A DNA stretch of 64,000 bases from Bacteroidales bacterium (GTDB lineage Bacteria > Bacteroidota > Bacteroidia > Bacteroidales > Tenuifilaceae), in contig JACABB010000019.1 in the NCBI GenBank assembly GCA_013376985.1, positions 14,160 to 78,159 of the forward strand. Direction: 5' to 3'. Positions within the stretch are counted from its first letter, which is position 1, and each line of letters opens with the position of its first letter. Shown in pieces: positions 1-64,000 of this stretch. Below the pieces are notes generated by a model. It saw only the letters and a program-made list of their open reading frames with translations, ran no database searches and was not told the origin of the DNA. A program made the translations under genes and the position numbers.

Positions 1-139
1 TTAGATAATTATCATTAATAATTTATTTGATAATTAACCAGATAATGAACAAATATTAATTTCTAATGGTTGGATTCCTAATAACAAATAAATTTCAATA
101 TTTTTTCTTTCCACATATGGCATTTCAAAATGCAAAATA

Positions 140-177
140 TAAACTAAAAAAAGAGGCTGTCTAAAAGACAGCCTCTT
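140..177 (-). terminator. Rho-independent terminator after the susD-like gene
   Basis: A perfect 12-bp stem (151-162 pairs with 166-177) has a 3-nt loop. On the minus strand it is followed by a run of T residues (complement of 141-150). It lies just past the stop codon of the susD-like gene and probably ends the susC-susD transcript. Confidence 0.85.
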
Positions 178-198
178 AATTAGTGATTTTTATATAAA

Positions 199-1713
199 CT
201 AATTATCTAAACCTGTTAAAGTATTATAATGAACAGTGTCCCAGAAAAGTGGAGTCATAGCATTATCACCACCAGCACCAAGAGCGGTAACTGCAGCTGC
301 ATAACTAACAGGATTCAAGGTTTGTTCAGAAGTTGCATAGGTATAGCGTAATGGTATCCCGTTTACATCTTGAACGTGAGCAGGTGAAGCAACCAAGCGA
401 GGATAATCTAATCTTATCCAAGTTGTCCAGGCACTAAACCCACGCATGTAGTAAGCAATCCATGCTTGAGTACCTATTACTTGTTTCCAAGATTGACCAG
501 CTCCAATTAGAGTAGCATAATCAACAGTTGGTTGAGCAAGATAAGTAGTTGCTTGTGCAGCAGTTCCACCCCAATAGGTAATAGAAGCTCTAATAGCAGC
601 TTGATAGTAAGAATCAGCAGTACCTACAACGCCAGTATATCCGCCTCTTGCAGCAGCTTCTGCCAATAAGAACTGAACTTCAGCATAGTCCATTAATACA
701 ACCTCGCGAGCAGAGGTTAACATAGAGTTATCAACATGGGTAAAACTATTATAGGAGTTTGGCATACCCTGTGCACCACCTTTATAAATACCACCTACTT
801 GAGTCCACATAAAACCTGATCTTCTGGGGTCATTTCTTAGATTACAAGCATCTACAAGATTGCTAGTAACAACAAAGTCAAATCTTCCGCTAACTACAAG
901 TTCAGTATAAACTGGATTTTGATTTGGAGAAGAACCAAGGTATGTTAATGAGAACTTATCACCAGCTCCAAAAACGCTTTGTCCCGATACACCAGCAATT
1001 GCAGAATTCACAACAGTCTTTGAATAAGCAGGATCAGCATCAGCTAACATCATACCCATTCTTAACTTAAGTGAATTGGCAAATCTCATCCATTTAGGAG
1101 TACCAGCGACACCACCTCCATAAATATTGTCATAACCAGTTCCCATTCCACCAGCAGTAGGAGTCATAGTTGCTAAAGCTGCATCTAATCTTGAAATAAG
1201 ATCTTTGTATACAGTCATACCATCATCGTACTTTGGAGTTGGTTTTGTATAGTCTAATGCTTCAGAATAAGGCATGCCACCATAGGTTTCAATTACATTG
1301 CTCCATGCATAAACAGCTAGAATTTCAATAATAGCAAGTTGATTATCTCTTTGAGCCTGAATAATACCTCCTAGTGGAGCGATAGTTAAAAGGCGCTTAG
1401 CTTCCTTTAAATTCATAAGAACTTGTCGGTACATAAGATTCATATGAGTAGCAGGAACAGGGCGTGTTACCATATCATAACGACTTTCATCTGGATAGGT
1501 AGTTTCAGCAAAATGTTGCACAAAGAGTTCAGTATTATTCTGGTTTACATTGAATGTAGCCATTTGGTTGAATAATACTCTTACCTGACCGTTAAAGAGT
1601 GCTTGTCCTGGCACAGTGGTAAATCCCTTTGTGTTAAAATTCAAATCTTCCAATTTGCTACATGCAGTAGTTAGCACCAAGAAGATTGAAAGGAATATTA
1701 TTAGTTTTTTCAT
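199..1713 (-). CDS. SusD/RagB-type nutrient-binding outer-membrane lipoprotein
   Basis: 504 residues. The N-terminus is a lipoprotein signal peptide with the lipobox LTTAC (Cys18), so the mature protein should be anchored to the outer membrane. The helical, TPR-like body fits the SusD-like family 2 (known family; seen here only by overall resemblance). Such proteins form the lid over a SusC-type TonB-dependent channel and capture glycans or peptides. It lies 10 bp downstream of the SusC-like gene and is followed by a strong terminator, so the two form a bicistronic unit. No polysaccharide lyase, glycosidase or anti-sigma regulator gene is next to the pair, so the substrate cannot be inferred. 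Confidence 0.9.
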   Translation of the reverse strand: MKKLIIFLSIFLVLTTACSKLEDLNFNTKGFTTVPGQALFNGQVRVLFNQMATFNVNQNNTELFVQHFAETTYPDESRYDMVTRPVPATHMNLMYRQVLMNLKEAKRLLTIAPLGGIIQAQRDNQLAIIEILAVYAWSNVIETYGGMPYSEALDYTKPTPKYDDGMTVYKDLISRLDAALATMTPTAGGMGTGYDNIYGGGVAGTPKWMRFANSLKLRMGMMLADADPAYSKTVVNSAIAGVSGQSVFGAGDKFSLTYLGSSPNQNPVYTELVVSGRFDFVVTSNLVDACNLRNDPRRSGFMWTQVGGIYKGGAQGMPNSYNSFTHVDNSMLTSAREVVLMDYAEVQFLLAEAAARGGYTGVVGTADSYYQAAIRASITYWGGTAAQATTYLAQPTVDYATLIGAGQSWKQVIGTQAWIAYYMRGFSAWTTWIRLDYPRLVASPAHVQDVNGIPLRYTYATSEQTLNPVSYAAAVTALGAGGDNAMTPLFWDTVHYNTLTGLDN

Positions 1714-1723
1714 AGTTTAAAGT

Positions 1724-4700
1724 TTAAAAGTTGATTTTAACATTGAAACCAAAATCGCGAGTACTTGGTAATGGACCAACTGAGTAACCTTGAGTATTAC
1801 CAGCAGATAGACCTGATTCTGGATCAGCATAAGGTATATTCTTGTGAATAATCCAAAGGTTAGATCCTACAAAACTTAAGGATGCACCTTTTAAGGATAC
1901 TTTACTTAACCAAGCTGATGGTATATTGTATGTCAAAGAAACCTCACGAAGTTTTACATAACCTGCATCGTAAATAAATGCTTTGTTAGGTTGAACTGCA
2001 TAACCCCATCCATTAGAATCTGAAGCATCAACTCTGGTTGCGTTTGGTGTAATAACACCAGTTGCATAATTAACATTTACACCAGGAACAATATATCCAC
2101 CACATGTACCAGTATAATTTCCAGGTGTTCCAACAAGAGGATTTCTAACAGGGTTACCTAAATCATTCTTACCAGCAGTTTCTGGGTACATACCACTTGA
2201 TAAGCCATAATACATATCCAATGAAAAGATATCGCCACCTTTCTGAACATCAATTAGGAAACTAAGAGAAAAGTTCTTATAGGTGAAGGTATTAGAAATA
2301 CCACCAGTCCAATCAGGGTTAACATTTCCAATAATATGGTCTTTTGTAGGAGTTTTCACTGGTAAACCAGTTGCTGGGTTAATTACAACCTGTCCTTGCT
2401 CATACGTATAATCGGTTCCTTTTAAAGCACCATAAGGTTCACCTACAGCAGCATTTACGGTAACACCACCTTGGAAACTATTTATTAAGTAGTTAGAAAC
2501 TCCTGGGTATAATGAAACTACCTCGTTCTTATTCTTAGCGAAGTTAACGTTAATATCCCAAGTAAATGAAGAGCTCTTTAAAGGAGTTGCTTTTAATGTT
2601 AACTCAATACCTTTATTTAATAACTCACCTGCATTAACAAATTTAAAATTATAACCTGTTGTTTGGCTTAATGTTATTGGCATAATTTGGTCTTTTGAAC
2701 TTTGTTTATATAAAGACAAATCAAAACCAAACCTATTTTTCATAAAGTTCATTTCAAGACCAGCCTCGTAACTAGTTGTAATCTCGGGTTTCAGTTCAGG
2801 GTTATTCTTTGTAGTTGGAAGAGCATAGTTAGATCCATTAAATGGAGTATTAACAGTGTATGAATCATAAAGAGCATCGAATGGAGCCAAGTTACCAACT
2901 TGTGCCCAGTTTAAGCGAACCTTACCAAATGATAACCAACTTTGTTTAAGCATATCAGCAAATAGGAAAGATCCTGTAACTGAAGGGTAAAAATATTTAC
3001 TTTTATTTGAAGGTAAAGTAGAAGCATAGTCCTGTCTGGCTGTAGCATCCAAGAAAAGGAAGTTCTTATAACCTAATGAAGCACTTGCATAGTAACTTCT
3101 AACACCAATGGTACTAACTGCTTCAACAGGGTATGGCAAAGGGCTAACACTATTCCCAATTGCATAAATACCAGGCACCGCTAATCCACCATTGGTTGAA
3201 TTTGTGAAATAAGAGTTATTTGTTCTACGCTCATTAAATCCGATAATACCTGTTAAGTTTAAGTCCTCAGTTAACGCCTTGTTAAAGTTCAACATTAAAT
3301 CGTAGTTGACCTCATTAAAAGTATTATCACGTCTTAAATAACCTGATCCTTGAGTTGTTCTACTTACACCAAATGTTGTAGCAACACTACCAACAGCTCT
3401 TCTTTCTTCTTGAATTTCATTGTAAGAGTCAGCAGAAATACGTCCATATACATCTAACCATTTTGTTAACTTATAGTCAAGAGCTATATTGCCAATTATA
3501 CGATTCCTACCATCATTTTCGTAATTCTGATAACGAGTGAAATAAACGTTATCCCAATAAATTGGTTTTGTAAGACCGCCATCATAGTTCCATGTAATAT
3601 TCCGTTTGGTTAAATCATAAACTGTTTTCTGATCTTTAAGATCGGTGTTAACCTCCCACCATTGACGGAAACCTGACATAATGTTATCGTTGTAACCAGT
3701 AGAGTTACGACCAATTGCTTTCTGTACAACAAAATTAGCAGAAGCAGTTGCGGTTAACTTATCAGTAACTTTATAAGTTGCATTTAATAAATAGTTATTC
3801 TTATGCATTGAACTATTAGGTAGTATACCTTTCATATTATTATTGGTATACGATATTCTATAACTACCTTTATCAAAACTATTGTCAATAGAAACTGAGT
3901 TTGTACAAGTTACAGGAGTTTCGAAGAAAGTTATAGGGCCATTTTTTGCAGCAACCCAAGGTCTTGCTTGTCTATACCATGGTGATTGAGGATCAACAGA
4001 ATACCAACCATAAACAGGATGTCCATCAAATTTACCACCGTAAGAAGCATCTTCGGTTGTTGGCACCCAATCATATAAAGGATCATTAACAGGATCTGAT
4101 GTTGTAAATGCGCCAGATGCTGTTCTGCTATCAAACCAAGTATCACCAGCAGGACCATAGAATGGACCGTAGCCAGCACCATACTGATCTTGATATTTTG
4201 GGAAAGTTGATTTATCAACACTACCAATGGTAACATTAGAACTATAAGTTACTCCAACACCTTTTTTACCTTCGGCTCCTTTTTTTGTAACGATTACAAC
4301 AACACCTGAGTTCCCACGTGAACCATAGAGTGCTGTAGCAGCTGAACCTTTTAGAATATTGATAGATTCAATATCGTCAGGGTTAATATCGGAAGCAGTG
4401 TTACCGTAATCGTAACCAACTCCTCCTCTTGCCTGATCACTAATATTACTGATATTGTTAGTGATTGGAACACCGTCCACAACATAAAGTACTTGGTTGT
4501 TGTAAGCCAATGATTTACTACCACGAACAATAACGTTTGTAGATCCTCCCATATTGGTATTCTTTTTAATTTGAACACCAGATACTTTACCTGATAGGGA
4601 GTTCATGAAGTTGTTCGATTTTACAGTTGTTACTGCATCTCCTTTAACTTCCTGAGTAGCATAACCTAATGATTTTTTTGTACGGGAAATACCCAATGCA

Positions 4701-5026
4701 GTTACAACTACTTCATCAACCTGAAGTGATTCTGATTGAAGAACAATGTCAATAACAGCACGACCGCCAATAGCTACTTCTTGAGTTTTCATACCAACAA
4801 AACTAAATACAAGAGTTTGTGCAGAAGCAGCAACGTTAAGTTCATACTTACCATCAACGTTTGTAATACCGCCGGTGGTTGTACCCTTAACTACTACCGA
4901 TACACCTGGAATTGGCATTCCATCCTCAGAACTGGTAACAGTTCCGGTAATCCGCACGGTTTGTGCTTGCAATAAATTAACGCCAACAAGCACAAGACAT
5001 GCAAGAAAAACACATAGTCTTTTCAT
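1724..5026 (-). CDS. SusC/RagA-type TonB-linked outer-membrane transporter
   Basis: 1100 residues. There is a signal peptide ending near LLQAQ. A carboxypeptidase-regulatory-like beta domain follows (about residues 24-97, with ITGTVTSSEDGMPIPGVSV). The plug domain begins around VVVTALGISR and carries the usual SusC signature with GSAATALYGSRG. A 22-strand barrel follows and ends in an aromatic residue (INF). It is an energised outer-membrane importer that works with the SusD-like lipoprotein encoded 10 bp downstream. The order susC then susD and the common terminator indicate one operon. The 256-bp region upstream is AT-rich, and I found only partial matches to a TAnnTTTG promoter there. Substrate unknown. 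Confidence 0.93.
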   Translation of the reverse strand: MKRLCVFLACLVLVGVNLLQAQTVRITGTVTSSEDGMPIPGVSVVVKGTTTGGITNVDGKYELNVAASAQTLVFSFVGMKTQEVAIGGRAVIDIVLQSESLQVDEVVVTALGISRTKKSLGYATQEVKGDAVTTVKSNNFMNSLSGKVSGVQIKKNTNMGGSTNVIVRGSKSLAYNNQVLYVVDGVPITNNISNISDQARGGVGYDYGNTASDINPDDIESINILKGSAATALYGSRGNSGVVVIVTKKGAEGKKGVGVTYSSNVTIGSVDKSTFPKYQDQYGAGYGPFYGPAGDTWFDSRTASGAFTTSDPVNDPLYDWVPTTEDASYGGKFDGHPVYGWYSVDPQSPWYRQARPWVAAKNGPITFFETPVTCTNSVSIDNSFDKGSYRISYTNNNMKGILPNSSMHKNNYLLNATYKVTDKLTATASANFVVQKAIGRNSTGYNDNIMSGFRQWWEVNTDLKDQKTVYDLTKRNITWNYDGGLTKPIYWDNVYFTRYQNYENDGRNRIIGNIALDYKLTKWLDVYGRISADSYNEIQEERRAVGSVATTFGVSRTTQGSGYLRRDNTFNEVNYDLMLNFNKALTEDLNLTGIIGFNERRTNNSYFTNSTNGGLAVPGIYAIGNSVSPLPYPVEAVSTIGVRSYYASASLGYKNFLFLDATARQDYASTLPSNKSKYFYPSVTGSFLFADMLKQSWLSFGKVRLNWAQVGNLAPFDALYDSYTVNTPFNGSNYALPTTKNNPELKPEITTSYEAGLEMNFMKNRFGFDLSLYKQSSKDQIMPITLSQTTGYNFKFVNAGELLNKGIELTLKATPLKSSSFTWDINVNFAKNKNEVVSLYPGVSNYLINSFQGGVTVNAAVGEPYGALKGTDYTYEQGQVVINPATGLPVKTPTKDHIIGNVNPDWTGGISNTFTYKNFSLSFLIDVQKGGDIFSLDMYYGLSSGMYPETAGKNDLGNPVRNPLVGTPGNYTGTCGGYIVPGVNVNYATGVITPNATRVDASDSNGWGYAVQPNKAFIYDAGYVKLREVSLTYNIPSAWLSKVSLKGASLSFVGSNLWIIHKNIPYADPESGLSAGNTQGYSVGPLPSTRDFGFNVKINF

Positions 5027-5282
5027 AGAACAAGTTTTAGGTTTACAAATAGAGGTTAATAATTAATTTTCTACTTCGCAATGTATACAAATATTTTTCT
5101 AATTGCAAGCATTTTAACATTCATAGTGTAGTAAATAAAGGAAATTACCATTACCATTTTAAAAAATACAAAGTATTAATTCCTCATTTTGAATAATATT
5201 CATTGTTAAAAAGTTAAAAAATAGTTAAAAAATACAAATTAACTTTTTTCAACAAAAAAAGAAATATTGGTGAATTATCGAA

Positions 5283-6983
5283 TTATTTCCTCCCTGAAAT
5301 CTTATTCTCAACAATTGTTAATATGGCACTTTCTAGTTCAATAGTTTTTTTTACAATGTTTTCTCCTTCTTTTAAAAATTTCTCAACAACTGTTTTATCC
5401 TCCAAACCGGAAGCATTGATTTTTACATTTAAAAATGCTCCCATTACCCCTGAACGAGCTGCTAAAGCACCAACTCCAGCATCGGTTACTGAATTTGGAT
5501 TACCGAATTCAGCCATTGCTTTTATAACCTCCATTGATTCAAAGCAAAGGTGCATTACTTTAAATGGAACTTCCGTAGCATAAAGAGTTGCTACTTGAAT
5601 TGCATTTTTTCTGACAGTCTTTTCCTCATCATTACTCTTAGGTAGTCCAAATGCATCCATTATTTTGTTGAATGCATTAGTATCCTCATCAACCAGTTTT
5701 ATGAGCTGTTCCATGTAAAACTTTCCTTTATCTGCCCAATCGGAAAATTCTTTCCAACGATCATCCCAACCAGGTTTGTGAGCAGAAAGATTGGCAACCA
5801 TAGTTCCTAATGCTACACCAAAAGCACCCATGCTAGCAGAAATTGAACCTCCACCAGGGGCTGGCGATTCGGAAGCGGTCTCAAGGGCAAATGCTTCAAG
5901 AGATAAATCGATAAGTTTCTTTTTACTGCTATCCCTTAATATATACTCTATAATTTTCTTATCGGGATCGAATGGGGTCAACTCATCAAGTCCCATCGAT
6001 TTTATTGCAATTTTTATTATCTCTCTCTCTGAGATTCCAGTAGAACGTTGCTGCTTGTTAAGGAAATATTTACCAGCATCGATCATTGCTTGCAAGGGAA
6101 CAACTCCAACCAATTCAGAACCAGTTACTCTTAGCCCACGCTCCATTGCTTTAGCTGACGATTCTTCAAAGGCAATGTGCATAGGGGTTACAGTAATGTC
6201 GGTTAGGTTGATAGATACCTGTGCTATCCCATACTCCTCTATAAACCATCCAAGAGCTTTGCATGCTTTAAGGGAGCCTGGAATCCATAACTCGTTTCCT
6301 TTTTCATCCAAAGCAATCTTACCAGTAACCTGATTTCCTACCCTGACTGGTCTTCCCTTCTCACGTATGTCAAAGGCTACAGCATTTGCCCTTCTTGTAG
6401 AAGTAGTATTTAGGTTTACATTGTATGCAATTAGAAAATTACGAGCACCTACAGCAATTGCTCCAGTTCTGGGATTGAACTTGGATGGTCCAAAATCGGG
6501 TTTCCAATTTGGATCTTGTAGTTTTTTGGGTAATCCCTCGTATTCCCCTGAACGACAGTTTGCTAAATTACGTCTCTTTTCTTCAGAAGCAGCATACTCG
6601 TAACAGTAAACAGGTATTTGTAACTCTTCACCAATTCTTTTTGCTAACTTCCGTGCATATTGAACCACCTCTTCCATAGTTATATTGGAAACAGGTACTA
6701 GTGGACAAACATCAGTTGCGCCAAAACGTGGATGAGCACCAGAATGCTTACTCATATCAATAATCTCAGATGCTTTTTTTGCAGCTCTAAATGCGGCTTC
6801 GCAAACCTCATCAGGTGTTCCAACAATTGTTACAACGGTTCTGTTTGTTGCTTTTCCGGGATCAACATCGATCAACCTTACCCCATCAACAGTTTCTATT
6901 GCATCTGTTATCTGTTTGATAATAGACATATCGCGACCCTCGCTGAAATTAGGTACGCATTCAATTAACTTTTTATTCTCCAT
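5283..6983 (-). CDS. ftcD: Bifunctional glutamate formimidoyltransferase / formimidoyl-THF cyclodeaminase
   Basis: 566 residues. Residues 1-330 match the formiminotransferase fold; the start is typical (LIECVPNFSEGRD), with HSGAHPRFGATD and GARNFLIAYNVNL. Residues about 365-566 are the cyclodeaminase domain (FALETASESPAPGGGSISA). The enzyme moves the formimino group of formimino-glutamate to tetrahydrofolate and then releases ammonia to give methenyl-THF, the last step of one histidine-degradation route. It is downstream of hutI and a DUF4197 gene on the same strand, so the three probably form a hut operon. hutH and hutU are not in this window. The two-domain fusion resembles the animal enzyme and is common in Bacteroidota. 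Confidence 0.95.
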   Translation of the reverse strand: MENKKLIECVPNFSEGRDMSIIKQITDAIETVDGVRLIDVDPGKATNRTVVTIVGTPDEVCEAAFRAAKKASEIIDMSKHSGAHPRFGATDVCPLVPVSNITMEEVVQYARKLAKRIGEELQIPVYCYEYAASEEKRRNLANCRSGEYEGLPKKLQDPNWKPDFGPSKFNPRTGAIAVGARNFLIAYNVNLNTTSTRRANAVAFDIREKGRPVRVGNQVTGKIALDEKGNELWIPGSLKACKALGWFIEEYGIAQVSINLTDITVTPMHIAFEESSAKAMERGLRVTGSELVGVVPLQAMIDAGKYFLNKQQRSTGISEREIIKIAIKSMGLDELTPFDPDKKIIEYILRDSSKKKLIDLSLEAFALETASESPAPGGGSISASMGAFGVALGTMVANLSAHKPGWDDRWKEFSDWADKGKFYMEQLIKLVDEDTNAFNKIMDAFGLPKSNDEEKTVRKNAIQVATLYATEVPFKVMHLCFESMEVIKAMAEFGNPNSVTDAGVGALAARSGVMGAFLNVKINASGLEDKTVVEKFLKEGENIVKKTIELESAILTIVENKISGRK

Positions 6984-7056
6984 AATTGTGCTTAAAGAAA
7001 GTTACTCACTTATTATTTAAAGGTGTATTGCATCATAGGATATGTTAAGGGTTCAT

Positions 7057-7776
7057 CTAGTTAAAAATTTTCTTAAGCAAATCTGTAACTCGGGCCGCCG
7101 GATTATTTCTTATTTGCTCCTCCTCTTTTGCTATCATTTTAAACAACCCTTCAATTGCCTTATCAGTAATATAGGATTCTAGGTCTGGATTTACCTTCTT
7201 TCCACCCGATAATACATTCAGTTTATTATATGCATTTGCTACATTCTCCCAATATTTTGTAACCTGTACCTTTGATATTGCCTCTTTCACAATGGGTTTA
7301 AAGGTAATTTTAAGTTTTTCGGCTGTTTTATCTTTTAAATATAATGTAGCGGTATTATTTGAACCTTTCAGAATGCTCATTGCATCGGAAAAGCTAATTC
7401 CTTTAATAGCATCTATTAGAATTGGAAGTGCTTTTTTAGATGCTTCTTCGGCAGCGCGATTAAGCGAAAGTTCAAACTCGGTTATCTGTTTCTTCATTCC
7501 AGCCTTCTCAAGGGTAGTCTTTACCTTTATGGCATCTTGTGGAAAAGGAATAAAAATATCAGCATTCTTATAGAAACCATCAGTTTTAGAGACCTTTTCT
7601 GCTGAGTTCTTTGCACCAACTTGAAGGGCTTCAATTAATCCCTTAGCAACCTCATCTGATTTCACTACCTGATATCTGGTAGTTTTATTCGAAGTTGTAT
7701 GATTTATAATTGTAAAACTTGAAGTAATTACCATAAATACAACAAGTAGAAATCCATTATACTTTTTCATTTTCAA
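7057..7776 (-). CDS. DUF4197 family exported protein
   Basis: 239 residues with an N-terminal signal peptide (KYNGFLLVVFMVITSSF). The body is a helical DUF4197 domain: AKGLIEALQVGAKNSAEKVS near the start, FYKNADIFIPFP, and repeated small-residue helices around FSDAMSILKGS. The family's function is not known. Its start overlaps the 3' end of hutI by 20 bp and ftcD follows after 73 bp, so it is transcribed with the hut genes. Whether it takes part in histidine breakdown or is only a passenger cannot be told from sequence. Confidence 0.8.
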   Translation of the reverse strand: MKMKKYNGFLLVVFMVITSSFTIINHTTSNKTTRYQVVKSDEVAKGLIEALQVGAKNSAEKVSKTDGFYKNADIFIPFPQDAIKVKTTLEKAGMKKQITEFELSLNRAAEEASKKALPILIDAIKGISFSDAMSILKGSNNTATLYLKDKTAEKLKITFKPIVKEAISKVQVTKYWENVANAYNKLNVLSGGKKVNPDLESYITDKAIEGLFKMIAKEEEQIRNNPAARVTDLLKKIFN

Positions 7777-9019
7777 TAATTTTTCCGTTTAAAATTACAG
7801 TATCAACAATTCTCGAGGTGTATGAGTAAGGTATAAATTCATACGAGGGAATTGGTTTTATTATAAAAACGTTAGCTATTTTGCCTTTGGCAATACTCCC
7901 ATGTGTATCGCTAATGCCCATTGCATAGGCACTATTTATGGTTACAGCATTTATCACCTCTTCTGGAAGCATTTTCATTTTAATGCACCCAAGCGACATC
8001 ACAAATTTCATATCTCCTGATGGAGATGAGCCCGGATTGTAATCCGATGCCATAGCCACTGGCAATCCTGCTTGAATCATCTTACGAACGGGAGGATCAA
8101 CCATTCCTAAAAAGAACGCAGCTCCTGGCAAAAGTGTAGGCATGGTCTCAGATTTCAGCAAACATTTTATTTCTTCATCGCCAGTATACTCTAAGTGATC
8201 AACAGATTGTGCTCCATACTTTACTCCTACCTGAATGCCTCCCGAATAATCAAGTTCGTTAGCATGAATTTTTGCCTTTAACCCATATTTCATTCCTGCC
8301 ATTAGCATTCGCTCAGTTTCCTCAACAGTAAAGAAACCTTTATCGCAGAATACATCAATAAAATCCGCAAGATCCTCTGAAGCAACTAAAGGAATCATCT
8401 CGTTAATAATCGTATCAACGTATTCACCTTGTCTACCCTTATATTCTAAAGGTACTGCATGTGCACCTAAAAAAGTAGCCCGAATTGTAATTGGTGTTGA
8501 TTCTTTCAATCGTTTTATTACTCTAAGCATTTTTAGCTCATCATCAGTAGTTAAGCCATAACCACTCTTAATCTCCACTGCACCAGTACCTAAAGAGATA
8601 ATCTCATCTATTCTTGTAAGCGATTGATTGTACAATTCATCCTCCGATGTATTATGCAGAAGTTTTGCTGAGTTTAGGATTCCTCCACCTCTCTTAGCAA
8701 TCTCCTCGTATGATAAACCTTTTATTTTGTCGATATACTCAATCTCACGACTTCCTGCATAAACCAAATGGGTGTGAGAATCGCAAAATGAGGGGAACAC
8801 CATTTTACCAGTTGCATCAATTATTGTTAAGTCTTTCTCCTTGCTAAATTTATTGGATGCTTCACCCATTTTTCCAAAATCTTCGATTATACCTCCTTTT
8901 ATATAAAGGAAAGCATCGTCTATAGTTCCAATTTTTGACATTTCAGAACCAGCAACCCATATACGAGGTTTATTTTCAACCTGAATTAACTTCTTTATAT
9001 TGATAATGAGTATTGACAT
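7757..9019 (-). CDS. hutI: Imidazolonepropionase
   Basis: 420 residues, the usual length. It is an amidohydrolase-fold metalloenzyme with the metal-binding FCDSHTHLVYAGSR motif near residue 78. Other family marks are EIKSGYGLT, the catalytic-region KIHANELDYSGG, DHLEYTGDEE, and ASDYNPGSSPSG. It opens the imidazolone ring to give N-formimino-glutamate, the substrate of the FtcD encoded two genes downstream. It is the first gene of the minus-strand hut set and is divergent from a YfcC-type carrier across about 200 bp, so one intergenic region may control both. Confidence 0.95.
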   Translation of the reverse strand: MSILIINIKKLIQVENKPRIWVAGSEMSKIGTIDDAFLYIKGGIIEDFGKMGEASNKFSKEKDLTIIDATGKMVFPSFCDSHTHLVYAGSREIEYIDKIKGLSYEEIAKRGGGILNSAKLLHNTSEDELYNQSLTRIDEIISLGTGAVEIKSGYGLTTDDELKMLRVIKRLKESTPITIRATFLGAHAVPLEYKGRQGEYVDTIINEMIPLVASEDLADFIDVFCDKGFFTVEETERMLMAGMKYGLKAKIHANELDYSGGIQVGVKYGAQSVDHLEYTGDEEIKCLLKSETMPTLLPGAAFFLGMVDPPVRKMIQAGLPVAMASDYNPGSSPSGDMKFVMSLGCIKMKMLPEEVINAVTINSAYAMGISDTHGSIAKGKIANVFIIKPIPSYEFIPYSYTSRIVDTVILNGKIIENEKV

Positions 9020-9218
9020 AGAATTTGTTTTTGAGCTCCGAAGTTAGCTATTTGGTATTAAACCAAAAAAAATAGCTGTTTTATAATTTGTAACTAGGCC
9101 CGATATTGATTTCAAAAAACATTGCATTTCTTAGATAAATTATAAAGGGTATTTGTATATAGAAAAATGGAAAGTAAATTCTTAAATTGGCAAACTAAAT
9201 TTCAAAAAGTTGTAACCA

Positions 9219-10829
9219 ATGGATAACCAGAAAAAGAAAAGAGAATTTCCGCATACGTATGTTATTATTTTTGCGATCATTATTATTGCTGCTATTTTAA
9301 CTTGGATTGTACCCGGTGGTGAATTTGCAAGGGTTAGTAAGGATGTTAATGGAATTAGCAGGGAGGTTATTGTTCCAGGATCCTTTGTAAAGGTAAATAA
9401 TCAGCCTCAATCATGGCAAGTTTTCACGTCCATCTTCCAAGGAATGAAAAGAACCTATGATATCATCTTTTACATCCTTATGATAGGTGGTTCTTTTTGG
9501 CTTATGAATGAAAGCAAGGCTCTTGATGTGGCTATATATTCATTCCTGAATTTCACAAAAAGGATTGAACGATTTAAGTTTTTAAAAATAGTTGGGGTAA
9601 ATAATCTTGTAATTGCCCTAATTATGATATGCTTTAGCTTTTTCGGGGCGGTTATTGGGATGAGCGAAGAGACAATTGCCTTTGTAGTCATATTTGTTCC
9701 GCTTGCAATAAGTATGGGATATGACTCTATAGTTGGCGTTTGTATGTGTTTCTTAGGAGCAGGTTTGGGCTTTGCAAGTGCACTATTAAACCCATTCACA
9801 ATTGGTATTGCACAGGGATTATCGGGAATTCAACTTTTCTCAGGTATTGAATATCGATTTATTATTTGGATAGTCATTAATTCTATTGGAATTGGTTACG
9901 TTATCTGGTATGCAAATAGGATTAAAAAGAACCCAAAACTCTCACCTGTTTATGATATTGATGAATACTGGCGTCATAAAAACACAACTGAAGGTAATGG
10001 GTCTAAAACAAAACCCACAAATGCTGCTTGGATAATTTTTTCTATTGTATCTTTTGTATTCGCAATTTCTTCATACTTCTATCCTATTACTCATCTGACA
10101 ATTGGCAATAGCACAGTTTCAGCACCAATTATACCCATTGCAACTATTATTTGGATTGTTGCTGGCATATTAGCATTGCGCCATTCGGTACAACTATTTA
10201 TAGTAAACATTCTATTCTTTACCATACTATTTCTAATTGTGGGAGTTATGGGCTACGGTTGGTATATTAAGGAAATCTCTTCGCTATTCCTTGTGATGGG
10301 ACTTTGCTCAGGCATAGCATTTGGTAAGAATGCAAATCAGATAGCCCGATTGTTCATTGAGGGGGCAAAGGATATCATGTCTGCTGCTTTGGTTGTGGGA
10401 TTGGCAAGTGGTATTGTTGTTATTCTCGAGCAGGGTAAAATAATTGATTCTTTGCTTTTCTTTTCCGCAAATGCTATGGAGGGTTACGGTAAATTAGTAT
10501 CTATTGCCATAATGTTTATCTTCTATAATCTATTAAACTTCATTATAGCCTCTGGTTCAGCAAAGGCGGCACTTACAATTCCTTTGATGTCACAATTTTC
10601 TGATTTGATTGGAATTAGCCGTCAAACCACCGTAACTATTTATCAATTGGGTGGAGGATTTACAAATCTAATTTCACCTACATCAGGTGTTACAATTGGG
10701 GTGTTAAGCATTGCAAAAATCCCTTTCAATAAATGGTTTAGATGGTTTCTACCTTTAATGTTAATCTTAATTGTTGTTGCATTTTTACTCCTAATTCCCA
10801 CAATTTATATTAAACTGAACGGATTTTAA
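9219..10829 (+). CDS. YfcC/DcuC-type inner-membrane carrier
   Basis: 536 residues with about 12-13 hydrophobic segments. It begins with a short basic cytoplasmic tail and a first membrane helix ending in TWIVPGGEFAR, the signature of the YfcC family in the C4-dicarboxylate anaerobic carrier group. Two re-entrant-like motifs, GMSEETIAFVVIFVPLA and FIIASGSAKAALTIPLMSQFSD, match the two halves of this fold. It is divergent from hutI, so uptake of histidine or another amino acid is a reasonable guess. YfcC-group substrates are poorly known, so this is inference from context only. Confidence 0.85.
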   Translation: MDNQKKKREFPHTYVIIFAIIIIAAILTWIVPGGEFARVSKDVNGISREVIVPGSFVKVNNQPQSWQVFTSIFQGMKRTYDIIFYILMIGGSFWLMNESKALDVAIYSFLNFTKRIERFKFLKIVGVNNLVIALIMICFSFFGAVIGMSEETIAFVVIFVPLAISMGYDSIVGVCMCFLGAGLGFASALLNPFTIGIAQGLSGIQLFSGIEYRFIIWIVINSIGIGYVIWYANRIKKNPKLSPVYDIDEYWRHKNTTEGNGSKTKPTNAAWIIFSIVSFVFAISSYFYPITHLTIGNSTVSAPIIPIATIIWIVAGILALRHSVQLFIVNILFFTILFLIVGVMGYGWYIKEISSLFLVMGLCSGIAFGKNANQIARLFIEGAKDIMSAALVVGLASGIVVILEQGKIIDSLLFFSANAMEGYGKLVSIAIMFIFYNLLNFIIASGSAKAALTIPLMSQFSDLIGISRQTTVTIYQLGGGFTNLISPTSGVTIGVLSIAKIPFNKWFRWFLPLMLILIVVAFLLLIPTIYIKLNGF

Positions 10830-10855
10830 AGTAAAATAACTCACTAATTGAATGT

Positions 10856-10888
10856 AAAAAAGGGAGCATCTATAGTACTCCCTTTTTT
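10856..10888 (+). terminator. Rho-independent terminator
   Basis: AGGGAG (10861-10866) pairs with CTCCCT (10878-10883). An A-run precedes and a T-run follows (10883-10888), and the two also pair. It terminates the YfcC gene. The T-run also carries the -33 TTTG of the next gene's promoter. Confidence 0.75.
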
Positions 10889-10915
10889 GTTCTTACAATA
10901 AAAATTATATATTTG
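10886..10915 (+). promoter_or_regulatory. Bacteroidota-type promoter for the Omp85-like gene
   Basis: TTTG at 10886-10889, an 18-nt spacer, then TATATTTG at 10908-10915. This fits the TTTG / TAnnTTTG consensus of the Bacteroidota primary sigma factor. The ATG is 21 bp further on. Confidence 0.65.
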
Positions 10916-10936
10916 TTCAACTAACCTTCTTTAAAT

Positions 10937-12319
10937 ATGAATAAACATCTTTTACTTTCATTCGCCTTTTTCGGCGCAATTTTAGTTTGTTCTGCGCAAA
11001 CTGATACTTTAAAAAAACAATCAAAACAGGAAAAAATTAAGACGGGGTGGAATGTTGGCGGGCTTCCTGTTATTGCATTTGATACCGACCTTGGACTTGA
11101 GTACGGTGCGCTTGTTCAACTATTTAACTATGGAGATGGTAAAACCTATCCACAATACAAGCATATGGTATATGCAGAAATATCGAGGTATACAAAAGGA
11201 AGTGGAATAAATAGACTTTATTACGACTCTAAATACCTTATTCCCGGTTTGAGGGTTACTTCAGATTTGGCTTATCTTACCGATAAAACCTACGATTTTT
11301 ATGGATTTAACGGTTATGAGTCTACCTATAACCAAAAATGGACTGACGACTCTGAGTTACCATCAATCTACAAGAGCAGAGCCTTTTATAAATATGATAG
11401 AAAATTAACCCGATTCACTACCGATTTACAAGGAAAACTAACCGATAAACGATTTGGTTGGGTTACTGGAATTGGTTTGTACAATTTTGCAATTGATACT
11501 GTTGATGTAAATGCATTGAACAAAGGTAAAAGCGCTAGTAAAAAACTACCATATGTGGGTGGTGGACTATTTCAAAGATACGTTGACTGGGGATTAATCG
11601 ATGAAAAAGAAAGGGATGGTGGTTTTGCAACATATCTAAAAACCGGGTTTGTTATTGATACACGCGATAATGAGCCTAATCCTATGAAGGGTATTTGGAC
11701 TGAAGCGATTTTAACTTATGCCCCCTCTTTTATGGGAATAGGGAAAAAATATGAACATGTAAAGTTCTCATTAACACATAGACAATACTTTACTTTAGTG
11801 AAAGATAGATTATCATTTGCTTATAGGTTAGGCTATCAAACAACTATTCTTGGTAAATGCCCTTACTATTTAGAGCCAAACATGACTACTCTTTTCCTAA
11901 GAGGTGCAACTAGTGAGGGTCTTGGTGGTGGTAAAACGTTAAGGGGAATTTTAAGAAATAGAGTTACTGGTGACGGAATAGCATACGGAAATCTTGAGTT
12001 AAGATGGAAATTCGCCAAGTTCTATTTCATAAAACAAAATTTTTATCTCTCACTTAACGGTTTTGTTGATGGTGGACAAGTGGTTAAACCTATTGATTTT
12101 AATAAAACTGCTGCAATTGCAAAATTACAAGCAGCTGAACCTACCGCTAATGTTGAGGATTATTTCAGCCCCGATAAAGAATCTCTACACCTCAGCTATG
12201 GTGGTGGTCTAAGAATTGTGATGAATCAGAATTTTATAATTGCCATAGATCACGGTCAAGTATTTGATAAAAAGGATGGTAATGCAGGTACTTATATCGG
12301 ACTTAACTTCTTATTTTAA
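10937..12319 (+). CDS. Omp85-superfamily outer-membrane beta-barrel protein
   Basis: 460 residues. There is a signal peptide (LLLSFAFFGAILVCSAQ), no visible POTRA repeats, and a beta-barrel rich in alternating aromatic residues that ends in phenylalanine (GLNFLF). LRGATSEGLGGGKTLRGILR resembles the conserved loop-6 region of BamA/TamA-like barrels (bacterial surface antigen family). The family inserts or secretes proteins or lipids at the outer membrane; POTRA-less members like this have no clear function. It has its own promoter and a terminator on each side, so it looks monocistronic. Confidence 0.75.
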   Translation: MNKHLLLSFAFFGAILVCSAQTDTLKKQSKQEKIKTGWNVGGLPVIAFDTDLGLEYGALVQLFNYGDGKTYPQYKHMVYAEISRYTKGSGINRLYYDSKYLIPGLRVTSDLAYLTDKTYDFYGFNGYESTYNQKWTDDSELPSIYKSRAFYKYDRKLTRFTTDLQGKLTDKRFGWVTGIGLYNFAIDTVDVNALNKGKSASKKLPYVGGGLFQRYVDWGLIDEKERDGGFATYLKTGFVIDTRDNEPNPMKGIWTEAILTYAPSFMGIGKKYEHVKFSLTHRQYFTLVKDRLSFAYRLGYQTTILGKCPYYLEPNMTTLFLRGATSEGLGGGKTLRGILRNRVTGDGIAYGNLELRWKFAKFYFIKQNFYLSLNGFVDGGQVVKPIDFNKTAAIAKLQAAEPTANVEDYFSPDKESLHLSYGGGLRIVMNQNFIIAIDHGQVFDKKDGNAGTYIGLNFLF

Positions 12320-12342
12320 CGATTTTTCCATTTTCAATATTA

Positions 12343-12378
12343 AACAAGGATTAACATCACAAAACGTTAATCCTTGTT
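12343..12378. terminator. Bidirectional terminator between convergent genes
   Basis: A perfect 13-bp stem (12343-12355 with 12366-12378) has a 10-nt loop. It lies between the Omp85-like gene (+) and uvrB (-), so it can serve both directions. Confidence 0.75.
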
Positions 12379-12408
12379 CTTATTTATTATCGATATTCCG
12401 TAAGATTT

Positions 12409-14436
12409 CTATACATTTTTTCCTCTCCCCTCTTTCACTTTTTGTAATGCTAGCATCTCATCTCTAAATCTTGCTGCTTCAATAAAATCGAGTTCCTTTG
12501 CTGCTCTTTCCATCGATTTTTTAGCACTATCTATTGCTTTTAGCAAAGCACCTTCGCTCATATATTGAACAACTGGATCTGCAGCATAGTCAATATTCAA
12601 TGGCTCCGTGTAAGTGTTTAATGTCTTTGCTTTACCGGCGGCTCCTTTACCTAGAACAGATACTCTAGCTTTTATAATCTGCTTAGGTGTTATTCCATAT
12701 TTTTCGTTGTACAAAAGTTGTTTTTCTCTCCTCCTATTTGTCTCATCAATGGTTATTTTCATTGAATTGGTCATCTTATCGGCATACATTATTACCTTAC
12801 CATTGATATTTCTTGCTGCACGCCCAGCGGTTTGTGTTAACGAACGTGCTGAACGTAAAAATCCTTCCTTATCAGCATCAAGAATAGCAACCAAAGAAAC
12901 TTCAGGCAAATCCAATCCCTCACGAAGAAGGTTTACTCCAACCAAGACATCAAATAGCCCACTTCTTAGGTTATCCATTATTTCAACCCTCTCTAGAGTA
13001 TCTACATCAGAATGAATATATCTACATCGGATATCAAACTTAACTAGATATTTAACGAGTTCCTCAGCCATTCGTTTTGTAAGGGTTGTGACAAGTACAC
13101 GCTCTTCTAATTCAACACATTGGTTGATCTCTCCAATCAAATCATCAACCTGATTTAAACTAGGTTTTACAATAATTACAGGATCTAAAAGGCCTGTTGG
13201 TCTTATCAACTGCTCAACAATTACACCCTGACTTTGCTGAAGTTCATAATCAGCAGGAGTAGCACTTGCAAATATAACTTGACCGATAAGGCTTTCAAAT
13301 TCATCAAATTTTAGGGGTCGATTATCTACAGCTGCTGGTAAACGAAAACCGTACTCAACCAAGGTATGCTTTCGAGAGTTATCACCCCCTTGCATTGCCC
13401 TAATTTGGGGGATTGTAGCATGACTTTCATCAATTATCGAGATGAAATCTTTAGGAAAATAATCAATCAAGCAGAAAGGTCGCATCCCAGCAGGGCGTCC
13501 ATCAAAATATCGAGAATAGTTTTCAATCCCTGGGCAGTAGCCTAGCTCACGAATCATTTCTAAATCGTACTCAACCCGTTGCTGAATCCTTTTTGCCTCA
13601 GATGTTTTACCATTCTCTCTGAAAAAGTTTATTTGCTTGACTAAATCATCCTGAATCTCATAAATGGCCGAATTCATTCGCTCCTTTGCTGCTATAAAAA
13701 TATTTGCTGGGTATATCACCGTTTCGGGCAGAGACTCTAAACGAGATCCACTAATGGGTTCAAACACCTCTATTTCCTCAATATCATCTCCAAAGTAAAC
13801 AACTCGAATTCCTTTATCGCCATAGGCTAAGAAGATATCTACACTATCACCCTTTACTCTAAATGTACCACGCTTAAAATCAACCTCATTACGTGAATAC
13901 AAACTATCCACAAGTTGACGTAAGAATTGGTTTCGACTTAACTTCTGCCCTACTTTAATTCTTATTGTGCTATTATAAAAATCTTGTGGATTTCCAATAC
14001 CATAAAGGCATGAAACAGATGATACTACAATAACATCTCTACGACCAGAAAGCAAAGAGGATGTTGCGCTAAGTCTCAGTTTTTCAATCTCATCGTTTAT
14101 TGAAAGATCTTTTTCTATATACGTATCAGTAACTGGTAAATATGCCTCTGGTTGATAGTAATCGTAGTAAGAAACAAAGTATTCAACCGCATTTTCAGGA
14201 AAAAACTGCTTAAACTCACCATACAACTGGGCTGCTAATGTTTTATTATGGCTAAGAATTAGGGTTGGTCTATTAAGGTTTGCAATAACATTGGCAATTG
14301 TAAAGGTCTTTCCTGATCCTGTTACCCCAAGTAGTGTTTGAAATTTATCTCCACGAATAAAACCTTCAAATAGCTGCTTAATCGCATCGGGCTGATCGCC
14401 AGTTGGCTGAAATTCAGCTGTAAGCTTAAAATCCAT
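12409..14436 (-). CDS. uvrB: Excinuclease ABC subunit B
   Basis: 675 residues, full length. N-terminal start (FKLTAEFQPTGDQPDAI), Walker A GVTGSGKT near residue 40, beta-hairpin region YYDYYQPEAYLP, helicase motif IDESH, motif VI QTAGRAARN, and the C-terminal UVR motif (about 630-665) that binds UvrC. It loads onto damaged DNA with UvrA and positions UvrC for nucleotide excision repair. No other uvr gene is adjacent. Confidence 0.98.
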   Translation of the reverse strand: MDFKLTAEFQPTGDQPDAIKQLFEGFIRGDKFQTLLGVTGSGKTFTIANVIANLNRPTLILSHNKTLAAQLYGEFKQFFPENAVEYFVSYYDYYQPEAYLPVTDTYIEKDLSINDEIEKLRLSATSSLLSGRRDVIVVSSVSCLYGIGNPQDFYNSTIRIKVGQKLSRNQFLRQLVDSLYSRNEVDFKRGTFRVKGDSVDIFLAYGDKGIRVVYFGDDIEEIEVFEPISGSRLESLPETVIYPANIFIAAKERMNSAIYEIQDDLVKQINFFRENGKTSEAKRIQQRVEYDLEMIRELGYCPGIENYSRYFDGRPAGMRPFCLIDYFPKDFISIIDESHATIPQIRAMQGGDNSRKHTLVEYGFRLPAAVDNRPLKFDEFESLIGQVIFASATPADYELQQSQGVIVEQLIRPTGLLDPVIIVKPSLNQVDDLIGEINQCVELEERVLVTTLTKRMAEELVKYLVKFDIRCRYIHSDVDTLERVEIMDNLRSGLFDVLVGVNLLREGLDLPEVSLVAILDADKEGFLRSARSLTQTAGRAARNINGKVIMYADKMTNSMKITIDETNRRREKQLLYNEKYGITPKQIIKARVSVLGKGAAGKAKTLNTYTEPLNIDYAADPVVQYMSEGALLKAIDSAKKSMERAAKELDFIEAARFRDEMLALQKVKEGRGKNV

Positions 14437-14626
14437 TCACTTATGTTTGATTATGAAACTATAACGGCATTTGCTTTATAATAACAGAGTACGCATTAAT
14501 TAAGTTTAAAAAATAAGAGGATTCTTATAATTTATTTTTCGCATTCCAAATCCAAATAATAACAATATAAATATTGCTATTTCAACAAAAGTCTGTGCAA
14601 CAATAGTAAAGGTGAAATAATTAAAA

Positions 14627-15061
14627 TCAATTTGAATATAATTGATCCTTTGCAACTTCCTTTGGGGTAACTTTATTTAGTTGATCATTAATTGTTTCAA
14701 GTAGTATTTCGTAATTTATTGGCTTAGGAATGTATCCTGAGCAACCTGATTCAAAACAACGCTCTTTGTCCCCATAAACAACACAAGCAGTTTGAGCTAT
14801 AATTGGAATATTTGGAGCAATCTGTTTAATAAAGGTGCTAGCCTGAAACCCACTAATACCTTTCATTTTAATATCCATTAAAATGATATCAATACCCCTT
14901 GTCATTTTCACTATTTCTATTGACATCTCCCCACTTTCTGCGAAAAGCAACTTTGCACCAGTCTTGGAAAGTATAATCTCTAATAGCATTGAACTAGCAG
15001 GATCATCCTCAACAATTAAAAAAAGTTTATCCTTCCAGTTATAATTAATATTACCCGACAT
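14627..15061 (-). CDS. Stand-alone response regulator receiver domain
   Basis: 144 residues, a single CheY-like receiver domain. The acidic pair is at EDDP (about 18-20), the phosphoacceptor Asp in IILMDIKM (about 62), a Thr/Ser site in AQTA, and the conserved Lys in YIPKPIN (about 114). There is no output domain. It is divergent from the large MASE1/PAS histidine kinase across 254 bp, which lacks a receiver domain of its own. They may be partners, though an orphan regulator could serve other kinases. Confidence 0.88.
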   Translation of the reverse strand: MSGNINYNWKDKLFLIVEDDPASSMLLEIILSKTGAKLLFAESGEMSIEIVKMTRGIDIILMDIKMKGISGFQASTFIKQIAPNIPIIAQTACVVYGDKERCFESGCSGYIPKPINYEILLETINDQLNKVTPKEVAKDQLYSN

Positions 15062-15315
15062 AACAACAATATATAGGCATTGAAATTAGAATAAAAAAAT
15101 CAATTGGCAATCAATATCCCATTGATTTTACATTTTACTACTCAAAATAAATTTAAATTTGGAGTTCTCTTTAATTTTAAATAGTTACTTAACTTTTTAT
15201 GTTATTGATTTCTAGAATTTAGCAAAATTAATTTGTTACAAATTTTTTAACTTTTATCGCTTTAAAAACAAAAATCATATAGATGTGTTTGTTTATATAA
15301 TAATTATACAACCCC

Positions 15316-18300
15316 ATGAACGCTAAAAGTGAATGGCTTAGTATTTCATCGATTAAAGAATATTTCTTTATTGCTATACTATTTATTTTCGCATCAATTG
15401 TTAGTGCTCTTGCAGTTAACAACTCATCTCTACCTTTTTACTGCGCCATTACGACTGGTCTAATGACTGGATTGATGGTTACTAGGGGTCTAAAATCGGT
15501 AATCGGTTTCTTTTTAGGTGCAATTTTCTGGCAATTCATAAACGTTTTTCCCACAATTCCTTTATTACATCTCAATACTGGTTACTCAATTCTATTCATT
15601 TTATCCGAGAGTATAACTTTATTGTTATTTCAAAAATCTCTTAATGCCCATAACGACGCTACTTTTTTAATTGAGAAGAATAACGGATTAAGACGATTTT
15701 TCATCTTTGCCCTTGTTACTCCAATACCTCAAGCAGTAATACTTTCATTTATACTTAATAAAGCAGGCGCAGTAAATTCAAGCATAACCTATCTTAAACT
15801 ACTACATGTAACTTGGCTGAGTATTGCATTGTCTATACTATCATTAACCCCCTTTTTTATTTCATTTCTGGGTAAAAACAAAAGGTTCGCTTATAAGAAT
15901 CTCCAACTTTCATGGGAGTTTTTGTTATTCCTTATTGTTCTAATTGGCCCTAGCCTTCTTGAAATGTTTAAAGTGATTAATCCACCTTACTCATTTCCAA
16001 TATATTTTCTTGTATTTCCATCAATATTCATTGTTGCTTTTCGCAAGAATATTAACATATTAACACTGAGTTTGCTAATCTTTTACTTATTTACAATTTA
16101 TAATGCGAGTAAAAATCATGGTATTTTCTTTTCAACGGATTCTTATTTGAATGCTTCAAATATTCACTATTTTGTATTATTCTTCTTTTTTATTTCTCTC
16201 ATTTTAGGAGTTGTGGCTAACGAAAAGCGTTTAGCATTTGAATCGCTAAAGAAAACTTATCATGGTATTGAGGAGGAAATCAAACTACAAACAAATAGTT
16301 TTAGAGAACTCAATTTTAAACTATTCCAAGAAATTGAGCAACGTGGAATTATTGAAAGAGAACTAATCGAAAGTCGCAATTTGCTTGAAGAATCACAGGA
16401 AATAGCCAATATAACGAGTTGGGAACTCAATACGGAAACCGAAGAAATAAAATGGTCGAAATCTGGCTATAAAGTAATTGGATGCGATCCTAGTTCACCA
16501 CCAAAAACTCTTAATGAGTATAAAAAATATATCTTCTCCGAAGATCTTAATTCTTTCAATTTGTTATTTAATAAGTTAAAAAACACCTTATTAAATTTTG
16601 AAATAGAATTAAGGCATAATACGCCAAATGGTTCACTAAACTATGTTCTTGTGCGTGGGCAATCATTTGAAGAGAAAGGAAAGATTTGTAAAGTAATAGG
16701 TCTATCATTAGATGTAACGAAACAAAAAGAGGCTGAAAATCAAAGTTACGAAAGAGAACAAAAATACAAAGCACTTTTTGAATCAAATATTGATGCTGTT
16801 AGCATAATAAACCCTGATAACAAAGCATTTATTGATGTTAATAAAGCCTTTGAAAACAGATATGGTTATACAAGAGATGAAATAATAGGACAACCATACT
16901 CTTTGATCACAGCAGAGGTTGAGGATACCTATTCTGCTATTGAAAATGCTTTCAGAAAAGGTTCTCACAGAGTTCAAACACGAATTCATAAAAATAAAAA
17001 AGGCGAAGAATTTTTTGCGGAAGGAATTTTTGTAAAATTCATAACTTCCAATAAGCCACTCATATTTGTTATATCTCAAGATATCACCAAAAGAAAGATT
17101 GCTGAAAAAAGTTTAGCTGAACGGGAGTTGCAGTATAGATTATTCTTTGAATCCGATCTTATAGGAATGGCAGAGATCACCCAAAAGAAAGAATGGAAGT
17201 CATTCAATAATAAGCTGTGTACTATACTTGGATACTCTCCCGATGAGCTAAGACAAAAAACTTGGGATGAAATCACTCACCCCGATGATTTCTTAGTTGA
17301 ACTAAAACTATATAACGATGTAATTGTACACAAAACAGAAGGTTACAATATTGAAAAAAGATTTATTCGAAAAGATAATTCAACCATCTATTGCAGGGTT
17401 GCTGTTAAAGCAATATTGAACCCACAAGGCAATATTACTCACTTCATAAAACTTATAGAGGATATCTCATCCCGAAAACAAATAGAAAAAGAATTACTAG
17501 AAAATAGAGCAACACTTCGAAGAGCACAACAAATTGCAAATCTTGGGAGTTTGAGTTGGAAACTTGCCTATAACTACATTACTTTAAACGAAGTAGCACA
17601 CCCATTACTTGGCTGGAAGAAAACTCAAGGACCATTCAATATTAAAAATTTTATCGAATTAATTTCTAATGAAAAAAGAGCATTCATTGAAAAAATCATT
17701 GAAGATTCCAAAAAAGGGATTAAACATGATGAAAGTATCGAAGTTACAATTCTAATTAACTCAGGAGAAGAACGATATTTACTTTTAAATATTGGTTTTA
17801 ATGCTGATAACTCAATGGAAGTATCCGAAATTGTTATTACAATTGCTAATATCACTGATGTTAAAAAGGCCGAAATAGCATTTCAAGAAGCCAACTCTTT
17901 AAAAGATCAACTTTTCTCAATTATAGCACACGATTTAAGAGGGCCTATAGGTTCATTAAACCAAATGATCACATTTATCGCAGATAATAGTAACATTGAT
18001 AATCAAACTCGAAATGATCTTATTCTATCACTAAAGAATTCAACACAGGAAACATATAATTTGCTCGAAAATCTACTTGAATGGGCAAAAAGTCAAGGAC
18101 AAGTATCTTTTAACCCCAAAGAAATAAAGCTAAAACCTATTGCCGATTATTCGTTGATCTTACTTTCCGGAATGTCATCATTAAAAAAAATCACCATCAA
18201 AAATGACATTGAAAACGAATTATCTGCATACGTTGACTCTTACATGATCAAAACAATATTTAGAAATTTGATTTCAAATGCAATTAAGTTTACACATGAT

Positions 18301-18579
18301 GGGGGCAAAATTCAAATCCTCGGATTCCGTGATGGTGAAAATGCTGTTCTTAAATTTATAGATTCTGGCAAAGGTATACCCAAAGATATAATTGGTACAC
18401 TCCTTGAAAGTGGTCAAAACTACACCTCATTAGGGACAAATAACGAACAGGGAACAGGCCTTGGTTTAAAGTTAGTTAAAAGGTTAATTGAGAAAAATGA
18501 AGGAAAGATATTTATTGATTCAGAACTAGACAAAGGTACCACTTTTACAATTTTTTTACCACTAATTCAACCTTTGTAA
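15316..18579 (+). CDS. MASE1-PAS(x4) hybrid-less sensor histidine kinase
   Basis: 1087 residues. Residues 1-300 hold 8-9 membrane helices of the MASE1 type (LMTGLMVTRGLKSVIGFFLGA). A coiled coil follows, then about four PAS domains (roughly 350-470, 485-600, 605-725, 735-855); VNKAFENRYGYTRDEIIG and LGYSPDELRQKTWDEITHPDD are typical PAS/PAC stretches. The kinase core has the H-box AHDLRGPIG (His about 873), N-box NLISNAIKFTH (about 980), and G-boxes DSGKGIP and GTGLGLKLV (about 1045). It should autophosphorylate on histidine and pass phosphate to a separate regulator such as the one encoded divergently. The signal is unknown. The mntP gene follows after 44 bp. Confidence 0.9.
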   Translation: MNAKSEWLSISSIKEYFFIAILFIFASIVSALAVNNSSLPFYCAITTGLMTGLMVTRGLKSVIGFFLGAIFWQFINVFPTIPLLHLNTGYSILFILSESITLLLFQKSLNAHNDATFLIEKNNGLRRFFIFALVTPIPQAVILSFILNKAGAVNSSITYLKLLHVTWLSIALSILSLTPFFISFLGKNKRFAYKNLQLSWEFLLFLIVLIGPSLLEMFKVINPPYSFPIYFLVFPSIFIVAFRKNINILTLSLLIFYLFTIYNASKNHGIFFSTDSYLNASNIHYFVLFFFFISLILGVVANEKRLAFESLKKTYHGIEEEIKLQTNSFRELNFKLFQEIEQRGIIERELIESRNLLEESQEIANITSWELNTETEEIKWSKSGYKVIGCDPSSPPKTLNEYKKYIFSEDLNSFNLLFNKLKNTLLNFEIELRHNTPNGSLNYVLVRGQSFEEKGKICKVIGLSLDVTKQKEAENQSYEREQKYKALFESNIDAVSIINPDNKAFIDVNKAFENRYGYTRDEIIGQPYSLITAEVEDTYSAIENAFRKGSHRVQTRIHKNKKGEEFFAEGIFVKFITSNKPLIFVISQDITKRKIAEKSLAERELQYRLFFESDLIGMAEITQKKEWKSFNNKLCTILGYSPDELRQKTWDEITHPDDFLVELKLYNDVIVHKTEGYNIEKRFIRKDNSTIYCRVAVKAILNPQGNITHFIKLIEDISSRKQIEKELLENRATLRRAQQIANLGSLSWKLAYNYITLNEVAHPLLGWKKTQGPFNIKNFIELISNEKRAFIEKIIEDSKKGIKHDESIEVTILINSGEERYLLLNIGFNADNSMEVSEIVITIANITDVKKAEIAFQEANSLKDQLFSIIAHDLRGPIGSLNQMITFIADNSNIDNQTRNDLILSLKNSTQETYNLLENLLEWAKSQGQVSFNPKEIKLKPIADYSLILLSGMSSLKKITIKNDIENELSAYVDSYMIKTIFRNLISNAIKFTHDGGKIQILGFRDGENAVLKFIDSGKGIPKDIIGTLLESGQNYTSLGTNNEQGTGLGLKLVKRLIEKNEGKIFIDSELDKGTTFTIFLPLIQPL

Positions 18580-18623
18580 CTGCAATTACTTATTAAGTTT
18601 ATACTATTTTTGAAAAAAAAACT

Positions 18624-19181
18624 ATGGGTTTAATCACACTGTTTCTCCTTGCAATTGGTCTTTGCTTTGATACTTTCGCAGTATCTGTCTCAAGTGGTCT
18701 TATTCGAAAAGAAATTGTATTCTGGCAAGCTGCTCGCATCGCCTTCTTTCTAGCAACTTTTCAAGCTGTAATGCCTGTCTTGGGTTGGCTGGGAGGAATT
18801 ACCATTAGAAATTGGATTGAACCATTCGACCACTGGGTAGCTCTTGGTATTCTTACAATACTTGGTGTTAAAATGCTTCTGGAAAGCCAGAAAAGTAGCG
18901 ATGATAAAAACATTGATCCTTTAGACATAAAAGTTATAATAAGTATGGCTCTGGCAACAAGTATTGATGCTTTTGCAGTAGGTATAAGCTTTGCAATTAT
19001 TGAAGTGAATATGTTGCTTGCAGTAATAATTATTGGCTTAGTTACTTTTATAGCATCTATGCTGGGTATACTTTTCGGTAAAAAAACCGGATCTCGCTTC
19101 GGACAGAAGATGGAAATAATAGGGGGAATAATTCTTATAGCAATCGGGATAAAGATAGTTATTGAACATTATAATTCATGA
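18624..19181 (+). CDS. mntP: Manganese efflux pump
   Basis: 185 residues with six membrane helices in two repeats. Each repeat has the acidic motif of the family: CFDTFAVSVSSG in the first helix and SIDAFAVGISF in the fourth. MntP exports excess Mn(II) from the cytoplasm. A TATTTTTG box lies at 18605-18612, but no TTG sits at the right distance, so an own promoter is uncertain and read-through from the kinase is possible. I saw no yybP-ykoY riboswitch in the 44-bp gap, which is too short for one. Confidence 0.9.
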   Translation: MGLITLFLLAIGLCFDTFAVSVSSGLIRKEIVFWQAARIAFFLATFQAVMPVLGWLGGITIRNWIEPFDHWVALGILTILGVKMLLESQKSSDDKNIDPLDIKVIISMALATSIDAFAVGISFAIIEVNMLLAVIIIGLVTFIASMLGILFGKKTGSRFGQKMEIIGGIILIAIGIKIVIEHYNS

Positions 19182-19314
19182 GCTATTTATACAAATCACA
19201 CCCATTGATTATGAATAAGATTTCTACTACCTCCATTAACTCAAATTGTATAACCCCCTTTTAAATTGGTCATTCAACTACTTTGTTTTGAAAAAGAATT
19301 TAATCTAACCATAC

Positions 19315-21018
19315 TTAGTAAAGTCTATCCAACTCTTTCTTAATAAACCCTACAAGTTTACCTATATATTCCTTCGAAAAAGAGAATTCAATACCCGCCT
19401 CCTTATAGATTTCGGGGATAGTTAAAGAGTAACCCTTTTTCATAAAGTTCTTGTATTGATTTAAGGTTAAATCTGGATTTTCCTTGTAATGCTTCCAAAT
19501 AGCAATTGCACCCAGTTGTGCAAATGCATATTCAATATAGTAAAATGGCATCTCAAAGATATGCAACTGTCGTTGCCAAGAAAAAACAAACGCTTCCTCT
19601 ACCCCTTCCCAATCGATTATAGGGCTTGAAAATTCTTTGTAAATATTTGTCCATGCCAGATTACGCTCATGATGAGTGTGCTCAGGGTTTGTGTATAGCC
19701 AATGCTGAAATTTATCAACGGCAGCAATCCATGGAAGAATGATAATTGCTCCTTCCAAAAGCATACGTTTAGCACGCTTAAGTTCAGATTTATCCTTAAG
19801 AATTTGCTCCCAATGCTCCATCGAAATTAGTTCCATCGACATCGATGCTAATTCAGCTACCTCCGCAGGTGTATTCTTGTAATCGATTAAAGGCCAATGA
19901 TTATCATAAAAAGCATGAAATGCATGACCGCCTTCATGCATTAACGTTTCAAAATCATCCATACTGCCCGTTGCATTCATGAAAATAAACGAGCGATTGC
20001 ACTTATGTAATGGGTAGTTAAATCCTCCAGGCGCTTTACCAATTCTTGAATCAAGATCCAAAAGGTTTTCCTTATTTAGTAAACTAAAAATATCTCCAAA
20101 ATCGCTACTTACAGAACGAAAACACTCCTGAGCGTTCTCTTTAAGGATTGTAGTTGTTGAAAAGGGTCGTAATGGAGCCTTTTCTTCGATATCCACCTGC
20201 AAATCCCATGGTTTTAACTTATCAACCCTTAGTTTATACTTACGGCGTTGTATAATATCGTCCACAAGCGGATTAACCTCCAATACAATGGCTTGGTGAA
20301 AATTATATACATCTTCCACTGTATAATCAAACCGACCAAGATTGTAATGCTGATAGTCTCTATAGTTCTTATAACCAGCATTAACCGCTATCTTATAACG
20401 TTTGCGAAGCATGCTTGAGAGGAGTTCGTTAAAACTCTCCGATTTCTCAATTCTTTTTGCAATAATATTTTTGTACACCTGCTCTCTAAAATTCCTGTCG
20501 TTTTCCTGAAGCAACTCAGTTGCTTGCTTTAAAGTATAGACCTTTTCGTTAATGATTATGGTCATCTCCGAGATAATTGAGCCATATTCCTGCTCCTCTT
20601 TCTGAAGTTCGGCAAAAACTGAAAGGCTTTCCTCTCGAAAAATTTCAATATTTTTTTTAAGCGATCGAGCTGGTATTGCATGTTTTTTCTCAAAAAATCG
20701 CATAACAACCGAGGCGGCTAATTTTCTATCAATTTTATTGAACCAACTTTCAACCTTAGGCTCAATTTCATCAATAAAATACTCAAAAGCCGTTTTAGCC
20801 TCCTCATTCCTAGTATCAACATTTACATGAATATAACGCCACGCTTGATCTTCATCAATAGCTGTTTCCAGTTCGGATTTATACAAAAGAAATTTATTTA
20901 ACTCATCCTCTGTGGTCAAGGGCATTTCATTAAGATAATTGAAATAGGATTCAATGGAACTCCAATCAGTGATTGTAAAATTTGAAGGAAGGAAAAGTGT
21001 ATTACTTGAACTATTCAT
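19315..21018 (-). CDS. M3-family oligoendopeptidase
   Basis: 567 residues, the usual length for PepF-like M3 zinc peptidases. The zinc site is LMHEGGHAFHAF (HEXXH, about residue 360), followed by the third-ligand region AELASMSMELISMEHW. It cleaves short peptides in the cytoplasm. A terminator precedes the start on the same strand, so it is probably transcribed separately from the DUF5606 gene. Called as the Bacteroidota branch of the oligoendopeptidase family; the exact specificity cannot be read from sequence. Confidence 0.92.
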   Translation of the reverse strand: MNSSSNTLFLPSNFTITDWSSIESYFNYLNEMPLTTEDELNKFLLYKSELETAIDEDQAWRYIHVNVDTRNEEAKTAFEYFIDEIEPKVESWFNKIDRKLAASVVMRFFEKKHAIPARSLKKNIEIFREESLSVFAELQKEEQEYGSIISEMTIIINEKVYTLKQATELLQENDRNFREQVYKNIIAKRIEKSESFNELLSSMLRKRYKIAVNAGYKNYRDYQHYNLGRFDYTVEDVYNFHQAIVLEVNPLVDDIIQRRKYKLRVDKLKPWDLQVDIEEKAPLRPFSTTTILKENAQECFRSVSSDFGDIFSLLNKENLLDLDSRIGKAPGGFNYPLHKCNRSFIFMNATGSMDDFETLMHEGGHAFHAFYDNHWPLIDYKNTPAEVAELASMSMELISMEHWEQILKDKSELKRAKRMLLEGAIIILPWIAAVDKFQHWLYTNPEHTHHERNLAWTNIYKEFSSPIIDWEGVEEAFVFSWQRQLHIFEMPFYYIEYAFAQLGAIAIWKHYKENPDLTLNQYKNFMKKGYSLTIPEIYKEAGIEFSFSKEYIGKLVGFIKKELDRLY

Positions 21019-21040
21019 TGTGATGACTTTAATATGATAA

Positions 21041-21067
21041 AAAAAAGCCGAACCGATGGTCCGACTT
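21041..21067 (-). terminator. Rho-independent terminator of the DUF5606 gene
   Basis: On the minus strand a 10-bp stem with two G-U pairs closes a 3-nt loop (core about 21045-21067) and runs into at least six T residues. It lies between the DUF5606 stop codon and the M3 peptidase start. Confidence 0.75.
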
Positions 21068-21086
21068 TACAAATTTGTGACGCTAA

Positions 21087-21530
21087 TTATTTTGTTTCTT
21101 CTTCGGGTGTAGGTGAATTCTCTTCCGCAGGTTTTTCTTCTTTTTCAATAATATCAAGTAGATTGAGCATCTGCAACTGATTGTACCATGTAATTACCTT
21201 CTTAATATCACTGGCATAAACCCTATCGCGATCGTATTCGGGTAGAATCTTCTCAAAATACTTCTTTAACTCCTTATCATCCGATTTTTGGCTAATTGCC
21301 TGAGCACCATTCTCTGTATCTTTAATCTTCTTAAGCACTTCCTTAAAAGGTACTTCGGCATCGTTAGTAAATATTGCTATATCGCTAAGTGAACTTACTT
21401 TAGCTGAAGCAGAGATATTTGTCCGTTTTCCATCGGTTAACGATTCCACAATAATACCATGGCGTCCTTGAGAGATAAACTTAAAAAGGCCTGAATGCCC
21501 CGAAATTGCCATTATGTCTTTTAGTTCCAT
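21087..21530 (-). CDS. DUF5606 family protein
   Basis: 147 residues, soluble. The first 50 residues (ELKDIMAISGHSGLFKFISQ, then a basic TDGKRTNI segment) match DUF5606, a family seen across Bacteroidota with no known function. The C-terminus is a Glu/Pro-rich disordered tail. It has a good promoter of its own and a terminator, so it is monocistronic. Confidence 0.8.
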   Translation of the reverse strand: MELKDIMAISGHSGLFKFISQGRHGIIVESLTDGKRTNISASAKVSSLSDIAIFTNDAEVPFKEVLKKIKDTENGAQAISQKSDDKELKKYFEKILPEYDRDRVYASDIKKVITWYNQLQMLNLLDIIEKEEKPAEENSPTPEEETK

Positions 21531-21557
21531 ACAAATTGATTTCTTCGATTATTGTTA

Positions 21558-21590
21558 CAAAGTTAATAAAATCCGAATACCATTTTCAAA
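21558..21590 (-). promoter_or_regulatory. Bacteroidota-type promoter for the DUF5606 gene
   Basis: On the minus strand: TTTG (21590-21587), a 21-nt spacer, TAACTTTG (21565-21558). It ends 28 bp before the ATG. Confidence 0.65.
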
Positions 21591-21696
21591 ATTCAAATTC
21601 CAAGTAATAAATTGCTGTTTTACGGTATGACTGATTTCAATATCATTGCTTTTGACTTTTTACCTTTTTCTTCTGGCTTATAACTTTCGCCTTCAA

Positions 21697-22416
21697 CTAA
21701 TTAAACCCTCTCTCTTTCTTAATCTTTTCGTAAGCTTCATTAATCTTTTGAAATTTTTGTTCTGCATTTTTCCTAAGATCCTCGCCCAAATAACCCACTT
21801 TATCAGGATGATGTTTTATAGCCATACTACGATATGCTTTCTTTATCTCCTCGTTTGTAGCGGTGGGTTCAACTTCAAGAATTGTATAGTAACTGTTAAT
21901 ATTAACAACAAACATTGCTTTAATGGATTCAAAGTCTTGTAATGAAACACCCATAAATCCAGAAATATCGGCAATAACATCCAACTCTTCTTTACCTACA
22001 ATACCATCGGCATAAGCAACACCAAAAAGAAGATGAATTAGCTGAAGCCTTGATGAATAGTCAACATTATCGCGAATCTGTATACAAACATCTTTTAAAG
22101 GTACTTGTTGTTTAAGGATATCGCGCAGAAGTATCATTGCTTCCCGAGCTGCATCGGCACCAAAGTTATCGTAGAAGTATTTTTTAACGAAATCGAGCTC
22201 TGATTTGAGTACTTTGCCATCCGCCTTCATTACTGCCGATACCAATACCAAAAGGCTAACAATAAATCCATTTCGGCTTGATTCACCCGTATAAAATTTT
22301 GTTGAAATCTCTGCACTATCGAAAATAGAACCGATTGCAAAACCAAGAATACCGCCTATTGGTCCAAATATTGCCCAACCTAATCCGCCGGTAATCCATT
22401 TTCCATACTTTCCCAT
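21697..22416 (-). CDS. TerB-DnaJ (DjlA-like) protein
   Basis: 239 residues. A glycine-rich N-terminus ([20 protein letters not shown]) may insert in or touch the membrane. A TerB-like helical domain follows (about 45-160), then a C-terminal J-domain with the essential HPD motif in KHHPDKVGY (about 205-212). The layout matches DjlA-like co-chaperones, which stimulate DnaK ATPase activity at the membrane. The next gene upstream, coaE, ends 1 bp before this start, so they are co-transcribed at the end of the nusB-coaE gene set. Confidence 0.85.
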
Positions 22417-22417
22417 C

Positions 22418-23011
22418 TTACAATGAATCTTTTAATAAATCATTTATTATAACTACAATTTGGGGCAAAATTAATTGAACCTCATCATTTTCTATAATAT
22501 AATCGCCTCTTTTTATTAATTCTTCCTGATGGAGTTGACTGTTAATTCTATTCAAAATGGCTTCTCTACTCATTCCATCTCGTTTTTTTACTCTATTAAT
22601 TCTTACTTCGAGAGGTGCAGAAACAACAATTATTTTGTCTAAATCTTTGTAGGTATCACTCTCAAATAGAATAGCTGCTTCTTCTACTACTAATGATCTT
22701 GAGTGGTAATTTAATACCCAATTATTGAAATAGTCTTTAACTGCAGGATGAACAATATAATTAAGCGTTTCAAGTAATTTAGGGTTAGAAAAAACGAGTT
22801 CAGCTACTCTTTTTCTGTTTAACAATCCATTAGAGTAGATATTATCACCAAAAACCTCTTTTATAGACATAATAATTTTTGAATCCTCTTCAACAATACG
22901 TCTTGCAACTAAATCAGCATTAAAAATAGGATATCCCATTGCGGAAATGATTGAACAAACCTGCGTTTTACCACTTCCAATTCCACCGGTTACACCTATT
23001 TTTAGCATCAA
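22418..23011 (-). CDS. coaE: Dephospho-CoA kinase
   Basis: 197 residues, normal length. The P-loop [11 protein letters not shown] is at residues 6-16, followed by the NADLVAR segment and the HPAV motif. It phosphorylates dephospho-CoA at the 3' ribose hydroxyl, the last step of coenzyme A synthesis. The start overlaps the ybbR-like gene by 4 bp, showing translational coupling. Confidence 0.95.
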
Positions 23012-24030
23012 CGATTCTCGATTATATACTCTACATACTTTGGATCAAAATCTACCATACTTACATATTCAGGGATTGTGATTAACTTAACTTTCAACTT
23101 TTTGTTTATTGATTTACTGATTAAACTATAATCTACAACCGCTTTAAACATTTTTGGCTTAAGTGTAAAATACTTACTAAGAGCAACATTGCATTTCACG
23201 TTGATACTTTTGGGCATAACCATCATTTTAATACTATCTGGTTGGTTTACAACATCAACGGGTATTTGAACCAAAAGTTCAGTATACTTCTCAACAGGTA
23301 TGTTGACTATAACGCTCCTAGATGAAAAACTCACCTGATGAATGGGAAGAATAGAAATCTTTTTAGAAACCTTTTGATTGAGTTTTGTTAACTTTAATAA
23401 TTTCGTCTGAACTTTTGATATTGTATCCAAAATTGATTTTGGACCACTTAATACAATGCTTTCAGGTTCAAAAGTAATGCTACCACTTTGCATGTATTGC
23501 CGTTCAAAATCCGCTTCAATTAAAGGCTGAACTGGAACCTTCTTTTCAACCATCTCTGCAAGTTCTACAAAAAGAGTATCGGGTTCAATTCCTTCTAGGA
23601 GAATATCACTTCCAAGCTGCTTTGCCACACTGTTACGTATTCTATATGTTAGTATAAAATACTTTGGTTTTGAACCTTCATAGGACTGACTTAAATGCTT
23701 ATTAAGGTCAAGTTCAATTGGAGAAAGCGCTGCACTCATTTTACATTTTAAAAGCGTATATCCAAAAGCCCTTACTTTCAACTGCATTTTCCTCAAAGGT
23801 TCTCCCACTAAAACTTTACCGTGTGGTAAACTTTCGTAACGAATTGGATAAGAAAGATTGGTGGAATACTCGTGACTTAATTTACTTAAATACCAGATTA
23901 TTGTAGATACAATTAAGAAAAAAAGGAAGATTACAAGTCGTTGATTTAATTTCGCCCTGCTCTTGCCAAACATTTGGCCAAATTGACGTAATAATGACGA
24001 ATCCAATTTTTTGAATTTGATAATAAACAA
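23008..24030 (-). CDS. YbbR-like domain membrane protein
   Basis: 340 residues: a basic N-terminus, one membrane helix (LVIFLFFLIVSTIIWYLSKL, about 31-50) and a periplasmic part with YbbR-like repeats. In Firmicutes YbbR (CdaR) regulates the diadenylate cyclase; in Bacteroidota the protein is a conserved neighbour of nusB, yajC and coaE and its role is not established. The true start may be slightly downstream (Met20, in MFGKSRAKLN). It overlaps coaE by 4 bp. Confidence 0.8.
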   Translation of the reverse strand: MFIIKFKKLDSSLLRQFGQMFGKSRAKLNQRLVIFLFFLIVSTIIWYLSKLSHEYSTNLSYPIRYESLPHGKVLVGEPLRKMQLKVRAFGYTLLKCKMSAALSPIELDLNKHLSQSYEGSKPKYFILTYRIRNSVAKQLGSDILLEGIEPDTLFVELAEMVEKKVPVQPLIEADFERQYMQSGSITFEPESIVLSGPKSILDTISKVQTKLLKLTKLNQKVSKKISILPIHQVSFSSRSVIVNIPVEKYTELLVQIPVDVVNQPDSIKMMVMPKSINVKCNVALSKYFTLKPKMFKAVVDYSLISKSINKKLKVKLITIPEYVSMVDFDPKYVEYIIENR

Positions 24031-24089
24031 AACAGAGTCCTCTGCAACTTAAACATTGCCCAGAACTCTGTAAAGATATGAATTATTTA

Positions 24090-24401
24090 TTATTTCTGTG
24101 GCTGAATATCGGAGGGATCGCGAACAACAGCGCTCTTAATAACTTTTACCTTAGCATTTTCATCGATTTCCACAACTACGTATTCTTCTTTTACTTCGGT
24201 AACTTTACCATAAATTCCTCCCGCAATAATCACTTTATCACCCTTTGCAAGTGATTCTTGAAATTTTCGTAACTCTTTTTGGCGTTTCATTTGTGGACGA
24301 ATCATGAAAAAATAGAATACCACAATGATTAGTACCAATGGCAAAAAAGTAGCCAATGGATTAGCTTGTTGTTGTAATGTTACAAAAAGTAAATTGTTCA
24401 T
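24090..24401 (-). CDS. yajC: Preprotein translocase accessory subunit YajC
   Basis: 103 residues: one N-terminal membrane helix (LATFLPLVLIIVVFYFFMIRPQMKRQKE) with the family's FMIRPQMKRQKE boundary, then a small cytoplasmic beta domain (KGDKVIIAGGIYGKVTEV). It associates with SecDF/YidC in protein export. It is part of the nusB-DUF1573-yajC-ybbR-coaE series found in many Bacteroidota. Confidence 0.95.
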   Translation of the reverse strand: MNNLLFVTLQQQANPLATFLPLVLIIVVFYFFMIRPQMKRQKELRKFQESLAKGDKVIIAGGIYGKVTEVKEEYVVVEIDENAKVKVIKSAVVRDPSDIQPQK

Positions 24402-24491
24402 TTTTAATTTGTTTTTATGGTTAATACTTATTTTGATTGTTCATTTTATAATGAAAAATAAAACTTTTCTAAATTCTTTGGGATTCTCCGA

Positions 24492-24929
24492 TTAATCATG
24501 AGGAACTACATTTGCTTTAATTGTAACCGACTTTTCTCTAATTATCGAATTCGATCTAAGCGTAACCGATTTATATTGAGATCCTTGCCAACCTTTACTA
24601 TCAAAAATCACCTCAACAAATCCTTCTTCACCTGGTTTAAAAATTTTTTTATCAATCTTAGGTAGAGTACATCCACAATCAGGTATTAAATCCTTAATAA
24701 TTAAATCGTCCGTGCCAATGTTACGAAAGTGAAAAGTGTGTGTAACAACTTCGCCTTGAATAATTGAACCAAAATCGAAAAAATCTTCGACGTACTGAAG
24801 TTCTGGATATTTTTGATTATTTGGTTGATTCGAAATATTTTGATTTACACCTTTACTTTGGGAATTTGTACAACCAATAAAATATGAAAGAACTATTATA
24901 GAAATAACCGTCAATAAAAATCGAAACAT
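24492..24929 (-). CDS. DUF1573 exported lipoprotein
   Basis: I place the start at 24929 (MFRFLLTVIS), 11 codons inside the longest frame, because AAAGGAA lies 8 bp upstream and a signal peptide then begins at once. This gives 145 residues with a lipobox-like FIGC. The body is one DUF1573 immunoglobulin-like domain (DFGSIIQGEVVTHTFHFRNIG, then DCGCTLP). Its molecular role is unknown. It lies between nusB and yajC. Confidence 0.85.
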   Translation of the reverse strand: MFRFLLTVISIIVLSYFIGCTNSQSKGVNQNISNQPNNQKYPELQYVEDFFDFGSIIQGEVVTHTFHFRNIGTDDLIIKDLIPDCGCTLPKIDKKIFKPGEEGFVEVIFDSKGWQGSQYKSVTLRSNSIIREKSVTIKANVVPHD

Positions 24930-25101
24930 ATAATTCCTTTTTAGAGCAGCAAAATTAGGCATAATTAATAAAAGTTGCTAATGCCTAGCTAATAGTTTCT
25001 AATTCAATGGTTAGATTACTCCCTAGTTTTTAAAACTTTAACAGAAAATTACTGCAAATCATTTTAATCACATCAAGATTAACCCATTAAAACTAATGCT
25101 T

Positions 25102-26088
25102 TTACTCCATTTCGTCATCTGAAAAAACTAAACGATCGTCTTCTTCTCCAATTAACCCTCGTCCCTGCTTTACAAATAGATTTTTTTTACGAAGTGAAAT
25201 AATAATTTTATCCAATACTCCATTAATAAATGTGCTACTCTGATCAGTGCTATAGAATTTCGCAATTTCGATATACTCGTTAAAACTAACTTTAACGGGG
25301 ATTGAAGGGAATTCTTTTATTTCAGTTAATGCAAGTTCCATGATTAAAATATCCATACTTGCAATACGATCCACCTCCCAATTCTGTGTATACTCTTCAA
25401 TCAGTTTAACATTTGCCTCATGATTGAAAATCACTTTTCGGAGCAACCTCTTTATATAATCTTCGTCATCATCACTTCGATACATTGGGAAAAGAGGTGT
25501 TGAAGCAGGTTGACCCTCGCAAAATTTCTTTAATGTTTTAATAACCATGCTTAGCATGAACTCTAAATCATCGTTCCAATATATACTTTGTTCCTCCAAA
25601 AACTGGTAAAATTCATCAGAATCCTCAAGTTCTTTTGATAAAATGTTTATTATTAACTGCTTATCATCATTAAATGAAGAATTTTCTCCATCCATATAGG
25701 CCTGAAAGTAATCAGTTACCGAAAGTTGCTGATAAAGATTACGAATCAACTCGGGGTAATTACCCCACCCAATTTTATGCCTTGTTATATGGTCATTCAA
25801 AGCTTCATTTTCGCGAATAAGCTTTACTAAACCATTATCAACAAATCTTGTATTCGGATTCAAATCCTTATGAGAAGCAATAAATTTTTGCTTGGCTAGT
25901 TGAATTTTACTATCAGCAAAATCAACAAGTTCAATTGGTAAAAGAAGTAAATAATGGTATAAATCAAATGCCTTATTAATACTTTGCAATAGTTCCTTTT
26001 CAACATTGTTGAGTGAATCATTTTCGCTTTTAAAGTATGCAAAAAGAATCTGCAAAATTTTAACTCGTAGTAGTCGTCTGCTAATCAT
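25102..26088 (-). CDS. nusB: Transcription antitermination factor NusB, long form
   Basis: 328 residues, about twice the length of E. coli NusB. This long form is typical of Bacteroidota. RRLLRVKILQILFAYF at the start fits the RNA-binding helix, and the C-terminal NusB core holds DRIASMDILIMELALTEI and INGVLDKI. It joins the antitermination complex on rRNA operons. It probably heads the operon that runs to the DnaJ-like gene. Confidence 0.93.
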   Translation of the reverse strand: MISRRLLRVKILQILFAYFKSENDSLNNVEKELLQSINKAFDLYHYLLLLPIELVDFADSKIQLAKQKFIASHKDLNPNTRFVDNGLVKLIRENEALNDHITRHKIGWGNYPELIRNLYQQLSVTDYFQAYMDGENSSFNDDKQLIINILSKELEDSDEFYQFLEEQSIYWNDDLEFMLSMVIKTLKKFCEGQPASTPLFPMYRSDDDEDYIKRLLRKVIFNHEANVKLIEEYTQNWEVDRIASMDILIMELALTEIKEFPSIPVKVSFNEYIEIAKFYSTDQSSTFINGVLDKIIISLRKKNLFVKQGRGLIGEEDDRLVFSDDEME

Positions 26089-26478
26089 TGTGTTTAAGAA
26101 CGGATTCGAACAATTAATTTGAAATTAAAGTTTGCAAAGATATAGTCATTTTTATAAATGAAAAATTAAAAACTCTTAAAAATTAAAGATTTATGAAGTA
26201 ATTAGTATTTTTGTGTAAGTAAAACCTCTTGAAGTGATGATTTATATTTAAATATTCAATAACCACAGCTAAAAATTCTGAACATTAATATATTTTCCTT
26301 CACGATATTTTCTTATACAATCATCAATTTAAAAACTATTATCTATCCAATCAAACAGCATCTTTTTATGTTTATAGATTTTCTCTTATTATGAATTTGT
26401 TCAAAAAAATTGATGATTATTAAAATATTTTTCTATTTTTGAATTGCATATAAGTTTCTAACCTAATAATTTTTAGAA
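26089..26478. other. 390-bp AT-rich divergent intergenic region
   Basis: No gene was seen. The region separates nusB (-) from the DUF3276 gene (+). On the minus strand TATCTTTG (26142-26135) fits a -7 box for nusB, without a matching TTG at the usual distance. The DUF3276 promoter lies near the other end. Confidence 0.6.
26410..26441 (+). promoter_or_regulatory. Bacteroidota-type promoter for the DUF3276 gene
   Basis: TTG at 26410-26412, a 21-nt spacer, TATTTTTG at 26434-26441; the ATG follows 37 bp later. Confidence 0.55.
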
Positions 26479-26853
26479 ATGATAACAGAAGGATTCGATA
26501 ATCTTGAAGAAGTTGAAAGAGTTGATAAAGAAGATATTTACTCTAAAATAGTAAGAGCGGGCAAAAGAACCTATTTTTTCGATGTTAAAGCTACCCGTCG
26601 TAACGATTTTTACCTCACCATCACTGAAAGTAAAAAACGCATTGGTCGCGAAGGAAAGTTTTTCTTCGAAAAACATAAAATCTTCCTATATAAGGAGGAT
26701 TTTGAAAAATTTGCCGATGGATTAAATGATGTAGTAGAGTACATAAGATCTCAACAAGGAGATTTTACCGATACTCATGAATTAGTTGAGGAAGAGGTTG
26801 GTGCAATACATAATGAATACACAAGTATAGAGTTTGATGACCTCGAAAAATAA
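26479..26853 (+). CDS. PUR-alpha-like nucleic-acid-binding protein (DUF3276)
   Basis: 124 residues. The core (about 22-95) has the beta-rich PUR repeat pattern: YSKIVRAGKRTYFFDVKATR, FYLTITESKKR, and FEKHKIFLYKEDFEKFADGL. Bacterial PUR-alpha homologues bind single-stranded nucleic acid; the family is nearly universal in Bacteroidota, and a regulatory role is inferred from that. It is a single gene with its own promoter and a terminator 20 bp past the stop. Confidence 0.88.
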   Translation: MITEGFDNLEEVERVDKEDIYSKIVRAGKRTYFFDVKATRRNDFYLTITESKKRIGREGKFFFEKHKIFLYKEDFEKFADGLNDVVEYIRSQQGDFTDTHELVEEEVGAIHNEYTSIEFDDLEK

Positions 26854-26873
26854 ATTTCTATTCAACCCATATG

Positions 26874-26898
26874 AAACCGGTTAATTACCGGTTTTTTT
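26874..26898 (+). terminator. Rho-independent terminator
   Basis: AAACCGGT (26874-26881) pairs with ACCGGTTT (26887-26894), followed by T residues to 26898. It ends the DUF3276 gene and abuts the stop codon of the convergent gene. Confidence 0.85.
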
Positions 26899-27643
26899 AT
26901 TCCTTTAAAAGGAGATCCTCTGGGGGCGTGTTATTTACAAGGCTTTCGATTTCAATTGAAGTCAAAATCTTAACATTTGTTATCAAAAATCCCTGTTTGA
27001 TGAAATTGCCTAGGTTATTGCACTCGTCAATTGCACTTTTAATCGGGTCTTTAACGGGTATATTCAATGGGATCAAAGCAACAATTGTTGCATAGTTGGC
27101 GAAAAAATCCACCTTTTCAACTTCAGCTTGGAATTTTGGGAAAATGTAATCAAACTCACCTTTAATAAGATTTCGTTGAATATCAGAGAAATTGCTATTC
27201 GATTCGGAGAAAAGTGCAATAAAATATCTTAATTTCCCTCTTAGCCCACCCAAACCAGTTGATATAAAAACCTGATTTTCCTCAAGAAGTTTGCTTTCTA
27301 ATAGTAACCGGCTCTCCTGTAACGATAGAATTGCCCAATCTTTTAACTCATTAGGAGCAACTTTAACAAATCGTTCAATAATTCTGTAGGCTTCGGGCTT
27401 ATCAATTGATGCTAATGAAACAAGGAGTTCTCTCCTAGATTCTAAAGCAACTTCATCGTCATACAATTCTTGTTCTCTATTAAGCACAAACTCGGGATCA
27501 AAATCTCTTCGAAGGTTTCTGGAAAAATCAAAATATTCCATCTGATCTCTCACATCAACCTGATGTTCTAGAATACTGAAATTTACATTAACATTACCTA
27601 AGATTGCCTGAATCTTCTCAAATATGTTCTCCTGATTTTCCAA
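26897..27643 (-). CDS. Conserved hypothetical helical protein
   Basis: 248 residues, soluble, acidic and largely helical, with no signal peptide or membrane helix. A stretch around SIDKPEAYRIIERFVKVAPNELK and DWAILSLQESRLLL looks like a HEAT-like alpha repeat, but I cannot assign a family. It has a clear promoter and a nearly leaderless transcript. It is convergent with the DUF3276 gene and divergent from feoAB. Confidence 0.6.
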   Translation of the reverse strand: MENQENIFEKIQAILGNVNVNFSILEHQVDVRDQMEYFDFSRNLRRDFDPEFVLNREQELYDDEVALESRRELLVSLASIDKPEAYRIIERFVKVAPNELKDWAILSLQESRLLLESKLLEENQVFISTGLGGLRGKLRYFIALFSESNSNFSDIQRNLIKGEFDYIFPKFQAEVEKVDFFANYATIVALIPLNIPVKDPIKSAIDECNNLGNFIKQGFLITNVKILTSIEIESLVNNTPPEDLLLKE

Positions 27644-27668
27644 GTTAGCTTAAGGTTCAAATTATTTG

Positions 27669-27698
27669 CAAAGATATTACAAAAAGAAATCATTACAA
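27669..27698 (-). promoter_or_regulatory. Bacteroidota-type promoter for the helical hypothetical gene
   Basis: On the minus strand: TTG (27698-27696), a 19-nt spacer, TATCTTTG (27676-27669). The ATG is 25 bp downstream. Confidence 0.65.
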
Positions 27699-27875
27699 CT
27701 ATTAGAATATCAACGTAAACAAACAATTTCAGTACGATTAACGGTGTATCAAGTAGATCCAATGTGAATAAAAGCCTAATTTTTATATTTAATTAATCTT
27801 AATAAGATTATTTTTGCTCCACCATAAAACAATAATTATATAATCGGGTTAATTTAGAAAATTAAGATAAAATAG

Positions 27876-30377
27876 ATGAAATTATCGGAACTACAAAACG
27901 GTGAATATGGAATTATCTCGAAGGTAAGAGGACGAGGGGCATTTCGAAAACGAATTACTGAAATGGGTTTTGTTAAAGGGCAAAAAGTGACCGTGATCAA
28001 AAATGCACCCCTTAATGATCCTATTGAATATAAGGTTATGGGTTATGAAGTGTCACTTCGCAGAAAGGAATCTGCTCTTGTAGAAGTTGTTACACCCAAT
28101 GAGGCAAAAGAACTACTAAAATCCAACTATAATGGCGTTTTGTCATCAGAACCTGAATCAGAAATTCTTGAGACAAGTGCTAAAGCACAAAGTAAAGTAA
28201 TAAACATTGCTCTAGTTGGAAACCCCAATGCTGGAAAAACAACTCTTTTCAATTATGCATCAGGTTCTCACGAACACGTGGGTAACTATGGAGGTGTAAC
28301 GGTTGATTCGAAGAATGCAAAATTCACTTATAAGGGTTATACTTTTAACATTACAGATTTACCTGGCACCTATTCACTAACAGCATATACTCCTGAAGAG
28401 GTTTATGTTAGAAGATATATACACGAAAACACTCCTGATATCGTTGTAAACGTAATTGATGCATCAAACCTTGAACGCAATCTTTACCTGACCACTCAAC
28501 TAATTGATATGGATATCAAAGTGGTGGTGGCTCTCAATATGTATGATGAACTTTTACAACAAGGAGACATCTTTGACTTTAAATCCCTAGGCAAAATGAT
28601 TGGAATTCCTTTTGTGCCCACAGTAAGTTCAAAGGGTAAAGGAATAACAAGCGTTTTCGATACTGTAATCAATGTATTTTCAGATAAAGACAAAACCATA
28701 CGACATGTTCATATCAATTACGGTGAATATATTGAACGCTCAATACAGATAATTCAGCAACGGGTTAAAGAGAACTGCAATATCACCATAGATTATTCAA
28801 GTAGATATTTATCCATTAAACTTCTTGAAAAGGATAAGTTAGTTCACAAACTCTTAGCAAAATCTGAAAATTATGAGGAAATCAAAAAGTTAACCGAACA
28901 AGAAATTAAAACTCTTGAATCTATTTTCAAAGAAGATTCTGAAACGCTCATCACCGATGCTAAATATGGATTTATTGCTGGTGCTTTAAAAGAGACCCTT
29001 CATGAAGGAACAGAGAAAAGGCATAAAACAACCGAGATTGTTGATACCCTGATGACTCATAAGGTTTTTGGGTTTCCGATTTTTATCTTCTTCATGTGGT
29101 TTACCTTTTTTACCACTTTTACGCTAGGTGATTACCCAATGCATTGGATTGAAAGTGGTGTTCAGCTGTTTAGCAATGCACTTAGCAATTTTATGGCAGA
29201 TGGACCTCTCAAAGATCTTTTAATTGGGGGAATTATAAATGGTGTTGGAAGCGTAATTGTCTTTCTTCCAAATATTTTGATACTTTTCTTCTTTATCTCT
29301 ATACTTGAAGATACAGGTTACATGGCTCGTGCTGCGTTTATTATGGATAAACTGATGCATAAGATTGGATTGCATGGTAAGTCGTTTATCCCTTTAGTAA
29401 TGGGATTTGGCTGTAACGTACCTGCAATTATGGCAACCCGTACCATCGAAAATAGAAATAATAGGATTCTTACCATGCTCATTACACCATTTATGAGTTG
29501 CAGTGCACGACTGCCCGTTTACATCCTAATTATAGGTGCATTTTTTCCTAATCATGCAAGCACAATGTTGTTTACAATTTATATAACAGGTATTCTACTA
29601 GCCATAGCAACTGCCTTAGTATTCAAGCGTACATATTTTCGTTCAGATGATATTCCATTTGTAATGGAACTCCCTCCTTATCGCATACCAACACTCCGCT
29701 CAACCATAAGGCATATGTGGAATAAAGGTTCTCAATACTTGCGTAAGATGGGAGGTGTTATTTTAATCGCCGTTATTTTCATTTGGGCTCTTGGATATTA
29801 TCCCAGAGATGTTAAGTATTCAAAGGATTATGACACTCAGATAGCAAAAAACTTATCATTAACTGAGTGTGTAAAAAATGATTCCTTAGCAGCTTCGAAA
29901 CTATTAGAGCAGAATAAATTATTATTAACCGAGAAAGAATCGGAACGACAAGCACAATCATATCTTGGAAGAATTGGAAAGTTTATAGAACCCGCCATTG
30001 CCCCTCTGGGCTTCGATTGGAAGATGGGTGTTAGCCTAGTATCAGGTATTGCTGCTAAAGAAATTGTCGTTAGCACTCTTGGTGTGCTTTATCAAGCCGA
30101 TAAAGATGCAGATGAACACTCATCAACTCTAATTAACAAACTTAAAAACGAAACCCATAAATCGGGTACAAAGATTGGAACGAAAGTGTTTAATTCCTTG
30201 AATGCATTTACCTTCCTACTATTTATTCTGATTTATTTCCCATGTGTTGCAGTGATTGCAGCAATCAAAAAAGAATCGGGTAGCTGGAAGTGGGCTGCAT
30301 TCACTATAGTGTCAACAACACTAATGGCGTGGCTAGTAGCTTTTAGTGTTTACCAAATTGGAAGTTTATTCATTTAA
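27876..30377 (+). CDS. feoB: FeoA-FeoB fusion ferrous iron transporter
   Basis: 833 residues. Residues 1-75 are a FeoA (SH3-like) domain (KRITEMGFVKGQKVTVIKNAP). After a linker comes the FeoB G domain: G1 GNPNAGKTT, G3 DLPGTYS and G4 NMYD. The C-terminal half is the transmembrane Fe(II) channel with two Gate motifs (GFGCNVPAIMATR; SCSARLPVY). It imports ferrous iron across the inner membrane, coupled to GTP hydrolysis. The FeoA-FeoB fusion is common in Bacteroidota. A TATTTTTG box lies at 27809-27816. A 50-residue FeoB-associated gene follows 6 bp downstream. Confidence 0.96.
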   Translation: MKLSELQNGEYGIISKVRGRGAFRKRITEMGFVKGQKVTVIKNAPLNDPIEYKVMGYEVSLRRKESALVEVVTPNEAKELLKSNYNGVLSSEPESEILETSAKAQSKVINIALVGNPNAGKTTLFNYASGSHEHVGNYGGVTVDSKNAKFTYKGYTFNITDLPGTYSLTAYTPEEVYVRRYIHENTPDIVVNVIDASNLERNLYLTTQLIDMDIKVVVALNMYDELLQQGDIFDFKSLGKMIGIPFVPTVSSKGKGITSVFDTVINVFSDKDKTIRHVHINYGEYIERSIQIIQQRVKENCNITIDYSSRYLSIKLLEKDKLVHKLLAKSENYEEIKKLTEQEIKTLESIFKEDSETLITDAKYGFIAGALKETLHEGTEKRHKTTEIVDTLMTHKVFGFPIFIFFMWFTFFTTFTLGDYPMHWIESGVQLFSNALSNFMADGPLKDLLIGGIINGVGSVIVFLPNILILFFFISILEDTGYMARAAFIMDKLMHKIGLHGKSFIPLVMGFGCNVPAIMATRTIENRNNRILTMLITPFMSCSARLPVYILIIGAFFPNHASTMLFTIYITGILLAIATALVFKRTYFRSDDIPFVMELPPYRIPTLRSTIRHMWNKGSQYLRKMGGVILIAVIFIWALGYYPRDVKYSKDYDTQIAKNLSLTECVKNDSLAASKLLEQNKLLLTEKESERQAQSYLGRIGKFIEPAIAPLGFDWKMGVSLVSGIAAKEIVVSTLGVLYQADKDADEHSSTLINKLKNETHKSGTKIGTKVFNSLNAFTFLLFILIYFPCVAVIAAIKKESGSWKWAAFTIVSTTLMAWLVAFSVYQIGSLFI

Positions 30378-30383
30378 ATAATT

Positions 30384-30536
30384 ATGATACAAGAAATTAT
30401 TACATTACTTATAATTGTAAGTGCAGTAGGATACTTTGTCTACTCGATGTATAGGACTTTTGTGCCAAAAAAAGGAAAAGTAAAAATTACAGGTTGCCCT
30501 GGATGTAGTTCAGAATGTACCTTGCATAAGGTTTAG
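30384..30536 (+). CDS. FeoB-associated Cys-rich membrane protein
   Basis: A 50-residue gene too short for routine ORF lists. It has one N-terminal membrane helix (ITLLIIVSAVGYFVYSMYR), a basic linker, and a C-terminal GCPGCSSECTLHK with three cysteines and a histidine. This layout is that of the small FeoB-associated Cys-rich membrane proteins that follow feoB. It starts 6 bp after feoAB, so it is in the same operon and probably contacts iron or the FeoB pore. Confidence 0.85.
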   Translation: MIQEIITLLIIVSAVGYFVYSMYRTFVPKKGKVKITGCPGCSSECTLHKV

Positions 30537-30550
30537 AAACATTTCAAATA

Positions 30551-31678
30551 CTATTGAGATAAAAATTCTTCAATATTTTTTGGGGTAATAGTCGTTAACT
30601 CCGTTGCATTATAAGCATTCCCAAATGTTTTTGACAGTTTAATCTTAGCTTTCGGATTGATTTTAAATTCAAATGCCCTTAATATTCCATTATCATCCTC
30701 TATAAAATCGATCTCCTGCTGTTGATTTGTACGCCAAAAGTAACAGGCAACATTTCGCTGCAAATACTGATTTTGCTTCATTCGTTCACTTACCAAAAAA
30801 TTTTCCCATAGGACTCCTGCATCAGTCCTTGAACTAATGGGATTGTAATTCGAAATCACAGCATTACGTATACCATTATCCCAAAAATAGATTTTCTTAC
30901 CCTTCTTTATTTCATTTCGAACATTACGATTCAATGCCGGTAACTTGATGATGATATATGCCTTTTCAAGCAAATCAATGTATTTCTCAACGGTTTTACT
31001 ATCCGTTCCAACCAGCTGTGCAATTTCGTTATACGAAACTTCACTCCCAATTTGTAAAGCAAGGGCTTTTAAGATTTTTTCTAGGAGTGATGAGCGTTTA
31101 ATATTTTCGAGTGCTAACAAATCCTTATATAAATAGCTATTAGCAATTAATCGTAGGAACTTCTCCTCCTGACTGGAATTAGTGACAACTTCGGGATAAT
31201 AACCAAATACCAAACGATTTTCAACTAATCGAGTTTCATTGATCAATCCATGATGGGTAACCATTTCACCAAACGATAACGGGTAGATATGAAACTCGAA
31301 TTTTCTTCCTGTTAAAGGCTCATTTAGCCGATTTGCTAGTTCAAACGCCGATGAGCCTGTTGCAATAACCTGAATTCCTTTCAGCTTATCGGTAATCAAC
31401 TTTATTGTTGTTCCTATGTTTGGAATTTGTTGTGCTTCATCTATAACAACCACACTATTAGCACCAAAATAGGATTGCAAACGGGTAGATGTTGCATTCG
31501 TAAGTACTTCTCGAACATCTGCTTCATCGCCTGTTAGAAATAGAACTTTAATACCTCTAAGACAATTCAAATTTTCGAGTAGAGTTGTTTTACCAACCTG
31601 TCGTGCACCAAAGAGCAGAATTGCCTTTTTCTGAAAAAGGTGTTCACAAATAAGCTTTTCTATACTACGACCTATCAT
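30551..31678 (-). CDS. AAA ATPase with C-terminal DUF4143 domain
   Basis: I place the start at 31678 (MIGRSIEKLI), where GGAG lies 6 bp upstream, not 17 codons earlier inside a repeat. This gives 375 residues: Walker A FGARQVGKTT, Walker B VVVIDEAQQIP, sensor region VIATGSSAFEL, a winged-helix part (VSYNEIAQLVGTDSKTVEKYI), and a DUF4143 end with YFWRTNQQQEIDFIEDDNG, a PD-(D/E)XK-like core. Family members are scattered, often transferred, and of unknown role; some look toxin-antitoxin or defence related. The tandem palindromic repeats just upstream may be its operator. Confidence 0.85.
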   Translation of the reverse strand: MIGRSIEKLICEHLFQKKAILLFGARQVGKTTLLENLNCLRGIKVLFLTGDEADVREVLTNATSTRLQSYFGANSVVVIDEAQQIPNIGTTIKLITDKLKGIQVIATGSSAFELANRLNEPLTGRKFEFHIYPLSFGEMVTHHGLINETRLVENRLVFGYYPEVVTNSSQEEKFLRLIANSYLYKDLLALENIKRSSLLEKILKALALQIGSEVSYNEIAQLVGTDSKTVEKYIDLLEKAYIIIKLPALNRNVRNEIKKGKKIYFWDNGIRNAVISNYNPISSRTDAGVLWENFLVSERMKQNQYLQRNVACYFWRTNQQQEIDFIEDDNGILRAFEFKINPKAKIKLSKTFGNAYNATELTTITPKNIEEFLSQ

Positions 31679-31704
31679 AACTCCAAAATTAACATCGCAA
31701 ATAT

Positions 31705-31785
31705 ATGTATTTTTTGGATTACAATCCAAATTTAATATATATTTTTTGGATTACAATCCAAATTTAATATGTATTTTTTGGATTA
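31705..31785. repeat. Tandem 32-bp repeats with internal palindromes
   Basis: Two full 32-bp units (31705-31736 and 31737-31768) differ at one base, and a third partial unit runs to 31785. Each full unit holds the near-palindrome TTGGATTACAATCCAA (31714-31729 and 31746-31761). The array begins 27 bp upstream of the ATPase start, where an operator or the promoter would lie. Confidence 0.85.
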
Positions 31786-31816
31786 GAATGATGGATTATT
31801 AAATTTATTATAAATA

Positions 31817-31854
31817 AAAACCTTCCAAAATCATTAGGATTCAGAAGGTTTTTT
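31817..31854. terminator. Terminator, usable on both strands
   Basis: AAAACCTTC (31817-31825) pairs with GAAGGTTTT (31844-31852), with T-runs on each strand. It lies past the stop of the creD gene (-), so it most likely ends that operon. Confidence 0.65.
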
Positions 31855-31956
31855 GTTTTTTTAACTACTTACATCAACCCTATTTATCTGCGATAGGGAG
31901 AACTAGAATAGAACTTTAGAGATGCCCTTGATATCATGAAATCATCAAAATTGCAA

Positions 31957-33303
31957 CTATTCGTTTGTATTCTTAGCCGTTCCTCCAATAGCATACCAAT
32001 CAATTTTTCGTGATAGGTACATCACCGAAGCTAAAATTACGAATAAACCAATACTTCCCATAAGCAATGCAAAATCTTGCAATTGTAATAAAATGTATAG
32101 GAATCCATAGAGCAGGATTAGTATTGAGATTAAAATAATGGTAAGTCGATTGCTTTTAAAAATGCCTCTTGAATAGCTGGCAATCATTATAACTATTCCA
32201 GCACTTGCAATTAAGTAAGCAAGTCCAAAGCCAATCTGCTCCGACAATGATAGAAGTAATAGATAGAATAAGCATAAGCTAAATCCTACCAGTACATATT
32301 GAATTGGGTGAACTTTAAGTTTCCTCATTATTTCAACAAAAAAGAATACAGTGAAAGTTAGTGCAATAAACAAAATTGCATATTTCATCGACCGTTCTGT
32401 TAATTGATAAGTTTCCCCAGGAAGAAGTAAACTTACACCAAAAGTTGAATCTTCTATTTTGAAACTACTATCAATCCATTTCTGAGGGAAGTTTCGGTTT
32501 AACTCCAAAACCTTCCAATTAGCTTTGAAACCATCCGATGTAATCTTACTGTCCTCTGGTAGGAATGAACCATCAAAACTAGGATTAGTCCATGATGAGT
32601 TAAGAGTTACGCCGGTTTCCTTCCCTATTGGTACAAAACTCAATCTTTTAGAACCATTCAGCGATAAATTGAATGAGAATTGATACTCCTTAATTGATGA
32701 ATCCGACTGTAAAGTTTTGTTTATTGTTACTCCAGATTCAATCATGTTTTCGATTCTCACTCCTGGTTCACAAATCATCTCATCGCTGTTCCATTTGAAT
32801 TTGATATCCTCCTTAATACCACGTAAATCGGAAATTCCAATGGTAAGAAAAGCATCCTGCCAGTTGATTTCGAAATTCTTATCGCTAATGTTAATCTGGG
32901 GTGATTTGAAAAACCCTTCGACCTTTAGATTTGTAGTATAGAGTGCAACTTGGAATATTCCTCGCTTTTTTACTTCAGGGTTCATAGTGCCAATGATTTT
33001 AAGACTTTCGGGAAGGAAATAAGCCCTGTGTCTAGCAATATTTACCCTTTTTGAATCTTTATCTAAATCATAGGTTACAAAGGGAATAGTAAGAATTGGA
33101 CCAACTAGTCTCTGCTCAAAGCCCCACTTAGAGCTAATCTCAGTTGTAGCCTCCATCTGCCTTGTTTGTCTCTCCATTACCAATGAACGAATCATCGACA
33201 TTGGGATTAGAAGCATCAATGTTAGAAATGAAATAGCCATAACCTTAATAAGCACGGCATTTCTTTCGGTGAATGATTGGATTTCTTGTGTCATAATCTT
33301 CAA
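31957..33303 (-). CDS. creD: CreD-family inner-membrane protein
   Basis: 448 residues: an N-terminal membrane helix (about 20-42), a large beta-rich periplasmic domain with the family pattern (RRQMEATTEISSKWG-like start and GPILTIPF), and about five C-terminal membrane helices. In Enterobacteria creD is controlled by CreBC and is linked to envelope integrity and colicin tolerance; the molecular role is unknown. In Bacteroidota it commonly follows a small winged-helix regulator and a membrane protein, as here. A translation start at the fourth codon is possible. Confidence 0.88.
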   Translation of the reverse strand: MKIMTQEIQSFTERNAVLIKVMAISFLTLMLLIPMSMIRSLVMERQTRQMEATTEISSKWGFEQRLVGPILTIPFVTYDLDKDSKRVNIARHRAYFLPESLKIIGTMNPEVKKRGIFQVALYTTNLKVEGFFKSPQINISDKNFEINWQDAFLTIGISDLRGIKEDIKFKWNSDEMICEPGVRIENMIESGVTINKTLQSDSSIKEYQFSFNLSLNGSKRLSFVPIGKETGVTLNSSWTNPSFDGSFLPEDSKITSDGFKANWKVLELNRNFPQKWIDSSFKIEDSTFGVSLLLPGETYQLTERSMKYAILFIALTFTVFFFVEIMRKLKVHPIQYVLVGFSLCLFYLLLLSLSEQIGFGLAYLIASAGIVIMIASYSRGIFKSNRLTIILISILILLYGFLYILLQLQDFALLMGSIGLFVILASVMYLSRKIDWYAIGGTAKNTNE

Positions 33304-33360
33304 TTTTAAGTTTGATTCATTAAAAGTACTTTGTATTTCAAAGTTTATAGATAAAAAAAA

Positions 33361-33660
33361 TTATCGTCCTGAGTTTATCAATTTTTCCAATGCCGATAGA
33401 TGATCATTAAAGGCTTTTCTACCGCCAATTGTGGCTCTATAACTAGTATTAGATTTTTTGTTGAGAAATTGCTTTTTAATTTCAACATAAACCTCATTTT
33501 CAAGTGCTTTCATGTGACTTGCTAGATTACCATCGGTAATGTCTAAAGTCTCTTTCAAGGTATTAAAATCTACCCAATCGTTAACCATAAGCATCGACAT
33601 GATACCTAACCTAATACGGTTCTCGAAATGCTTATTTAGATTTGTTATCAAATCTTTCAT
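33361..33660 (-). CDS. Winged-helix transcriptional regulator
   Basis: I place the start at 33660 (MKDLITNLNKHFENRIRL), since the extra upstream codons only re-read the end of the previous gene. This gives 99 residues. A winged-helix domain of the ArsR/MarR-like type fills the protein: RLGIMSMLMVNDWVDFNTLKE, then DGNLASHMKALE as the recognition helix and a basic wing. Its start overlaps the upstream membrane protein gene by 29 bp and creD follows 57 bp later, so it probably regulates this operon. Confidence 0.85.
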   Translation of the reverse strand: MKDLITNLNKHFENRIRLGIMSMLMVNDWVDFNTLKETLDITDGNLASHMKALENEVYVEIKKQFLNKKSNTSYRATIGGRKAFNDHLSALEKLINSGR

Positions 33661-34300
33661 ACTTCCAGTACATTGTTGAACCGTAAATAATATGCAAAAC
33701 TCCAAAACCAATCGCCCAAAAGATCAAACCGTATCCGATGTATAGGGATGCTATCAAACCAAGAACAATCTCACATATTCCAAGATAACGAATATCATCA
33801 ATGGTATATTTACTGGCATTGATAAGTGCTAAACCATAAAAAATCAATGTCACAGGTGCAATTAAATATATCTGCTTGTGATAAAGTAACACTAAACAAA
33901 ATAATCCTCCTGCAACTAAGGGAATAAATAGGTTGATGACCATTCTTTTGCCAGTGTTGTCCCAATAAGGTAACCCTTTTCTTTTGGCATTGCGAGCTGT
34001 GAAAAATACACCAGCAGATAATGCAAGTAGTAAAGTAATAGAACCGTCCAATAAGATAAAGATTAGAAACTTCGAAAACTCAACTCCACTGATTAATTCT
34101 TCTCGTAAAAATATACCATGATTATAGTAACGACCCCAAAAAAAATCTTTCTGATATAAAAAGACAGCCAACGCAGCTAGTAAAGCAAAACTACCAGCAA
34201 AAACTCCAGAAAGTCCACTAAGCGAAACAAATCGTGACGAACGCTCCATGATAGACCTTATCTCCTGTAGATCTTTTAAATGCTTATCTTTTTGGACCAT
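33632..34300 (-). CDS. Six-helix membrane protein, creD-operon
   Basis: 222 residues with about six membrane helices (for example FAGSFALLAALAVFLYQ, ITLLLALSAGVFFTARN, IAPVTLIFYGLALINAS). A charged N-terminal segment (KDKHLKDLQEIRSIMERSSRF) should be cytoplasmic. I do not recognise a named family. It is first in the three-gene operon with the winged-helix regulator and creD, and may be the sensor or target for that regulator. Confidence 0.7.
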   Translation of the reverse strand: MVQKDKHLKDLQEIRSIMERSSRFVSLSGLSGVFAGSFALLAALAVFLYQKDFFWGRYYNHGIFLREELISGVEFSKFLIFILLDGSITLLLALSAGVFFTARNAKRKGLPYWDNTGKRMVINLFIPLVAGGLFCLVLLYHKQIYLIAPVTLIFYGLALINASKYTIDDIRYLGICEIVLGLIASLYIGYGLIFWAIGFGVLHIIYGSTMYWKYERFDNKSK

Positions 34301-34329
34301 TTTGCTATGTATTAAAGTTCTTTGTAGTG

Positions 34330-34359
34330 CAAAGTTAATGATAATTTCTTATAATCAAA
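34330..34359 (-). promoter_or_regulatory. Bacteroidota-type promoter of the creD operon
   Basis: On the minus strand: TTTG (34359-34356), an 18-nt spacer, TAACTTTG (34337-34330). It ends 29 bp before the first ATG. Confidence 0.7.
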
Positions 34360-34399
34360 TTTTTTAACATTTTTTTTAACATAACTATAACATAGATTA

Positions 34400-34431
34400 T
34401 TTGTTTCTACATATTGAACAAACTAGTTTTG
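34400..34431 (+). promoter_or_regulatory. Bacteroidota-type promoter of the metal module
   Basis: TTTG at 34400-34403, a 20-nt spacer, TAGTTTTG at 34424-34431. The first ATG of the metal module is 19 bp further. Confidence 0.7.
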
Positions 34432-34450
34432 TAACCGTTTAAATGATGAA

Positions 34451-34927
34451 ATGTTAAAGCAGTTCTCATATAAGGTAGTTGCTATGTTTATGCTGATTCT
34501 TTTTATTGCAGCATCAACAGGATTGAACTTTTATATACATATATGTAACTGTGAGCAAAGTACATTTACATCCATCCTTAAGGAGCATAAATGTCATGAG
34601 GATATTGCAACCCCATCATGCTGTGATAATTTAACCAATGATGGTATAAACTTTTCCAATAGCGACTGTGGGTGCAAATCTTTAAAACTAACAATTAAGA
34701 TTGATGATATTTTCAACTCATCAGATTATACTTCTGCAGAAACCCATCTTTTTTCATTTCAAATTATCAATTCTGAACAATCAAATTTAGGATTGGTTAA
34801 TTCAAATCATTTACAATTACCAACTAATGGGTTATATACTCCAGATATTTCACCTCATGTTAAACCTGTTGGGCGTATTCTTATCAACATTCTGCATCAG
34901 CCTAAAACTCCTGAATTTATTTCGTAG
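34451..34927 (+). CDS. Exported Cys-rich protein, HYC_CC_PP-like
   Basis: 158 residues: an N-terminal hydrophobic segment (VVAMFMLILFIAASTGLNF), then YIHICNCEQ, HKCHE, PSCCDN and SDCGCK, so Cys/His motifs fill the first half. This pattern resembles small exported Bacteroidota proteins named for HYC, CC and PP motifs, which sit upstream of TonB receptors in metal loci. It is followed 99 bp later by such a receptor and then by an HMA chaperone. A metal-binding role at the cell surface or in the periplasm is inferred; the family name is tentative. Confidence 0.65.
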   Translation: MLKQFSYKVVAMFMLILFIAASTGLNFYIHICNCEQSTFTSILKEHKCHEDIATPSCCDNLTNDGINFSNSDCGCKSLKLTIKIDDIFNSSDYTSAETHLFSFQIINSEQSNLGLVNSNHLQLPTNGLYTPDISPHVKPVGRILINILHQPKTPEFIS

Positions 34928-35026
34928 CAAATTTCTAGGGTGACTCTTATTCTACTATAAATTATTTTTAAGTTTATAGCAGGGTTTATTAAAAAATACT
35001 ATTAATCAACCACTTATAATATTGCT

Positions 35027-37243
35027 ATGAAAGTAATTAATGTGTTTTTATTATTATCATTTATTCTTATAACATACACCCTTCATGGTCAGGATTTGAA
35101 GGGAAGGATAACAGAGAAGGATGAAAAGGGTACACTATTGCCACTTGCAGGAGCAAATGTTTATTGGGCAGGAACAAATACGGGAACAACGACTGATTCA
35201 AAGGGAGAGTTTAATCTACAAAAAAATGATCAACGTAGCTCTAAACTTGTAATTAGCTTTGTTGGCTTTAAAAGCGATACCATAGTAATTAATGCCAACC
35301 AAGATTATATCGATCATTCTTTAGTTCAGGAAGTTTTTATTCAGGATGTTACAGTACACGGGTATGCAACAGGAGTACATTTCAATAGGTTAAGTACAAT
35401 TCAAGCACAAGTTGTAACTAAAAACGAACTGCAAAAAGCAGCATGTTGCAACCTCTCCGAAAGTTTTGTTACTAATGCTTCTGTTGATGTATCATATAGC
35501 GATGCAGTTACGGGTGCCAAACAAATTCAACTTTTGGGGTTGGCAGGTACTTATACTCAACTTCAAGCAGAGAATATTCCTATTCTACGAGGATTAGGTT
35601 CAACGTTTGGGTTAAACTTTGTTCCTGGATCATGGATGGAATCAATTCAGATTTCAAAAGGAACTGCATCGGTTGCCAATGGTTACGAAAGCATTACAGG
35701 TCAAATAAACATTGAATACAAGAAACCATGGAACGAAGAGAAATTTTATACAAATATTTATACAAATAGTGAAGGGATGTCGGAAGCAAATGCCAATTAC
35801 AGTATTGATGTAACCGATAAAGTATCAACAATGCTGCTTGTTCATGCAGAGTACTCACAATCCAAGGTAGATCATAATAACGATTCTTTCCTGGACCATC
35901 CTTTAGTTCGGCAGTACAATATTTTTAATCGATGGAAATATCAAGGTGAGAAACTAGAATCGCAATTTGGAATAAAGTATCTTAATGAGGAACGAGTTGG
36001 TGGAGAATCAAACTTTAAAGTTGGAGAATTAATTGCACCCGGAAATCCTTATGGCATTGATGTAAATATTTCAAGAATTGAAGCTTTTAGTAAGATTGGA
36101 TATATTTTCGATAGGCCAGAAACTAGTCTTGGCTTTATAGTTTCAGCCGCAAATCATAATCAGAAATCGATTTTTGGTTTAAAAGATTATGATGCTAACC
36201 AGCAAAGTCTTTTCTCAAATCTCATATTTATCACATATTTGGGGAATTCGAATCACTCCATAAAAACGGGTTTAAGCTATAACTTCGATAAATTCAATGA
36301 GAAACTCAATGCCCTGAATCTTGATAGGAATGAGAGCGTTCTAGGTGGATATTTTGAGTATACCTACAAATGGCTTGAGAAACTTACATTTATGAGTGGA
36401 CTGCGGTACGATTATCACAATAAGTTTGGAGGTTTTTTTACTCCACGAGCACATATCCGATTTCAACCTTTTGAACAGCTAACCTTAAGAGGCAGTATAG
36501 GTAAAGGGTATCGTTCACCAAGTGTGCTTGCGGAGAATAGCTATCTCCTTGCTAGCTCTCGACAAATCGTTTTCCTAGAAAGCCCTAAATTGGAAGAGGC
36601 GTTGAACTATGGTTTAAATATCACCCAACGTTATAAATTATTCGACAGAGAACTAACTATTAGCACTGATTACTATAGAACAACCTTTAAGAATCAGGTG
36701 GTGGTTGATATGGATCAAAATGTTAATTCTATATATTTTTATAATCTCAAAGGCAATTCGTATTCAAATAGCGTTCAGATAGAACTAAACTATCAGCCTT
36801 TTAAAGGGTTTGACGTAACGGCAGCTTGGCGATTGAACGATGTAAAAACTACGGTTAATGGAAAACTTGAGCAAAAGCCTCTGCTCAGTAAGTATAAGGG
36901 CCTACTTTCATTAGGATATAAAACTCCATTAAAAAAATGGCAATTCGACTACTCTGTCCAGCTAAACGGCAGCGGACGTTTACCAGATATGAGTGGTTAT
37001 CCCCTATCACTACAACGTAACCCTACCTTCCCTTCATATGTCATTATGAACGCTCAGGTAACTAAGTTTTTTCATAAATTTGAAGCGTATATTGGGGCGG
37101 AGAATCTTACAGGTTTTATGCAAGAGAATCCGATTATTTCTCCCTCGAATCCTTATAGCCCTTTCTTCGATGCATCGATGGTTTGGGGTCCAATTACTGG
37201 AAGGAAATTTTATGCAGGAATTAGAATGTCAATTTCTAAATAG
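35027..37243 (+). CDS. TonB-dependent receptor, probable metal or metallophore uptake
   Basis: 738 residues: a signal peptide (VFLLLSFILITYTLHGQ), a carboxypeptidase-regulatory-like domain (about 22-105), a plug (about 125-235) with CCNLSESFVTNASVDVSYSD, then a 22-strand barrel. It has no SusD partner. The double cysteine in the plug and the neighbours (Cys/His-rich exported protein before, HMA metallochaperone after) point to a metal substrate, with copper a fair guess from the HMA partner. The operon has its own promoter at 34400-34431. Confidence 0.88.
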   Translation: MKVINVFLLLSFILITYTLHGQDLKGRITEKDEKGTLLPLAGANVYWAGTNTGTTTDSKGEFNLQKNDQRSSKLVISFVGFKSDTIVINANQDYIDHSLVQEVFIQDVTVHGYATGVHFNRLSTIQAQVVTKNELQKAACCNLSESFVTNASVDVSYSDAVTGAKQIQLLGLAGTYTQLQAENIPILRGLGSTFGLNFVPGSWMESIQISKGTASVANGYESITGQINIEYKKPWNEEKFYTNIYTNSEGMSEANANYSIDVTDKVSTMLLVHAEYSQSKVDHNNDSFLDHPLVRQYNIFNRWKYQGEKLESQFGIKYLNEERVGGESNFKVGELIAPGNPYGIDVNISRIEAFSKIGYIFDRPETSLGFIVSAANHNQKSIFGLKDYDANQQSLFSNLIFITYLGNSNHSIKTGLSYNFDKFNEKLNALNLDRNESVLGGYFEYTYKWLEKLTFMSGLRYDYHNKFGGFFTPRAHIRFQPFEQLTLRGSIGKGYRSPSVLAENSYLLASSRQIVFLESPKLEEALNYGLNITQRYKLFDRELTISTDYYRTTFKNQVVVDMDQNVNSIYFYNLKGNSYSNSVQIELNYQPFKGFDVTAAWRLNDVKTTVNGKLEQKPLLSKYKGLLSLGYKTPLKKWQFDYSVQLNGSGRLPDMSGYPLSLQRNPTFPSYVIMNAQVTKFFHKFEAYIGAENLTGFMQENPIISPSNPYSPFFDASMVWGPITGRKFYAGIRMSISK

Positions 37244-37308
37244 TTGGAATTTGGGAGTAAATAACTAGCTAATTGAAACAAATATTAATAAACTAAAAAT
37301 AAAAAATT

Positions 37309-37515
37309 ATGAAAACAGAGCGTTTTATTGTTACGAATATGAAATGTTCGGGGTGTGTTAATACGATTAAAACCGAATTAAGTCTGATGGACGGCATTTC
37401 TGAGGTATACATTGATCTTTCGAAAATGGAAGTTACAGTTAACTATTCAGATGAAAAATTAAGTAGTAAAGATATTATTAGAAAGTTAACAAACATTGGT
37501 TATCCACTAAAATAA
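37309..37515 (+). CDS. HMA-domain copper-chaperone-like protein
   Basis: 68 residues, one ferredoxin-like heavy-metal-associated domain. The metal-binding loop is MKCSGC (residues 11-16), in the position of the MxCxxC motif of CopZ-like chaperones. It should bind Cu(I) or a similar soft metal in the cytoplasm. It is the last gene of the metal module and is followed by a terminator. No P-type ATPase or csoR-like regulator is adjacent. Confidence 0.88.
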   Translation: MKTERFIVTNMKCSGCVNTIKTELSLMDGISEVYIDLSKMEVTVNYSDEKLSSKDIIRKLTNIGYPLK

Positions 37516-37536
37516 TAGGATCCAATTTAGAATTTT

Positions 37537-37566
37537 AAAAGGTGGCAATTATTTGCCACTTTTTGT
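37537..37566. terminator. Terminator shared by convergent genes
   Basis: GTGGCAA (37542-37548) pairs with TTGCCAC (37553-37559), flanked by A and T runs. The TAA stop of the minus-strand glycosyltransferase lies in its 4-nt loop. Confidence 0.75.
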
Positions 37567-38607
37567 TTTTATAAACCTAACAACCGTGTATATAAAAACA
37601 ATGTGATGAATTGGTAGTAGTAGCAATGTAATAAGGGGCGCTTTTCCATAAAGCAGGGCAAACATCAACCTAGCAAAAACTATTGAAAATAGGTATAGAA
37701 AAACGAGTGGAAAAGGCAAAAGGAATATGGCAAATAAGAGTCCAAGTGTAGTAAATATGGTAAATGTTAAAAGTCGATTTTTGTTTCTGCCAAAAAAGTT
37801 AAAGAAAAATGATGATGGATTCTCAGAGTGTTCTTTTGAAGGTGATGTAGTAATCTCGTTAATGCACAAAAGCGAAGCGATTTTGAGTTGCGATTTTTTT
37901 AGATATCTACCTATAACAAAATCTATATCCTGAAATCCCTTGTATTTCTCGTGCCATCTTTTGGACTTGTATGATGATGACTCAAACATCATAAAACGGT
38001 TATCATTTGTTGATAAAGAACCTTTTTTACTGCTCATTATTCTCTTCAAGGGAGTCATGGATAAAAGTGTCCAATATTTCGTGTAATCCAACGCATTACT
38101 CCACTGACTAACAGATGCTTGTTTTGGGAACACCGTTAGCAACGAAAGATCGTTTAGCTGCATGTATGATAGGGCATTCGCAACAATCTCTTTTTCAACA
38201 ACAATATCAGCATCAATAAAAATAATAAATTGCCCCTTAGCGGTTTGCGAAACAGAGTCGTAAATATAATTCTTGGTAACCCATCCTTCGGGTACTGTTG
38301 AGGCCTCAACAAGTTTAACTCTGCTATCGGTTTTGGAAAGTTCCAGTATAGTTTCAAATGAGCTGGTGTTACTTTTAGTACAATAAACCAAGATTTCGAG
38401 ATTCCTATAGGTTTGGTTGCACAAGCCAAGTAGCAATTGCTTTATACTATTATCAGTATGATTTACAAAAACTATTATAGATACTAACGGATTATCGGTG
38501 GGTGTTCCTGCAGGTAAATATGGGAGTGTGAAAAAGTTATAAGTTACAATAAGCAGCCTGTAGAGCGCAAAAAGTAGAAAGGGCAAGGAAATGTAAAATC
38601 CAAACAT
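37549..38607 (-). CDS. Membrane-bound family 2 glycosyltransferase
   Basis: 352 residues: an N-terminal membrane helix, a GT-A glycosyltransferase-2 domain (about 40-230; PLVSIIVFVNHTDNSIKQLL, DADI as the metal-binding DXD-type motif near 132), and two or three C-terminal membrane helices. The layout is like polyprenyl-linked or processive sugar transferases. Acceptor and sugar are unknown, and no other cell-envelope sugar gene is adjacent. Monocistronic by context. Confidence 0.88.
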   Translation of the reverse strand: MFGFYISLPFLLFALYRLLIVTYNFFTLPYLPAGTPTDNPLVSIIVFVNHTDNSIKQLLLGLCNQTYRNLEILVYCTKSNTSSFETILELSKTDSRVKLVEASTVPEGWVTKNYIYDSVSQTAKGQFIIFIDADIVVEKEIVANALSYMQLNDLSLLTVFPKQASVSQWSNALDYTKYWTLLSMTPLKRIMSSKKGSLSTNDNRFMMFESSSYKSKRWHEKYKGFQDIDFVIGRYLKKSQLKIASLLCINEITTSPSKEHSENPSSFFFNFFGRNKNRLLTFTIFTTLGLLFAIFLLPFPLVFLYLFSIVFARLMFALLYGKAPLITLLLLPIHHIVFIYTVVRFIKTKSGK

Positions 38608-38817
38608 CTACGAATACTTTTCTGTTAATAAACTCGAATTACCACCTTTATGTTAATGGTCGAAGATAAGTAAAATTTGAAATTCTTAGGTATCAATTAA
38701 AAAGTCAATGTACTTTATCCTCTTGTGTGCTTCTTAAAATAGAAGGAAATTTAATGCATATTGGCCTATTGAATAACACTAAAAATCAAATTATAAAAAT
38801 GCAAACTGCTCCTTATA

Positions 38818-40302
38818 CTATCTCACAATTTCATTTCCTGGCTTAATTCTTTTAAAATTTCCTTCGATACTCGAAGGCATTGTATTACCAACCAATTTTT
38901 CAAGTTTAAAAACTTCTTTACTAACAACGCGTTGAATAACAATATCTATTAATGTAGTGGAGTTAGGTTTTAATGCCTTATCAAGTAAATCGGCATTTGC
39001 CACTATGTGGCATGGAACAAACCGAACAAAACCCTCCGTTGGTCTTGGATTTACTTTTAATCCCAACAAATTCGCTTCTGGTAACTTATCACGAAATTCA
39101 TTCTGCGGAGCACCTTTCATTACATCATAATTAAAGTAGTAGGTAATGGTTTCCGGGTTATTTTTATTTTGTTGCCTATCAATTGCGAATCCCGAGGGTA
39201 AATGGTTGGCATCATTTTTTTCTCCAGCGGTAAAAATCAAATCGTAATCTTTAACGGGATAACCCTGAGAATCAGTTACTCTAAATATGATTTGTGAAAA
39301 TCTATCGTGAATAAAATGGCGAGGGGTTGCAAACAACTTATCTACATGTTCAATAAGCTCATCGGTTTGCACTTGGTGGGTTTCATTATCAAACTGTTTG
39401 ATAAGCAAGTTGTACTGGTTTTTATCGGTAACCTTAATGCAGTCAAGTATTGCGTTAACGGTATCTTTGCTGTTACTATCGGTAATCTCTTTCTTTACAC
39501 TTTTCATAATACCCATTGAATTACCTGAATGAGATTTCCCTTTAATTATCCTATAAGGTACTACAGGTGATTCTTTATATTCAACAACTTTTAATTCCGG
39601 GGAAATGATAATCTGATTCGGACCATTCTCATCTGCCTCCTGAATTAATTTGATATACCTAGAGTTAAGGTTTGCGGAGGAAGCTCTTATTACACCATCC
39701 GAACCAAGTTCGCCAGTATATGAGTTCAAATGGTCGTATAGCTTTCGGTCAATAGATTGGCCGGTAATAACAAAGGGGAAAACTCCAGCAGGGCTAATCT
39801 GATTGCCATCGCTAGAAATCCATTCCTTATTCAGCTGCCACGAATCGGCACTACCACATTCTAGCCAATCCAACACACCTTTTCCTGGCTCAATCCCCTC
39901 AAACCAAGTTTTAATTCTACTTAACGTACCTTTCCCAAGAATAGCCAGCGCAGAGCCAAAATTGGCTGGAGCCAACATTATTAAATGGCTAAGTGGTGGT
40001 GTAACATTTTTATAAAAGTTGTTCCACCATTCGCGAATTATAGGTCCACCTGTAGAATGGGTGATGCAAATAAATCTACTGGATTCATTCAGCTGCTCTT
40101 TTACAGCGGTATCGAATGCTCTGGAGATATCCTCGAGTCCAACCTCATCATGAAAGCTGATGTAACGACCAAGAAAGATTTCATTCACTTCGATATCAAT
40201 TCCTTGCTGCTGAGCCTCCGCTTTTAACCTTATAGGAAGTTCTCCATACGTATCGAGGTTTGTAACGCTCCAACCATGTACAAATACCACTGTTATTGAC
40301 AT
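38818..40302 (-). CDS. Lipase-like alpha/beta hydrolase with unknown C-terminal domain
   Basis: 494 residues. Residues 1-270 look like an alpha/beta hydrolase: VFVHGWS near the start supplies an oxyanion-type HG, the nucleophile elbow is THSTGGP (Ser about 84), and KGKSHSGN may give the catalytic His. The elbow has Thr instead of the first Gly of GxSxG. The C-terminal 200 residues are beta-rich (IIFRVTDSQGYPVKDYDLIF) and not recognised. There is no signal peptide. An intracellular lipase/esterase or a secreted lipase effector are both possible; nothing in the neighbourhood decides. Confidence 0.7.
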   Translation of the reverse strand: MSITVVFVHGWSVTNLDTYGELPIRLKAEAQQQGIDIEVNEIFLGRYISFHDEVGLEDISRAFDTAVKEQLNESSRFICITHSTGGPIIREWWNNFYKNVTPPLSHLIMLAPANFGSALAILGKGTLSRIKTWFEGIEPGKGVLDWLECGSADSWQLNKEWISSDGNQISPAGVFPFVITGQSIDRKLYDHLNSYTGELGSDGVIRASSANLNSRYIKLIQEADENGPNQIIISPELKVVEYKESPVVPYRIIKGKSHSGNSMGIMKSVKKEITDSNSKDTVNAILDCIKVTDKNQYNLLIKQFDNETHQVQTDELIEHVDKLFATPRHFIHDRFSQIIFRVTDSQGYPVKDYDLIFTAGEKNDANHLPSGFAIDRQQNKNNPETITYYFNYDVMKGAPQNEFRDKLPEANLLGLKVNPRPTEGFVRFVPCHIVANADLLDKALKPNSTTLIDIVIQRVVSKEVFKLEKLVGNTMPSSIEGNFKRIKPGNEIVR

Positions 40303-40391
40303 ACTGTTTATTTTTATAATTGTGTATCCGTTTAAATAACAAGATCAAACCTTTTTGCTGTCATTGCCTTACGGCGAACTTTTATATCCAG

Positions 40392-40413
40392 ATTCCGGGA
40401 CTTCGCCCGGAAT
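40392..40413. repeat. REP-like hairpin
   Basis: ATTCCGGG and CCCGGAAT form a perfect 8-bp stem around ACTTCG. The form (GC-rich hairpin next to GATTC/GAATGAC) resembles dispersed REP-type elements of Bacteroidota, like those at 41656-41802. Confidence 0.6.
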
Positions 40414-40418
40414 GACCG

Positions 40419-40646
40419 TTAAGTTTGTTTGTCGAAATAGTAATCTAAACGGGCACTCATATTTTTATAATTATAATGCAACGCAAGCGTATTGATCATT
40501 CTGAGGAGTTTTGCTTCTTTGAACTCATATTGTTCGGTTAGCTGCAATGAACTTACAAATGAACGCTTGGTTGAAACTGTTTTCCTGTTCCTCGTTATAA
40601 AGTTAACTAAAAGCGATGAATTTGCCAAACGCTCATTTTCACACAC
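40419..40646 (-). CDS. Doubtful small ORF
   Basis: 75 residues, basic in the middle (RNRKTVSTKRSF) with a helical end (LLRMINTLALHYNYKN). I do not recognise it and see no ribosome-binding site. The REP-like hairpin begins 6 bp past its stop codon, in a stretch rich in repeats and gene remains. It may be a real small gene or a fragment of a decayed one. Confidence 0.25.
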   Translation of the reverse strand: MCENERLANSSLLVNFITRNRKTVSTKRSFVSSLQLTEQYEFKEAKLLRMINTLALHYNYKNMSARLDYYFDKQT

Positions 40647-40902
40647 TTTTCTGAATATTTACTGAAATCAAGCTGATATTGGTCTATTGAAAATTTTTAT
40701 CAAATTATAATCACTCAAACAACTTCTTATAATACCTCATCTAGCACAGGTTATTATGTGTATCGCTCTTAATTTTAGTACGGATTAGCTTAGCTCAATT
40801 CCCTTTGGTGATTGCAAATCTGCACTGGTAAGTTTTATAAAAATACCCATCTGTGCGCACATTATATGGACAATCGCCTGAGTTGCATTTATAAGTATTC
40901 AA

Positions 40903-41277
40903 CTATAATCGACATACGTGCAATGACAATCGACATATACGCCCTACCTGAATTAGGTTGTCGGTAAGGTCTAAATCTTCGTTGGAGGGTATGAGCCTCC
41001 CGCTGGGGTGGTTGTGTATTAGGATTACGCTTACGCAACCCTTCATCAGCGCAAAGCGGAATACGTTCATGGGCTCTACAATGGTGGCTGCTACGCAGCC
41101 CAAGCTAACGAGCTCAACGTAGAGTACCCGTGCACTCGGGGCAAGACCCATTACCCAGAAGTGCTCATTGTCGCGGTCGATTTTATCCTCACGCAGGAGG
41201 ATCTCCTTCATTACTTTGAATGCATCATCGGGAGTTCAGATTATTATGCGCTGCTTGCGGGTGAGCTTTATGGTCAT
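40903..41277 (-). pseudogene. radC-like JAB-domain gene, broken at both ends
   Basis: The minus strand from ATG 41277 reads MTIKLTRKQRIII, then an in-frame TGA (41238-41236), then continues in the same frame with TPDDAFKVMKEILLRED. The JAB metal site is kept (LIHNHPSGRLIPSNEDLDLTD), but after NLIQVGR the usual C-terminus is lost. There, two copies of AATCGACATA (40907 and 40928) mark a small tandem duplication that shifts the frame. RadC-like JAB proteins of this type are often carried by mobile elements in Bacteroidota. Non-functional as written. Confidence 0.8.
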
Positions 41278-41399
41278 GGGGTGCGTTTTTCTGTTCAGTG
41301 GAAACAAATGTAGGAAATTTTTGGGAAAAGATTCATCCCATACCCCCCCACTCTATTGCATATTATATGATTGCCTGTTTTATTCATTATATTTATTGA

Positions 41400-41590
41400 A
41401 TTCGCCCTGCAAGGGCAAGCTATTATAGCCCATGGCAACACCTTGGGTAAATGTTGCATTGTTTTTTTTAGCGGGCTGAAAGCCCAATTTAATCTGCCCC
41501 TTCAGGGCGAAAAAAAATAACGTTCCATTACCCAAGGCGACGCTTCGCTTGCCGTTGGGCTAAGATAATTTGGGCTTTCAGCCCGTTATA
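41400..41590. repeat. Complex inverted-repeat element
   Basis: CGGGCTGAAAGCCCA at 41472-41486 recurs inverted at 41571-41585. The outer stretch with TAGCCCA and CTTGGGTAA (from about 41425) recurs inverted around 41526-41562. Smaller GC-rich hairpins (GCCCTGCAAGGGC, CCCTTCAGGG) lie within. No coding potential. This looks like a dispersed non-coding repeat of the genome. Confidence 0.65.
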
Positions 41591-41655
41591 TGAGTGGTTA
41601 AGAGTTCCGAACTTCTGAAGAGATAAATTGAATATCGAATATCACTTTTAATTAG

Positions 41656-41681
41656 ATCCTTCGCTCCGCTCAGGATGACAA
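41656..41681. repeat. REP-like half element
   Basis: The sequence around CCTTCGCTCCGCTCAGGATGAC matches one arm of the full element at 41748-41802. Confidence 0.65.
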
Positions 41682-41747
41682 TGGATTCATTTTACAACTC
41701 ATCATTACTAAGGAAAGGGGTTGAGGTTTCCAGAACATATTATTACT

Positions 41748-41802
41748 TGTCATGCTGAACGGAGTGAAGCATCTTAGGTTCTTCGCTGCGCTCAGGATGA
41801 CA
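41748..41802. repeat. REP-like inverted repeat
   Basis: Arms TGTCATGCTGAACGGAGTGA and its imperfect complement (ending GCTCAGGATGACA) form a long hairpin. Such TGTCAT-CTGA-CGGAG units are dispersed in many Bacteroidota genomes. The TPR gene's stop codon is 18 bp away. Confidence 0.7.
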
Positions 41803-41820
41803 TCTTACATGGAACTGATG

Positions 41821-43779
41821 TTATTTAACCAGTATGTTTTGGATTATGTATTTGGCTTCGTGAACCATAATCTGTTTGGCTATTAGGTCTTTTAAATCGC
41901 CTATGGCACCTTCAAAATCGTTTTTACTCTCCTTACACTCCTTGTAGTAAAGGGTGTATAACTTTTTGGCTTCCTCAAAGTTACCAAGCCTTAGCGTGGC
42001 GAGTGCTATGTTGAATTTGGCGTAGAATGCGTTGGGGTTAAGGTCTATGGCTTTTTGCGAGTAGCTGATACAACTCTTGAAATCGCCTTTTAGGTAGAAT
42101 ACCCACCCTAGGTTGCCAAAGGAGGAGTCGAAGATGGGGTTGAGCTTAATGGCTTTCAGAAAGTCGTTGACGGCTAAATCAAGGCTATTCTGGTTAAGAT
42201 AAATCATGGCTCGGGCGTGGAAAGAGTAAAAGTAGGTGGTATCATAGCCAATGGCCTTATCGTAATTTTTAAGGGCGTTGCTGTAATCCCTTCCAAAATA
42301 GTAGCAATCGCCTAATCTTTGGTAGGCAAAGGCGTAGGTTGTATCAATTTGGATGGCCTTGTTAAAATCGAGCATCGCTGCGCTAACGTTATTCTGGAGC
42401 ATGTATAGGTTTCCCCTGTCGGTGTAGCAGTACTTATTGAGTGGGTTAATCTCAAGTCCTTTAGTAAAATCTTTTAATGCCTTTCGTTCCTGCCTAAGAT
42501 TAATATAGGCCTCGCCTCGCATTAAATAGGCAAAATCATATTTATCGTAAAGGTCAATTGCTTTGGAGTAACACTCAATTGCTTTAAAAAAGTTTTTCTT
42601 CTGATAGTAGCAGTCGCCCAAACCTTTAATGGCTTCAACATATTTATCATATAGCTCCAGCGCTTTGTTGAAATCGTAAATTGCATCATCGATGTTGTTG
42701 TTGTAAAGATATGCGTAGCCTCTGTTCTCGTAGTAAATGGCTTCATTGGGGTCGAGGGTAATAGATTTTGTGTAATCGTCTATCGCACTTTTAAAATCCT
42801 TTTTTAGCTCAAAATAAACATCACCACGTCTTTTAAAGTAGGTTGAAAGGTTTGGGTTGCTTTCAATTGCTTTGCTATAGTATTTTATTGAGCTATCGGC
42901 CTGAAATTTTAGGGCATATATAAGACCCAGATTATAGCTAGGCCAATCGAAAGCAGGGTTAAGATCATGGGCTCGTTTAAAATACGTAAATGCTTTATCA
43001 ACGTCTTCGCTAAGCCATATAACCCCCATTTCATTAAGTGCAAATGGGTAATTGGGATAAAGTTCTAGGGCTTTAATGATATCACGCTTGGCCTCCTCTT
43101 TCTGCCCTAAAGCTCTATTGCAAATTCCATGAATTAGGTAACCCCAAGCATATTCAGGGAACATTACGGTTGTTTTTGTTGCATAAATTCTACACTCCTC
43201 CCATTGTTTCTGGGTATATAGAATGGCAACTTTAAGGGCAGTAGCGGAAAGTAGCAGGGGGTTTATATTTAAAACTTTATCGAGATACTGGAAGGCGCTA
43301 TTGTAATCGTCCCTCAAAATTGTAACGTATAGCAGCAACCGGTAATGTAACTCAGAATCTTGTTCTTTGCTAACCAAGTTTTTTAACTTAAGCATGTACT
43401 GGGTGTAGGTGCTTAAATTCACCATTTCGCCTATCAGCTCCCTAATTAAATTTTTGTCGGGTTCTGTAACCTTATCGCTCACCAAAAGTTCCAAAAAGTT
43501 ATAGAACTCAATCTCGGAATATTGCTCAACACGATTATCGTGACTATTCTTGTATTTGAGCCTATAAACTTGTAGAAGATTTTCGGTTCCCGACTTTATG
43601 CTATCCATGTGCAAAAGTTCAATAGCGTACCTAAGATTTTCGTTATAGTTTAAATCGATCTTTAGGTTTAAACTATCATCACCGAGGATGTTATTGTTTA
43701 TAGGATTTTTGATATTCTGGCTATGTACACTCCCTATAAAAATAGAGAGAATGGTTATGCAAATTAATCTTCTACACAT
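41821..43779 (-). CDS. Exported TPR-repeat protein
   Basis: 652 residues: a signal peptide (ICITILSIFIGSVHSQ), then an N-terminal helical part and some 12-14 tetratricopeptide repeats from about residue 145 on, with the classic spacing (for example AIDDYTKSITLDPNEAIYYENRGYAYLY). It should form a superhelical protein-binding scaffold in the periplasm or on the cell surface. The partner is unknown. The gene is 64 bp downstream of the nucleoid-associated protein gene on the same strand. It is unlike the three shorter TPR proteins of the inserted block to the right. Confidence 0.85.
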   Translation of the reverse strand: MCRRLICITILSIFIGSVHSQNIKNPINNNILGDDSLNLKIDLNYNENLRYAIELLHMDSIKSGTENLLQVYRLKYKNSHDNRVEQYSEIEFYNFLELLVSDKVTEPDKNLIRELIGEMVNLSTYTQYMLKLKNLVSKEQDSELHYRLLLYVTILRDDYNSAFQYLDKVLNINPLLLSATALKVAILYTQKQWEECRIYATKTTVMFPEYAWGYLIHGICNRALGQKEEAKRDIIKALELYPNYPFALNEMGVIWLSEDVDKAFTYFKRAHDLNPAFDWPSYNLGLIYALKFQADSSIKYYSKAIESNPNLSTYFKRRGDVYFELKKDFKSAIDDYTKSITLDPNEAIYYENRGYAYLYNNNIDDAIYDFNKALELYDKYVEAIKGLGDCYYQKKNFFKAIECYSKAIDLYDKYDFAYLMRGEAYINLRQERKALKDFTKGLEINPLNKYCYTDRGNLYMLQNNVSAAMLDFNKAIQIDTTYAFAYQRLGDCYYFGRDYSNALKNYDKAIGYDTTYFYSFHARAMIYLNQNSLDLAVNDFLKAIKLNPIFDSSFGNLGWVFYLKGDFKSCISYSQKAIDLNPNAFYAKFNIALATLRLGNFEEAKKLYTLYYKECKESKNDFEGAIGDLKDLIAKQIMVHEAKYIIQNILVK

Positions 43780-43843
43780 GTTATATTAAAGTTTTAATTC
43801 CGTTGACTCATATATAGGTGATATAAAAACAAACTAATTGCCA

Positions 43844-44884
43844 TTAGTTCTCCTTCTCGTAGAACATTTTATAGAACTTCATATTCTTATCCTTGTCGTA
43901 TCCTGATTCAATTAAAGCCCTATCGCCATGAATGTAAACGCTGAAGTTTTTATCGAGCTTAAGGATGCTTTTGAAGAATTTTTGTGCCTGCTTTGTGGCA
44001 TCAACTGAAATGGTAAATTCGCTGGGTATGTTATATCCCAATTCCGTTTCGTAGCTTTTCTTGTACTCCTGAAATGCTTCAATCACCTCGGGTTGTTTAA
44101 TTACTGTGGCTTCGAACTCATCCTGCTCAAAGGTTTCGTTATTCTTAAAGAAATCACGTGTTTTAGTAAGCATTTCGGCCTGTTGCAGCTTGGGAAAGTT
44201 GTTCTGGGGATTTATCACATCCTGCACAAAACCCTTACAGAGATCAATTGTTGCCTTGGTTTTGTAAAAATTAACATCGCGCATGGTTACCTGTAAAAAC
44301 CTATCGACCCAATACTTAGCCTCCTCCTTGTTTGTATTGTCAATTACGCAGACCTTGTAGCCCAAATCCTTTTCGGTGTTGAATATTAAACAACCCTTAT
44401 CGAGATGCTTTGTGTTTGTTCCAAACTCACAGCTTAAGCTGATTGAGGAACCGCTTCGGTTTACCTTTAAAAACTTATCCTTTGTTTCCGTTTTAAATAT
44501 TCCGATGGCATCGGCTAATTCATCCTCAACCACGCACCCACGGAAAGAGACAATGTACAGCTCCCCCTCCTTAATATTCGGGTGGTTTGTAACGTGCTTT
44601 AAATGCCGGGCAATATCGCACGATGCTTCAAGTAGCGTTTTCTTATCATCAAAGAGATCGGAAGCAAAGCTGAATATCTCGTTTAAATTCAGCGAACTCT
44701 CATGGCTAAATGAATAGAAACTAGGTTTCTTAAAATGAGAAGTAAAGTATTCCCTTAATAAATTTGAGAGTAATTCATTCGATAAATCAATGGGTTTATC
44801 GGATAATATCATATCGTTGGCATCGACAGATCCAATAAAATGGACAATTGCCTCATCGATTGTTGCATCGCTAAATTCGAGCAT
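43844..44884 (-). CDS. Nucleoid-associated protein, NdpA/YejK family
   Basis: 346 residues, soluble. The layout fits the 37-kDa nucleoid-associated (YejK) family: an N-terminal domain with IDEAIVHFIGS, a middle part with ELYIVSFRGCVVEDELADAIGIFK, and a C-terminal alpha/beta part. Members bind the nucleoid; the molecular role is unknown. It is divergent from the hdrC fragment at 45113, and its first 155 bp belong to the left copy of the duplicated segment. A second, broken copy of its start lies at 60259-60368 with a 15-codon deletion. Confidence 0.85.
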   Translation of the reverse strand: MLEFSDATIDEAIVHFIGSVDANDMILSDKPIDLSNELLSNLLREYFTSHFKKPSFYSFSHESSLNLNEIFSFASDLFDDKKTLLEASCDIARHLKHVTNHPNIKEGELYIVSFRGCVVEDELADAIGIFKTETKDKFLKVNRSGSSISLSCEFGTNTKHLDKGCLIFNTEKDLGYKVCVIDNTNKEEAKYWVDRFLQVTMRDVNFYKTKATIDLCKGFVQDVINPQNNFPKLQQAEMLTKTRDFFKNNETFEQDEFEATVIKQPEVIEAFQEYKKSYETELGYNIPSEFTISVDATKQAQKFFKSILKLDKNFSVYIHGDRALIESGYDKDKNMKFYKMFYEKEN

Positions 44885-45234
44885 AATAAAAATTTTGTTT
44901 CAAATATCACAACAATAATCGAATCTTCAATTTAAGTTGAATAAAAAAGTCGTTAAATAAATGGCTTTTTATTAGAGGTTTTTATCTTTGTTGTTTATTA
45001 AGAGGTGTAATAGCGATTTATAAGGATCACATTTTATAACATCTTAATAAATTGAAACGGTTCGAGAGATTATTAAGTTTTTTATAATTAAACGGTTACC
45101 AACAATTAGTGAATGGGAAAATTATTCGATAGGCTAAATAACGATGTTCGATTTGTTGAAGGTCTTTCAGCCTGTATCAATTGCGGAACCTGTACCGCAA
45201 TCTGCCCTGCCGCAGAGGTTTATGATTATCATCC
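44730..45234. repeat. Left copy of the 0.5-kb direct repeat bounding the inserted block
   Basis: 505 bp that align with 60259-60718. By eye I count about 13 substitutions and one 45-bp gap. The copy holds the first 155 bp of the nucleoid-protein gene, the shared intergenic region with a TATCTTTG box (44983-44990), and the first 41 codons of hdrC. Confidence 0.9.
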
Positions 45235-45259
45235 TGTGTTAGGAAGGCAAAGCCTTTAA
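45113..45259 (+). pseudogene. Truncated hdrC fragment
   Basis: 48 codons beginning MGKLFDRLN and including the first 4Fe-4S motif CINCGTCTAICP. After DYHP it leaves the hdrC sequence and stops at 45257-45259. It differs from the intact copy at 60597 in four residues (N/S, V/I, LS/IK), so it is not a very recent exact copy. The second iron-sulfur motif is missing. It keeps the promoter region and could be transcribed into the convergent TPR gene. Confidence 0.85.
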
Positions 45260-45348
45260 AAATATAAAAGCAGAGGAAGACTCCTCCGCTTAACGGGAAT
45301 TTGGATTGCAAAGTAAAATTAGAAATGGATAAAATTATATGTATCGTT

Positions 45349-46218
45349 TTATTTCTCTAACCTTTTAATCAACTTAAAAGCAATAATAATTAGTGAAATA
45401 AAACCTAATGGGAGAAATATCCAGAAAAAGTTTATTGACTTTGCGTTTGTTTTGCTTTTTTCATTCAATTCTGACATTAACACATTAGATACCCATGAAT
45501 TTGAAGGGCTAATTTCTAATGCTTTATTATAGAATTTTTTTGCCGATTCATACTCACCCTCTCCAACACAAATCATTCCTAAAAATATATATGAAATATC
45601 GTAACCCCAATCGGGTAAAATAGGGTTGCTTTTATTTTCTGTCTTAAATTTCTCAACTGCTGTATTTAAATAATATTTTGCTGAATCGATATTTCCTCCA
45701 TAAATCTGTGGGAGGAAGTTATAGTACATTCCATAGGCTAAGTAAACTCTAGCAGAGTTATTAGTATCTACTTGCTTTGCAAAATCAAGATCTCGTAATA
45801 TTTGTGTTGTAGTAGCAGGCGAGCGTTTATATGCAACATAAAATAAGTTTAATATTGATCGTATAACATACCCATCAACAAATTTTGGGTTTAACTCAAT
45901 GCATTTATCCGAGTTTTTAATTCCATCAGTTAAACTAAGGTCCTGAAATTCTGAATCTGTTATATTCTTTTGCATTAAAAATACAATTGAATAATAATCA
46001 TTCAGCGCAGAATAATAATAAACAAGGTACTCATCCTTATACTTCTCCTTTAATTTATTTAGCTGTAATTGAGTAAGTTTAAATCCCTCTAAATCATTAT
46101 ACTTAAAATTACCTGATATGTTTGTTTTAACTTGTTTAATCTCCTGTTCAAACTCATTACCAGCAAAAGCGCTAGTTAAAGTGAGTAAGAAAAATATAAA
46201 AATTTCAAATTTTTTCAT
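45349..46218 (-). CDS. Exported TPR protein with C-terminal membrane anchor (RiPP locus)
   Basis: 289 residues: a signal peptide ending AFA, degenerate TPR units (about 80-245), and a C-terminal membrane helix (FFWIFLPLGFISLIIIAF) with a basic tail. It shares a pattern with two other proteins of the block: ILPDWGYDISYIFLG here, ILPKWGKSYAYYYL in the 48917-49729 product, and TLPDWGFDETYYYMAQ in the 57984-59453 product. The three are paralogues by this mark. It lies 22 bp downstream of the TonB receptor and is the last gene of the cluster. Its role is unknown; scaffold or partner of the receptor is a guess. Confidence 0.75.
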   Translation of the reverse strand: MKKFEIFIFFLLTLTSAFAGNEFEQEIKQVKTNISGNFKYNDLEGFKLTQLQLNKLKEKYKDEYLVYYYSALNDYYSIVFLMQKNITDSEFQDLSLTDGIKNSDKCIELNPKFVDGYVIRSILNLFYVAYKRSPATTTQILRDLDFAKQVDTNNSARVYLAYGMYYNFLPQIYGGNIDSAKYYLNTAVEKFKTENKSNPILPDWGYDISYIFLGMICVGEGEYESAKKFYNKALEISPSNSWVSNVLMSELNEKSKTNAKSINFFWIFLPLGFISLIIIAFKLIKRLEK

Positions 46219-46240
46219 ATGTTAACTTTTATTACTTCAA

Positions 46241-48424
46241 TTAAAAAGAAACATTAATACCAAAATATATATTTCTGAGCATAGTTGAACTTATTGGTAC
46301 TCTTTCACTATAGTCATCTGAATATCTATACCCAAAAATATTTTGTCGTCCCAAAATATTATTTATTGCAATATAGATTACATTTAAATTGCTTTTTTTA
46401 AAACTAATTTTATAATTCATCGAAGCATCTAACACATTATAATACCTTACTCTAGCGTTATGATATTCAAACTGATTGCTAGTATATGGTTTCCCAGTTG
46501 CAAATCTATCTTTGAGTCCCAAATACCACGAATTAGTAATATTATATTCAATTGTATTTGTAAATGTCCATCTAATATCAAATTCAGTAGGGGCTAAATA
46601 TGGAGAATCAAACCAATTTCTCTTTGTATTCAAATAACTTAGTGATAACATACAATTCAATTTCATGAACTTCTTTTTTAAGAAAAGATCAACTCCTTTT
46701 GCATAGCCATAACCATTATTATTATAATTCAAAGAGGTATCATTCAAAAGAAGATTTTTATAATCCTTAAAATAAAACTCTAACCGAAACAATAAATCTT
46801 CATTTTCTCTTGAAATACCAAGCACATAATGATTTGAATACTGAGCTATTAAATTTCTATTTTTAATATCTGATGAATAGTATTTAGGATCTAAAAACTG
46901 ATGATATTTTCCCACAGAAGCAACAAGATCGATGTTTTTTAATAGGTTAATCTTTAAAGAACTTCTAAAATCAATAATATTTTCATTGCTTTTAGATTCA
47001 TTCTCGTATCTTAAACCAAAACTCAAATTATTTTTTTTAAGAAATTTCCACACCCATTTATTATAAATAGCCATTCTATTTGATAAATACTTTAAATCCC
47101 AATTTTTATATTCGTACGGAGATATTATTTGACCAGGCTCTGTTGAAAAATCACCTTCAGAAACCTCTCTATTCGAAAAGAAATTTAAACCAATTGAACT
47201 TGATATTTTATTATTGAAGAAATAAGTCATACTTCCTAAAGCCTGATACATTTTGTTTATCGAATTTAGGTTTAATCCTAAATTTGATATTTCGGATAAT
47301 GATTTGTAATAGCTATATGCGAGATTACCTCTAAATATAATCTTGCTATTTACTGATTGATACCAACAAAGATTAATAAAATTATTACGGTTCTTGCCAC
47401 CAAAATTTGACGGCACATTGGGTGAATTAATTGAAACATTAATTTGATCACCTTCATTTAAATAAAATATCTTTAATGAACCAGTTCTTGAGTATTTATA
47501 AAACCAATTTACATTAAAATCAGAGGAAGTAGGGTAAGTTAGAAATGTTTTACTTGTATTTCCATTTAGTTTAAAAAGATATTTTGTATCTGAATAATTA
47601 GCGGAAACTAATAAACTCATTTTATTATCTAAGAACGGCTTTCCAAGTCTTATCCCAACACCTGCTAATCCAATATTCATATCAAGCATTTTATCATCCA
47701 GCAAATCAACACTCTTCATATCCAATATTCCAGACATAGAATTACCATATTCAGTACCAAAACCACCCGTGGAAAAACTTGTATTTTGAAGTTGAAATGA
47801 TGACATTATTCCATAATAACCTCCATTTGGAGATTCAAATCGATAAGGGTGGTAAAGATATGCTCCATCTAAAATTATTGCCGTTTCAGACTGATCTCCG
47901 CCCCTAATGAATAAACCTGATCCTTCACTTACTTCCTGAATTCCTGGAAACACTTTCAAGGCTCCGAATGAGTCGCCAGAAGATCCAGGAATCTGCAGCA
48001 TTTCAAGTGTTTTTAGCGTGGATTTCCTTTGATCACCAGTAGAATAACGACTTGCTTCCACTACTACTTCCTTAATATCATTTGTTTTAGTCTCTAATTC
48101 TATTTTTCCTATCTTAAAGTCTTTTATATCTTTTAGGGGAAGAATTTTACCCTGAAAACCAATACAACTAATAATTATAGTATCAACATTACTACAGCTT
48201 GAAATGTTGAGTTTAAAATGCCCAGTAGAATCGGTTATTATTCCACTTGTTCTTCCTTTAACATATATATTTGCATATTCAATTGGCCGCCCGTCACTTG
48301 AAATTAAATAACCGTCGAAATAATTGTTTTCTTGAGCTATAACAATATTGCTATATGTAACAAATATTACTAATATTAGTATTACCCGGTTTATTGTCTG
48401 ATAATATCTAATTCTACTATTCAT
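46241..48424 (-). CDS. TonB-dependent receptor of the RiPP locus
   Basis: 727 residues: a signal peptide (ILILVIFVTYSNIVIAQ), a carboxypeptidase-regulatory-like domain (about 36-110; GYLISSDGRPIEYANIYV), a plug (about 120-240; LFIRGGDQSETAIILDGAYLY), and a barrel ending in phenylalanine (GINVSF). It should import a ligand across the outer membrane using TonB energy. It has no SusD partner. It lies within the RiPP gene order, one base from the preceding membrane-protein gene. It may take back the modified peptide (as for a metallophore), or be a target or part of self-protection. Confidence 0.88.
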   Translation of the reverse strand: MNSRIRYYQTINRVILILVIFVTYSNIVIAQENNYFDGYLISSDGRPIEYANIYVKGRTSGIITDSTGHFKLNISSCSNVDTIIISCIGFQGKILPLKDIKDFKIGKIELETKTNDIKEVVVEASRYSTGDQRKSTLKTLEMLQIPGSSGDSFGALKVFPGIQEVSEGSGLFIRGGDQSETAIILDGAYLYHPYRFESPNGGYYGIMSSFQLQNTSFSTGGFGTEYGNSMSGILDMKSVDLLDDKMLDMNIGLAGVGIRLGKPFLDNKMSLLVSANYSDTKYLFKLNGNTSKTFLTYPTSSDFNVNWFYKYSRTGSLKIFYLNEGDQINVSINSPNVPSNFGGKNRNNFINLCWYQSVNSKIIFRGNLAYSYYKSLSEISNLGLNLNSINKMYQALGSMTYFFNNKISSSIGLNFFSNREVSEGDFSTEPGQIISPYEYKNWDLKYLSNRMAIYNKWVWKFLKKNNLSFGLRYENESKSNENIIDFRSSLKINLLKNIDLVASVGKYHQFLDPKYYSSDIKNRNLIAQYSNHYVLGISRENEDLLFRLEFYFKDYKNLLLNDTSLNYNNNGYGYAKGVDLFLKKKFMKLNCMLSLSYLNTKRNWFDSPYLAPTEFDIRWTFTNTIEYNITNSWYLGLKDRFATGKPYTSNQFEYHNARVRYYNVLDASMNYKISFKKSNLNVIYIAINNILGRQNIFGYRYSDDYSERVPISSTMLRNIYFGINVSF

Positions 48425-48425
48425 A

Positions 48426-48920
48426 CTATCTAATAATTAATAAAAGTAACATACCCAATAACTTATAATTAATATAAAAAATAAATGCACTCAACAAAAA
48501 AGATGTAGAATTAGATATAAATGAAACTTTCAAGGAAAGCAATAAACTCACTTTATACGACTCATTACGAATTGCCTTATTCCTTGAAATAAAATACACT
48601 CCAACGGCCTCAATCAAAACAATAAGTATTTCATATATAATAATTGGAAGTTCAAGTTTTGAATAATTATTAAACTCTTTATTTATAATAAAAAAAGCGG
48701 AGAAAGTTATACACGTCATTATAAAATATAATAAGAAGAATCTATCTCCTCTTTTTATTTTGTTTTTTATAAACAAATAAGCTACATAGGTTTCTACTAG
48801 TAAAGAATAGAAATATATAATAATTCCAATAATTTCATTTTCAATAACATTTCCCAAGAATAACTCTAAAGGCAAAAGAATTATCAAAAACAAAATAAAA
48901 CTATATAGAATATATTTCAT
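48426..48920 (-). CDS. Small membrane protein of the RiPP locus
   Basis: 164 residues with about five membrane helices (YILYSFILFLIILLPLELFLG first) and lysine/arginine-rich short loops (KNKIKRGDR). I do not recognise a family. It overlaps the upstream lipoprotein gene by 4 bp and ends 1 bp before the TonB receptor start, so all three are translated from one message. An immunity or transport accessory role is possible but unsupported beyond position. Confidence 0.65.
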   Translation of the reverse strand: MKYILYSFILFLIILLPLELFLGNVIENEIIGIIIYFYSLLVETYVAYLFIKNKIKRGDRFFLLYFIMTCITFSAFFIINKEFNNYSKLELPIIIYEILIVLIEAVGVYFISRNKAIRNESYKVSLLLSLKVSFISNSTSFLLSAFIFYINYKLLGMLLLLIIR

Positions 48921-49729
48921 AAATTTTTTAATTTATCTTTTAACATATTTATTCTAACATCGTTTGGGAATTTTTTCAAAGCAATATCCAGATGAGTCCA
49001 GCATTTTTCATATTCCTTTCTGTTACGATAATATTCAATTAAATAATAATATGCATAACTTTTTCCCCATTTAGGTAAAATTGGATTATCAATATGCCTA
49101 TCTTCCATGCTAATAGCCTTTAATAAAAGACTTTCCATAGTTGTTTCTTTTCTTAATATAGAAGGCGAATAAAAATCAAGCATAGCTAAACCAAGATATG
49201 CTCTTAAGTTATTCGTATCCAACATAATTGATTTCTCACCGTATGCCTTACTTTTTGCAGCAATAACATTAACCTCCATTAATGAACCATTTATTGCACT
49301 TAATCCCAATAGCTGTGACATTAAAACCAAATGCTCAGAAGTTTTCTTTTTTGTATCGTTTAATAATGAGAGGCCTTCATTAACAAATGGAACTAAATCT
49401 TTATCTTTATGCTGAACCAGTAACGCCAGTGAAGTAATATAGCAAGTGTATGATTGCCAATAAGAATAGACCGATTTATCAATTAAGTTTCTATTCTTTT
49501 CGAGTTCATTTTTTATTCTAACTAAAGAATCTATACTTTTAACTTTCATGCAGTATAAAAATGAATTTTCTACTTTAGAATCCATTTCATTTATGAAACT
49601 TAAACTCGAATTACCCTTTACTATTTCATTAAAACTAATAAAGTCCTGATAGTTATTACAATAATCTGATTTACAGCATACTAAAACGATGCTACAGATT
49701 ATAAAAAAAATAATTTTATATACTTTCAT
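48917..49729 (-). CDS. Probable lipoprotein with TPR-like repeats (RiPP locus)
   Basis: 270 residues: a hydrophobic leader with a lipobox-like LVCC (Cys19/20), then helical, TPR-like units ending in CWTHLDIALKKFPNDVRIN. It carries the ILPKWGKSYAYYYL mark shared with the other two TPR proteins of the block. It starts 8 bp past the second radical SAM gene and overlaps the small membrane protein gene by 4 bp. Probably anchored in the outer or inner membrane; function unknown. Confidence 0.7.
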   Translation of the reverse strand: MKVYKIIFFIICSIVLVCCKSDYCNNYQDFISFNEIVKGNSSLSFINEMDSKVENSFLYCMKVKSIDSLVRIKNELEKNRNLIDKSVYSYWQSYTCYITSLALLVQHKDKDLVPFVNEGLSLLNDTKKKTSEHLVLMSQLLGLSAINGSLMEVNVIAAKSKAYGEKSIMLDTNNLRAYLGLAMLDFYSPSILRKETTMESLLLKAISMEDRHIDNPILPKWGKSYAYYYLIEYYRNRKEYEKCWTHLDIALKKFPNDVRINMLKDKLKNL

Positions 49730-49737
49730 AATACAAT

Positions 49738-50967
49738 TTATTTACAATTGACCCTTTCGAGAAAAGTATTATACCCTTTCCTGATCCTTTCATTACTTGC
49801 AATGTACAAATCACGACATCCTTTTGTTAGGGCATCAGCAGACATCAACTTCGGTTTATAAACAACCGATAAATTATTATACTTTGACCAATCTCTAACT
49901 ATAATTCTATTCTCATTCTCAAAATCACGATAAATCTTTGTACCAGGCATAGGAGTTACTATATTAAACGCCGGTAAATCAATATCTGCTTTCTCAACAA
50001 ATTCATACGTGCTATTAAATATGCTTTCATCATCAAAGTCTAAACCCAAAATAAAGGTTCCTTGAAAAATCATACCTGCATCCCTGATTTTTTTTACGAA
50101 ATCAATATAATTTTCAATTTTATTCATTGATTTATCTATGCTGGTGAGACTTTTAGCATTTACAGACTCAATTCCAATACATAAATAAACACAACCACTT
50201 TCATACATTAATTTTAATAATTCAGGATCACTAGAAATGGTAATATTTGCTTGTCCCCACCATTTAATATTTAAATTTTTTAATTCAGAAAACAATGATT
50301 TAGCAAATTTTTTGTCGCAAGCAATATTGTCATCATTAAAAGAAAGGTAATTTTCATATATCCCATTGTCAATCATATTCTTTACCTCATTAACAATATG
50401 ATCAACAGGTCTAAACCTATACGTATTGCCGTAAAACTCTGTAACGGAACAAAAACTACATTTATACGGACATCCTCTTGAACCATGAACAGCAGCAACA
50501 GAAATATAATTTTTCTTTTTTAGAATGTCCAGCCTTGCTCTAGGAATTTCTTTCATATCAATAAAAGCGTCAGCTTTATAAATCTTTTTCAATCGATCCT
50601 CACAAAAATCTTCAATAACATCATTCCAAACGCTCTCCGCTTCACCAACTACAACTGCATCACAATAATTAAGTGCCTCATCAGGTAAGAGTGAGACGTG
50701 CATTCCACCTAATACAACTTTCTTTCCAATTTCACGATATTTTTGAGCAATACTATAAATATAAGGCGCATTCATTGTTAAAACGCTCATTGCCACAAGA
50801 TCTGTATCTTTATTAATTTTAATTGTACTATCACCAAGAAATACCTCTTCATATTCCGCATCAACATAATCCGGTGTAAGAGCCATTATTGTGGGTAGTG
50901 CTAATGCTATTCCAAATCTCTGATGTAAAGCATTTGGTGATAATATTTCAATTAATCTTAATTTCAT
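49738..50967 (-). CDS. B12-binding radical SAM enzyme 2 (RiPP locus)
   Basis: 409 residues. The N-terminal cobalamin-binding Rossmann domain (about 1-125) has KKVVLGGMHVSLLPDEAL and lacks the DXHXXG motif, as is usual in radical SAM methyltransferases of class B. The radical SAM core has RGCPYKCSFC with Cys166, Cys170 and Cys173 for the 4Fe-4S cluster, then NDDNIACDK. Class B enzymes methylate unreactive carbons; in RiPP pathways they methylate azole or side-chain carbons. It lies 23 bp downstream of a clear paralogue. Substrate inferred to be the cluster's peptide. Confidence 0.85.
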   Translation of the reverse strand: MKLRLIEILSPNALHQRFGIALALPTIMALTPDYVDAEYEEVFLGDSTIKINKDTDLVAMSVLTMNAPYIYSIAQKYREIGKKVVLGGMHVSLLPDEALNYCDAVVVGEAESVWNDVIEDFCEDRLKKIYKADAFIDMKEIPRARLDILKKKNYISVAAVHGSRGCPYKCSFCSVTEFYGNTYRFRPVDHIVNEVKNMIDNGIYENYLSFNDDNIACDKKFAKSLFSELKNLNIKWWGQANITISSDPELLKLMYESGCVYLCIGIESVNAKSLTSIDKSMNKIENYIDFVKKIRDAGMIFQGTFILGLDFDDESIFNSTYEFVEKADIDLPAFNIVTPMPGTKIYRDFENENRIIVRDWSKYNNLSVVYKPKLMSADALTKGCRDLYIASNERIRKGYNTFLERVNCK

Positions 50968-50990
50968 AATTTGTATTTACTTTAAATAAA

Positions 50991-52208
50991 TTAATTCCAC
51001 TTCTCTTTAAAATGATTTAATCCTTTTTGACTTCTACTGGAAACAGATTTGTAAGCATTTCTAAATTGTTCTTGCAACACTTCAGGTTTTATTAACTTAG
51101 GTAGGTAAACAACATTATTAAGATCGTACATAGACCAATCTCTATTTATTATTCGATTTTGATCTTCAAGCCTCTGATAAACCCTTGTACCAGAATAAGG
51201 AGTGTAAATACAAAATACAGGGATGTCAATATCCGTACGTTCAATAAAATCCAATGTTTCATTAAAAACGTTACAATCATCAGTATCAAACCCAAAAATG
51301 AAAGATCCATTAATTAATATGCCTTGATCTTTAATTTTTTTAATTGATTCTTCATATTTCTTTACATTATTGAATGATTTATTAACAGATTCAAGGCTTA
51401 AAGGTGAAGTAGACTCAATTCCTAAATATAAACTAATACAACCACTCTCTGATGCTAGTTTTAATAGCTCATCATCTTCTGCAATACTAACATTTGCTTG
51501 TGAAATCCATTTAATATTTAATTCCTTAAGTTGAGTAAATAATTTTTTTGCATATTTTTTATTACAAGCAATATTATCATCATTAAAAGGTATATATTTA
51601 TGATAAAGGCCATTCTCCTTAAAATGAATTATTTCTTGTATTATGTTTTCAACAGGTCTAGTTCTATAGGATCTACCATAAAACTGAGTAACGCTACAAT
51701 AATCACAATCGTTCGGACATCCTCGTGATGCATGTATAGCCGATTTTGATAAGTAATGTGAACCATTTAGTAAATCAATTCTTGAAAAAGGAACATCTTT
51801 CATATCGCAATGTGAAGATGCTCTATAAATACTCTTTAAATCATCGTTAATAAAATCTTCAATTACATTTTTCCATACCAATTCAGCCTCACCTATTACT
51901 ACTGCATCACAATAGTTTAAAGCTTCATGAGGTAAAGCACTAGGATGACTTCCTCCAAGAACAACCTTTTTACCAATATCTCGATAGGCTTGAGATATCT
52001 CATAAGCAAAAGGAGCATTCGTGGTTAAAACGCTTATCGCTATTAAATCTACATCATTTCTGATAGTATATTTGGAATTTTTTTTAATATCTTCAATTTC
52101 AATATCTAAATAATCAGGAGTTAATGCAGCAACAATCGGTATTCCTAACATAGGTAAATACCCTTCACTAATCATTGGAGAAATAATATTTATAAACTTG
52201 ATATTCAT
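50991..52208 (-). CDS. B12-binding radical SAM enzyme 1 (RiPP locus)
   Basis: 405 residues, collinear with its neighbour throughout (compare VVLGGSHPSALPHEALNYCD and VVLGGMHVSLLPDEALNYCD), so the pair arose by tandem duplication. It has a cobalamin-binding N-terminal domain without DXHXXG and a radical SAM site RGCPNDCDYC (Cys164, Cys168, Cys171). Probably a class B C-methyltransferase acting on the RiPP. It is preceded by a 176-bp gap with a small hairpin, so it may start a second transcript. Confidence 0.85.
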   Translation of the reverse strand: MNIKFINIISPMISEGYLPMLGIPIVAALTPDYLDIEIEDIKKNSKYTIRNDVDLIAISVLTTNAPFAYEISQAYRDIGKKVVLGGSHPSALPHEALNYCDAVVIGEAELVWKNVIEDFINDDLKSIYRASSHCDMKDVPFSRIDLLNGSHYLSKSAIHASRGCPNDCDYCSVTQFYGRSYRTRPVENIIQEIIHFKENGLYHKYIPFNDDNIACNKKYAKKLFTQLKELNIKWISQANVSIAEDDELLKLASESGCISLYLGIESTSPLSLESVNKSFNNVKKYEESIKKIKDQGILINGSFIFGFDTDDCNVFNETLDFIERTDIDIPVFCIYTPYSGTRVYQRLEDQNRIINRDWSMYDLNNVVYLPKLIKPEVLQEQFRNAYKSVSSRSQKGLNHFKEKWN

Positions 52209-52340
52209 CTTTTTCTGTTAATAAAATAATTTTCAAATTGATTGCTTTACCATAAAGTTAACCTGCCATGTAAACACTTAATCACTCTATTACTATTTTA
52301 ATAATATATTCACATTTTAGAAACATATATATTTATTTTC

Positions 52341-52359
52341 AGTCTTATAAATTAAGACT
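52341..52359. other. Small hairpin in the gap between protease and radical SAM genes
   Basis: AGTCTTA (52341-52347) and TAAGACT (52353-52359) form a 7-bp stem with a 5-nt loop. No T-run follows on the minus strand, so it is a weak terminator candidate at best. The rest of the 176-bp gap is AT-rich with no gene. Confidence 0.4.
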
Positions 52360-52384
52360 AGTAAATCAATCAAACATTATTATA

Positions 52385-52882
52385 CTAATGAAATCGAACT
52401 TCCTTGGCTATTAGAAGAATTATAACAACTAACCATACAAAAAAATGTAGATACCATTTAAAAGAATATAAATAATCTCTTTTAGAACTATTAATCTGAT
52501 TTTCTATTTGTTTAGTTATATTTTTGTTATTATTCTCACTTGACTTTGGCTTAAAGGCAATTGTAAAATCAGAATAAAATGGATTACTTTCCATACATAG
52601 TTTAATGATTAACGCAATTCTCAAAAAATCATATTTAAGCTGTAAATTGAAATAGGTTAACAAATAAACAATGATAGTCATACTAATACCCGAAAAAAGG
52701 AAAACGTATTTCTTCCACACACTTTTTTCAATTAAGGCCGTTACGTATGGATGAGGGTATGGCATAAGCGTAATACCTGCTTTAATATTTTTTAGTTTCA
52801 TTACATTAGCACTAATATAATGCCCTAATTCATGCAATACAACTAATAATAAGTATGTTAATAAAACGCCTAAATAATTCAT
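52385..52882 (-). CDS. M50-type membrane metalloprotease (RiPP locus)
   Basis: I place the start at 52882 (MNYLGVLLTY), where ATG overlaps the permease stop as ATGA; the longer frame only re-reads permease sequence. This gives 165 residues with four or five membrane helices. The zinc motif HELGH is at residues 17-21 inside the first helix, and ESNPFYSDF may supply the NPxxD-type third ligand of site-2 proteases. It is very short for M50. By position, after the exporter genes, it may remove the leader peptide, or act on the exporter or a regulator. Confidence 0.75.
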   Translation of the reverse strand: MNYLGVLLTYLLLVVLHELGHYISANVMKLKNIKAGITLMPYPHPYVTALIEKSVWKKYVFLFSGISMTIIVYLLTYFNLQLKYDFLRIALIIKLCMESNPFYSDFTIAFKPKSSENNNKNITKQIENQINSSKRDYLYSFKWYLHFFVWLVVIILLIAKEVRFH

Positions 52883-53592
52883 CGCTGTGAGTATTTTGAA
52901 ACCAACGCAAACATGCCTCCAAATAAAATAATCCAACCAATTAGAGCAAAAATATAAATGTATGAACCTCGAAGAAATAATAAAAAGTGAGTCAAGGGAA
53001 GCATATTAGAAATAATCAAAACCGGTTTACCCATTTTTTCAATTGGGATAAATGTTCCACTTAAGAATAGCATAATTGTATATATGGAACTGATAATTAT
53101 TCTTCCCCCTTCAACTTTAGTAAATGAAGTTAATACTAAACTCATGAAAGAAAATAAAATTTGACCAAGAATTACACCTAAAAGAAAAGTAAATATTTCT
53201 TTCATGGTTGGTGGATAACTGAAAAATATTGCTGAAATAGAGCATATTATTGTTATGGTCAACAGCATAACGAAAATTCTACTTAAGAAATAACCTAGAA
53301 AATGATAAATAATATTTACAGGCAAGTTTTGTAAAAACTTAAGTACATTATTTTGTTTGTATGCATTAAAAACGGGTCCAACAGCAAAAAGACTATCACT
53401 GGCAACAACCATTCCTATAATGCCTGTAAGCAAAAATATATTTGATTGCCCAGTATTTGTTTGAAAAAGATATCCAAAAATTACAAATAAAATTACTGGG
53501 AAAATAATGGTTGCAAATAGCACTTCCTTTATTCTAAAAGAACTTACTGATTGTAAGTAGGAAAAATAAATGACACTCTTTAATGATTTCAT
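52879..53592 (-). CDS. ABC transporter permease (RiPP exporter)
   Basis: 237 residues with six membrane helices (VLFATIIFPVILFVIFGYLF first), in the style of ABC-2 type permeases. It overlaps the ATP-binding gene by 4 bp on one side and the M50 protease gene by 4 bp on the other, so the three are translationally coupled. Together with the ATPase it should export the modified peptide across the inner membrane or give self-immunity. Confidence 0.85.
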   Translation of the reverse strand: MKSLKSVIYFSYLQSVSSFRIKEVLFATIIFPVILFVIFGYLFQTNTGQSNIFLLTGIIGMVVASDSLFAVGPVFNAYKQNNVLKFLQNLPVNIIYHFLGYFLSRIFVMLLTITIICSISAIFFSYPPTMKEIFTFLLGVILGQILFSFMSLVLTSFTKVEGGRIIISSIYTIMLFLSGTFIPIEKMGKPVLIISNMLPLTHFLLFLRGSYIYIFALIGWIILFGGMFALVSKYSQR

Positions 53593-54446
53593 ATTTTTTT
53601 GTTTTCAATAAATAAAAAAACATCCTTAATACTTTTATCCATTACTGAAAAATTAGTGTTAGAACCAATTTTCTGGAGATAAGCATTCATATCTTTAGGA
53701 AAAACATGTATTTGTTCATCATCTTCATATCTAAAATATTCTTCACCCTCATCAAACTTTACATGTTGATTCTTCTTACTTATAATGATTTTCTTATCAC
53801 CATTAATGTACTTATTACTTAAAAAAGCATCTTTAAGATCAATTGCTAATATTTTGCCTTCTGAAATAAATGCAATTTTATCAGCATAAACTTGAGCTTC
53901 TTCCCACTGATGTGTAGTAAAAAAGATTGTTCTTTTTTCATTGGTAAATAAATTCCAAGCAATATCTCGAGTAAAAGGATCAATTTCTGCTGTAGGTTCA
54001 TCTAAAATAATAAACTCCGGATTATGTATCATCATTAAAAGAATTCCCAACTTTTTTCTTTCACCTTTTGATAGTACATTAATCAAAGAGTTATTTATTT
54101 TATCAATACTTAAATTCTGTATAATTAAAGATATTTCCTGTAGTTTAACACCATGGATTAAACATATATAAGCAATAAACTCCTTCACTTTAAAATAGGG
54201 GAACAAAGGTGGATATTCATACAAAACGCCTACTCTACCCTTTACATTCCTAAAACTCGAATTTAATATCTCTACTTTGCCCTCAGTCTGCTTAATTGCA
54301 TTAGTAATAATATCAATCAAGGTTGATTTACCTGATCCATTGTGGCCTAGTAATGCTAAGCGCTCATTTGGAAGAATTTCTAAATTTATATTCTTTAGAA
54401 TATCTTTATCTTTAACCCTATAGCTTACGTTTTGTATTTTTATCAT
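53589..54446 (-). CDS. ABC transporter ATP-binding protein (RiPP exporter)
   Basis: 285 residues. Walker A GHNGSGKST (34-42), signature VLSKGERKK (about 122) with Lys in place of the usual Gly (LSKGE for LSGGQ), Walker B FIILDEPTAEID, and the H-loop TTHQW. The C-terminal 70 residues extend beyond the core, as in bacteriocin-type ABC-2 ATPases. It energises the permease encoded by the overlapping next gene. Confidence 0.9.
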   Translation of the reverse strand: MIKIQNVSYRVKDKDILKNINLEILPNERLALLGHNGSGKSTLIDIITNAIKQTEGKVEILNSSFRNVKGRVGVLYEYPPLFPYFKVKEFIAYICLIHGVKLQEISLIIQNLSIDKINNSLINVLSKGERKKLGILLMMIHNPEFIILDEPTAEIDPFTRDIAWNLFTNEKRTIFFTTHQWEEAQVYADKIAFISEGKILAIDLKDAFLSNKYINGDKKIIISKKNQHVKFDEGEEYFRYEDDEQIHVFPKDMNAYLQKIGSNTNFSVMDKSIKDVFLFIENKKI

Positions 54447-54467
54447 TTTTAAAAAAATTTCTACCGT

Positions 54468-55328
54468 TTACAATTTCTTTCCAAATACGATAACACTCTG
54501 TATAGCTTCTGAAGTACCGTCAAGTCCAATGAAAGAGTTAACATCATTATCGAAATATCCACCAACCATACAAGAACCTAGACCTATTGCTTCGCAAACA
54601 AGGCTAAAATTCATTCCTACATGCCCAACCTCTTGCAATATAAATCGATAACCTCTATCTCCGTACTTAATCATATTCCGTTCATATATACTTGATATTA
54701 AGAATACTCCGCTTGAATTTTTTAAATCCACTACTGGTTCTGCTTTTATTTGATCTTTCAAGGAATGATAAAAGTTACCCTTTTCCAATAACTCAACTCC
54801 ATTAATATCGGGTCTATAGTGATATAAACCAGGTTCAAATTCAGAATCAAACAAAACAATATAAATTTCTAATGGATACAATGCCCCACCGGAGGGAACG
54901 GCACGATAACACCATTCTCCGATTTCAAGTTCTCTGATCTTTTGTCTATCATGAACACCGTAAGAATAATGACAAAGCGAGTACAATTCAGGTTTTGTAA
55001 TAGGATATTTAGCGAATTTTCTAATGCTTCTTCTCTTTGAAATTAAATCAAAGATATTAGCATTAGATACAACCGATTCATTTTTGCTATCATCAAAACT
55101 AAAAAACTTCTTATATGAATATGGTTTAAATGGTTGACTAGCTCGTTCGTGAAAGAAAGCACTATTGAAACCACCAATATTAATACTTGTTTTTCTACCT
55201 TGATAGTAATCAAACTTTGAATTTTCATGAAATATTAATGCTTGCGAATTTAATTCAAGTTTTAACCGATAGTATGGTAAACTCTTATCTTCAAATTCTT
55301 CCTTTAATGAAATATTATCTATATCCAT
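54468..55328 (-). CDS. SagB-type FMN-dependent azoline dehydrogenase
   Basis: 286 residues of the SagB/ThcOx nitroreductase group. FMN-binding SKRRSIRKF (98-105), VPSGGALYP (144-152), and KYGDRGYRF with the Lys221-Tyr222 pair in the place of the catalytic KY of McbC/BalhB-type enzymes; QEVGHVGMN follows, another mark of the group. It should oxidise azolines made by the YcaO enzyme to aromatic thiazoles or oxazoles. It lies 45 bp after the YcaO gene, in the usual TOMM order. Confidence 0.9.
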   Translation of the reverse strand: MDIDNISLKEEFEDKSLPYYRLKLELNSQALIFHENSKFDYYQGRKTSINIGGFNSAFFHERASQPFKPYSYKKFFSFDDSKNESVVSNANIFDLISKRRSIRKFAKYPITKPELYSLCHYSYGVHDRQKIRELEIGEWCYRAVPSGGALYPLEIYIVLFDSEFEPGLYHYRPDINGVELLEKGNFYHSLKDQIKAEPVVDLKNSSGVFLISSIYERNMIKYGDRGYRFILQEVGHVGMNFSLVCEAIGLGSCMVGGYFDNDVNSFIGLDGTSEAIQSVIVFGKKL

Positions 55329-55373
55329 AATATAATAAATAATTAATTAACAATAATAAATCTTCAATTCAGG

Positions 55374-56669
55374 TTATGGGAATGGATGAGGGAATTTATT
55401 TAGTTCATCGTAATCTTTTACCTTTTGACCCATTGTACCTGCAACTTCATACAAACGTTTACCTCCAAGGTAATAGTTTCCATAAATCCCGCCTAAACTT
55501 ATAAGTTCAGGAATAATAGTTCTCATACTACAAAAGCCTATCTCTGCGACATCGACTGTTGTATTATCCTTTACAAGAACACTATATCCTTTACTTTTCA
55601 TTACTTTCAAAATTTTATGAATCTTCTCCTTTGAATCATCCAATGGTTTTTCATCAAAATCAATTTCTTTGTTTGGTGTAAGATTAACTAATCTATCAAA
55701 AACATGCCATAAATCTTTTCTTTTAGTATAAAAAATAGTATGCTCGTCAAAATCAACGCATTCCTCAAATTTATTAGGATACCACCCTCTTTTCTTAGAC
55801 AATAAATATCTCACGTAAGGTACACCTTGAGCAATTTCTTTAATTGTCTTTTTTAAAGATTCGCCGTATGTATCTCTAGTTGATGCCCCAACAATTATAT
55901 ATTTACCAAATTCAGCATCGCCAATGCAAATACCAAACGTAGTAGGTGTCTTTAAATCAAATGTTAAATCAAAAAAATGAAACTCAGGATTACCAGGAAA
56001 AATACTCTTTAGAAATACTTTAATTCTAGGAGATATCTTAATTTTTGGAACTTCAAGTTCTTGCATCCAAAAATTAACAAACGAATCTCTTTCAATCAAT
56101 TCATACAAACCAGTCAATATGCAATCATGAACATTATTATGTGCTGCTAATCCTGTAGAATTAGCATAACTTATTTTTTGCTCCCTTTCTCGCAATGGCA
56201 TATAAACAAGATTTGCAGGATACCATACATCTCCGCCATTAATCAAGTCATAACATTTTGTCCAGTGTATCTCGATATCTTCATTGAATTCTACAAATGG
56301 AAAATTTGGCGATTCATATTGTTTCTTATGAAATAAAGCAATATCATTTGGATGTATTGCCTTAACATTAAGGTTTTTATAACTTGATTTGATTAAATCT
56401 TTTTTATCATAAAAGATAGGGCAATACCGTTCCACCGTTTCACCAAGAGTACCAATTAATGCTTCCTCCCAAGTTGTTCCACATCCACTACTCGGTCCAA
56501 AATAATCACTTTTAACAAATGCTCGCGTAGCGCATGGAGAGACCCCATAAAAAATCATGTTGGGATCATTATTACTCCTAGGTATTCTGATCAAACTCTT
56601 CAATATTCCAGAGTCTCTTGAGATAAGATCCAGACTTCTATTTAAGTAATTATTTCTAAAATCATTCAT
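55374..56669 (-). CDS. YcaO-type azoline-forming cyclodehydratase (TOMM D protein)
   Basis: 431 residues. The ATP/Mg-binding acidic motifs are SSGCGTTWEEALIGTLGETV (60-79) and LYELIERDSF (188-198), which match the conserved ExxxE and ExxE/R sites of YcaO enzymes. The C-terminus ends in the proline-rich NKFPHPFP, like the PxPxP tail that orders the active site in azoline-forming YcaOs. It uses ATP to cyclise Cys (and perhaps Ser/Thr) of the precursor to azolines. It overlaps the gene of its partner protein by 8 bp. Confidence 0.93.
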   Translation of the reverse strand: MNDFRNNYLNRSLDLISRDSGILKSLIRIPRSNNDPNMIFYGVSPCATRAFVKSDYFGPSSGCGTTWEEALIGTLGETVERYCPIFYDKKDLIKSSYKNLNVKAIHPNDIALFHKKQYESPNFPFVEFNEDIEIHWTKCYDLINGGDVWYPANLVYMPLREREQKISYANSTGLAAHNNVHDCILTGLYELIERDSFVNFWMQELEVPKIKISPRIKVFLKSIFPGNPEFHFFDLTFDLKTPTTFGICIGDAEFGKYIIVGASTRDTYGESLKKTIKEIAQGVPYVRYLLSKKRGWYPNKFEECVDFDEHTIFYTKRKDLWHVFDRLVNLTPNKEIDFDEKPLDDSKEKIHKILKVMKSKGYSVLVKDNTTVDVAEIGFCSMRTIIPELISLGGIYGNYYLGGKRLYEVAGTMGQKVKDYDELNKFPHPFP

Positions 56670-57660
56670 CTTTAGTATTTTTTAAAGTTGCAGTCTCAAG
56701 CCATGGTGCAGGATTAAAATCCATTTTGGGATTACATACAGGACAATGAGGAATCTTTAAAAATGGATTCGATTTTATCTGATAATCGTTAATATTAATA
56801 CTTAAAAACGCCTTAAAGATAGAAGGGATAGAAAAATCTGTAAGATATTTTACACTTTCCAATATAGCAATCGACGCTAAAATATCATAGCTAACTGCTA
56901 ATCCACCATCAATTGCCGATGAGGTTTTATTAAGTCTTAAAAAATTCTCATATTCTTCAAAATGGGAAAGATAAGACATTGTACTTTTAACCCTTGTGAT
57001 CAAACAATTGTAACATCCAGTTATTCCAGGAATAAAAATAGGTCCAACTGTACCCCTTGTTGATTCATTACCTCTAACAATGATCCACGGTTTTTTATTA
57101 TCTAATGCGAACTTATTAAAATTCTCTAAGAAAATCGGGTCCCAGCTATCTGAATCAACAATTATCAAATCAGAAGATTTACAAGCTTTAAATATTTCGT
57201 CAATGTTATAGCTTTCCTCAAGTAATATCTTAATTACATTTTTGTACCCAGTTTTTTTCGCTTTTGTTTCCAACAATTCAACGAGTAAACCTCTTCCAAT
57301 AATTACAATTTCTGACGTAGCTATTTTTTTTGCAAAGTCATTTGAAAAACTACTATACTTGTCGATAAACTTAAATTGTTCTAAATTCTCAAAAGTATCT
57401 TGATTTTGAAATACATTAAACTTCTTTAATTTATCTATTACATTAATAACATTATCCTTGTTATTATTTCCATCAATTAATTCTGAAATTAATTGCTGAA
57501 AATCACTGATATTTTTATTTTTTAAAATATCAACTATAGATAGAAAAATAACCTTCTCTTCTTCTTGAGTGAATTGTATAGTAATGATATCACTTTTAGA
57601 TCGTATTTGATATATCCCATCAGATTTATTTTCAAACACATCATACTTAAACTTAATCAT
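56662..57660 (-). CDS. TOMM precursor-binding E1-like partner protein (C protein)
   Basis: 332 residues. Residues 1-95 look like the winged-helix peptide-clasp (RRE) domain that binds the leader. The rest is a ThiF/E1-like Rossmann fold (VIIGRGLLVELLETKAK at about 119; DLIIVDSD). Two Cys pairs, GCYNC (216, 219) and HCPVC (306, 309), form the structural zinc site of this family. It presents the precursor to the YcaO enzyme and activates it. It is the first enzyme gene after the precursor, 95 bp downstream and past a strong hairpin. Confidence 0.88.
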   Translation of the reverse strand: MIKFKYDVFENKSDGIYQIRSKSDIITIQFTQEEEKVIFLSIVDILKNKNISDFQQLISELIDGNNNKDNVINVIDKLKKFNVFQNQDTFENLEQFKFIDKYSSFSNDFAKKIATSEIVIIGRGLLVELLETKAKKTGYKNVIKILLEESYNIDEIFKACKSSDLIIVDSDSWDPIFLENFNKFALDNKKPWIIVRGNESTRGTVGPIFIPGITGCYNCLITRVKSTMSYLSHFEEYENFLRLNKTSSAIDGGLAVSYDILASIAILESVKYLTDFSIPSIFKAFLSININDYQIKSNPFLKIPHCPVCNPKMDFNPAPWLETATLKNTKDE

Positions 57661-57708
57661 AATTTCTATGTTTATATTTAATTAAACATTTCAAATTTTT
57701 GAAAATCA

Positions 57709-57739
57709 GAGGGAAGGAACTCTCTGAATTCCTTCCCTC
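57709..57739 (-). terminator. Hairpin between precursor and biosynthetic genes
   Basis: A perfect 11-bp stem (GAGGGAAGGAA, 57709-57719, with 57729-57739) has a 9-nt loop. It begins 16 bp past the precursor stop. On the minus strand it is followed by TGATTTTC, a weak T-run, then by a second palindrome (57689-57704). It is likely a leaky terminator or a 3'-stabilising structure that keeps precursor mRNA more abundant than enzyme mRNA. Confidence 0.75.
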
Positions 57740-57755
57740 CTTTGAATCACAGTGC

Positions 57756-57959
57756 TTATGACCAGCAGCAGCATGTTGCAATACAGCAACAGCAATCACC
57801 AGCTACAACAAGCTCATGCTCTTCATTGGCATTCAATTTGTTGATTTGCATAAAAGTAGATTTTAAGGTTAATACTAAAAAACTATCTATATTAGAGTCT
57901 AGACTCTCATGGTTGGAATTCTTTTTGTTATTTCTCATAATCAAGTTCATTAAAATCAT
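57756..57959 (-). CDS. Cys-rich azole-RiPP precursor peptide
   Basis: 67 residues from the longest frame; Met4 and Met8 are also possible starts and no ribosome-binding site decides. The leader (to about residue 55) has no Cys and is acidic near its end (NEEHELVVAGD). The core is CCCCIATCCCWS (Cys56-59 and 63-65, plus Thr62 and Ser67). It starts 24 bp after the PA14-TPR gene and is followed by a hairpin and the azole-forming enzyme genes. Seven Cys in twelve residues could give up to seven thiazoles. Cleavage near GD before the first Cys is a guess. I know of no described peptide with this core. Confidence 0.88.
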   Translation of the reverse strand: MILMNLIMRNNKKNSNHESLDSNIDSFLVLTLKSTFMQINKLNANEEHELVVAGDCCCCIATCCCWS

Positions 57960-57983
57960 ACACTTAAAAATTTGAATAAATAA

Positions 57984-59453
57984 TTAATACAAAAAGAAAC
58001 TATTTGGTATTACTTGTCGCTTTATTTTTTTTGATTCATACTCAAGTTTAAGACTCATATCTGCACCTCTTTGAAAATACTCTAATCTAATCTTGTGCTT
58101 ACCTTTACTTAATACTTTTTGAAAGGCTAATGTCATACTATCATGTATTCCGTCATTAACAATAACTAATTCATCATCAATGTATAGTTTGCTCCCATCG
58201 TCAGAGGTTAAATAAAAACAATATGCATCTCCTTCTAAAATTTCTAAAAATCCATTATATACTATACCAAAATTAGATTCACGTTTACGTACATCCAAAC
58301 TAATTCCCTTTACTGTAGAACTCTTTATTTCCTTATACAATTTAAAATCAGGTAAATTCTTCCATGTTTCTTCGTAATAAGAATAACTTAATCCAGAAGA
58401 AAAATTCGATTTCTCTAACTTATATTGATTATCCACTAACTTCTTAACTACGTAATTAGCAGATAAAATATCGGTAAAATGCTCCTCATCGAAAAAAGCT
58501 CGAACTTTTAATACACAACTTTTATCAATTGTTATTGGTGATGTATATTTAGAAGAATTATACTCAGGATCGCTCCCATCCAATGTATATCTTATCTCTT
58601 TTGCAACTAAATGTTTAATTACCACAATTAAATTATTGTCAGGCAATATTTCACCTCCTAAGGGACTTATCGATATACCTTTAAACCTTTTAAGGGAAAA
58701 CTTTGGATAAGTGATATTCTTTAATAATCCAAAATTTGGATTTATTTCAAATGATTTGGAATAATAAAAATCTGCTTTAACTATATCATTTTGCCGTTCA
58801 TATATTTGAGCCATGTAGTAATAAGTCTCATCAAAACCCCAATCAGGCAAGGTATTGTCAGTTATTTTATATTTCTTGAAGTTTAGTATTGCTAAATTAA
58901 AATCGGCCAAAGCTTTATCAAGGCCTCCTCCAAATACTTCAGGAGTATACATATTACTAATACCTCTCAAATAGTACAATCTAGGATTATTAGGTGCAAT
59001 TTTTTCTGCTGTTTTTAAGGTCACAGTAGCCTTCTTCATCAATGACACCGGATCATCACCACAACTGACTTTTAAATTATATATGTAGGCTAATAATACA
59101 TACGACTCAGAAAAATCTTTATTAAGAACACATGACTCCTCAAGTAACTCTATCCCTTGATTCAAGTATTTTTCTTTTTCGTCTTTAGAATCCTTTGTTA
59201 ATGAGATGTATAAATCTGATAATGCTATATAATAATTTAACAAGTAAATTTTCTTATTAAAACTTAATAATCTTTCAAATTGCGCTTTAGAAGTAAAAAA
59301 AAGATTCTGATTAAAATCGTTATATGATTGCTTTAAAAAAACTTTATTCTTAACTATTTCTTCGTCCAGATTATCGCAATTACCTTCCGAACAAATAATT
59401 ACTAATGAACACAACAATAATAAAAGAGAAATTTTTTTCATCTTATTATGCAT
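57984..59453 (-). CDS. Exported TPR protein with chitobiase-like and PA14 domains (RiPP locus)
   Basis: 489 residues. A signal peptide (ISLLLLLCSLVIICSEG) leads to TPR-like units (about 30-255) with the TLPDWGFDETYYYMAQ mark shared by two other proteins of the block. About 270-330 is a chitobiase-C-terminal-like beta domain (YTLDGSDPEYNSSKYTSPI), and about 350-480 a PA14-like domain (YCFYLTSDDGSKLYIDDE). PA14 and this beta domain bind carbohydrates or cell-surface ligands in other proteins. It is the first gene of the cluster, directly upstream of the precursor, which is unusual for a RiPP operon. Role unknown; receptor, immunity or surface delivery are all open. Confidence 0.78.
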   Translation of the reverse strand: MHNKMKKISLLLLLCSLVIICSEGNCDNLDEEIVKNKVFLKQSYNDFNQNLFFTSKAQFERLLSFNKKIYLLNYYIALSDLYISLTKDSKDEKEKYLNQGIELLEESCVLNKDFSESYVLLAYIYNLKVSCGDDPVSLMKKATVTLKTAEKIAPNNPRLYYLRGISNMYTPEVFGGGLDKALADFNLAILNFKKYKITDNTLPDWGFDETYYYMAQIYERQNDIVKADFYYSKSFEINPNFGLLKNITYPKFSLKRFKGISISPLGGEILPDNNLIVVIKHLVAKEIRYTLDGSDPEYNSSKYTSPITIDKSCVLKVRAFFDEEHFTDILSANYVVKKLVDNQYKLEKSNFSSGLSYSYYEETWKNLPDFKLYKEIKSSTVKGISLDVRKRESNFGIVYNGFLEILEGDAYCFYLTSDDGSKLYIDDELVIVNDGIHDSMTLAFQKVLSKGKHKIRLEYFQRGADMSLKLEYESKKIKRQVIPNSFFLY

Positions 59454-60258
59454 TATAATAATATAGTAACAACTCGCTTGCTCATGTCGTATTTGATTTA
59501 ATACTTACACATAATTTTTGAAATTACTTACAATATATTTGTATCAATAAATACCATTTACAAAAAATTAATTATATAATTAACATTACACATAAAATGT
59601 GTCTTATTATAAAAGACAATATCTTGAAAAATGTATTTCTAAATGTTTAAATATTTATATAGTAAATGTAGAGTACTTTTTCAACTATTTACATTTTTTT
59701 TATTAATATTTAAATATTATTAATATACGTGTTTTATCTATATTTATTTTTCAAAATATACTTTATTAATCAATGCTTTATATTTTTATAATTATAATTG
59801 TTATATTATATGACATAATTGTATTTATTAAAATAAAATTAATGCTCCCCAAATAGAATCCAAGTGAATTATTTTAATAAACACCTTTACTGATTCCACA
59901 TATTGAAAATCTATCATTACAAATGGGTAAAAAAACAAACAACTATGCTCACAAACTTTGTTGAATATGAGTAAATATGAATGAACAAGCAATAATTGTA
60001 AGGGTTTGTAGGGATAATTAAATAAACGAGTCTAATTATTGATTATAAATACGTTACATCCAATTCAAAATCACCTATCTTAGAACATTTCAATAAATTG
60101 GTTATGGGAAAAAGTATGGACATTGAGAAATTAATAAAATCAGAATAGAGCTACTTAAATCCTTTGAAATTGTTAAACTATTGAACAATAGAATAGCCAT
60201 CAGACCTTGTGCTTAATAAAAGCAGGCATAATACTGATTAATAGTTGGTAAAAACACA
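59454..60258. other. 805-bp AT-rich region upstream of the RiPP operon
   Basis: No gene could be supported on either strand; stop codons are dense and the sequence is very AT-rich, especially 59500-59870. The promoter of the RiPP operon should lie here, but I found no full TAnnTTTG match at proper spacing. The last 250 bp before the repeat (about 60000-60258) are less AT-rich and may hold decayed coding sequence that I cannot identify. Confidence 0.6.
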
Positions 60259-60368
60259 TTAAAATGAGAAGTAAAGTATTCCCTTAATAAATTTGAGAGC
60301 AGTTCATTCGATAAATCAATGGGTTTATCGGATAATATCATATCGTTGGCATCGCTAAATTCGAGCAT
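60259..60368 (-). pseudogene. 5' fragment of the nucleoid-associated protein gene
   Basis: From ATG 60368 the minus strand reads MLEFSDANDMILSDKP, as the intact gene does but without 15 codons (residues 8-22 of the full protein). Homology ends after YFTSHF at the repeat border. Two substitutions distinguish it further. Non-functional remnant of the insertion or duplication. Confidence 0.85.
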
Positions 60369-60466
60369 AATAAAAATTTTGTTTCAAACATCACAACAAT
60401 AATCGAATCTTCAATTTAAGTTGAATAAAAAAGTCGTTAAATAAATGGCTTTTTATTAGAGGTTTT

Positions 60467-60474
60467 TATCTTTG
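60467..60474 (+). promoter_or_regulatory. Candidate -7 box of the hdr operon
   Basis: TATCTTTG fits TAnnTTTG; no exact TTG lies 17-23 bp upstream. If used, the leader would be about 115 nt. The same box occurs in the left repeat at 44983-44990. Confidence 0.4.
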
Positions 60475-60596
60475 TTGTTTATTAAGAGGTGTAATAGCGA
60501 TTTATAAGGATCACATTTTATAACATCTTAATAAATTGAAACGGTTCGAGAGATTATTAAGTTTTTTATAATTAAACGGTTACCAACAATTAGTGA

Positions 60597-61310
60597 ATGG
60601 GAAAATTATTCGATAGGCTAAATAGTGATGTTCGATTTATTGAAGGAATAAAAGCCTGTATTAATTGCGGAACCTGCACCGCAATCTGCCCTGCCGCAGA
60701 GGTTTATGATTATCATCCCCGAAATCTTGTTGATCAGGTTCAATCACGTGACGATGAGGTTATAGAAGAACTACTTAAAAGCGATACCATCTGGTACTGC
60801 GGCGAATGTATGAGCTGTAAAACCCGATGCCCAAGACAAAATGCACCCGGTCTGGTAATTCAGGCCTTACGTAAACTCTCAATAGAAACTGGCTTATTCG
60901 TTGAATCGGAAAAAGGGAGGCAACAACTTATCGTGAAAAGGATTATTGGTGAAACAATTCTTGAAACGGGATACTGTGTACATTTCGATCATATGAATTT
61001 AGATGTATTTCCTGAGCAGGGTCCTGTGTGGCAATGGGTGCGGGATAACCGTAATGAGGTTTTAGCAAAGGTTGGAGCTAATTATAAAGGAAATGGACCA
61101 GGAGCATTACGAACTATACCTAAAGAAGATCTTGATGAACTTCACCGTATTTTTGAGGTAACCGGGGGAAACAAGTGGCTCGAAAAAATTGAAGAACATT
61201 CTGCAAAAAAAGCGGATGAGATGGGTCTTGGTTATGAAGATGGCAATCAAAGTCCCTATTTTAAGGAGGTTTTTACCATTAACAACCAGGAAAAACATAC
61301 ACGATCATGA
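60597..61310 (+). CDS. hdrC: HdrC-like iron-sulfur protein
   Basis: 237 residues. Two 4Fe-4S motifs: CINCGTCTAICP (Cys21, 24, 27, 31) and CGECMSCKTRCP (Cys68, 71, 74, 78), as in subunit C of heterodisulfide reductase. The C-terminal half is longer than in archaeal HdrC. It passes electrons between a flavin subunit and the HdrB-type subunit. The ATGA overlap with the next gene shows coupling. A truncated second copy of its start is at 45113-45259. Confidence 0.88.
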   Translation: MGKLFDRLNSDVRFIEGIKACINCGTCTAICPAAEVYDYHPRNLVDQVQSRDDEVIEELLKSDTIWYCGECMSCKTRCPRQNAPGLVIQALRKLSIETGLFVESEKGRQQLIVKRIIGETILETGYCVHFDHMNLDVFPEQGPVWQWVRDNRNEVLAKVGANYKGNGPGALRTIPKEDLDELHRIFEVTGGNKWLEKIEEHSAKKADEMGLGYEDGNQSPYFKEVFTINNQEKHTRS

Positions 61311-62380
61311 AGTTTGATGGAAAACGAAAGGTATGGAGCGATTACCAAAAGGAAATTGCTGATGATAAATTCTACTACGTTCGAAGTTGTATTCGTCAAA
61401 ATATATGGCCCGGTAGCGAAAGTACCTATTTAAGAGTTATGCGTGATGTTCTTGGGAAAGATGTATATGAAAGTGAACATCATACAACATGCACAGGTAT
61501 TGGATATCATACAGAGGTTGTTCCTCTTGATACGCTACAAACCGTAGTGGCTCGTAATTTCTCGTTGATGAAAGATTCGGGCTACGAAAATTACAACCCT
61601 TCCTGCGTTACATCCTTTGGGATTTATACCGAGATATTTGATACTTGGCATCATTTTCCAGAGGAAAAAGAAAAGGCCCGTAAGTTTCTTAAAGAAGCAA
61701 CAGGCAGAGAGTTTGAAGAGCCTAAAAATCTTGCTCATACTAGCGATGTAATCTATAAATTCCGCCATGAGATTGCCGCAAAAGCAAAATATAAATTTAT
61801 TAACAAGGTAACTGGAAAACCCTTGAAAGTGGTTGACCATATTGGCTGTCACTATGCTAAAATGTTCCCTGCAAAGGGCATTGGGGGTGCTGAATACCCT
61901 TATGTTCTTGCTGGTTTAGTTGAAGCGTGGGGCGGTGAGGTTATTGATTACCCTGAGCGTAGGCATTGCTGCGGTTTTGGTTTCAGACAGTATCTTGTTA
62001 AGGCTAATAGAGGATATTCGATTGCCGCTTCAAAAAAGAAGTTTGAGTCGATGGAACCTTTCAAACCCGACTTTATAATTACAAATTGCCCTGGATGTAA
62101 CTATTTCCTTGATAGATGGCAGTATGCAATTGCCGAGATGGAAAATAAAACATACGGTGGCGAAGGTTATGGAATTCCCGTTTTAACATATGAAGAAGCT
62201 GCTGGTCTTGTTTCGGGCTTTGATCCTTGGGAAATGGGTATGCAAATGCATCAGGTTTCAGTTGAACCCTTGCTAGATAAGATTGGTGTTGAGTATGATA
62301 AATCAAAGAAATTCAAAGGCAAGAATGGTGAAGATTTAGGAAAACCTGAGTTACCTAATAATTTGAAGTTTTGCGAGTGA
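61307..62380 (+). CDS. hdrB: HdrB-like CCG-domain subunit
   Basis: 357 residues with two Cys-rich (CCG) domains. The C-terminal one is canonical: HIGCHYAKMFP, RRHCCGFGFRQ and NCPGCNYFLDRW. The N-terminal one is altered (VRSCIRQ, then TTCTGIGYH). In methanogens HdrB holds the non-cubane clusters that reduce the heterodisulfide; Bacteroidota have no such substrate, so the partner here is another disulfide or an unknown acceptor. Overlaps hdrC by 4 bp. Confidence 0.85.
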   Translation: MKFDGKRKVWSDYQKEIADDKFYYVRSCIRQNIWPGSESTYLRVMRDVLGKDVYESEHHTTCTGIGYHTEVVPLDTLQTVVARNFSLMKDSGYENYNPSCVTSFGIYTEIFDTWHHFPEEKEKARKFLKEATGREFEEPKNLAHTSDVIYKFRHEIAAKAKYKFINKVTGKPLKVVDHIGCHYAKMFPAKGIGGAEYPYVLAGLVEAWGGEVIDYPERRHCCGFGFRQYLVKANRGYSIAASKKKFESMEPFKPDFIITNCPGCNYFLDRWQYAIAEMENKTYGGEGYGIPVLTYEEAAGLVSGFDPWEMGMQMHQVSVEPLLDKIGVEYDKSKKFKGKNGEDLGKPELPNNLKFCE

Positions 62381-62392
62381 GAGGAGGAAGAT

Positions 62393-62482
62393 AGTTGACA
62401 GAAGACAGTTGACTGAATTCTGTATTCTAAACACCAAACACTATACACCAAATGCTAAACACAATAAACTAAACACTAAACT
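62393..62482. repeat. Degenerate AC-rich repeats between hdrB and hdrA
   Basis: AGTTGAC recurs at 62393 and 62407, followed by variants of TAAACACCAAACAC to 62482. Simple degenerate tandem sequence of this kind is seen between Bacteroidota genes. No coding potential. Confidence 0.6.
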
Positions 62483-62500
62483 CCAGTATAAAAATATCTT

Positions 62501-63514
62501 ATGAACAAAACAGTTGCAGTTATTGGAGGTGGAGTTGCCGGACTTGAAACCTCAATTCAACTCGAGAAACTAGGTTATAATGTATATCTTTTCGAAAAGA
62601 ACTCACAATTGGGCGGCCATGCTGAAAAATGGGATAGATTATTCCCAAGTAGAAGACATGCTTCAGAAGTAATAGATTCTCTGAAAAACAGGATTAATAA
62701 TGTTCAAATCAACCTTGCAACTCAAGTAAACGATATTAAACGTGAGAATGGTGCTTTCCTAGTTGACGCAAACGGAAAAAGTCAAAAGGTTGATGCAATA
62801 GTCCTTACTACAGGGTTTGAGCTATTTCCTGCCAATAAAAAGGAGGAGTACGGGTATGGTATTTTCGAGAATGTAATCACTTCGGCGGAACTCGAGAGCA
62901 TGTTCTCATCCAATGGTAAACCTCAAATGGTTGATGGGAATACACCTACTAAAGTTGCTTTTATACACTGTGTTGGTAGCCGCGATGAGAAGGTAAATCG
63001 CCCATACTGTTCAAAAGTTTGCTGTGTTACGGCTGTTAAGCAAGCAATAGAGGTAAAAGAGGCACTTCCTTCATCTGAGGTATACTGTTTATACATGGAT
63101 TTAAGGATGTTTGGCCCAGGATACGAAGATCTCTACAAAGATGCACAGGTAAAAGGTGTAACTTTTATTCGTGGACGTTTATCAGAAACCAGCGAGCTTG
63201 AAGGGGGTCGTGTTCTAATCAAAGCAGAAGATACTCTTTCGTCTAAACCTTTAAAAATATCTGTAGATATGGTGATTCTGATGGTAGGTATGTCTCCTCT
63301 ACCATCAACCGAAAAACTTCTTAAAAATTTAGAATTAGAGCCAAATAACGACGGTTTTATTCAGGTAAAAGACTATCACCTTGAGCCTACTCACACAAAG
63401 GCTGAAGGGGTTTTTGTTGCAGGAGCTTGCACTGGACCAAACAACATCACCGATTCAGTAAACGCTGCGCATTCAGCTGCACTAGAAGTGCATAAATACT
63501 TAACATCTAAGTAG
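62501..63514 (+). CDS. hdrA: HdrA-like FAD oxidoreductase, short form
   Basis: 337 residues. The FAD-binding VIGGGVAGLETSIQLEKLG (6-24) is followed by FEKNSQLGGHAEKWD; IHCVGSRDEK and the Cys pair in YCSKVCCVTAVKQA are typical of HdrA. It lacks the extra ferredoxin domains of the methanogen protein, as in QmoA-like forms. It likely takes electrons from a donor for the HdrBC part. It lies 120 bp after hdrB and 3 bp before the next gene. Confidence 0.88.
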   Translation: MNKTVAVIGGGVAGLETSIQLEKLGYNVYLFEKNSQLGGHAEKWDRLFPSRRHASEVIDSLKNRINNVQINLATQVNDIKRENGAFLVDANGKSQKVDAIVLTTGFELFPANKKEEYGYGIFENVITSAELESMFSSNGKPQMVDGNTPTKVAFIHCVGSRDEKVNRPYCSKVCCVTAVKQAIEVKEALPSSEVYCLYMDLRMFGPGYEDLYKDAQVKGVTFIRGRLSETSELEGGRVLIKAEDTLSSKPLKISVDMVILMVGMSPLPSTEKLLKNLELEPNNDGFIQVKDYHLEPTHTKAEGVFVAGACTGPNNITDSVNAAHSAALEVHKYLTSK

Positions 63515-63517
63515 GCT

Positions 63518-63847
63518 ATGGTAAATTTCGGATACACTATATTACCTGTACATATCCTCGATCTTGATAAGGCTGACCTCAACCTTGCCAAGGCTATTAC
63601 GTTTGATGAACCAAGTTTCAAACTATGTATTGCATGTGGGAGTTGCTCTGCAACATGTACTGCTGGTACATTCACAAAATTCAGCTTTAGGCAAATGTGT
63701 CATCACATCAAGCGTGGAGAAAGTACTCAAGCTATTGACGAATCTGAAAAGTGCATGTTATGCGGAAAATGCACACTTGCTTGTCCAAGGAATGTTAATA
63801 CACGAAACATAATTCGTCTTGTTCGCAAGGCAAAACAAACTCTTTAA
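63518..63847 (+). CDS. Small dicluster ferredoxin-like (HdrC-type) subunit
   Basis: 109 residues with two 4Fe-4S motifs, CIACGSCSATCTAGTF and CMLCGKCTLACPRN. The first ends in CTAG instead of CP. It is a second HdrC-type electron carrier in the operon, 3 bp after hdrA. A link between the flavin subunit and the membrane subunit that begins 5 bp later is likely. Confidence 0.8.
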   Translation: MVNFGYTILPVHILDLDKADLNLAKAITFDEPSFKLCIACGSCSATCTAGTFTKFSFRQMCHHIKRGESTQAIDESEKCMLCGKCTLACPRNVNTRNIIRLVRKAKQTL

Positions 63848-63852
63848 GTCAT

Positions 63853-64000
63853 ATGGATTTACACGCAATGCACTTTCCATACCATCCATTTGTTCTCCCT
63901 TTCACCATTGGGCTAGTGTTTGTGTTTTTTTATGTCATAGGGAAATGGATCTATTGGATTTCTAGGCTTGGCAAAGACGATAGGATAAAAATATTTAAAA
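63853..64000 (+). CDS. Start of a membrane subunit of the hdr-type operon (partial)
   Basis: 49 codons are open to the window edge (MDLHAMHFPYHPFVLPFTIG, then a membrane helix LVFVFFYVIGKWIYWI). The position after the iron-sulfur subunit and the helix suggest a QmoC/HdrE-like membrane protein that connects the complex to quinones; more sequence would be needed to tell. Confidence 0.6.
   Translation, partial: MDLHAMHFPYHPFVLPFTIGLVFVFFYVIGKWIYWISRLGKDDRIKIFK

Follow-up and report, generated by a model that had tools for sequence, protein, structure and literature searches.

Among the described systems, the streptolysin-S-like cytolysin group of TOMM clusters (Cox et al. 2015) combines separate C and D proteins, a SagB-type dehydrogenase, ABC transporter genes and a Cys-rich core following a glycine, all of which are shared by the locus analysed here. 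According to PMC4603692, this group also features a Gly followed by at least 10 heterocyclisable core residues and a CaaX-like protease. TOMM clusters carried by Lactiplantibacillus plantarum plasmids (NZ_CP104086 and NZ_CP074421) share with our locus the A-C-D-B gene order, an ABC pair and a protease. The latter, however, belongs to the insulinase family instead of M50, no radical SAM, TPR or receptor gene is listed in these clusters, and genes are broken in NZ_CP074421. The epipeptide operon yydFGHIJ of Bacillus subtilis is another RiPP operon in which an M50-type membrane protease occurs with an ABC pair and a radical SAM enzyme, yet none of its five genes codes for a YcaO or SagB protein. 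Methanobactin operons likewise couple a peptide bearing Cys-derived heterocycles with a TonB-dependent re-uptake transporter, but rely on MbnB/MbnC chemistry and a MATE exporter. HusA of Porphyromonas gingivalis is a TPR-fold porphyrin carrier thought to be the partner of the TonB receptor HusB; our locus shares with the HusA-HusB porphyrin uptake system the association of a TPR-fold extracytoplasmic binding protein and a TonB-dependent receptor.

Azole-type areas of Bacteroidales have already been detected, since a BAGEL4 survey of 1,136 Bacteroidales genomes counts 10 areas with a YcaO protein and a dehydrogenase ('ThioE') and 6 with a radical SAM enzyme, a YcaO protein and 'ThioE' (PMC10352776). 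The YcaO clusters detailed in that survey are of the amidine type with C39-peptidase exporters, and its main text mentions neither SagB, TonB nor M50 (PMC10352776).

The window, i.e., the whole 64-kb stretch of Bacteroidota DNA that was analysed, contains the cluster at positions 45349-59453. The gene set is the one announced by the original prediction; the listed genes are ORFs, all on the minus strand, separated by gaps or overlaps ranging from -58 to +176 bp and thus forming an operon-like run. The island has a GC content of 0.285, versus 0.349 and 0.396 in its flanks, and is bounded by near-identical direct repeats. The left copy (44730..45234) encompasses the 5' end of the NA37 gene, the intergenic region and a 5'-end fragment of hdrC, while the right copy (60259..60718) contains a 5'-end fragment of NA37, the intergenic region and the 5' end of an intact hdrC; the two copies are 96.6% identical over 377 nt and 98% over 96 nt. 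In four out of four same-genus genomes, the genes flanking the island adjoin each other at an empty site. The cluster is an acquired 15-kb island. Neither the direct repeats nor the GC drop had been part of the original prediction.

The precursor (A; 67 aa, 57756..57959, with Met 4 and Met 8 as alternative starts) ends with the core GDCCCCIATCCCWS and carries 7 Cys within 12 residues; the next best value among the 736 window ORFs of at least 20 aa is 5, which is also the maximum in 30 first-order Markov sequences of 64 kb. A precursor with a Cys/Ser/Thr-rich core beside azole-forming enzymes, a feature of TOMM/LAP clusters, is thus present. A hairpin of 15 pairs, two of them G-U, lies on the same strand between the precursor and the C gene (57708..57740), and the stretch 57680-57765 has a folding energy of -30.2 kcal/mol (z -3.76). 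It was discarded as a terminator behind the precursor, being absent from the list returned by the terminator scan.

The E1/ThiF-like C protein (56662..57660), the predicted leader-binding partner of the cyclodehydratase, matches TIGR03882 (45.6 bits, cut-off 36.9) and ThiF (29.6 bits, cut-off 28.1) and contains two CxxC pairs (216, 306), while its score with TIGR03603, the SagC subfamily model, is below the cut-off (65.9 versus 187.7 bits). The D protein (55374..56669) is a YcaO cyclodehydratase of the SagD type (TIGR03604, 264 bits, cut-off 219; Pfam YcaO, 214 bits) ending with PHPFP, a motif present in 5 of the 6 rows aligned; YcaO proteins that form azolines are marked by a PxPxP at the C terminus. 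The B protein (54468..55328) is a SagB-type dehydrogenase (TIGR03605, 122.7 bits, cut-off 78.4) whose K221-Y222, invariant across six aligned rows, corresponds to the Lys-Tyr that is catalytic in SagB, and a profile of the SagB alignment identifies CyaGox and McbC among PDB entries. Family models scoring over their cut-offs and the PHPFP terminus uphold the azole-RiPP reading originally proposed, and sequence comparison thus supports the precursor, C protein, YcaO and SagB as an azole-RiPP (TOMM/LAP) core. Pattern scans of genome contigs and viral contigs that used only the window YcaO detected no relatives. A tblastn search of plasmids with the same protein returned 80 records, all below 60% identity, among which an L. 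plantarum plasmid YcaO ranked first (29% over 99%; SagB 37%). Two other YcaO genes are carried by the window genome.

Two B12-binding radical SAM enzymes follow in the run, enzyme 1 (50991..52208; Radical_SAM 62 bits, B12-binding 54.6 bits; CPNDCDYC) and enzyme 2 (49738..50967; Radical_SAM 63 bits, B12-binding 39.6 bits), which share 52% identity. A B12-binding domain and a CxxxCxxC motif, both typical of B12 radical SAM C-methyltransferases, are present; among the 25 models listed for each protein, no methyltransferase model exceeded its cut-off, the best scores being 121.9 and 111.7 bits (HpnJ, BchE). Members of this family were detected in 72 of 247 Bacteroidales genomes at E<=1e-40, the window genome included, the nearest sharing 48% identity, and neither YcaO nor SagB was recognised by eye among the ORFs of at least 80 aa in six of these contexts. 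A different B12 radical SAM enzyme lies inside another Bacteroidota TOMM cluster, L037. Judging from these domains, C-methylation of the peptide by the pair is plausible.

The ABC pair consists of an ATPase (53589..54446; ABC_tran 97 bits) and an ABC-2 type permease (52879..53592; ABC2_membrane 63 bits). When loci L011 and L013-L021 were searched with the window ATPase using phmmer, a match at E<=0.01 was obtained in L011 only; the ABC pair consequently falls outside the shared Bacteroidota set. The adjacent gene encodes an M50-type membrane protease (52385..52882; HELGH...NPFYSDF), the ORF of which extends to a TTG at 52936. The probable start codon is the ATG at 52882, which overlaps the permease stop and gives 165 aa instead of the 183 aa of the TTG-started form. 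Although its score with Pfam M50 is below the threshold (24.5 versus 27.2 bits), HELGH is located at 35-39 after a TM-like stretch (15-33) with NPFYSD downstream, i.e., an HExxH beside a TM stretch plus NP..D; M50 enzymes possess such a second NP..D motif. The protein can be aligned with the M50s of two other clusters. Unlike its yydFGHIJ counterpart, it does not match the YydH/LiaK model, nor any other NCBIfam model at E<=0.01; the M50s of L015, L016, L017, L031 and L032 match models of the YydH/LiaK or daptide protease kind below cut-off. A small membrane protein with five TM-like stretches by hydropathy (48426..48920), for which no Pfam match over cut-off and no relative in the loci scanned were found, is a candidate immunity or helper factor. 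Comparison of this protein, the M50 and the precursor with PHROGs gave chance-level matches only.

Three TPR proteins are encoded in the island, and the prediction that they are related is borne out by a single profile finding all of them. TPR1 (57984..59453; TPR profile 78 bits) combines a HusA-like TPR region with Fn3-assoc/CHB_HEX (Fn3_assoc 51 bits) and PA14 (57 bits) domains and a lipoprotein-like signal. TPR2 (48917..49729) has a signal sequence with a lipobox-like Cys. TPR3 (45349..46218; TPR profile 74 bits) ends with a TM-like stretch (266-284). The TonB-dependent receptor (46241..48424), located two genes away from TPR2 and having homologues in other clusters, displays an N-terminal CarbopepD_reg_2 domain and a barrel (Pfam 48 and 39 bits). 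An alignment profile of the TPR proteins (A8) matched HusA in the PDB with 71.3 bits (E 8e-19, chain 7-193), and the first 269 aa of TPR1 matched it alone (6bqs, 35.3 bits, E 8e-8), whereas TPR2 alone had no match in the PDB and the L030 TPR alone reached only 17.4 bits against HusA. Against the model, plain TPR proteins reach scores as high as that of HusA, and two exceed it. By profile, the window TPR proteins appear to be relatives of HusA. They diverge from it at specific positions: W130, Y133 and R121 of HusA are replaced in the aligned columns of the cluster TPRs, while the position of Y164 remains Y or F. Pairs of TPR2 and receptor genes without recognised azole genes nearby occur at L027 (in the window genome), L028 and L029; the module must therefore have another, more general use.

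The recurrence of this gene combination was examined in 8 Bacteroidota clusters with discrete C and D proteins, namely the window, L014 (G465), L015 (G460), L016, which is the same as L030 (G208, Bacteroidales RGIG371), L017 (G356), L031 (Bacteroides sp. S18_Bin4), L032 (a Cytophagaceae MAG) and L037 (G1006). The count leaves out G546 and G513, whose YcaO match lies in an ORF of 760 or 768 aa also matching the C protein, as well as the archaeal L033, the plasmid loci and both further YcaO genes that the window genome carries. An M50 gene is found in 6 of the 8, and a TPR gene together with a receptor in 5, window included; in each case, 3 clusters (of the 6 with M50, the 5 with a TPR and the 5 with a receptor) had contributed members to the building of the profile, which found the rest. 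ORFs of the relatives were named by eye or profile unless a family search is stated, and the genome samples behind the survey counts overlap. L015, L016/L030, L031 and L032 share C, D, B, M50, a HusA-like TPR and a TonB receptor with the window, but differ by an extra N-terminal M50 region, the lack of a match to the radical SAM pair and the lack of a recognised ABC pair beside the core. TPR genes are absent from 3 of the 7 other clusters (L014, L017 and L037): L017 has an M50 and a DUF5686 barrel that was not counted as a homologous receptor, and neither M50, TPR nor receptor was found within the 20 kb fetched around L014 and L037. Across 395 genomes, D and TPR co-occur with a Fisher p of 0.0011 including the window genome; leaving it out reduces the overlap to 1 and brings p to about 0.04.

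The claim that the locus matches no known TOMM class held for the features compared. The window core does not contain a Gly followed by at least 10 potentially heterocyclised residues, none of the 14 proteins of the cluster has a Pfam match to a CaaX-like protease at E<=0.01, an M50 being present instead, and TIGR03602, the sole NCBIfam model matched by the four precursors (window, L015, L016 and L031), scores 21.5, 19.8, 28.4 and 18.9 bits, respectively, below its cut-off of 35. Membership in the cytolysin (streptolysin S) group was ruled out on these three features. The window further departs from that group by its shorter, interrupted core, the B12 radical SAM pair, the HusA-like TPRs, the TonB receptor and its Gram-negative host. 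A matching cluster description was not found in the open-licence PMC papers searched. On the other hand, M50, TPR and receptor genes recur in other Bacteroidota TOMM clusters. Trees do not tie the window YcaO (support 65/71) or SagB (AU p 0.40) firmly to the other TPR-bearing clusters. Independent recruitment of the accessory set by the window lineage was dropped, the two trees neither showing nor rejecting one clade. So was the designation of L014, L037 and Tistrella as 'mobilisins', since the published section on mobilisins names Mobiluncus and Rhodococcus, with low-Cys cores.

Proceeding from what was observed, namely which genes are present, where the island ends, the repeated occurrence of M50, TPR and receptor genes, and the profile-level homology to HusA, we infer, as regards chemistry, ligand, direction and bioactivity, that the island directs synthesis of a linear polyazole peptide and encodes a HusAB-like carrier/receptor module for its handling in the envelope (probability of about 0.55). 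The C protein would bind the leader and present the core, the seven Cys (perhaps Thr/Ser as well) of which would be cyclodehydrated to azolines by YcaO with C, then oxidised to azoles by SagB. The two radical SAM enzymes would make further additions, probably of methyls; at the inner membrane, the M50 protease would cleave close to the Gly that precedes CCCC, and the ABC pair would export the product. The HusA-like TPRs would bind this flat hydrophobic product, or its complex, and pass it to or from the TonB-dependent receptor, in the manner thought to apply to HusA and HusB. By analogy with what has been proposed for HusB, our best guess for the receptor is uptake or recapture, export being the main alternative. 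A broader proposal, which we put forward tentatively, is that of a Bacteroidota RiPP class in which haemophore-fold TPRs may chaperone a flat polythiazole peptide and exchange it with the TonB receptor, either for recapture of a metal- or tetrapyrrole-bound form or as an export route.

In the export alternative, which we find rather doubtful, the M50 and the TPRs would feed the peptide to the TonB receptor as an outer-membrane exit, as Oar does for PopC in Myxococcus. No dedicated exporter was recognised by eye beside the core of L015, L016 and L032, only M50, TPR and receptor genes (L015 and L016 were also searched by phmmer with the window ATPase), and the M50 EpeP is thought to cleave and also export EpeX (PMC10885120). 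Oar, which is needed for secretion, has a CarboxypepD_reg, plug and barrel architecture, but the same source states that this architecture dominates Bacteroidetes TBDTs, the importer SusC included (PMC6434023). Moreover, HusB is considered to serve in uptake, and an ABC pair is encoded within the window cluster itself. The Cys-rich core after a Gly, the SagB/C/D-like enzymes, the ABC genes and the TIGR03602 matches would also suit a streptolysin-S-type peptide with antibacterial or cytolytic activity, in which case immunity would be conferred by the TPR/receptor and ABC genes; the four scores below 35 and the absence of the core pattern and CaaX-like protease given in PMC4603692 make this unlikely.

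It is very unlikely that the peptide is itself a RiPP that scavenges porphyrins or haem (a peptide haemophore), the loaded form of which would be taken up via the HusA-like carriers and the receptor. The homology to HusA and the lack of a HemB match in the window genome agree with this reading, but the HusA groove residues W130, Y133 and R121 are not conserved, and two of the five genomes that carry TPR/receptor TOMM clusters (G460 and G1031) do have HemB, while all three same-genus cluster-minus genomes tested lack it. Haem need therefore does not track the cluster, and the haem-scavenging reading is weakened. Finally, the RiPP could be an ordinary exported LAP with the TPR and receptor genes as chance neighbours, given that the TPR2 and receptor pair is also found alone and that 3 of the 8 clusters are devoid of TPR. 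Their location inside the island and its operon-like run, their recurrence in 5 of the 8 clusters and the position of the TPR gene between D and B in L016 and L031 render such a coincidence quite improbable.

At stake is how a hydrophobic azole peptide passes the outer membrane, as most such clusters have no recognised dedicated exporter. The gene combination recurs in distant relatives and may show a peptide route across the outer membrane; the recurring carrier-receptor pair provides concrete genes and proteins for testing this passage, and the empty sites of same-genus genomes offer natural cluster-minus relatives for comparison. If the handling of the peptide by a HusAB-like module is true, HusA would represent a single branch within a larger family of extracytoplasmic proteins that carry flat ligands.

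The cluster is a real, inserted and acquired, compact azole-RiPP island. The predicted gene set was borne out, with all genes on the minus strand between 45349 and 59453, in the transcription order HusA-like TPR protein TPR1, precursor A, E1-like C protein (C), YcaO cyclodehydratase (D), SagB-type dehydrogenase (B), ABC ATPase, ABC permease, M50 protease, two B12 radical SAM enzymes (rSAM1 and rSAM2), TPR2, a small membrane protein, a TonB-dependent receptor and TPR3. Intergenic spacing in this 14-gene run spans -58 to +176 bp, the -58 arising with the TTG start of the M50 gene. The azole-RiPP core of the original prediction also holds: the D, B and C proteins exceed the curated cut-offs of the SagD model TIGR03604 (264 bits), TIGR03605 (122.7 bits) and TIGR03882 (45.6 bits), respectively. 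Precursor A packs 7 Cys within 12 residues; the runner-up among 736 window ORFs has 5, which is also the maximum in 30 Markov sequences of window length. A 15-pair hairpin between A and C (57708-57740; -30.2 kcal/mol and z -3.76 for the 86-nt stretch around it) is absent from the terminator list.

The GC content of 45180-60240 is 0.285 versus 0.349 in the left flank and 0.396 in the right flank. Two pairs of direct repeats, one long (44859-45234 and 60342-60718, 96.6% identity) and one short (44730-44825 and 60259-60354, 98% identity), contain the 5' ends of an NA37-family gene (43844-44884) and an HdrC-like gene (60597-61310), both named from a Pfam match and by eye. These genes are adjacent in all four same-genus genomes examined, with spacers of 232, 392, 752 and 235 bp, and none of the four, one of which (G1029) is 67% complete, gave a YcaO match at E<=1e-10. 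No match to an integrase or transposase family came up among the 14 island proteins. Most simply, the 14 genes arrived as a single unit, which backs the cluster boundaries independently of annotation. The left hdrC fragment is not identical to the resident (right) copy, which relatives match more often.

YcaO relatives are rare, being found in 2/295 genomes of the order (E<=1e-20), 3/395 of the class (profile search, E<=1e-25) and 6/395 of the phylum (E<=1e-15), counts that include the window genome and come from overlapping samples. A profile of two relatives detected 4 loci in genome_contigs, from Bacteroidales RGIG371 (cattle colon), Bacteroides sp. S18_Bin4, a Cytophagaceae MAG and a haloarchaeon; the RGIG371 match (L030) is 100% identical to that of genome G208 (L016). 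The window YcaO takes no firm position in the tree. Gene order is A-C-D-TPR-B-M50-receptor in L016/L030 and in L031, the latter with a LytTR-looking ORF upstream, A-C-D-B-M50-TPR-receptor in L015, receptor-TPR-(candidate A)-C-D-TPR-B-M50 in L032, A-C-D-B-M50-DUF5686 barrel in L017, A-C-D-B-735-aa protein in L014 and A-B12 rSAM-C-D-B-754-aa protein in L037. The candidate L032 precursor (4296-4460) has a leader like those of L016 and L031 and a hydrophobic C-terminal part with one Cys; if real, it would make L032 an azole-type cluster without a Cys run in the core. The L037 TOMM cluster (8320-15761) lies in a large Bacteroidia genome (G1006), and its 754-aa protein resembles the 735-aa protein of L014 by appearance. 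A Lactiplantibacillus plantarum plasmid cluster reads A-C-D-B-insulinase-ABC-ABC, so in the window an exporter layout like that of Firmicutes is combined with the Bacteroidota accessory set. Among Lactiplantibacillus plasmid loci, a short Cys-rich precursor was seen at L011 6694-6801 in an azole cluster, while the YcaO of L012 is divided into two annotated ORFs and further genes seem broken. The window genome holds two more YcaO genes (616 and 600 aa; L020, G000:C42, 6099-11806, and L021, G000:C12, 1-13625). Near one are an outer-membrane protein of CarbopepD_reg-like appearance and a radical SAM protein of SPASM type (195 bits against the PapB model, under its cut-off); near the other, judged by eye, are radical-SAM-, S8- and S41-looking proteins.

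The two B12 radical SAM enzymes share 52% identity, with motifs intact in both. Since their family occurs in 72/247 Bacteroidales genomes (E<=1e-40, window genome counted; closest 48% identity) and no YcaO or SagB was recognised by eye among ORFs of at least 80 aa in six of its contexts (L058-L063), peptide methylation by the pair is something we only infer. A second radical-SAM-looking ORF lies close by in L058. L037, where a B12 rSAM gene lies between those for the precursor and the C protein, shows at least one further entry of such an enzyme into a Bacteroidota azole cluster. The window M50 carries HELGH and NPFYSD, scores under the Pfam cut-off and has no NCBIfam match. Its counterparts in the five other clusters, all longer at the N-terminus, match the daptide protease model (5/5, 31-121 bits) and the YydH/LiaK model (4/5, 29-48 bits), always below cut-off; the N-terminal part in L015 weakly matches a PqqD-related model (E 0.008). 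In one review, M50 proteases are listed under epipeptides and pearlins, with M103 (TldD/E) listed under LAPs (PMC10885120).

Export through the receptor, a streptolysin-S-type toxin, a haem-scavenging peptide and chance neighbours are rival readings that are not mutually exclusive. Among the 8 Bacteroidota clusters, window counted, M50 recurs in 6, a HusA-like TPR protein in 5 and a homologous receptor in 5. As to a toxin, Cox et al. characterise the cytolysin group by CaaX-like proteases and a Gly followed by at least 10 heterocyclisable residues (PMC4603692). As to haem, HemB gave no match in the window genome (99% complete) and is absent from 3/5 genomes with TPR/receptor azole clusters (window, G208 and G1030, the last of unstated completeness) and present in 2/5 (G460, G1031); it is likewise missing from three same-genus genomes without the cluster and from G469, and present in G356, G465, G1006 and G649. 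The cluster thus does not follow haem need. Elsewhere in the window genome, stand-alone HusA-like TPR and TonB receptor genes lie behind an HTH_34 regulator (L027, G000:C12, 6282-10247) with no azole genes recognised nearby; L028 has a similar layout. Off the island, at 34451-37243, a small Cys/His-rich secreted-looking protein directly precedes another TonB-receptor-like ORF (by eye).

A survey of 1,136 Bacteroidales genomes reports YcaO plus dehydrogenase in 10 areas and rSAM plus YcaO plus dehydrogenase in 6, so azole-type areas of this order had already been detected (PMC10352776). The YcaO clusters it treats in detail are of the amidine type and have C39-peptidase exporters and, in some cases, outer-membrane proteins; its main text holds no occurrence of SagB, TonB or M50 (PMC10352776), nor that of Cox et al. 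of Bacteroid-, TonB or radical SAM (PMC4603692). The view that this mix matches no known TOMM class stands insofar as the open-licence PMC papers searched yielded no account of C-D-B-M50-TPR-receptor clusters, but M50, TPR and receptor genes recur in other Bacteroidota clusters. The island belongs to the TOMM kind, as a variant, and its novelty is the recurring pair of a HusA-like candidate carrier and a TonB receptor, which is testable.
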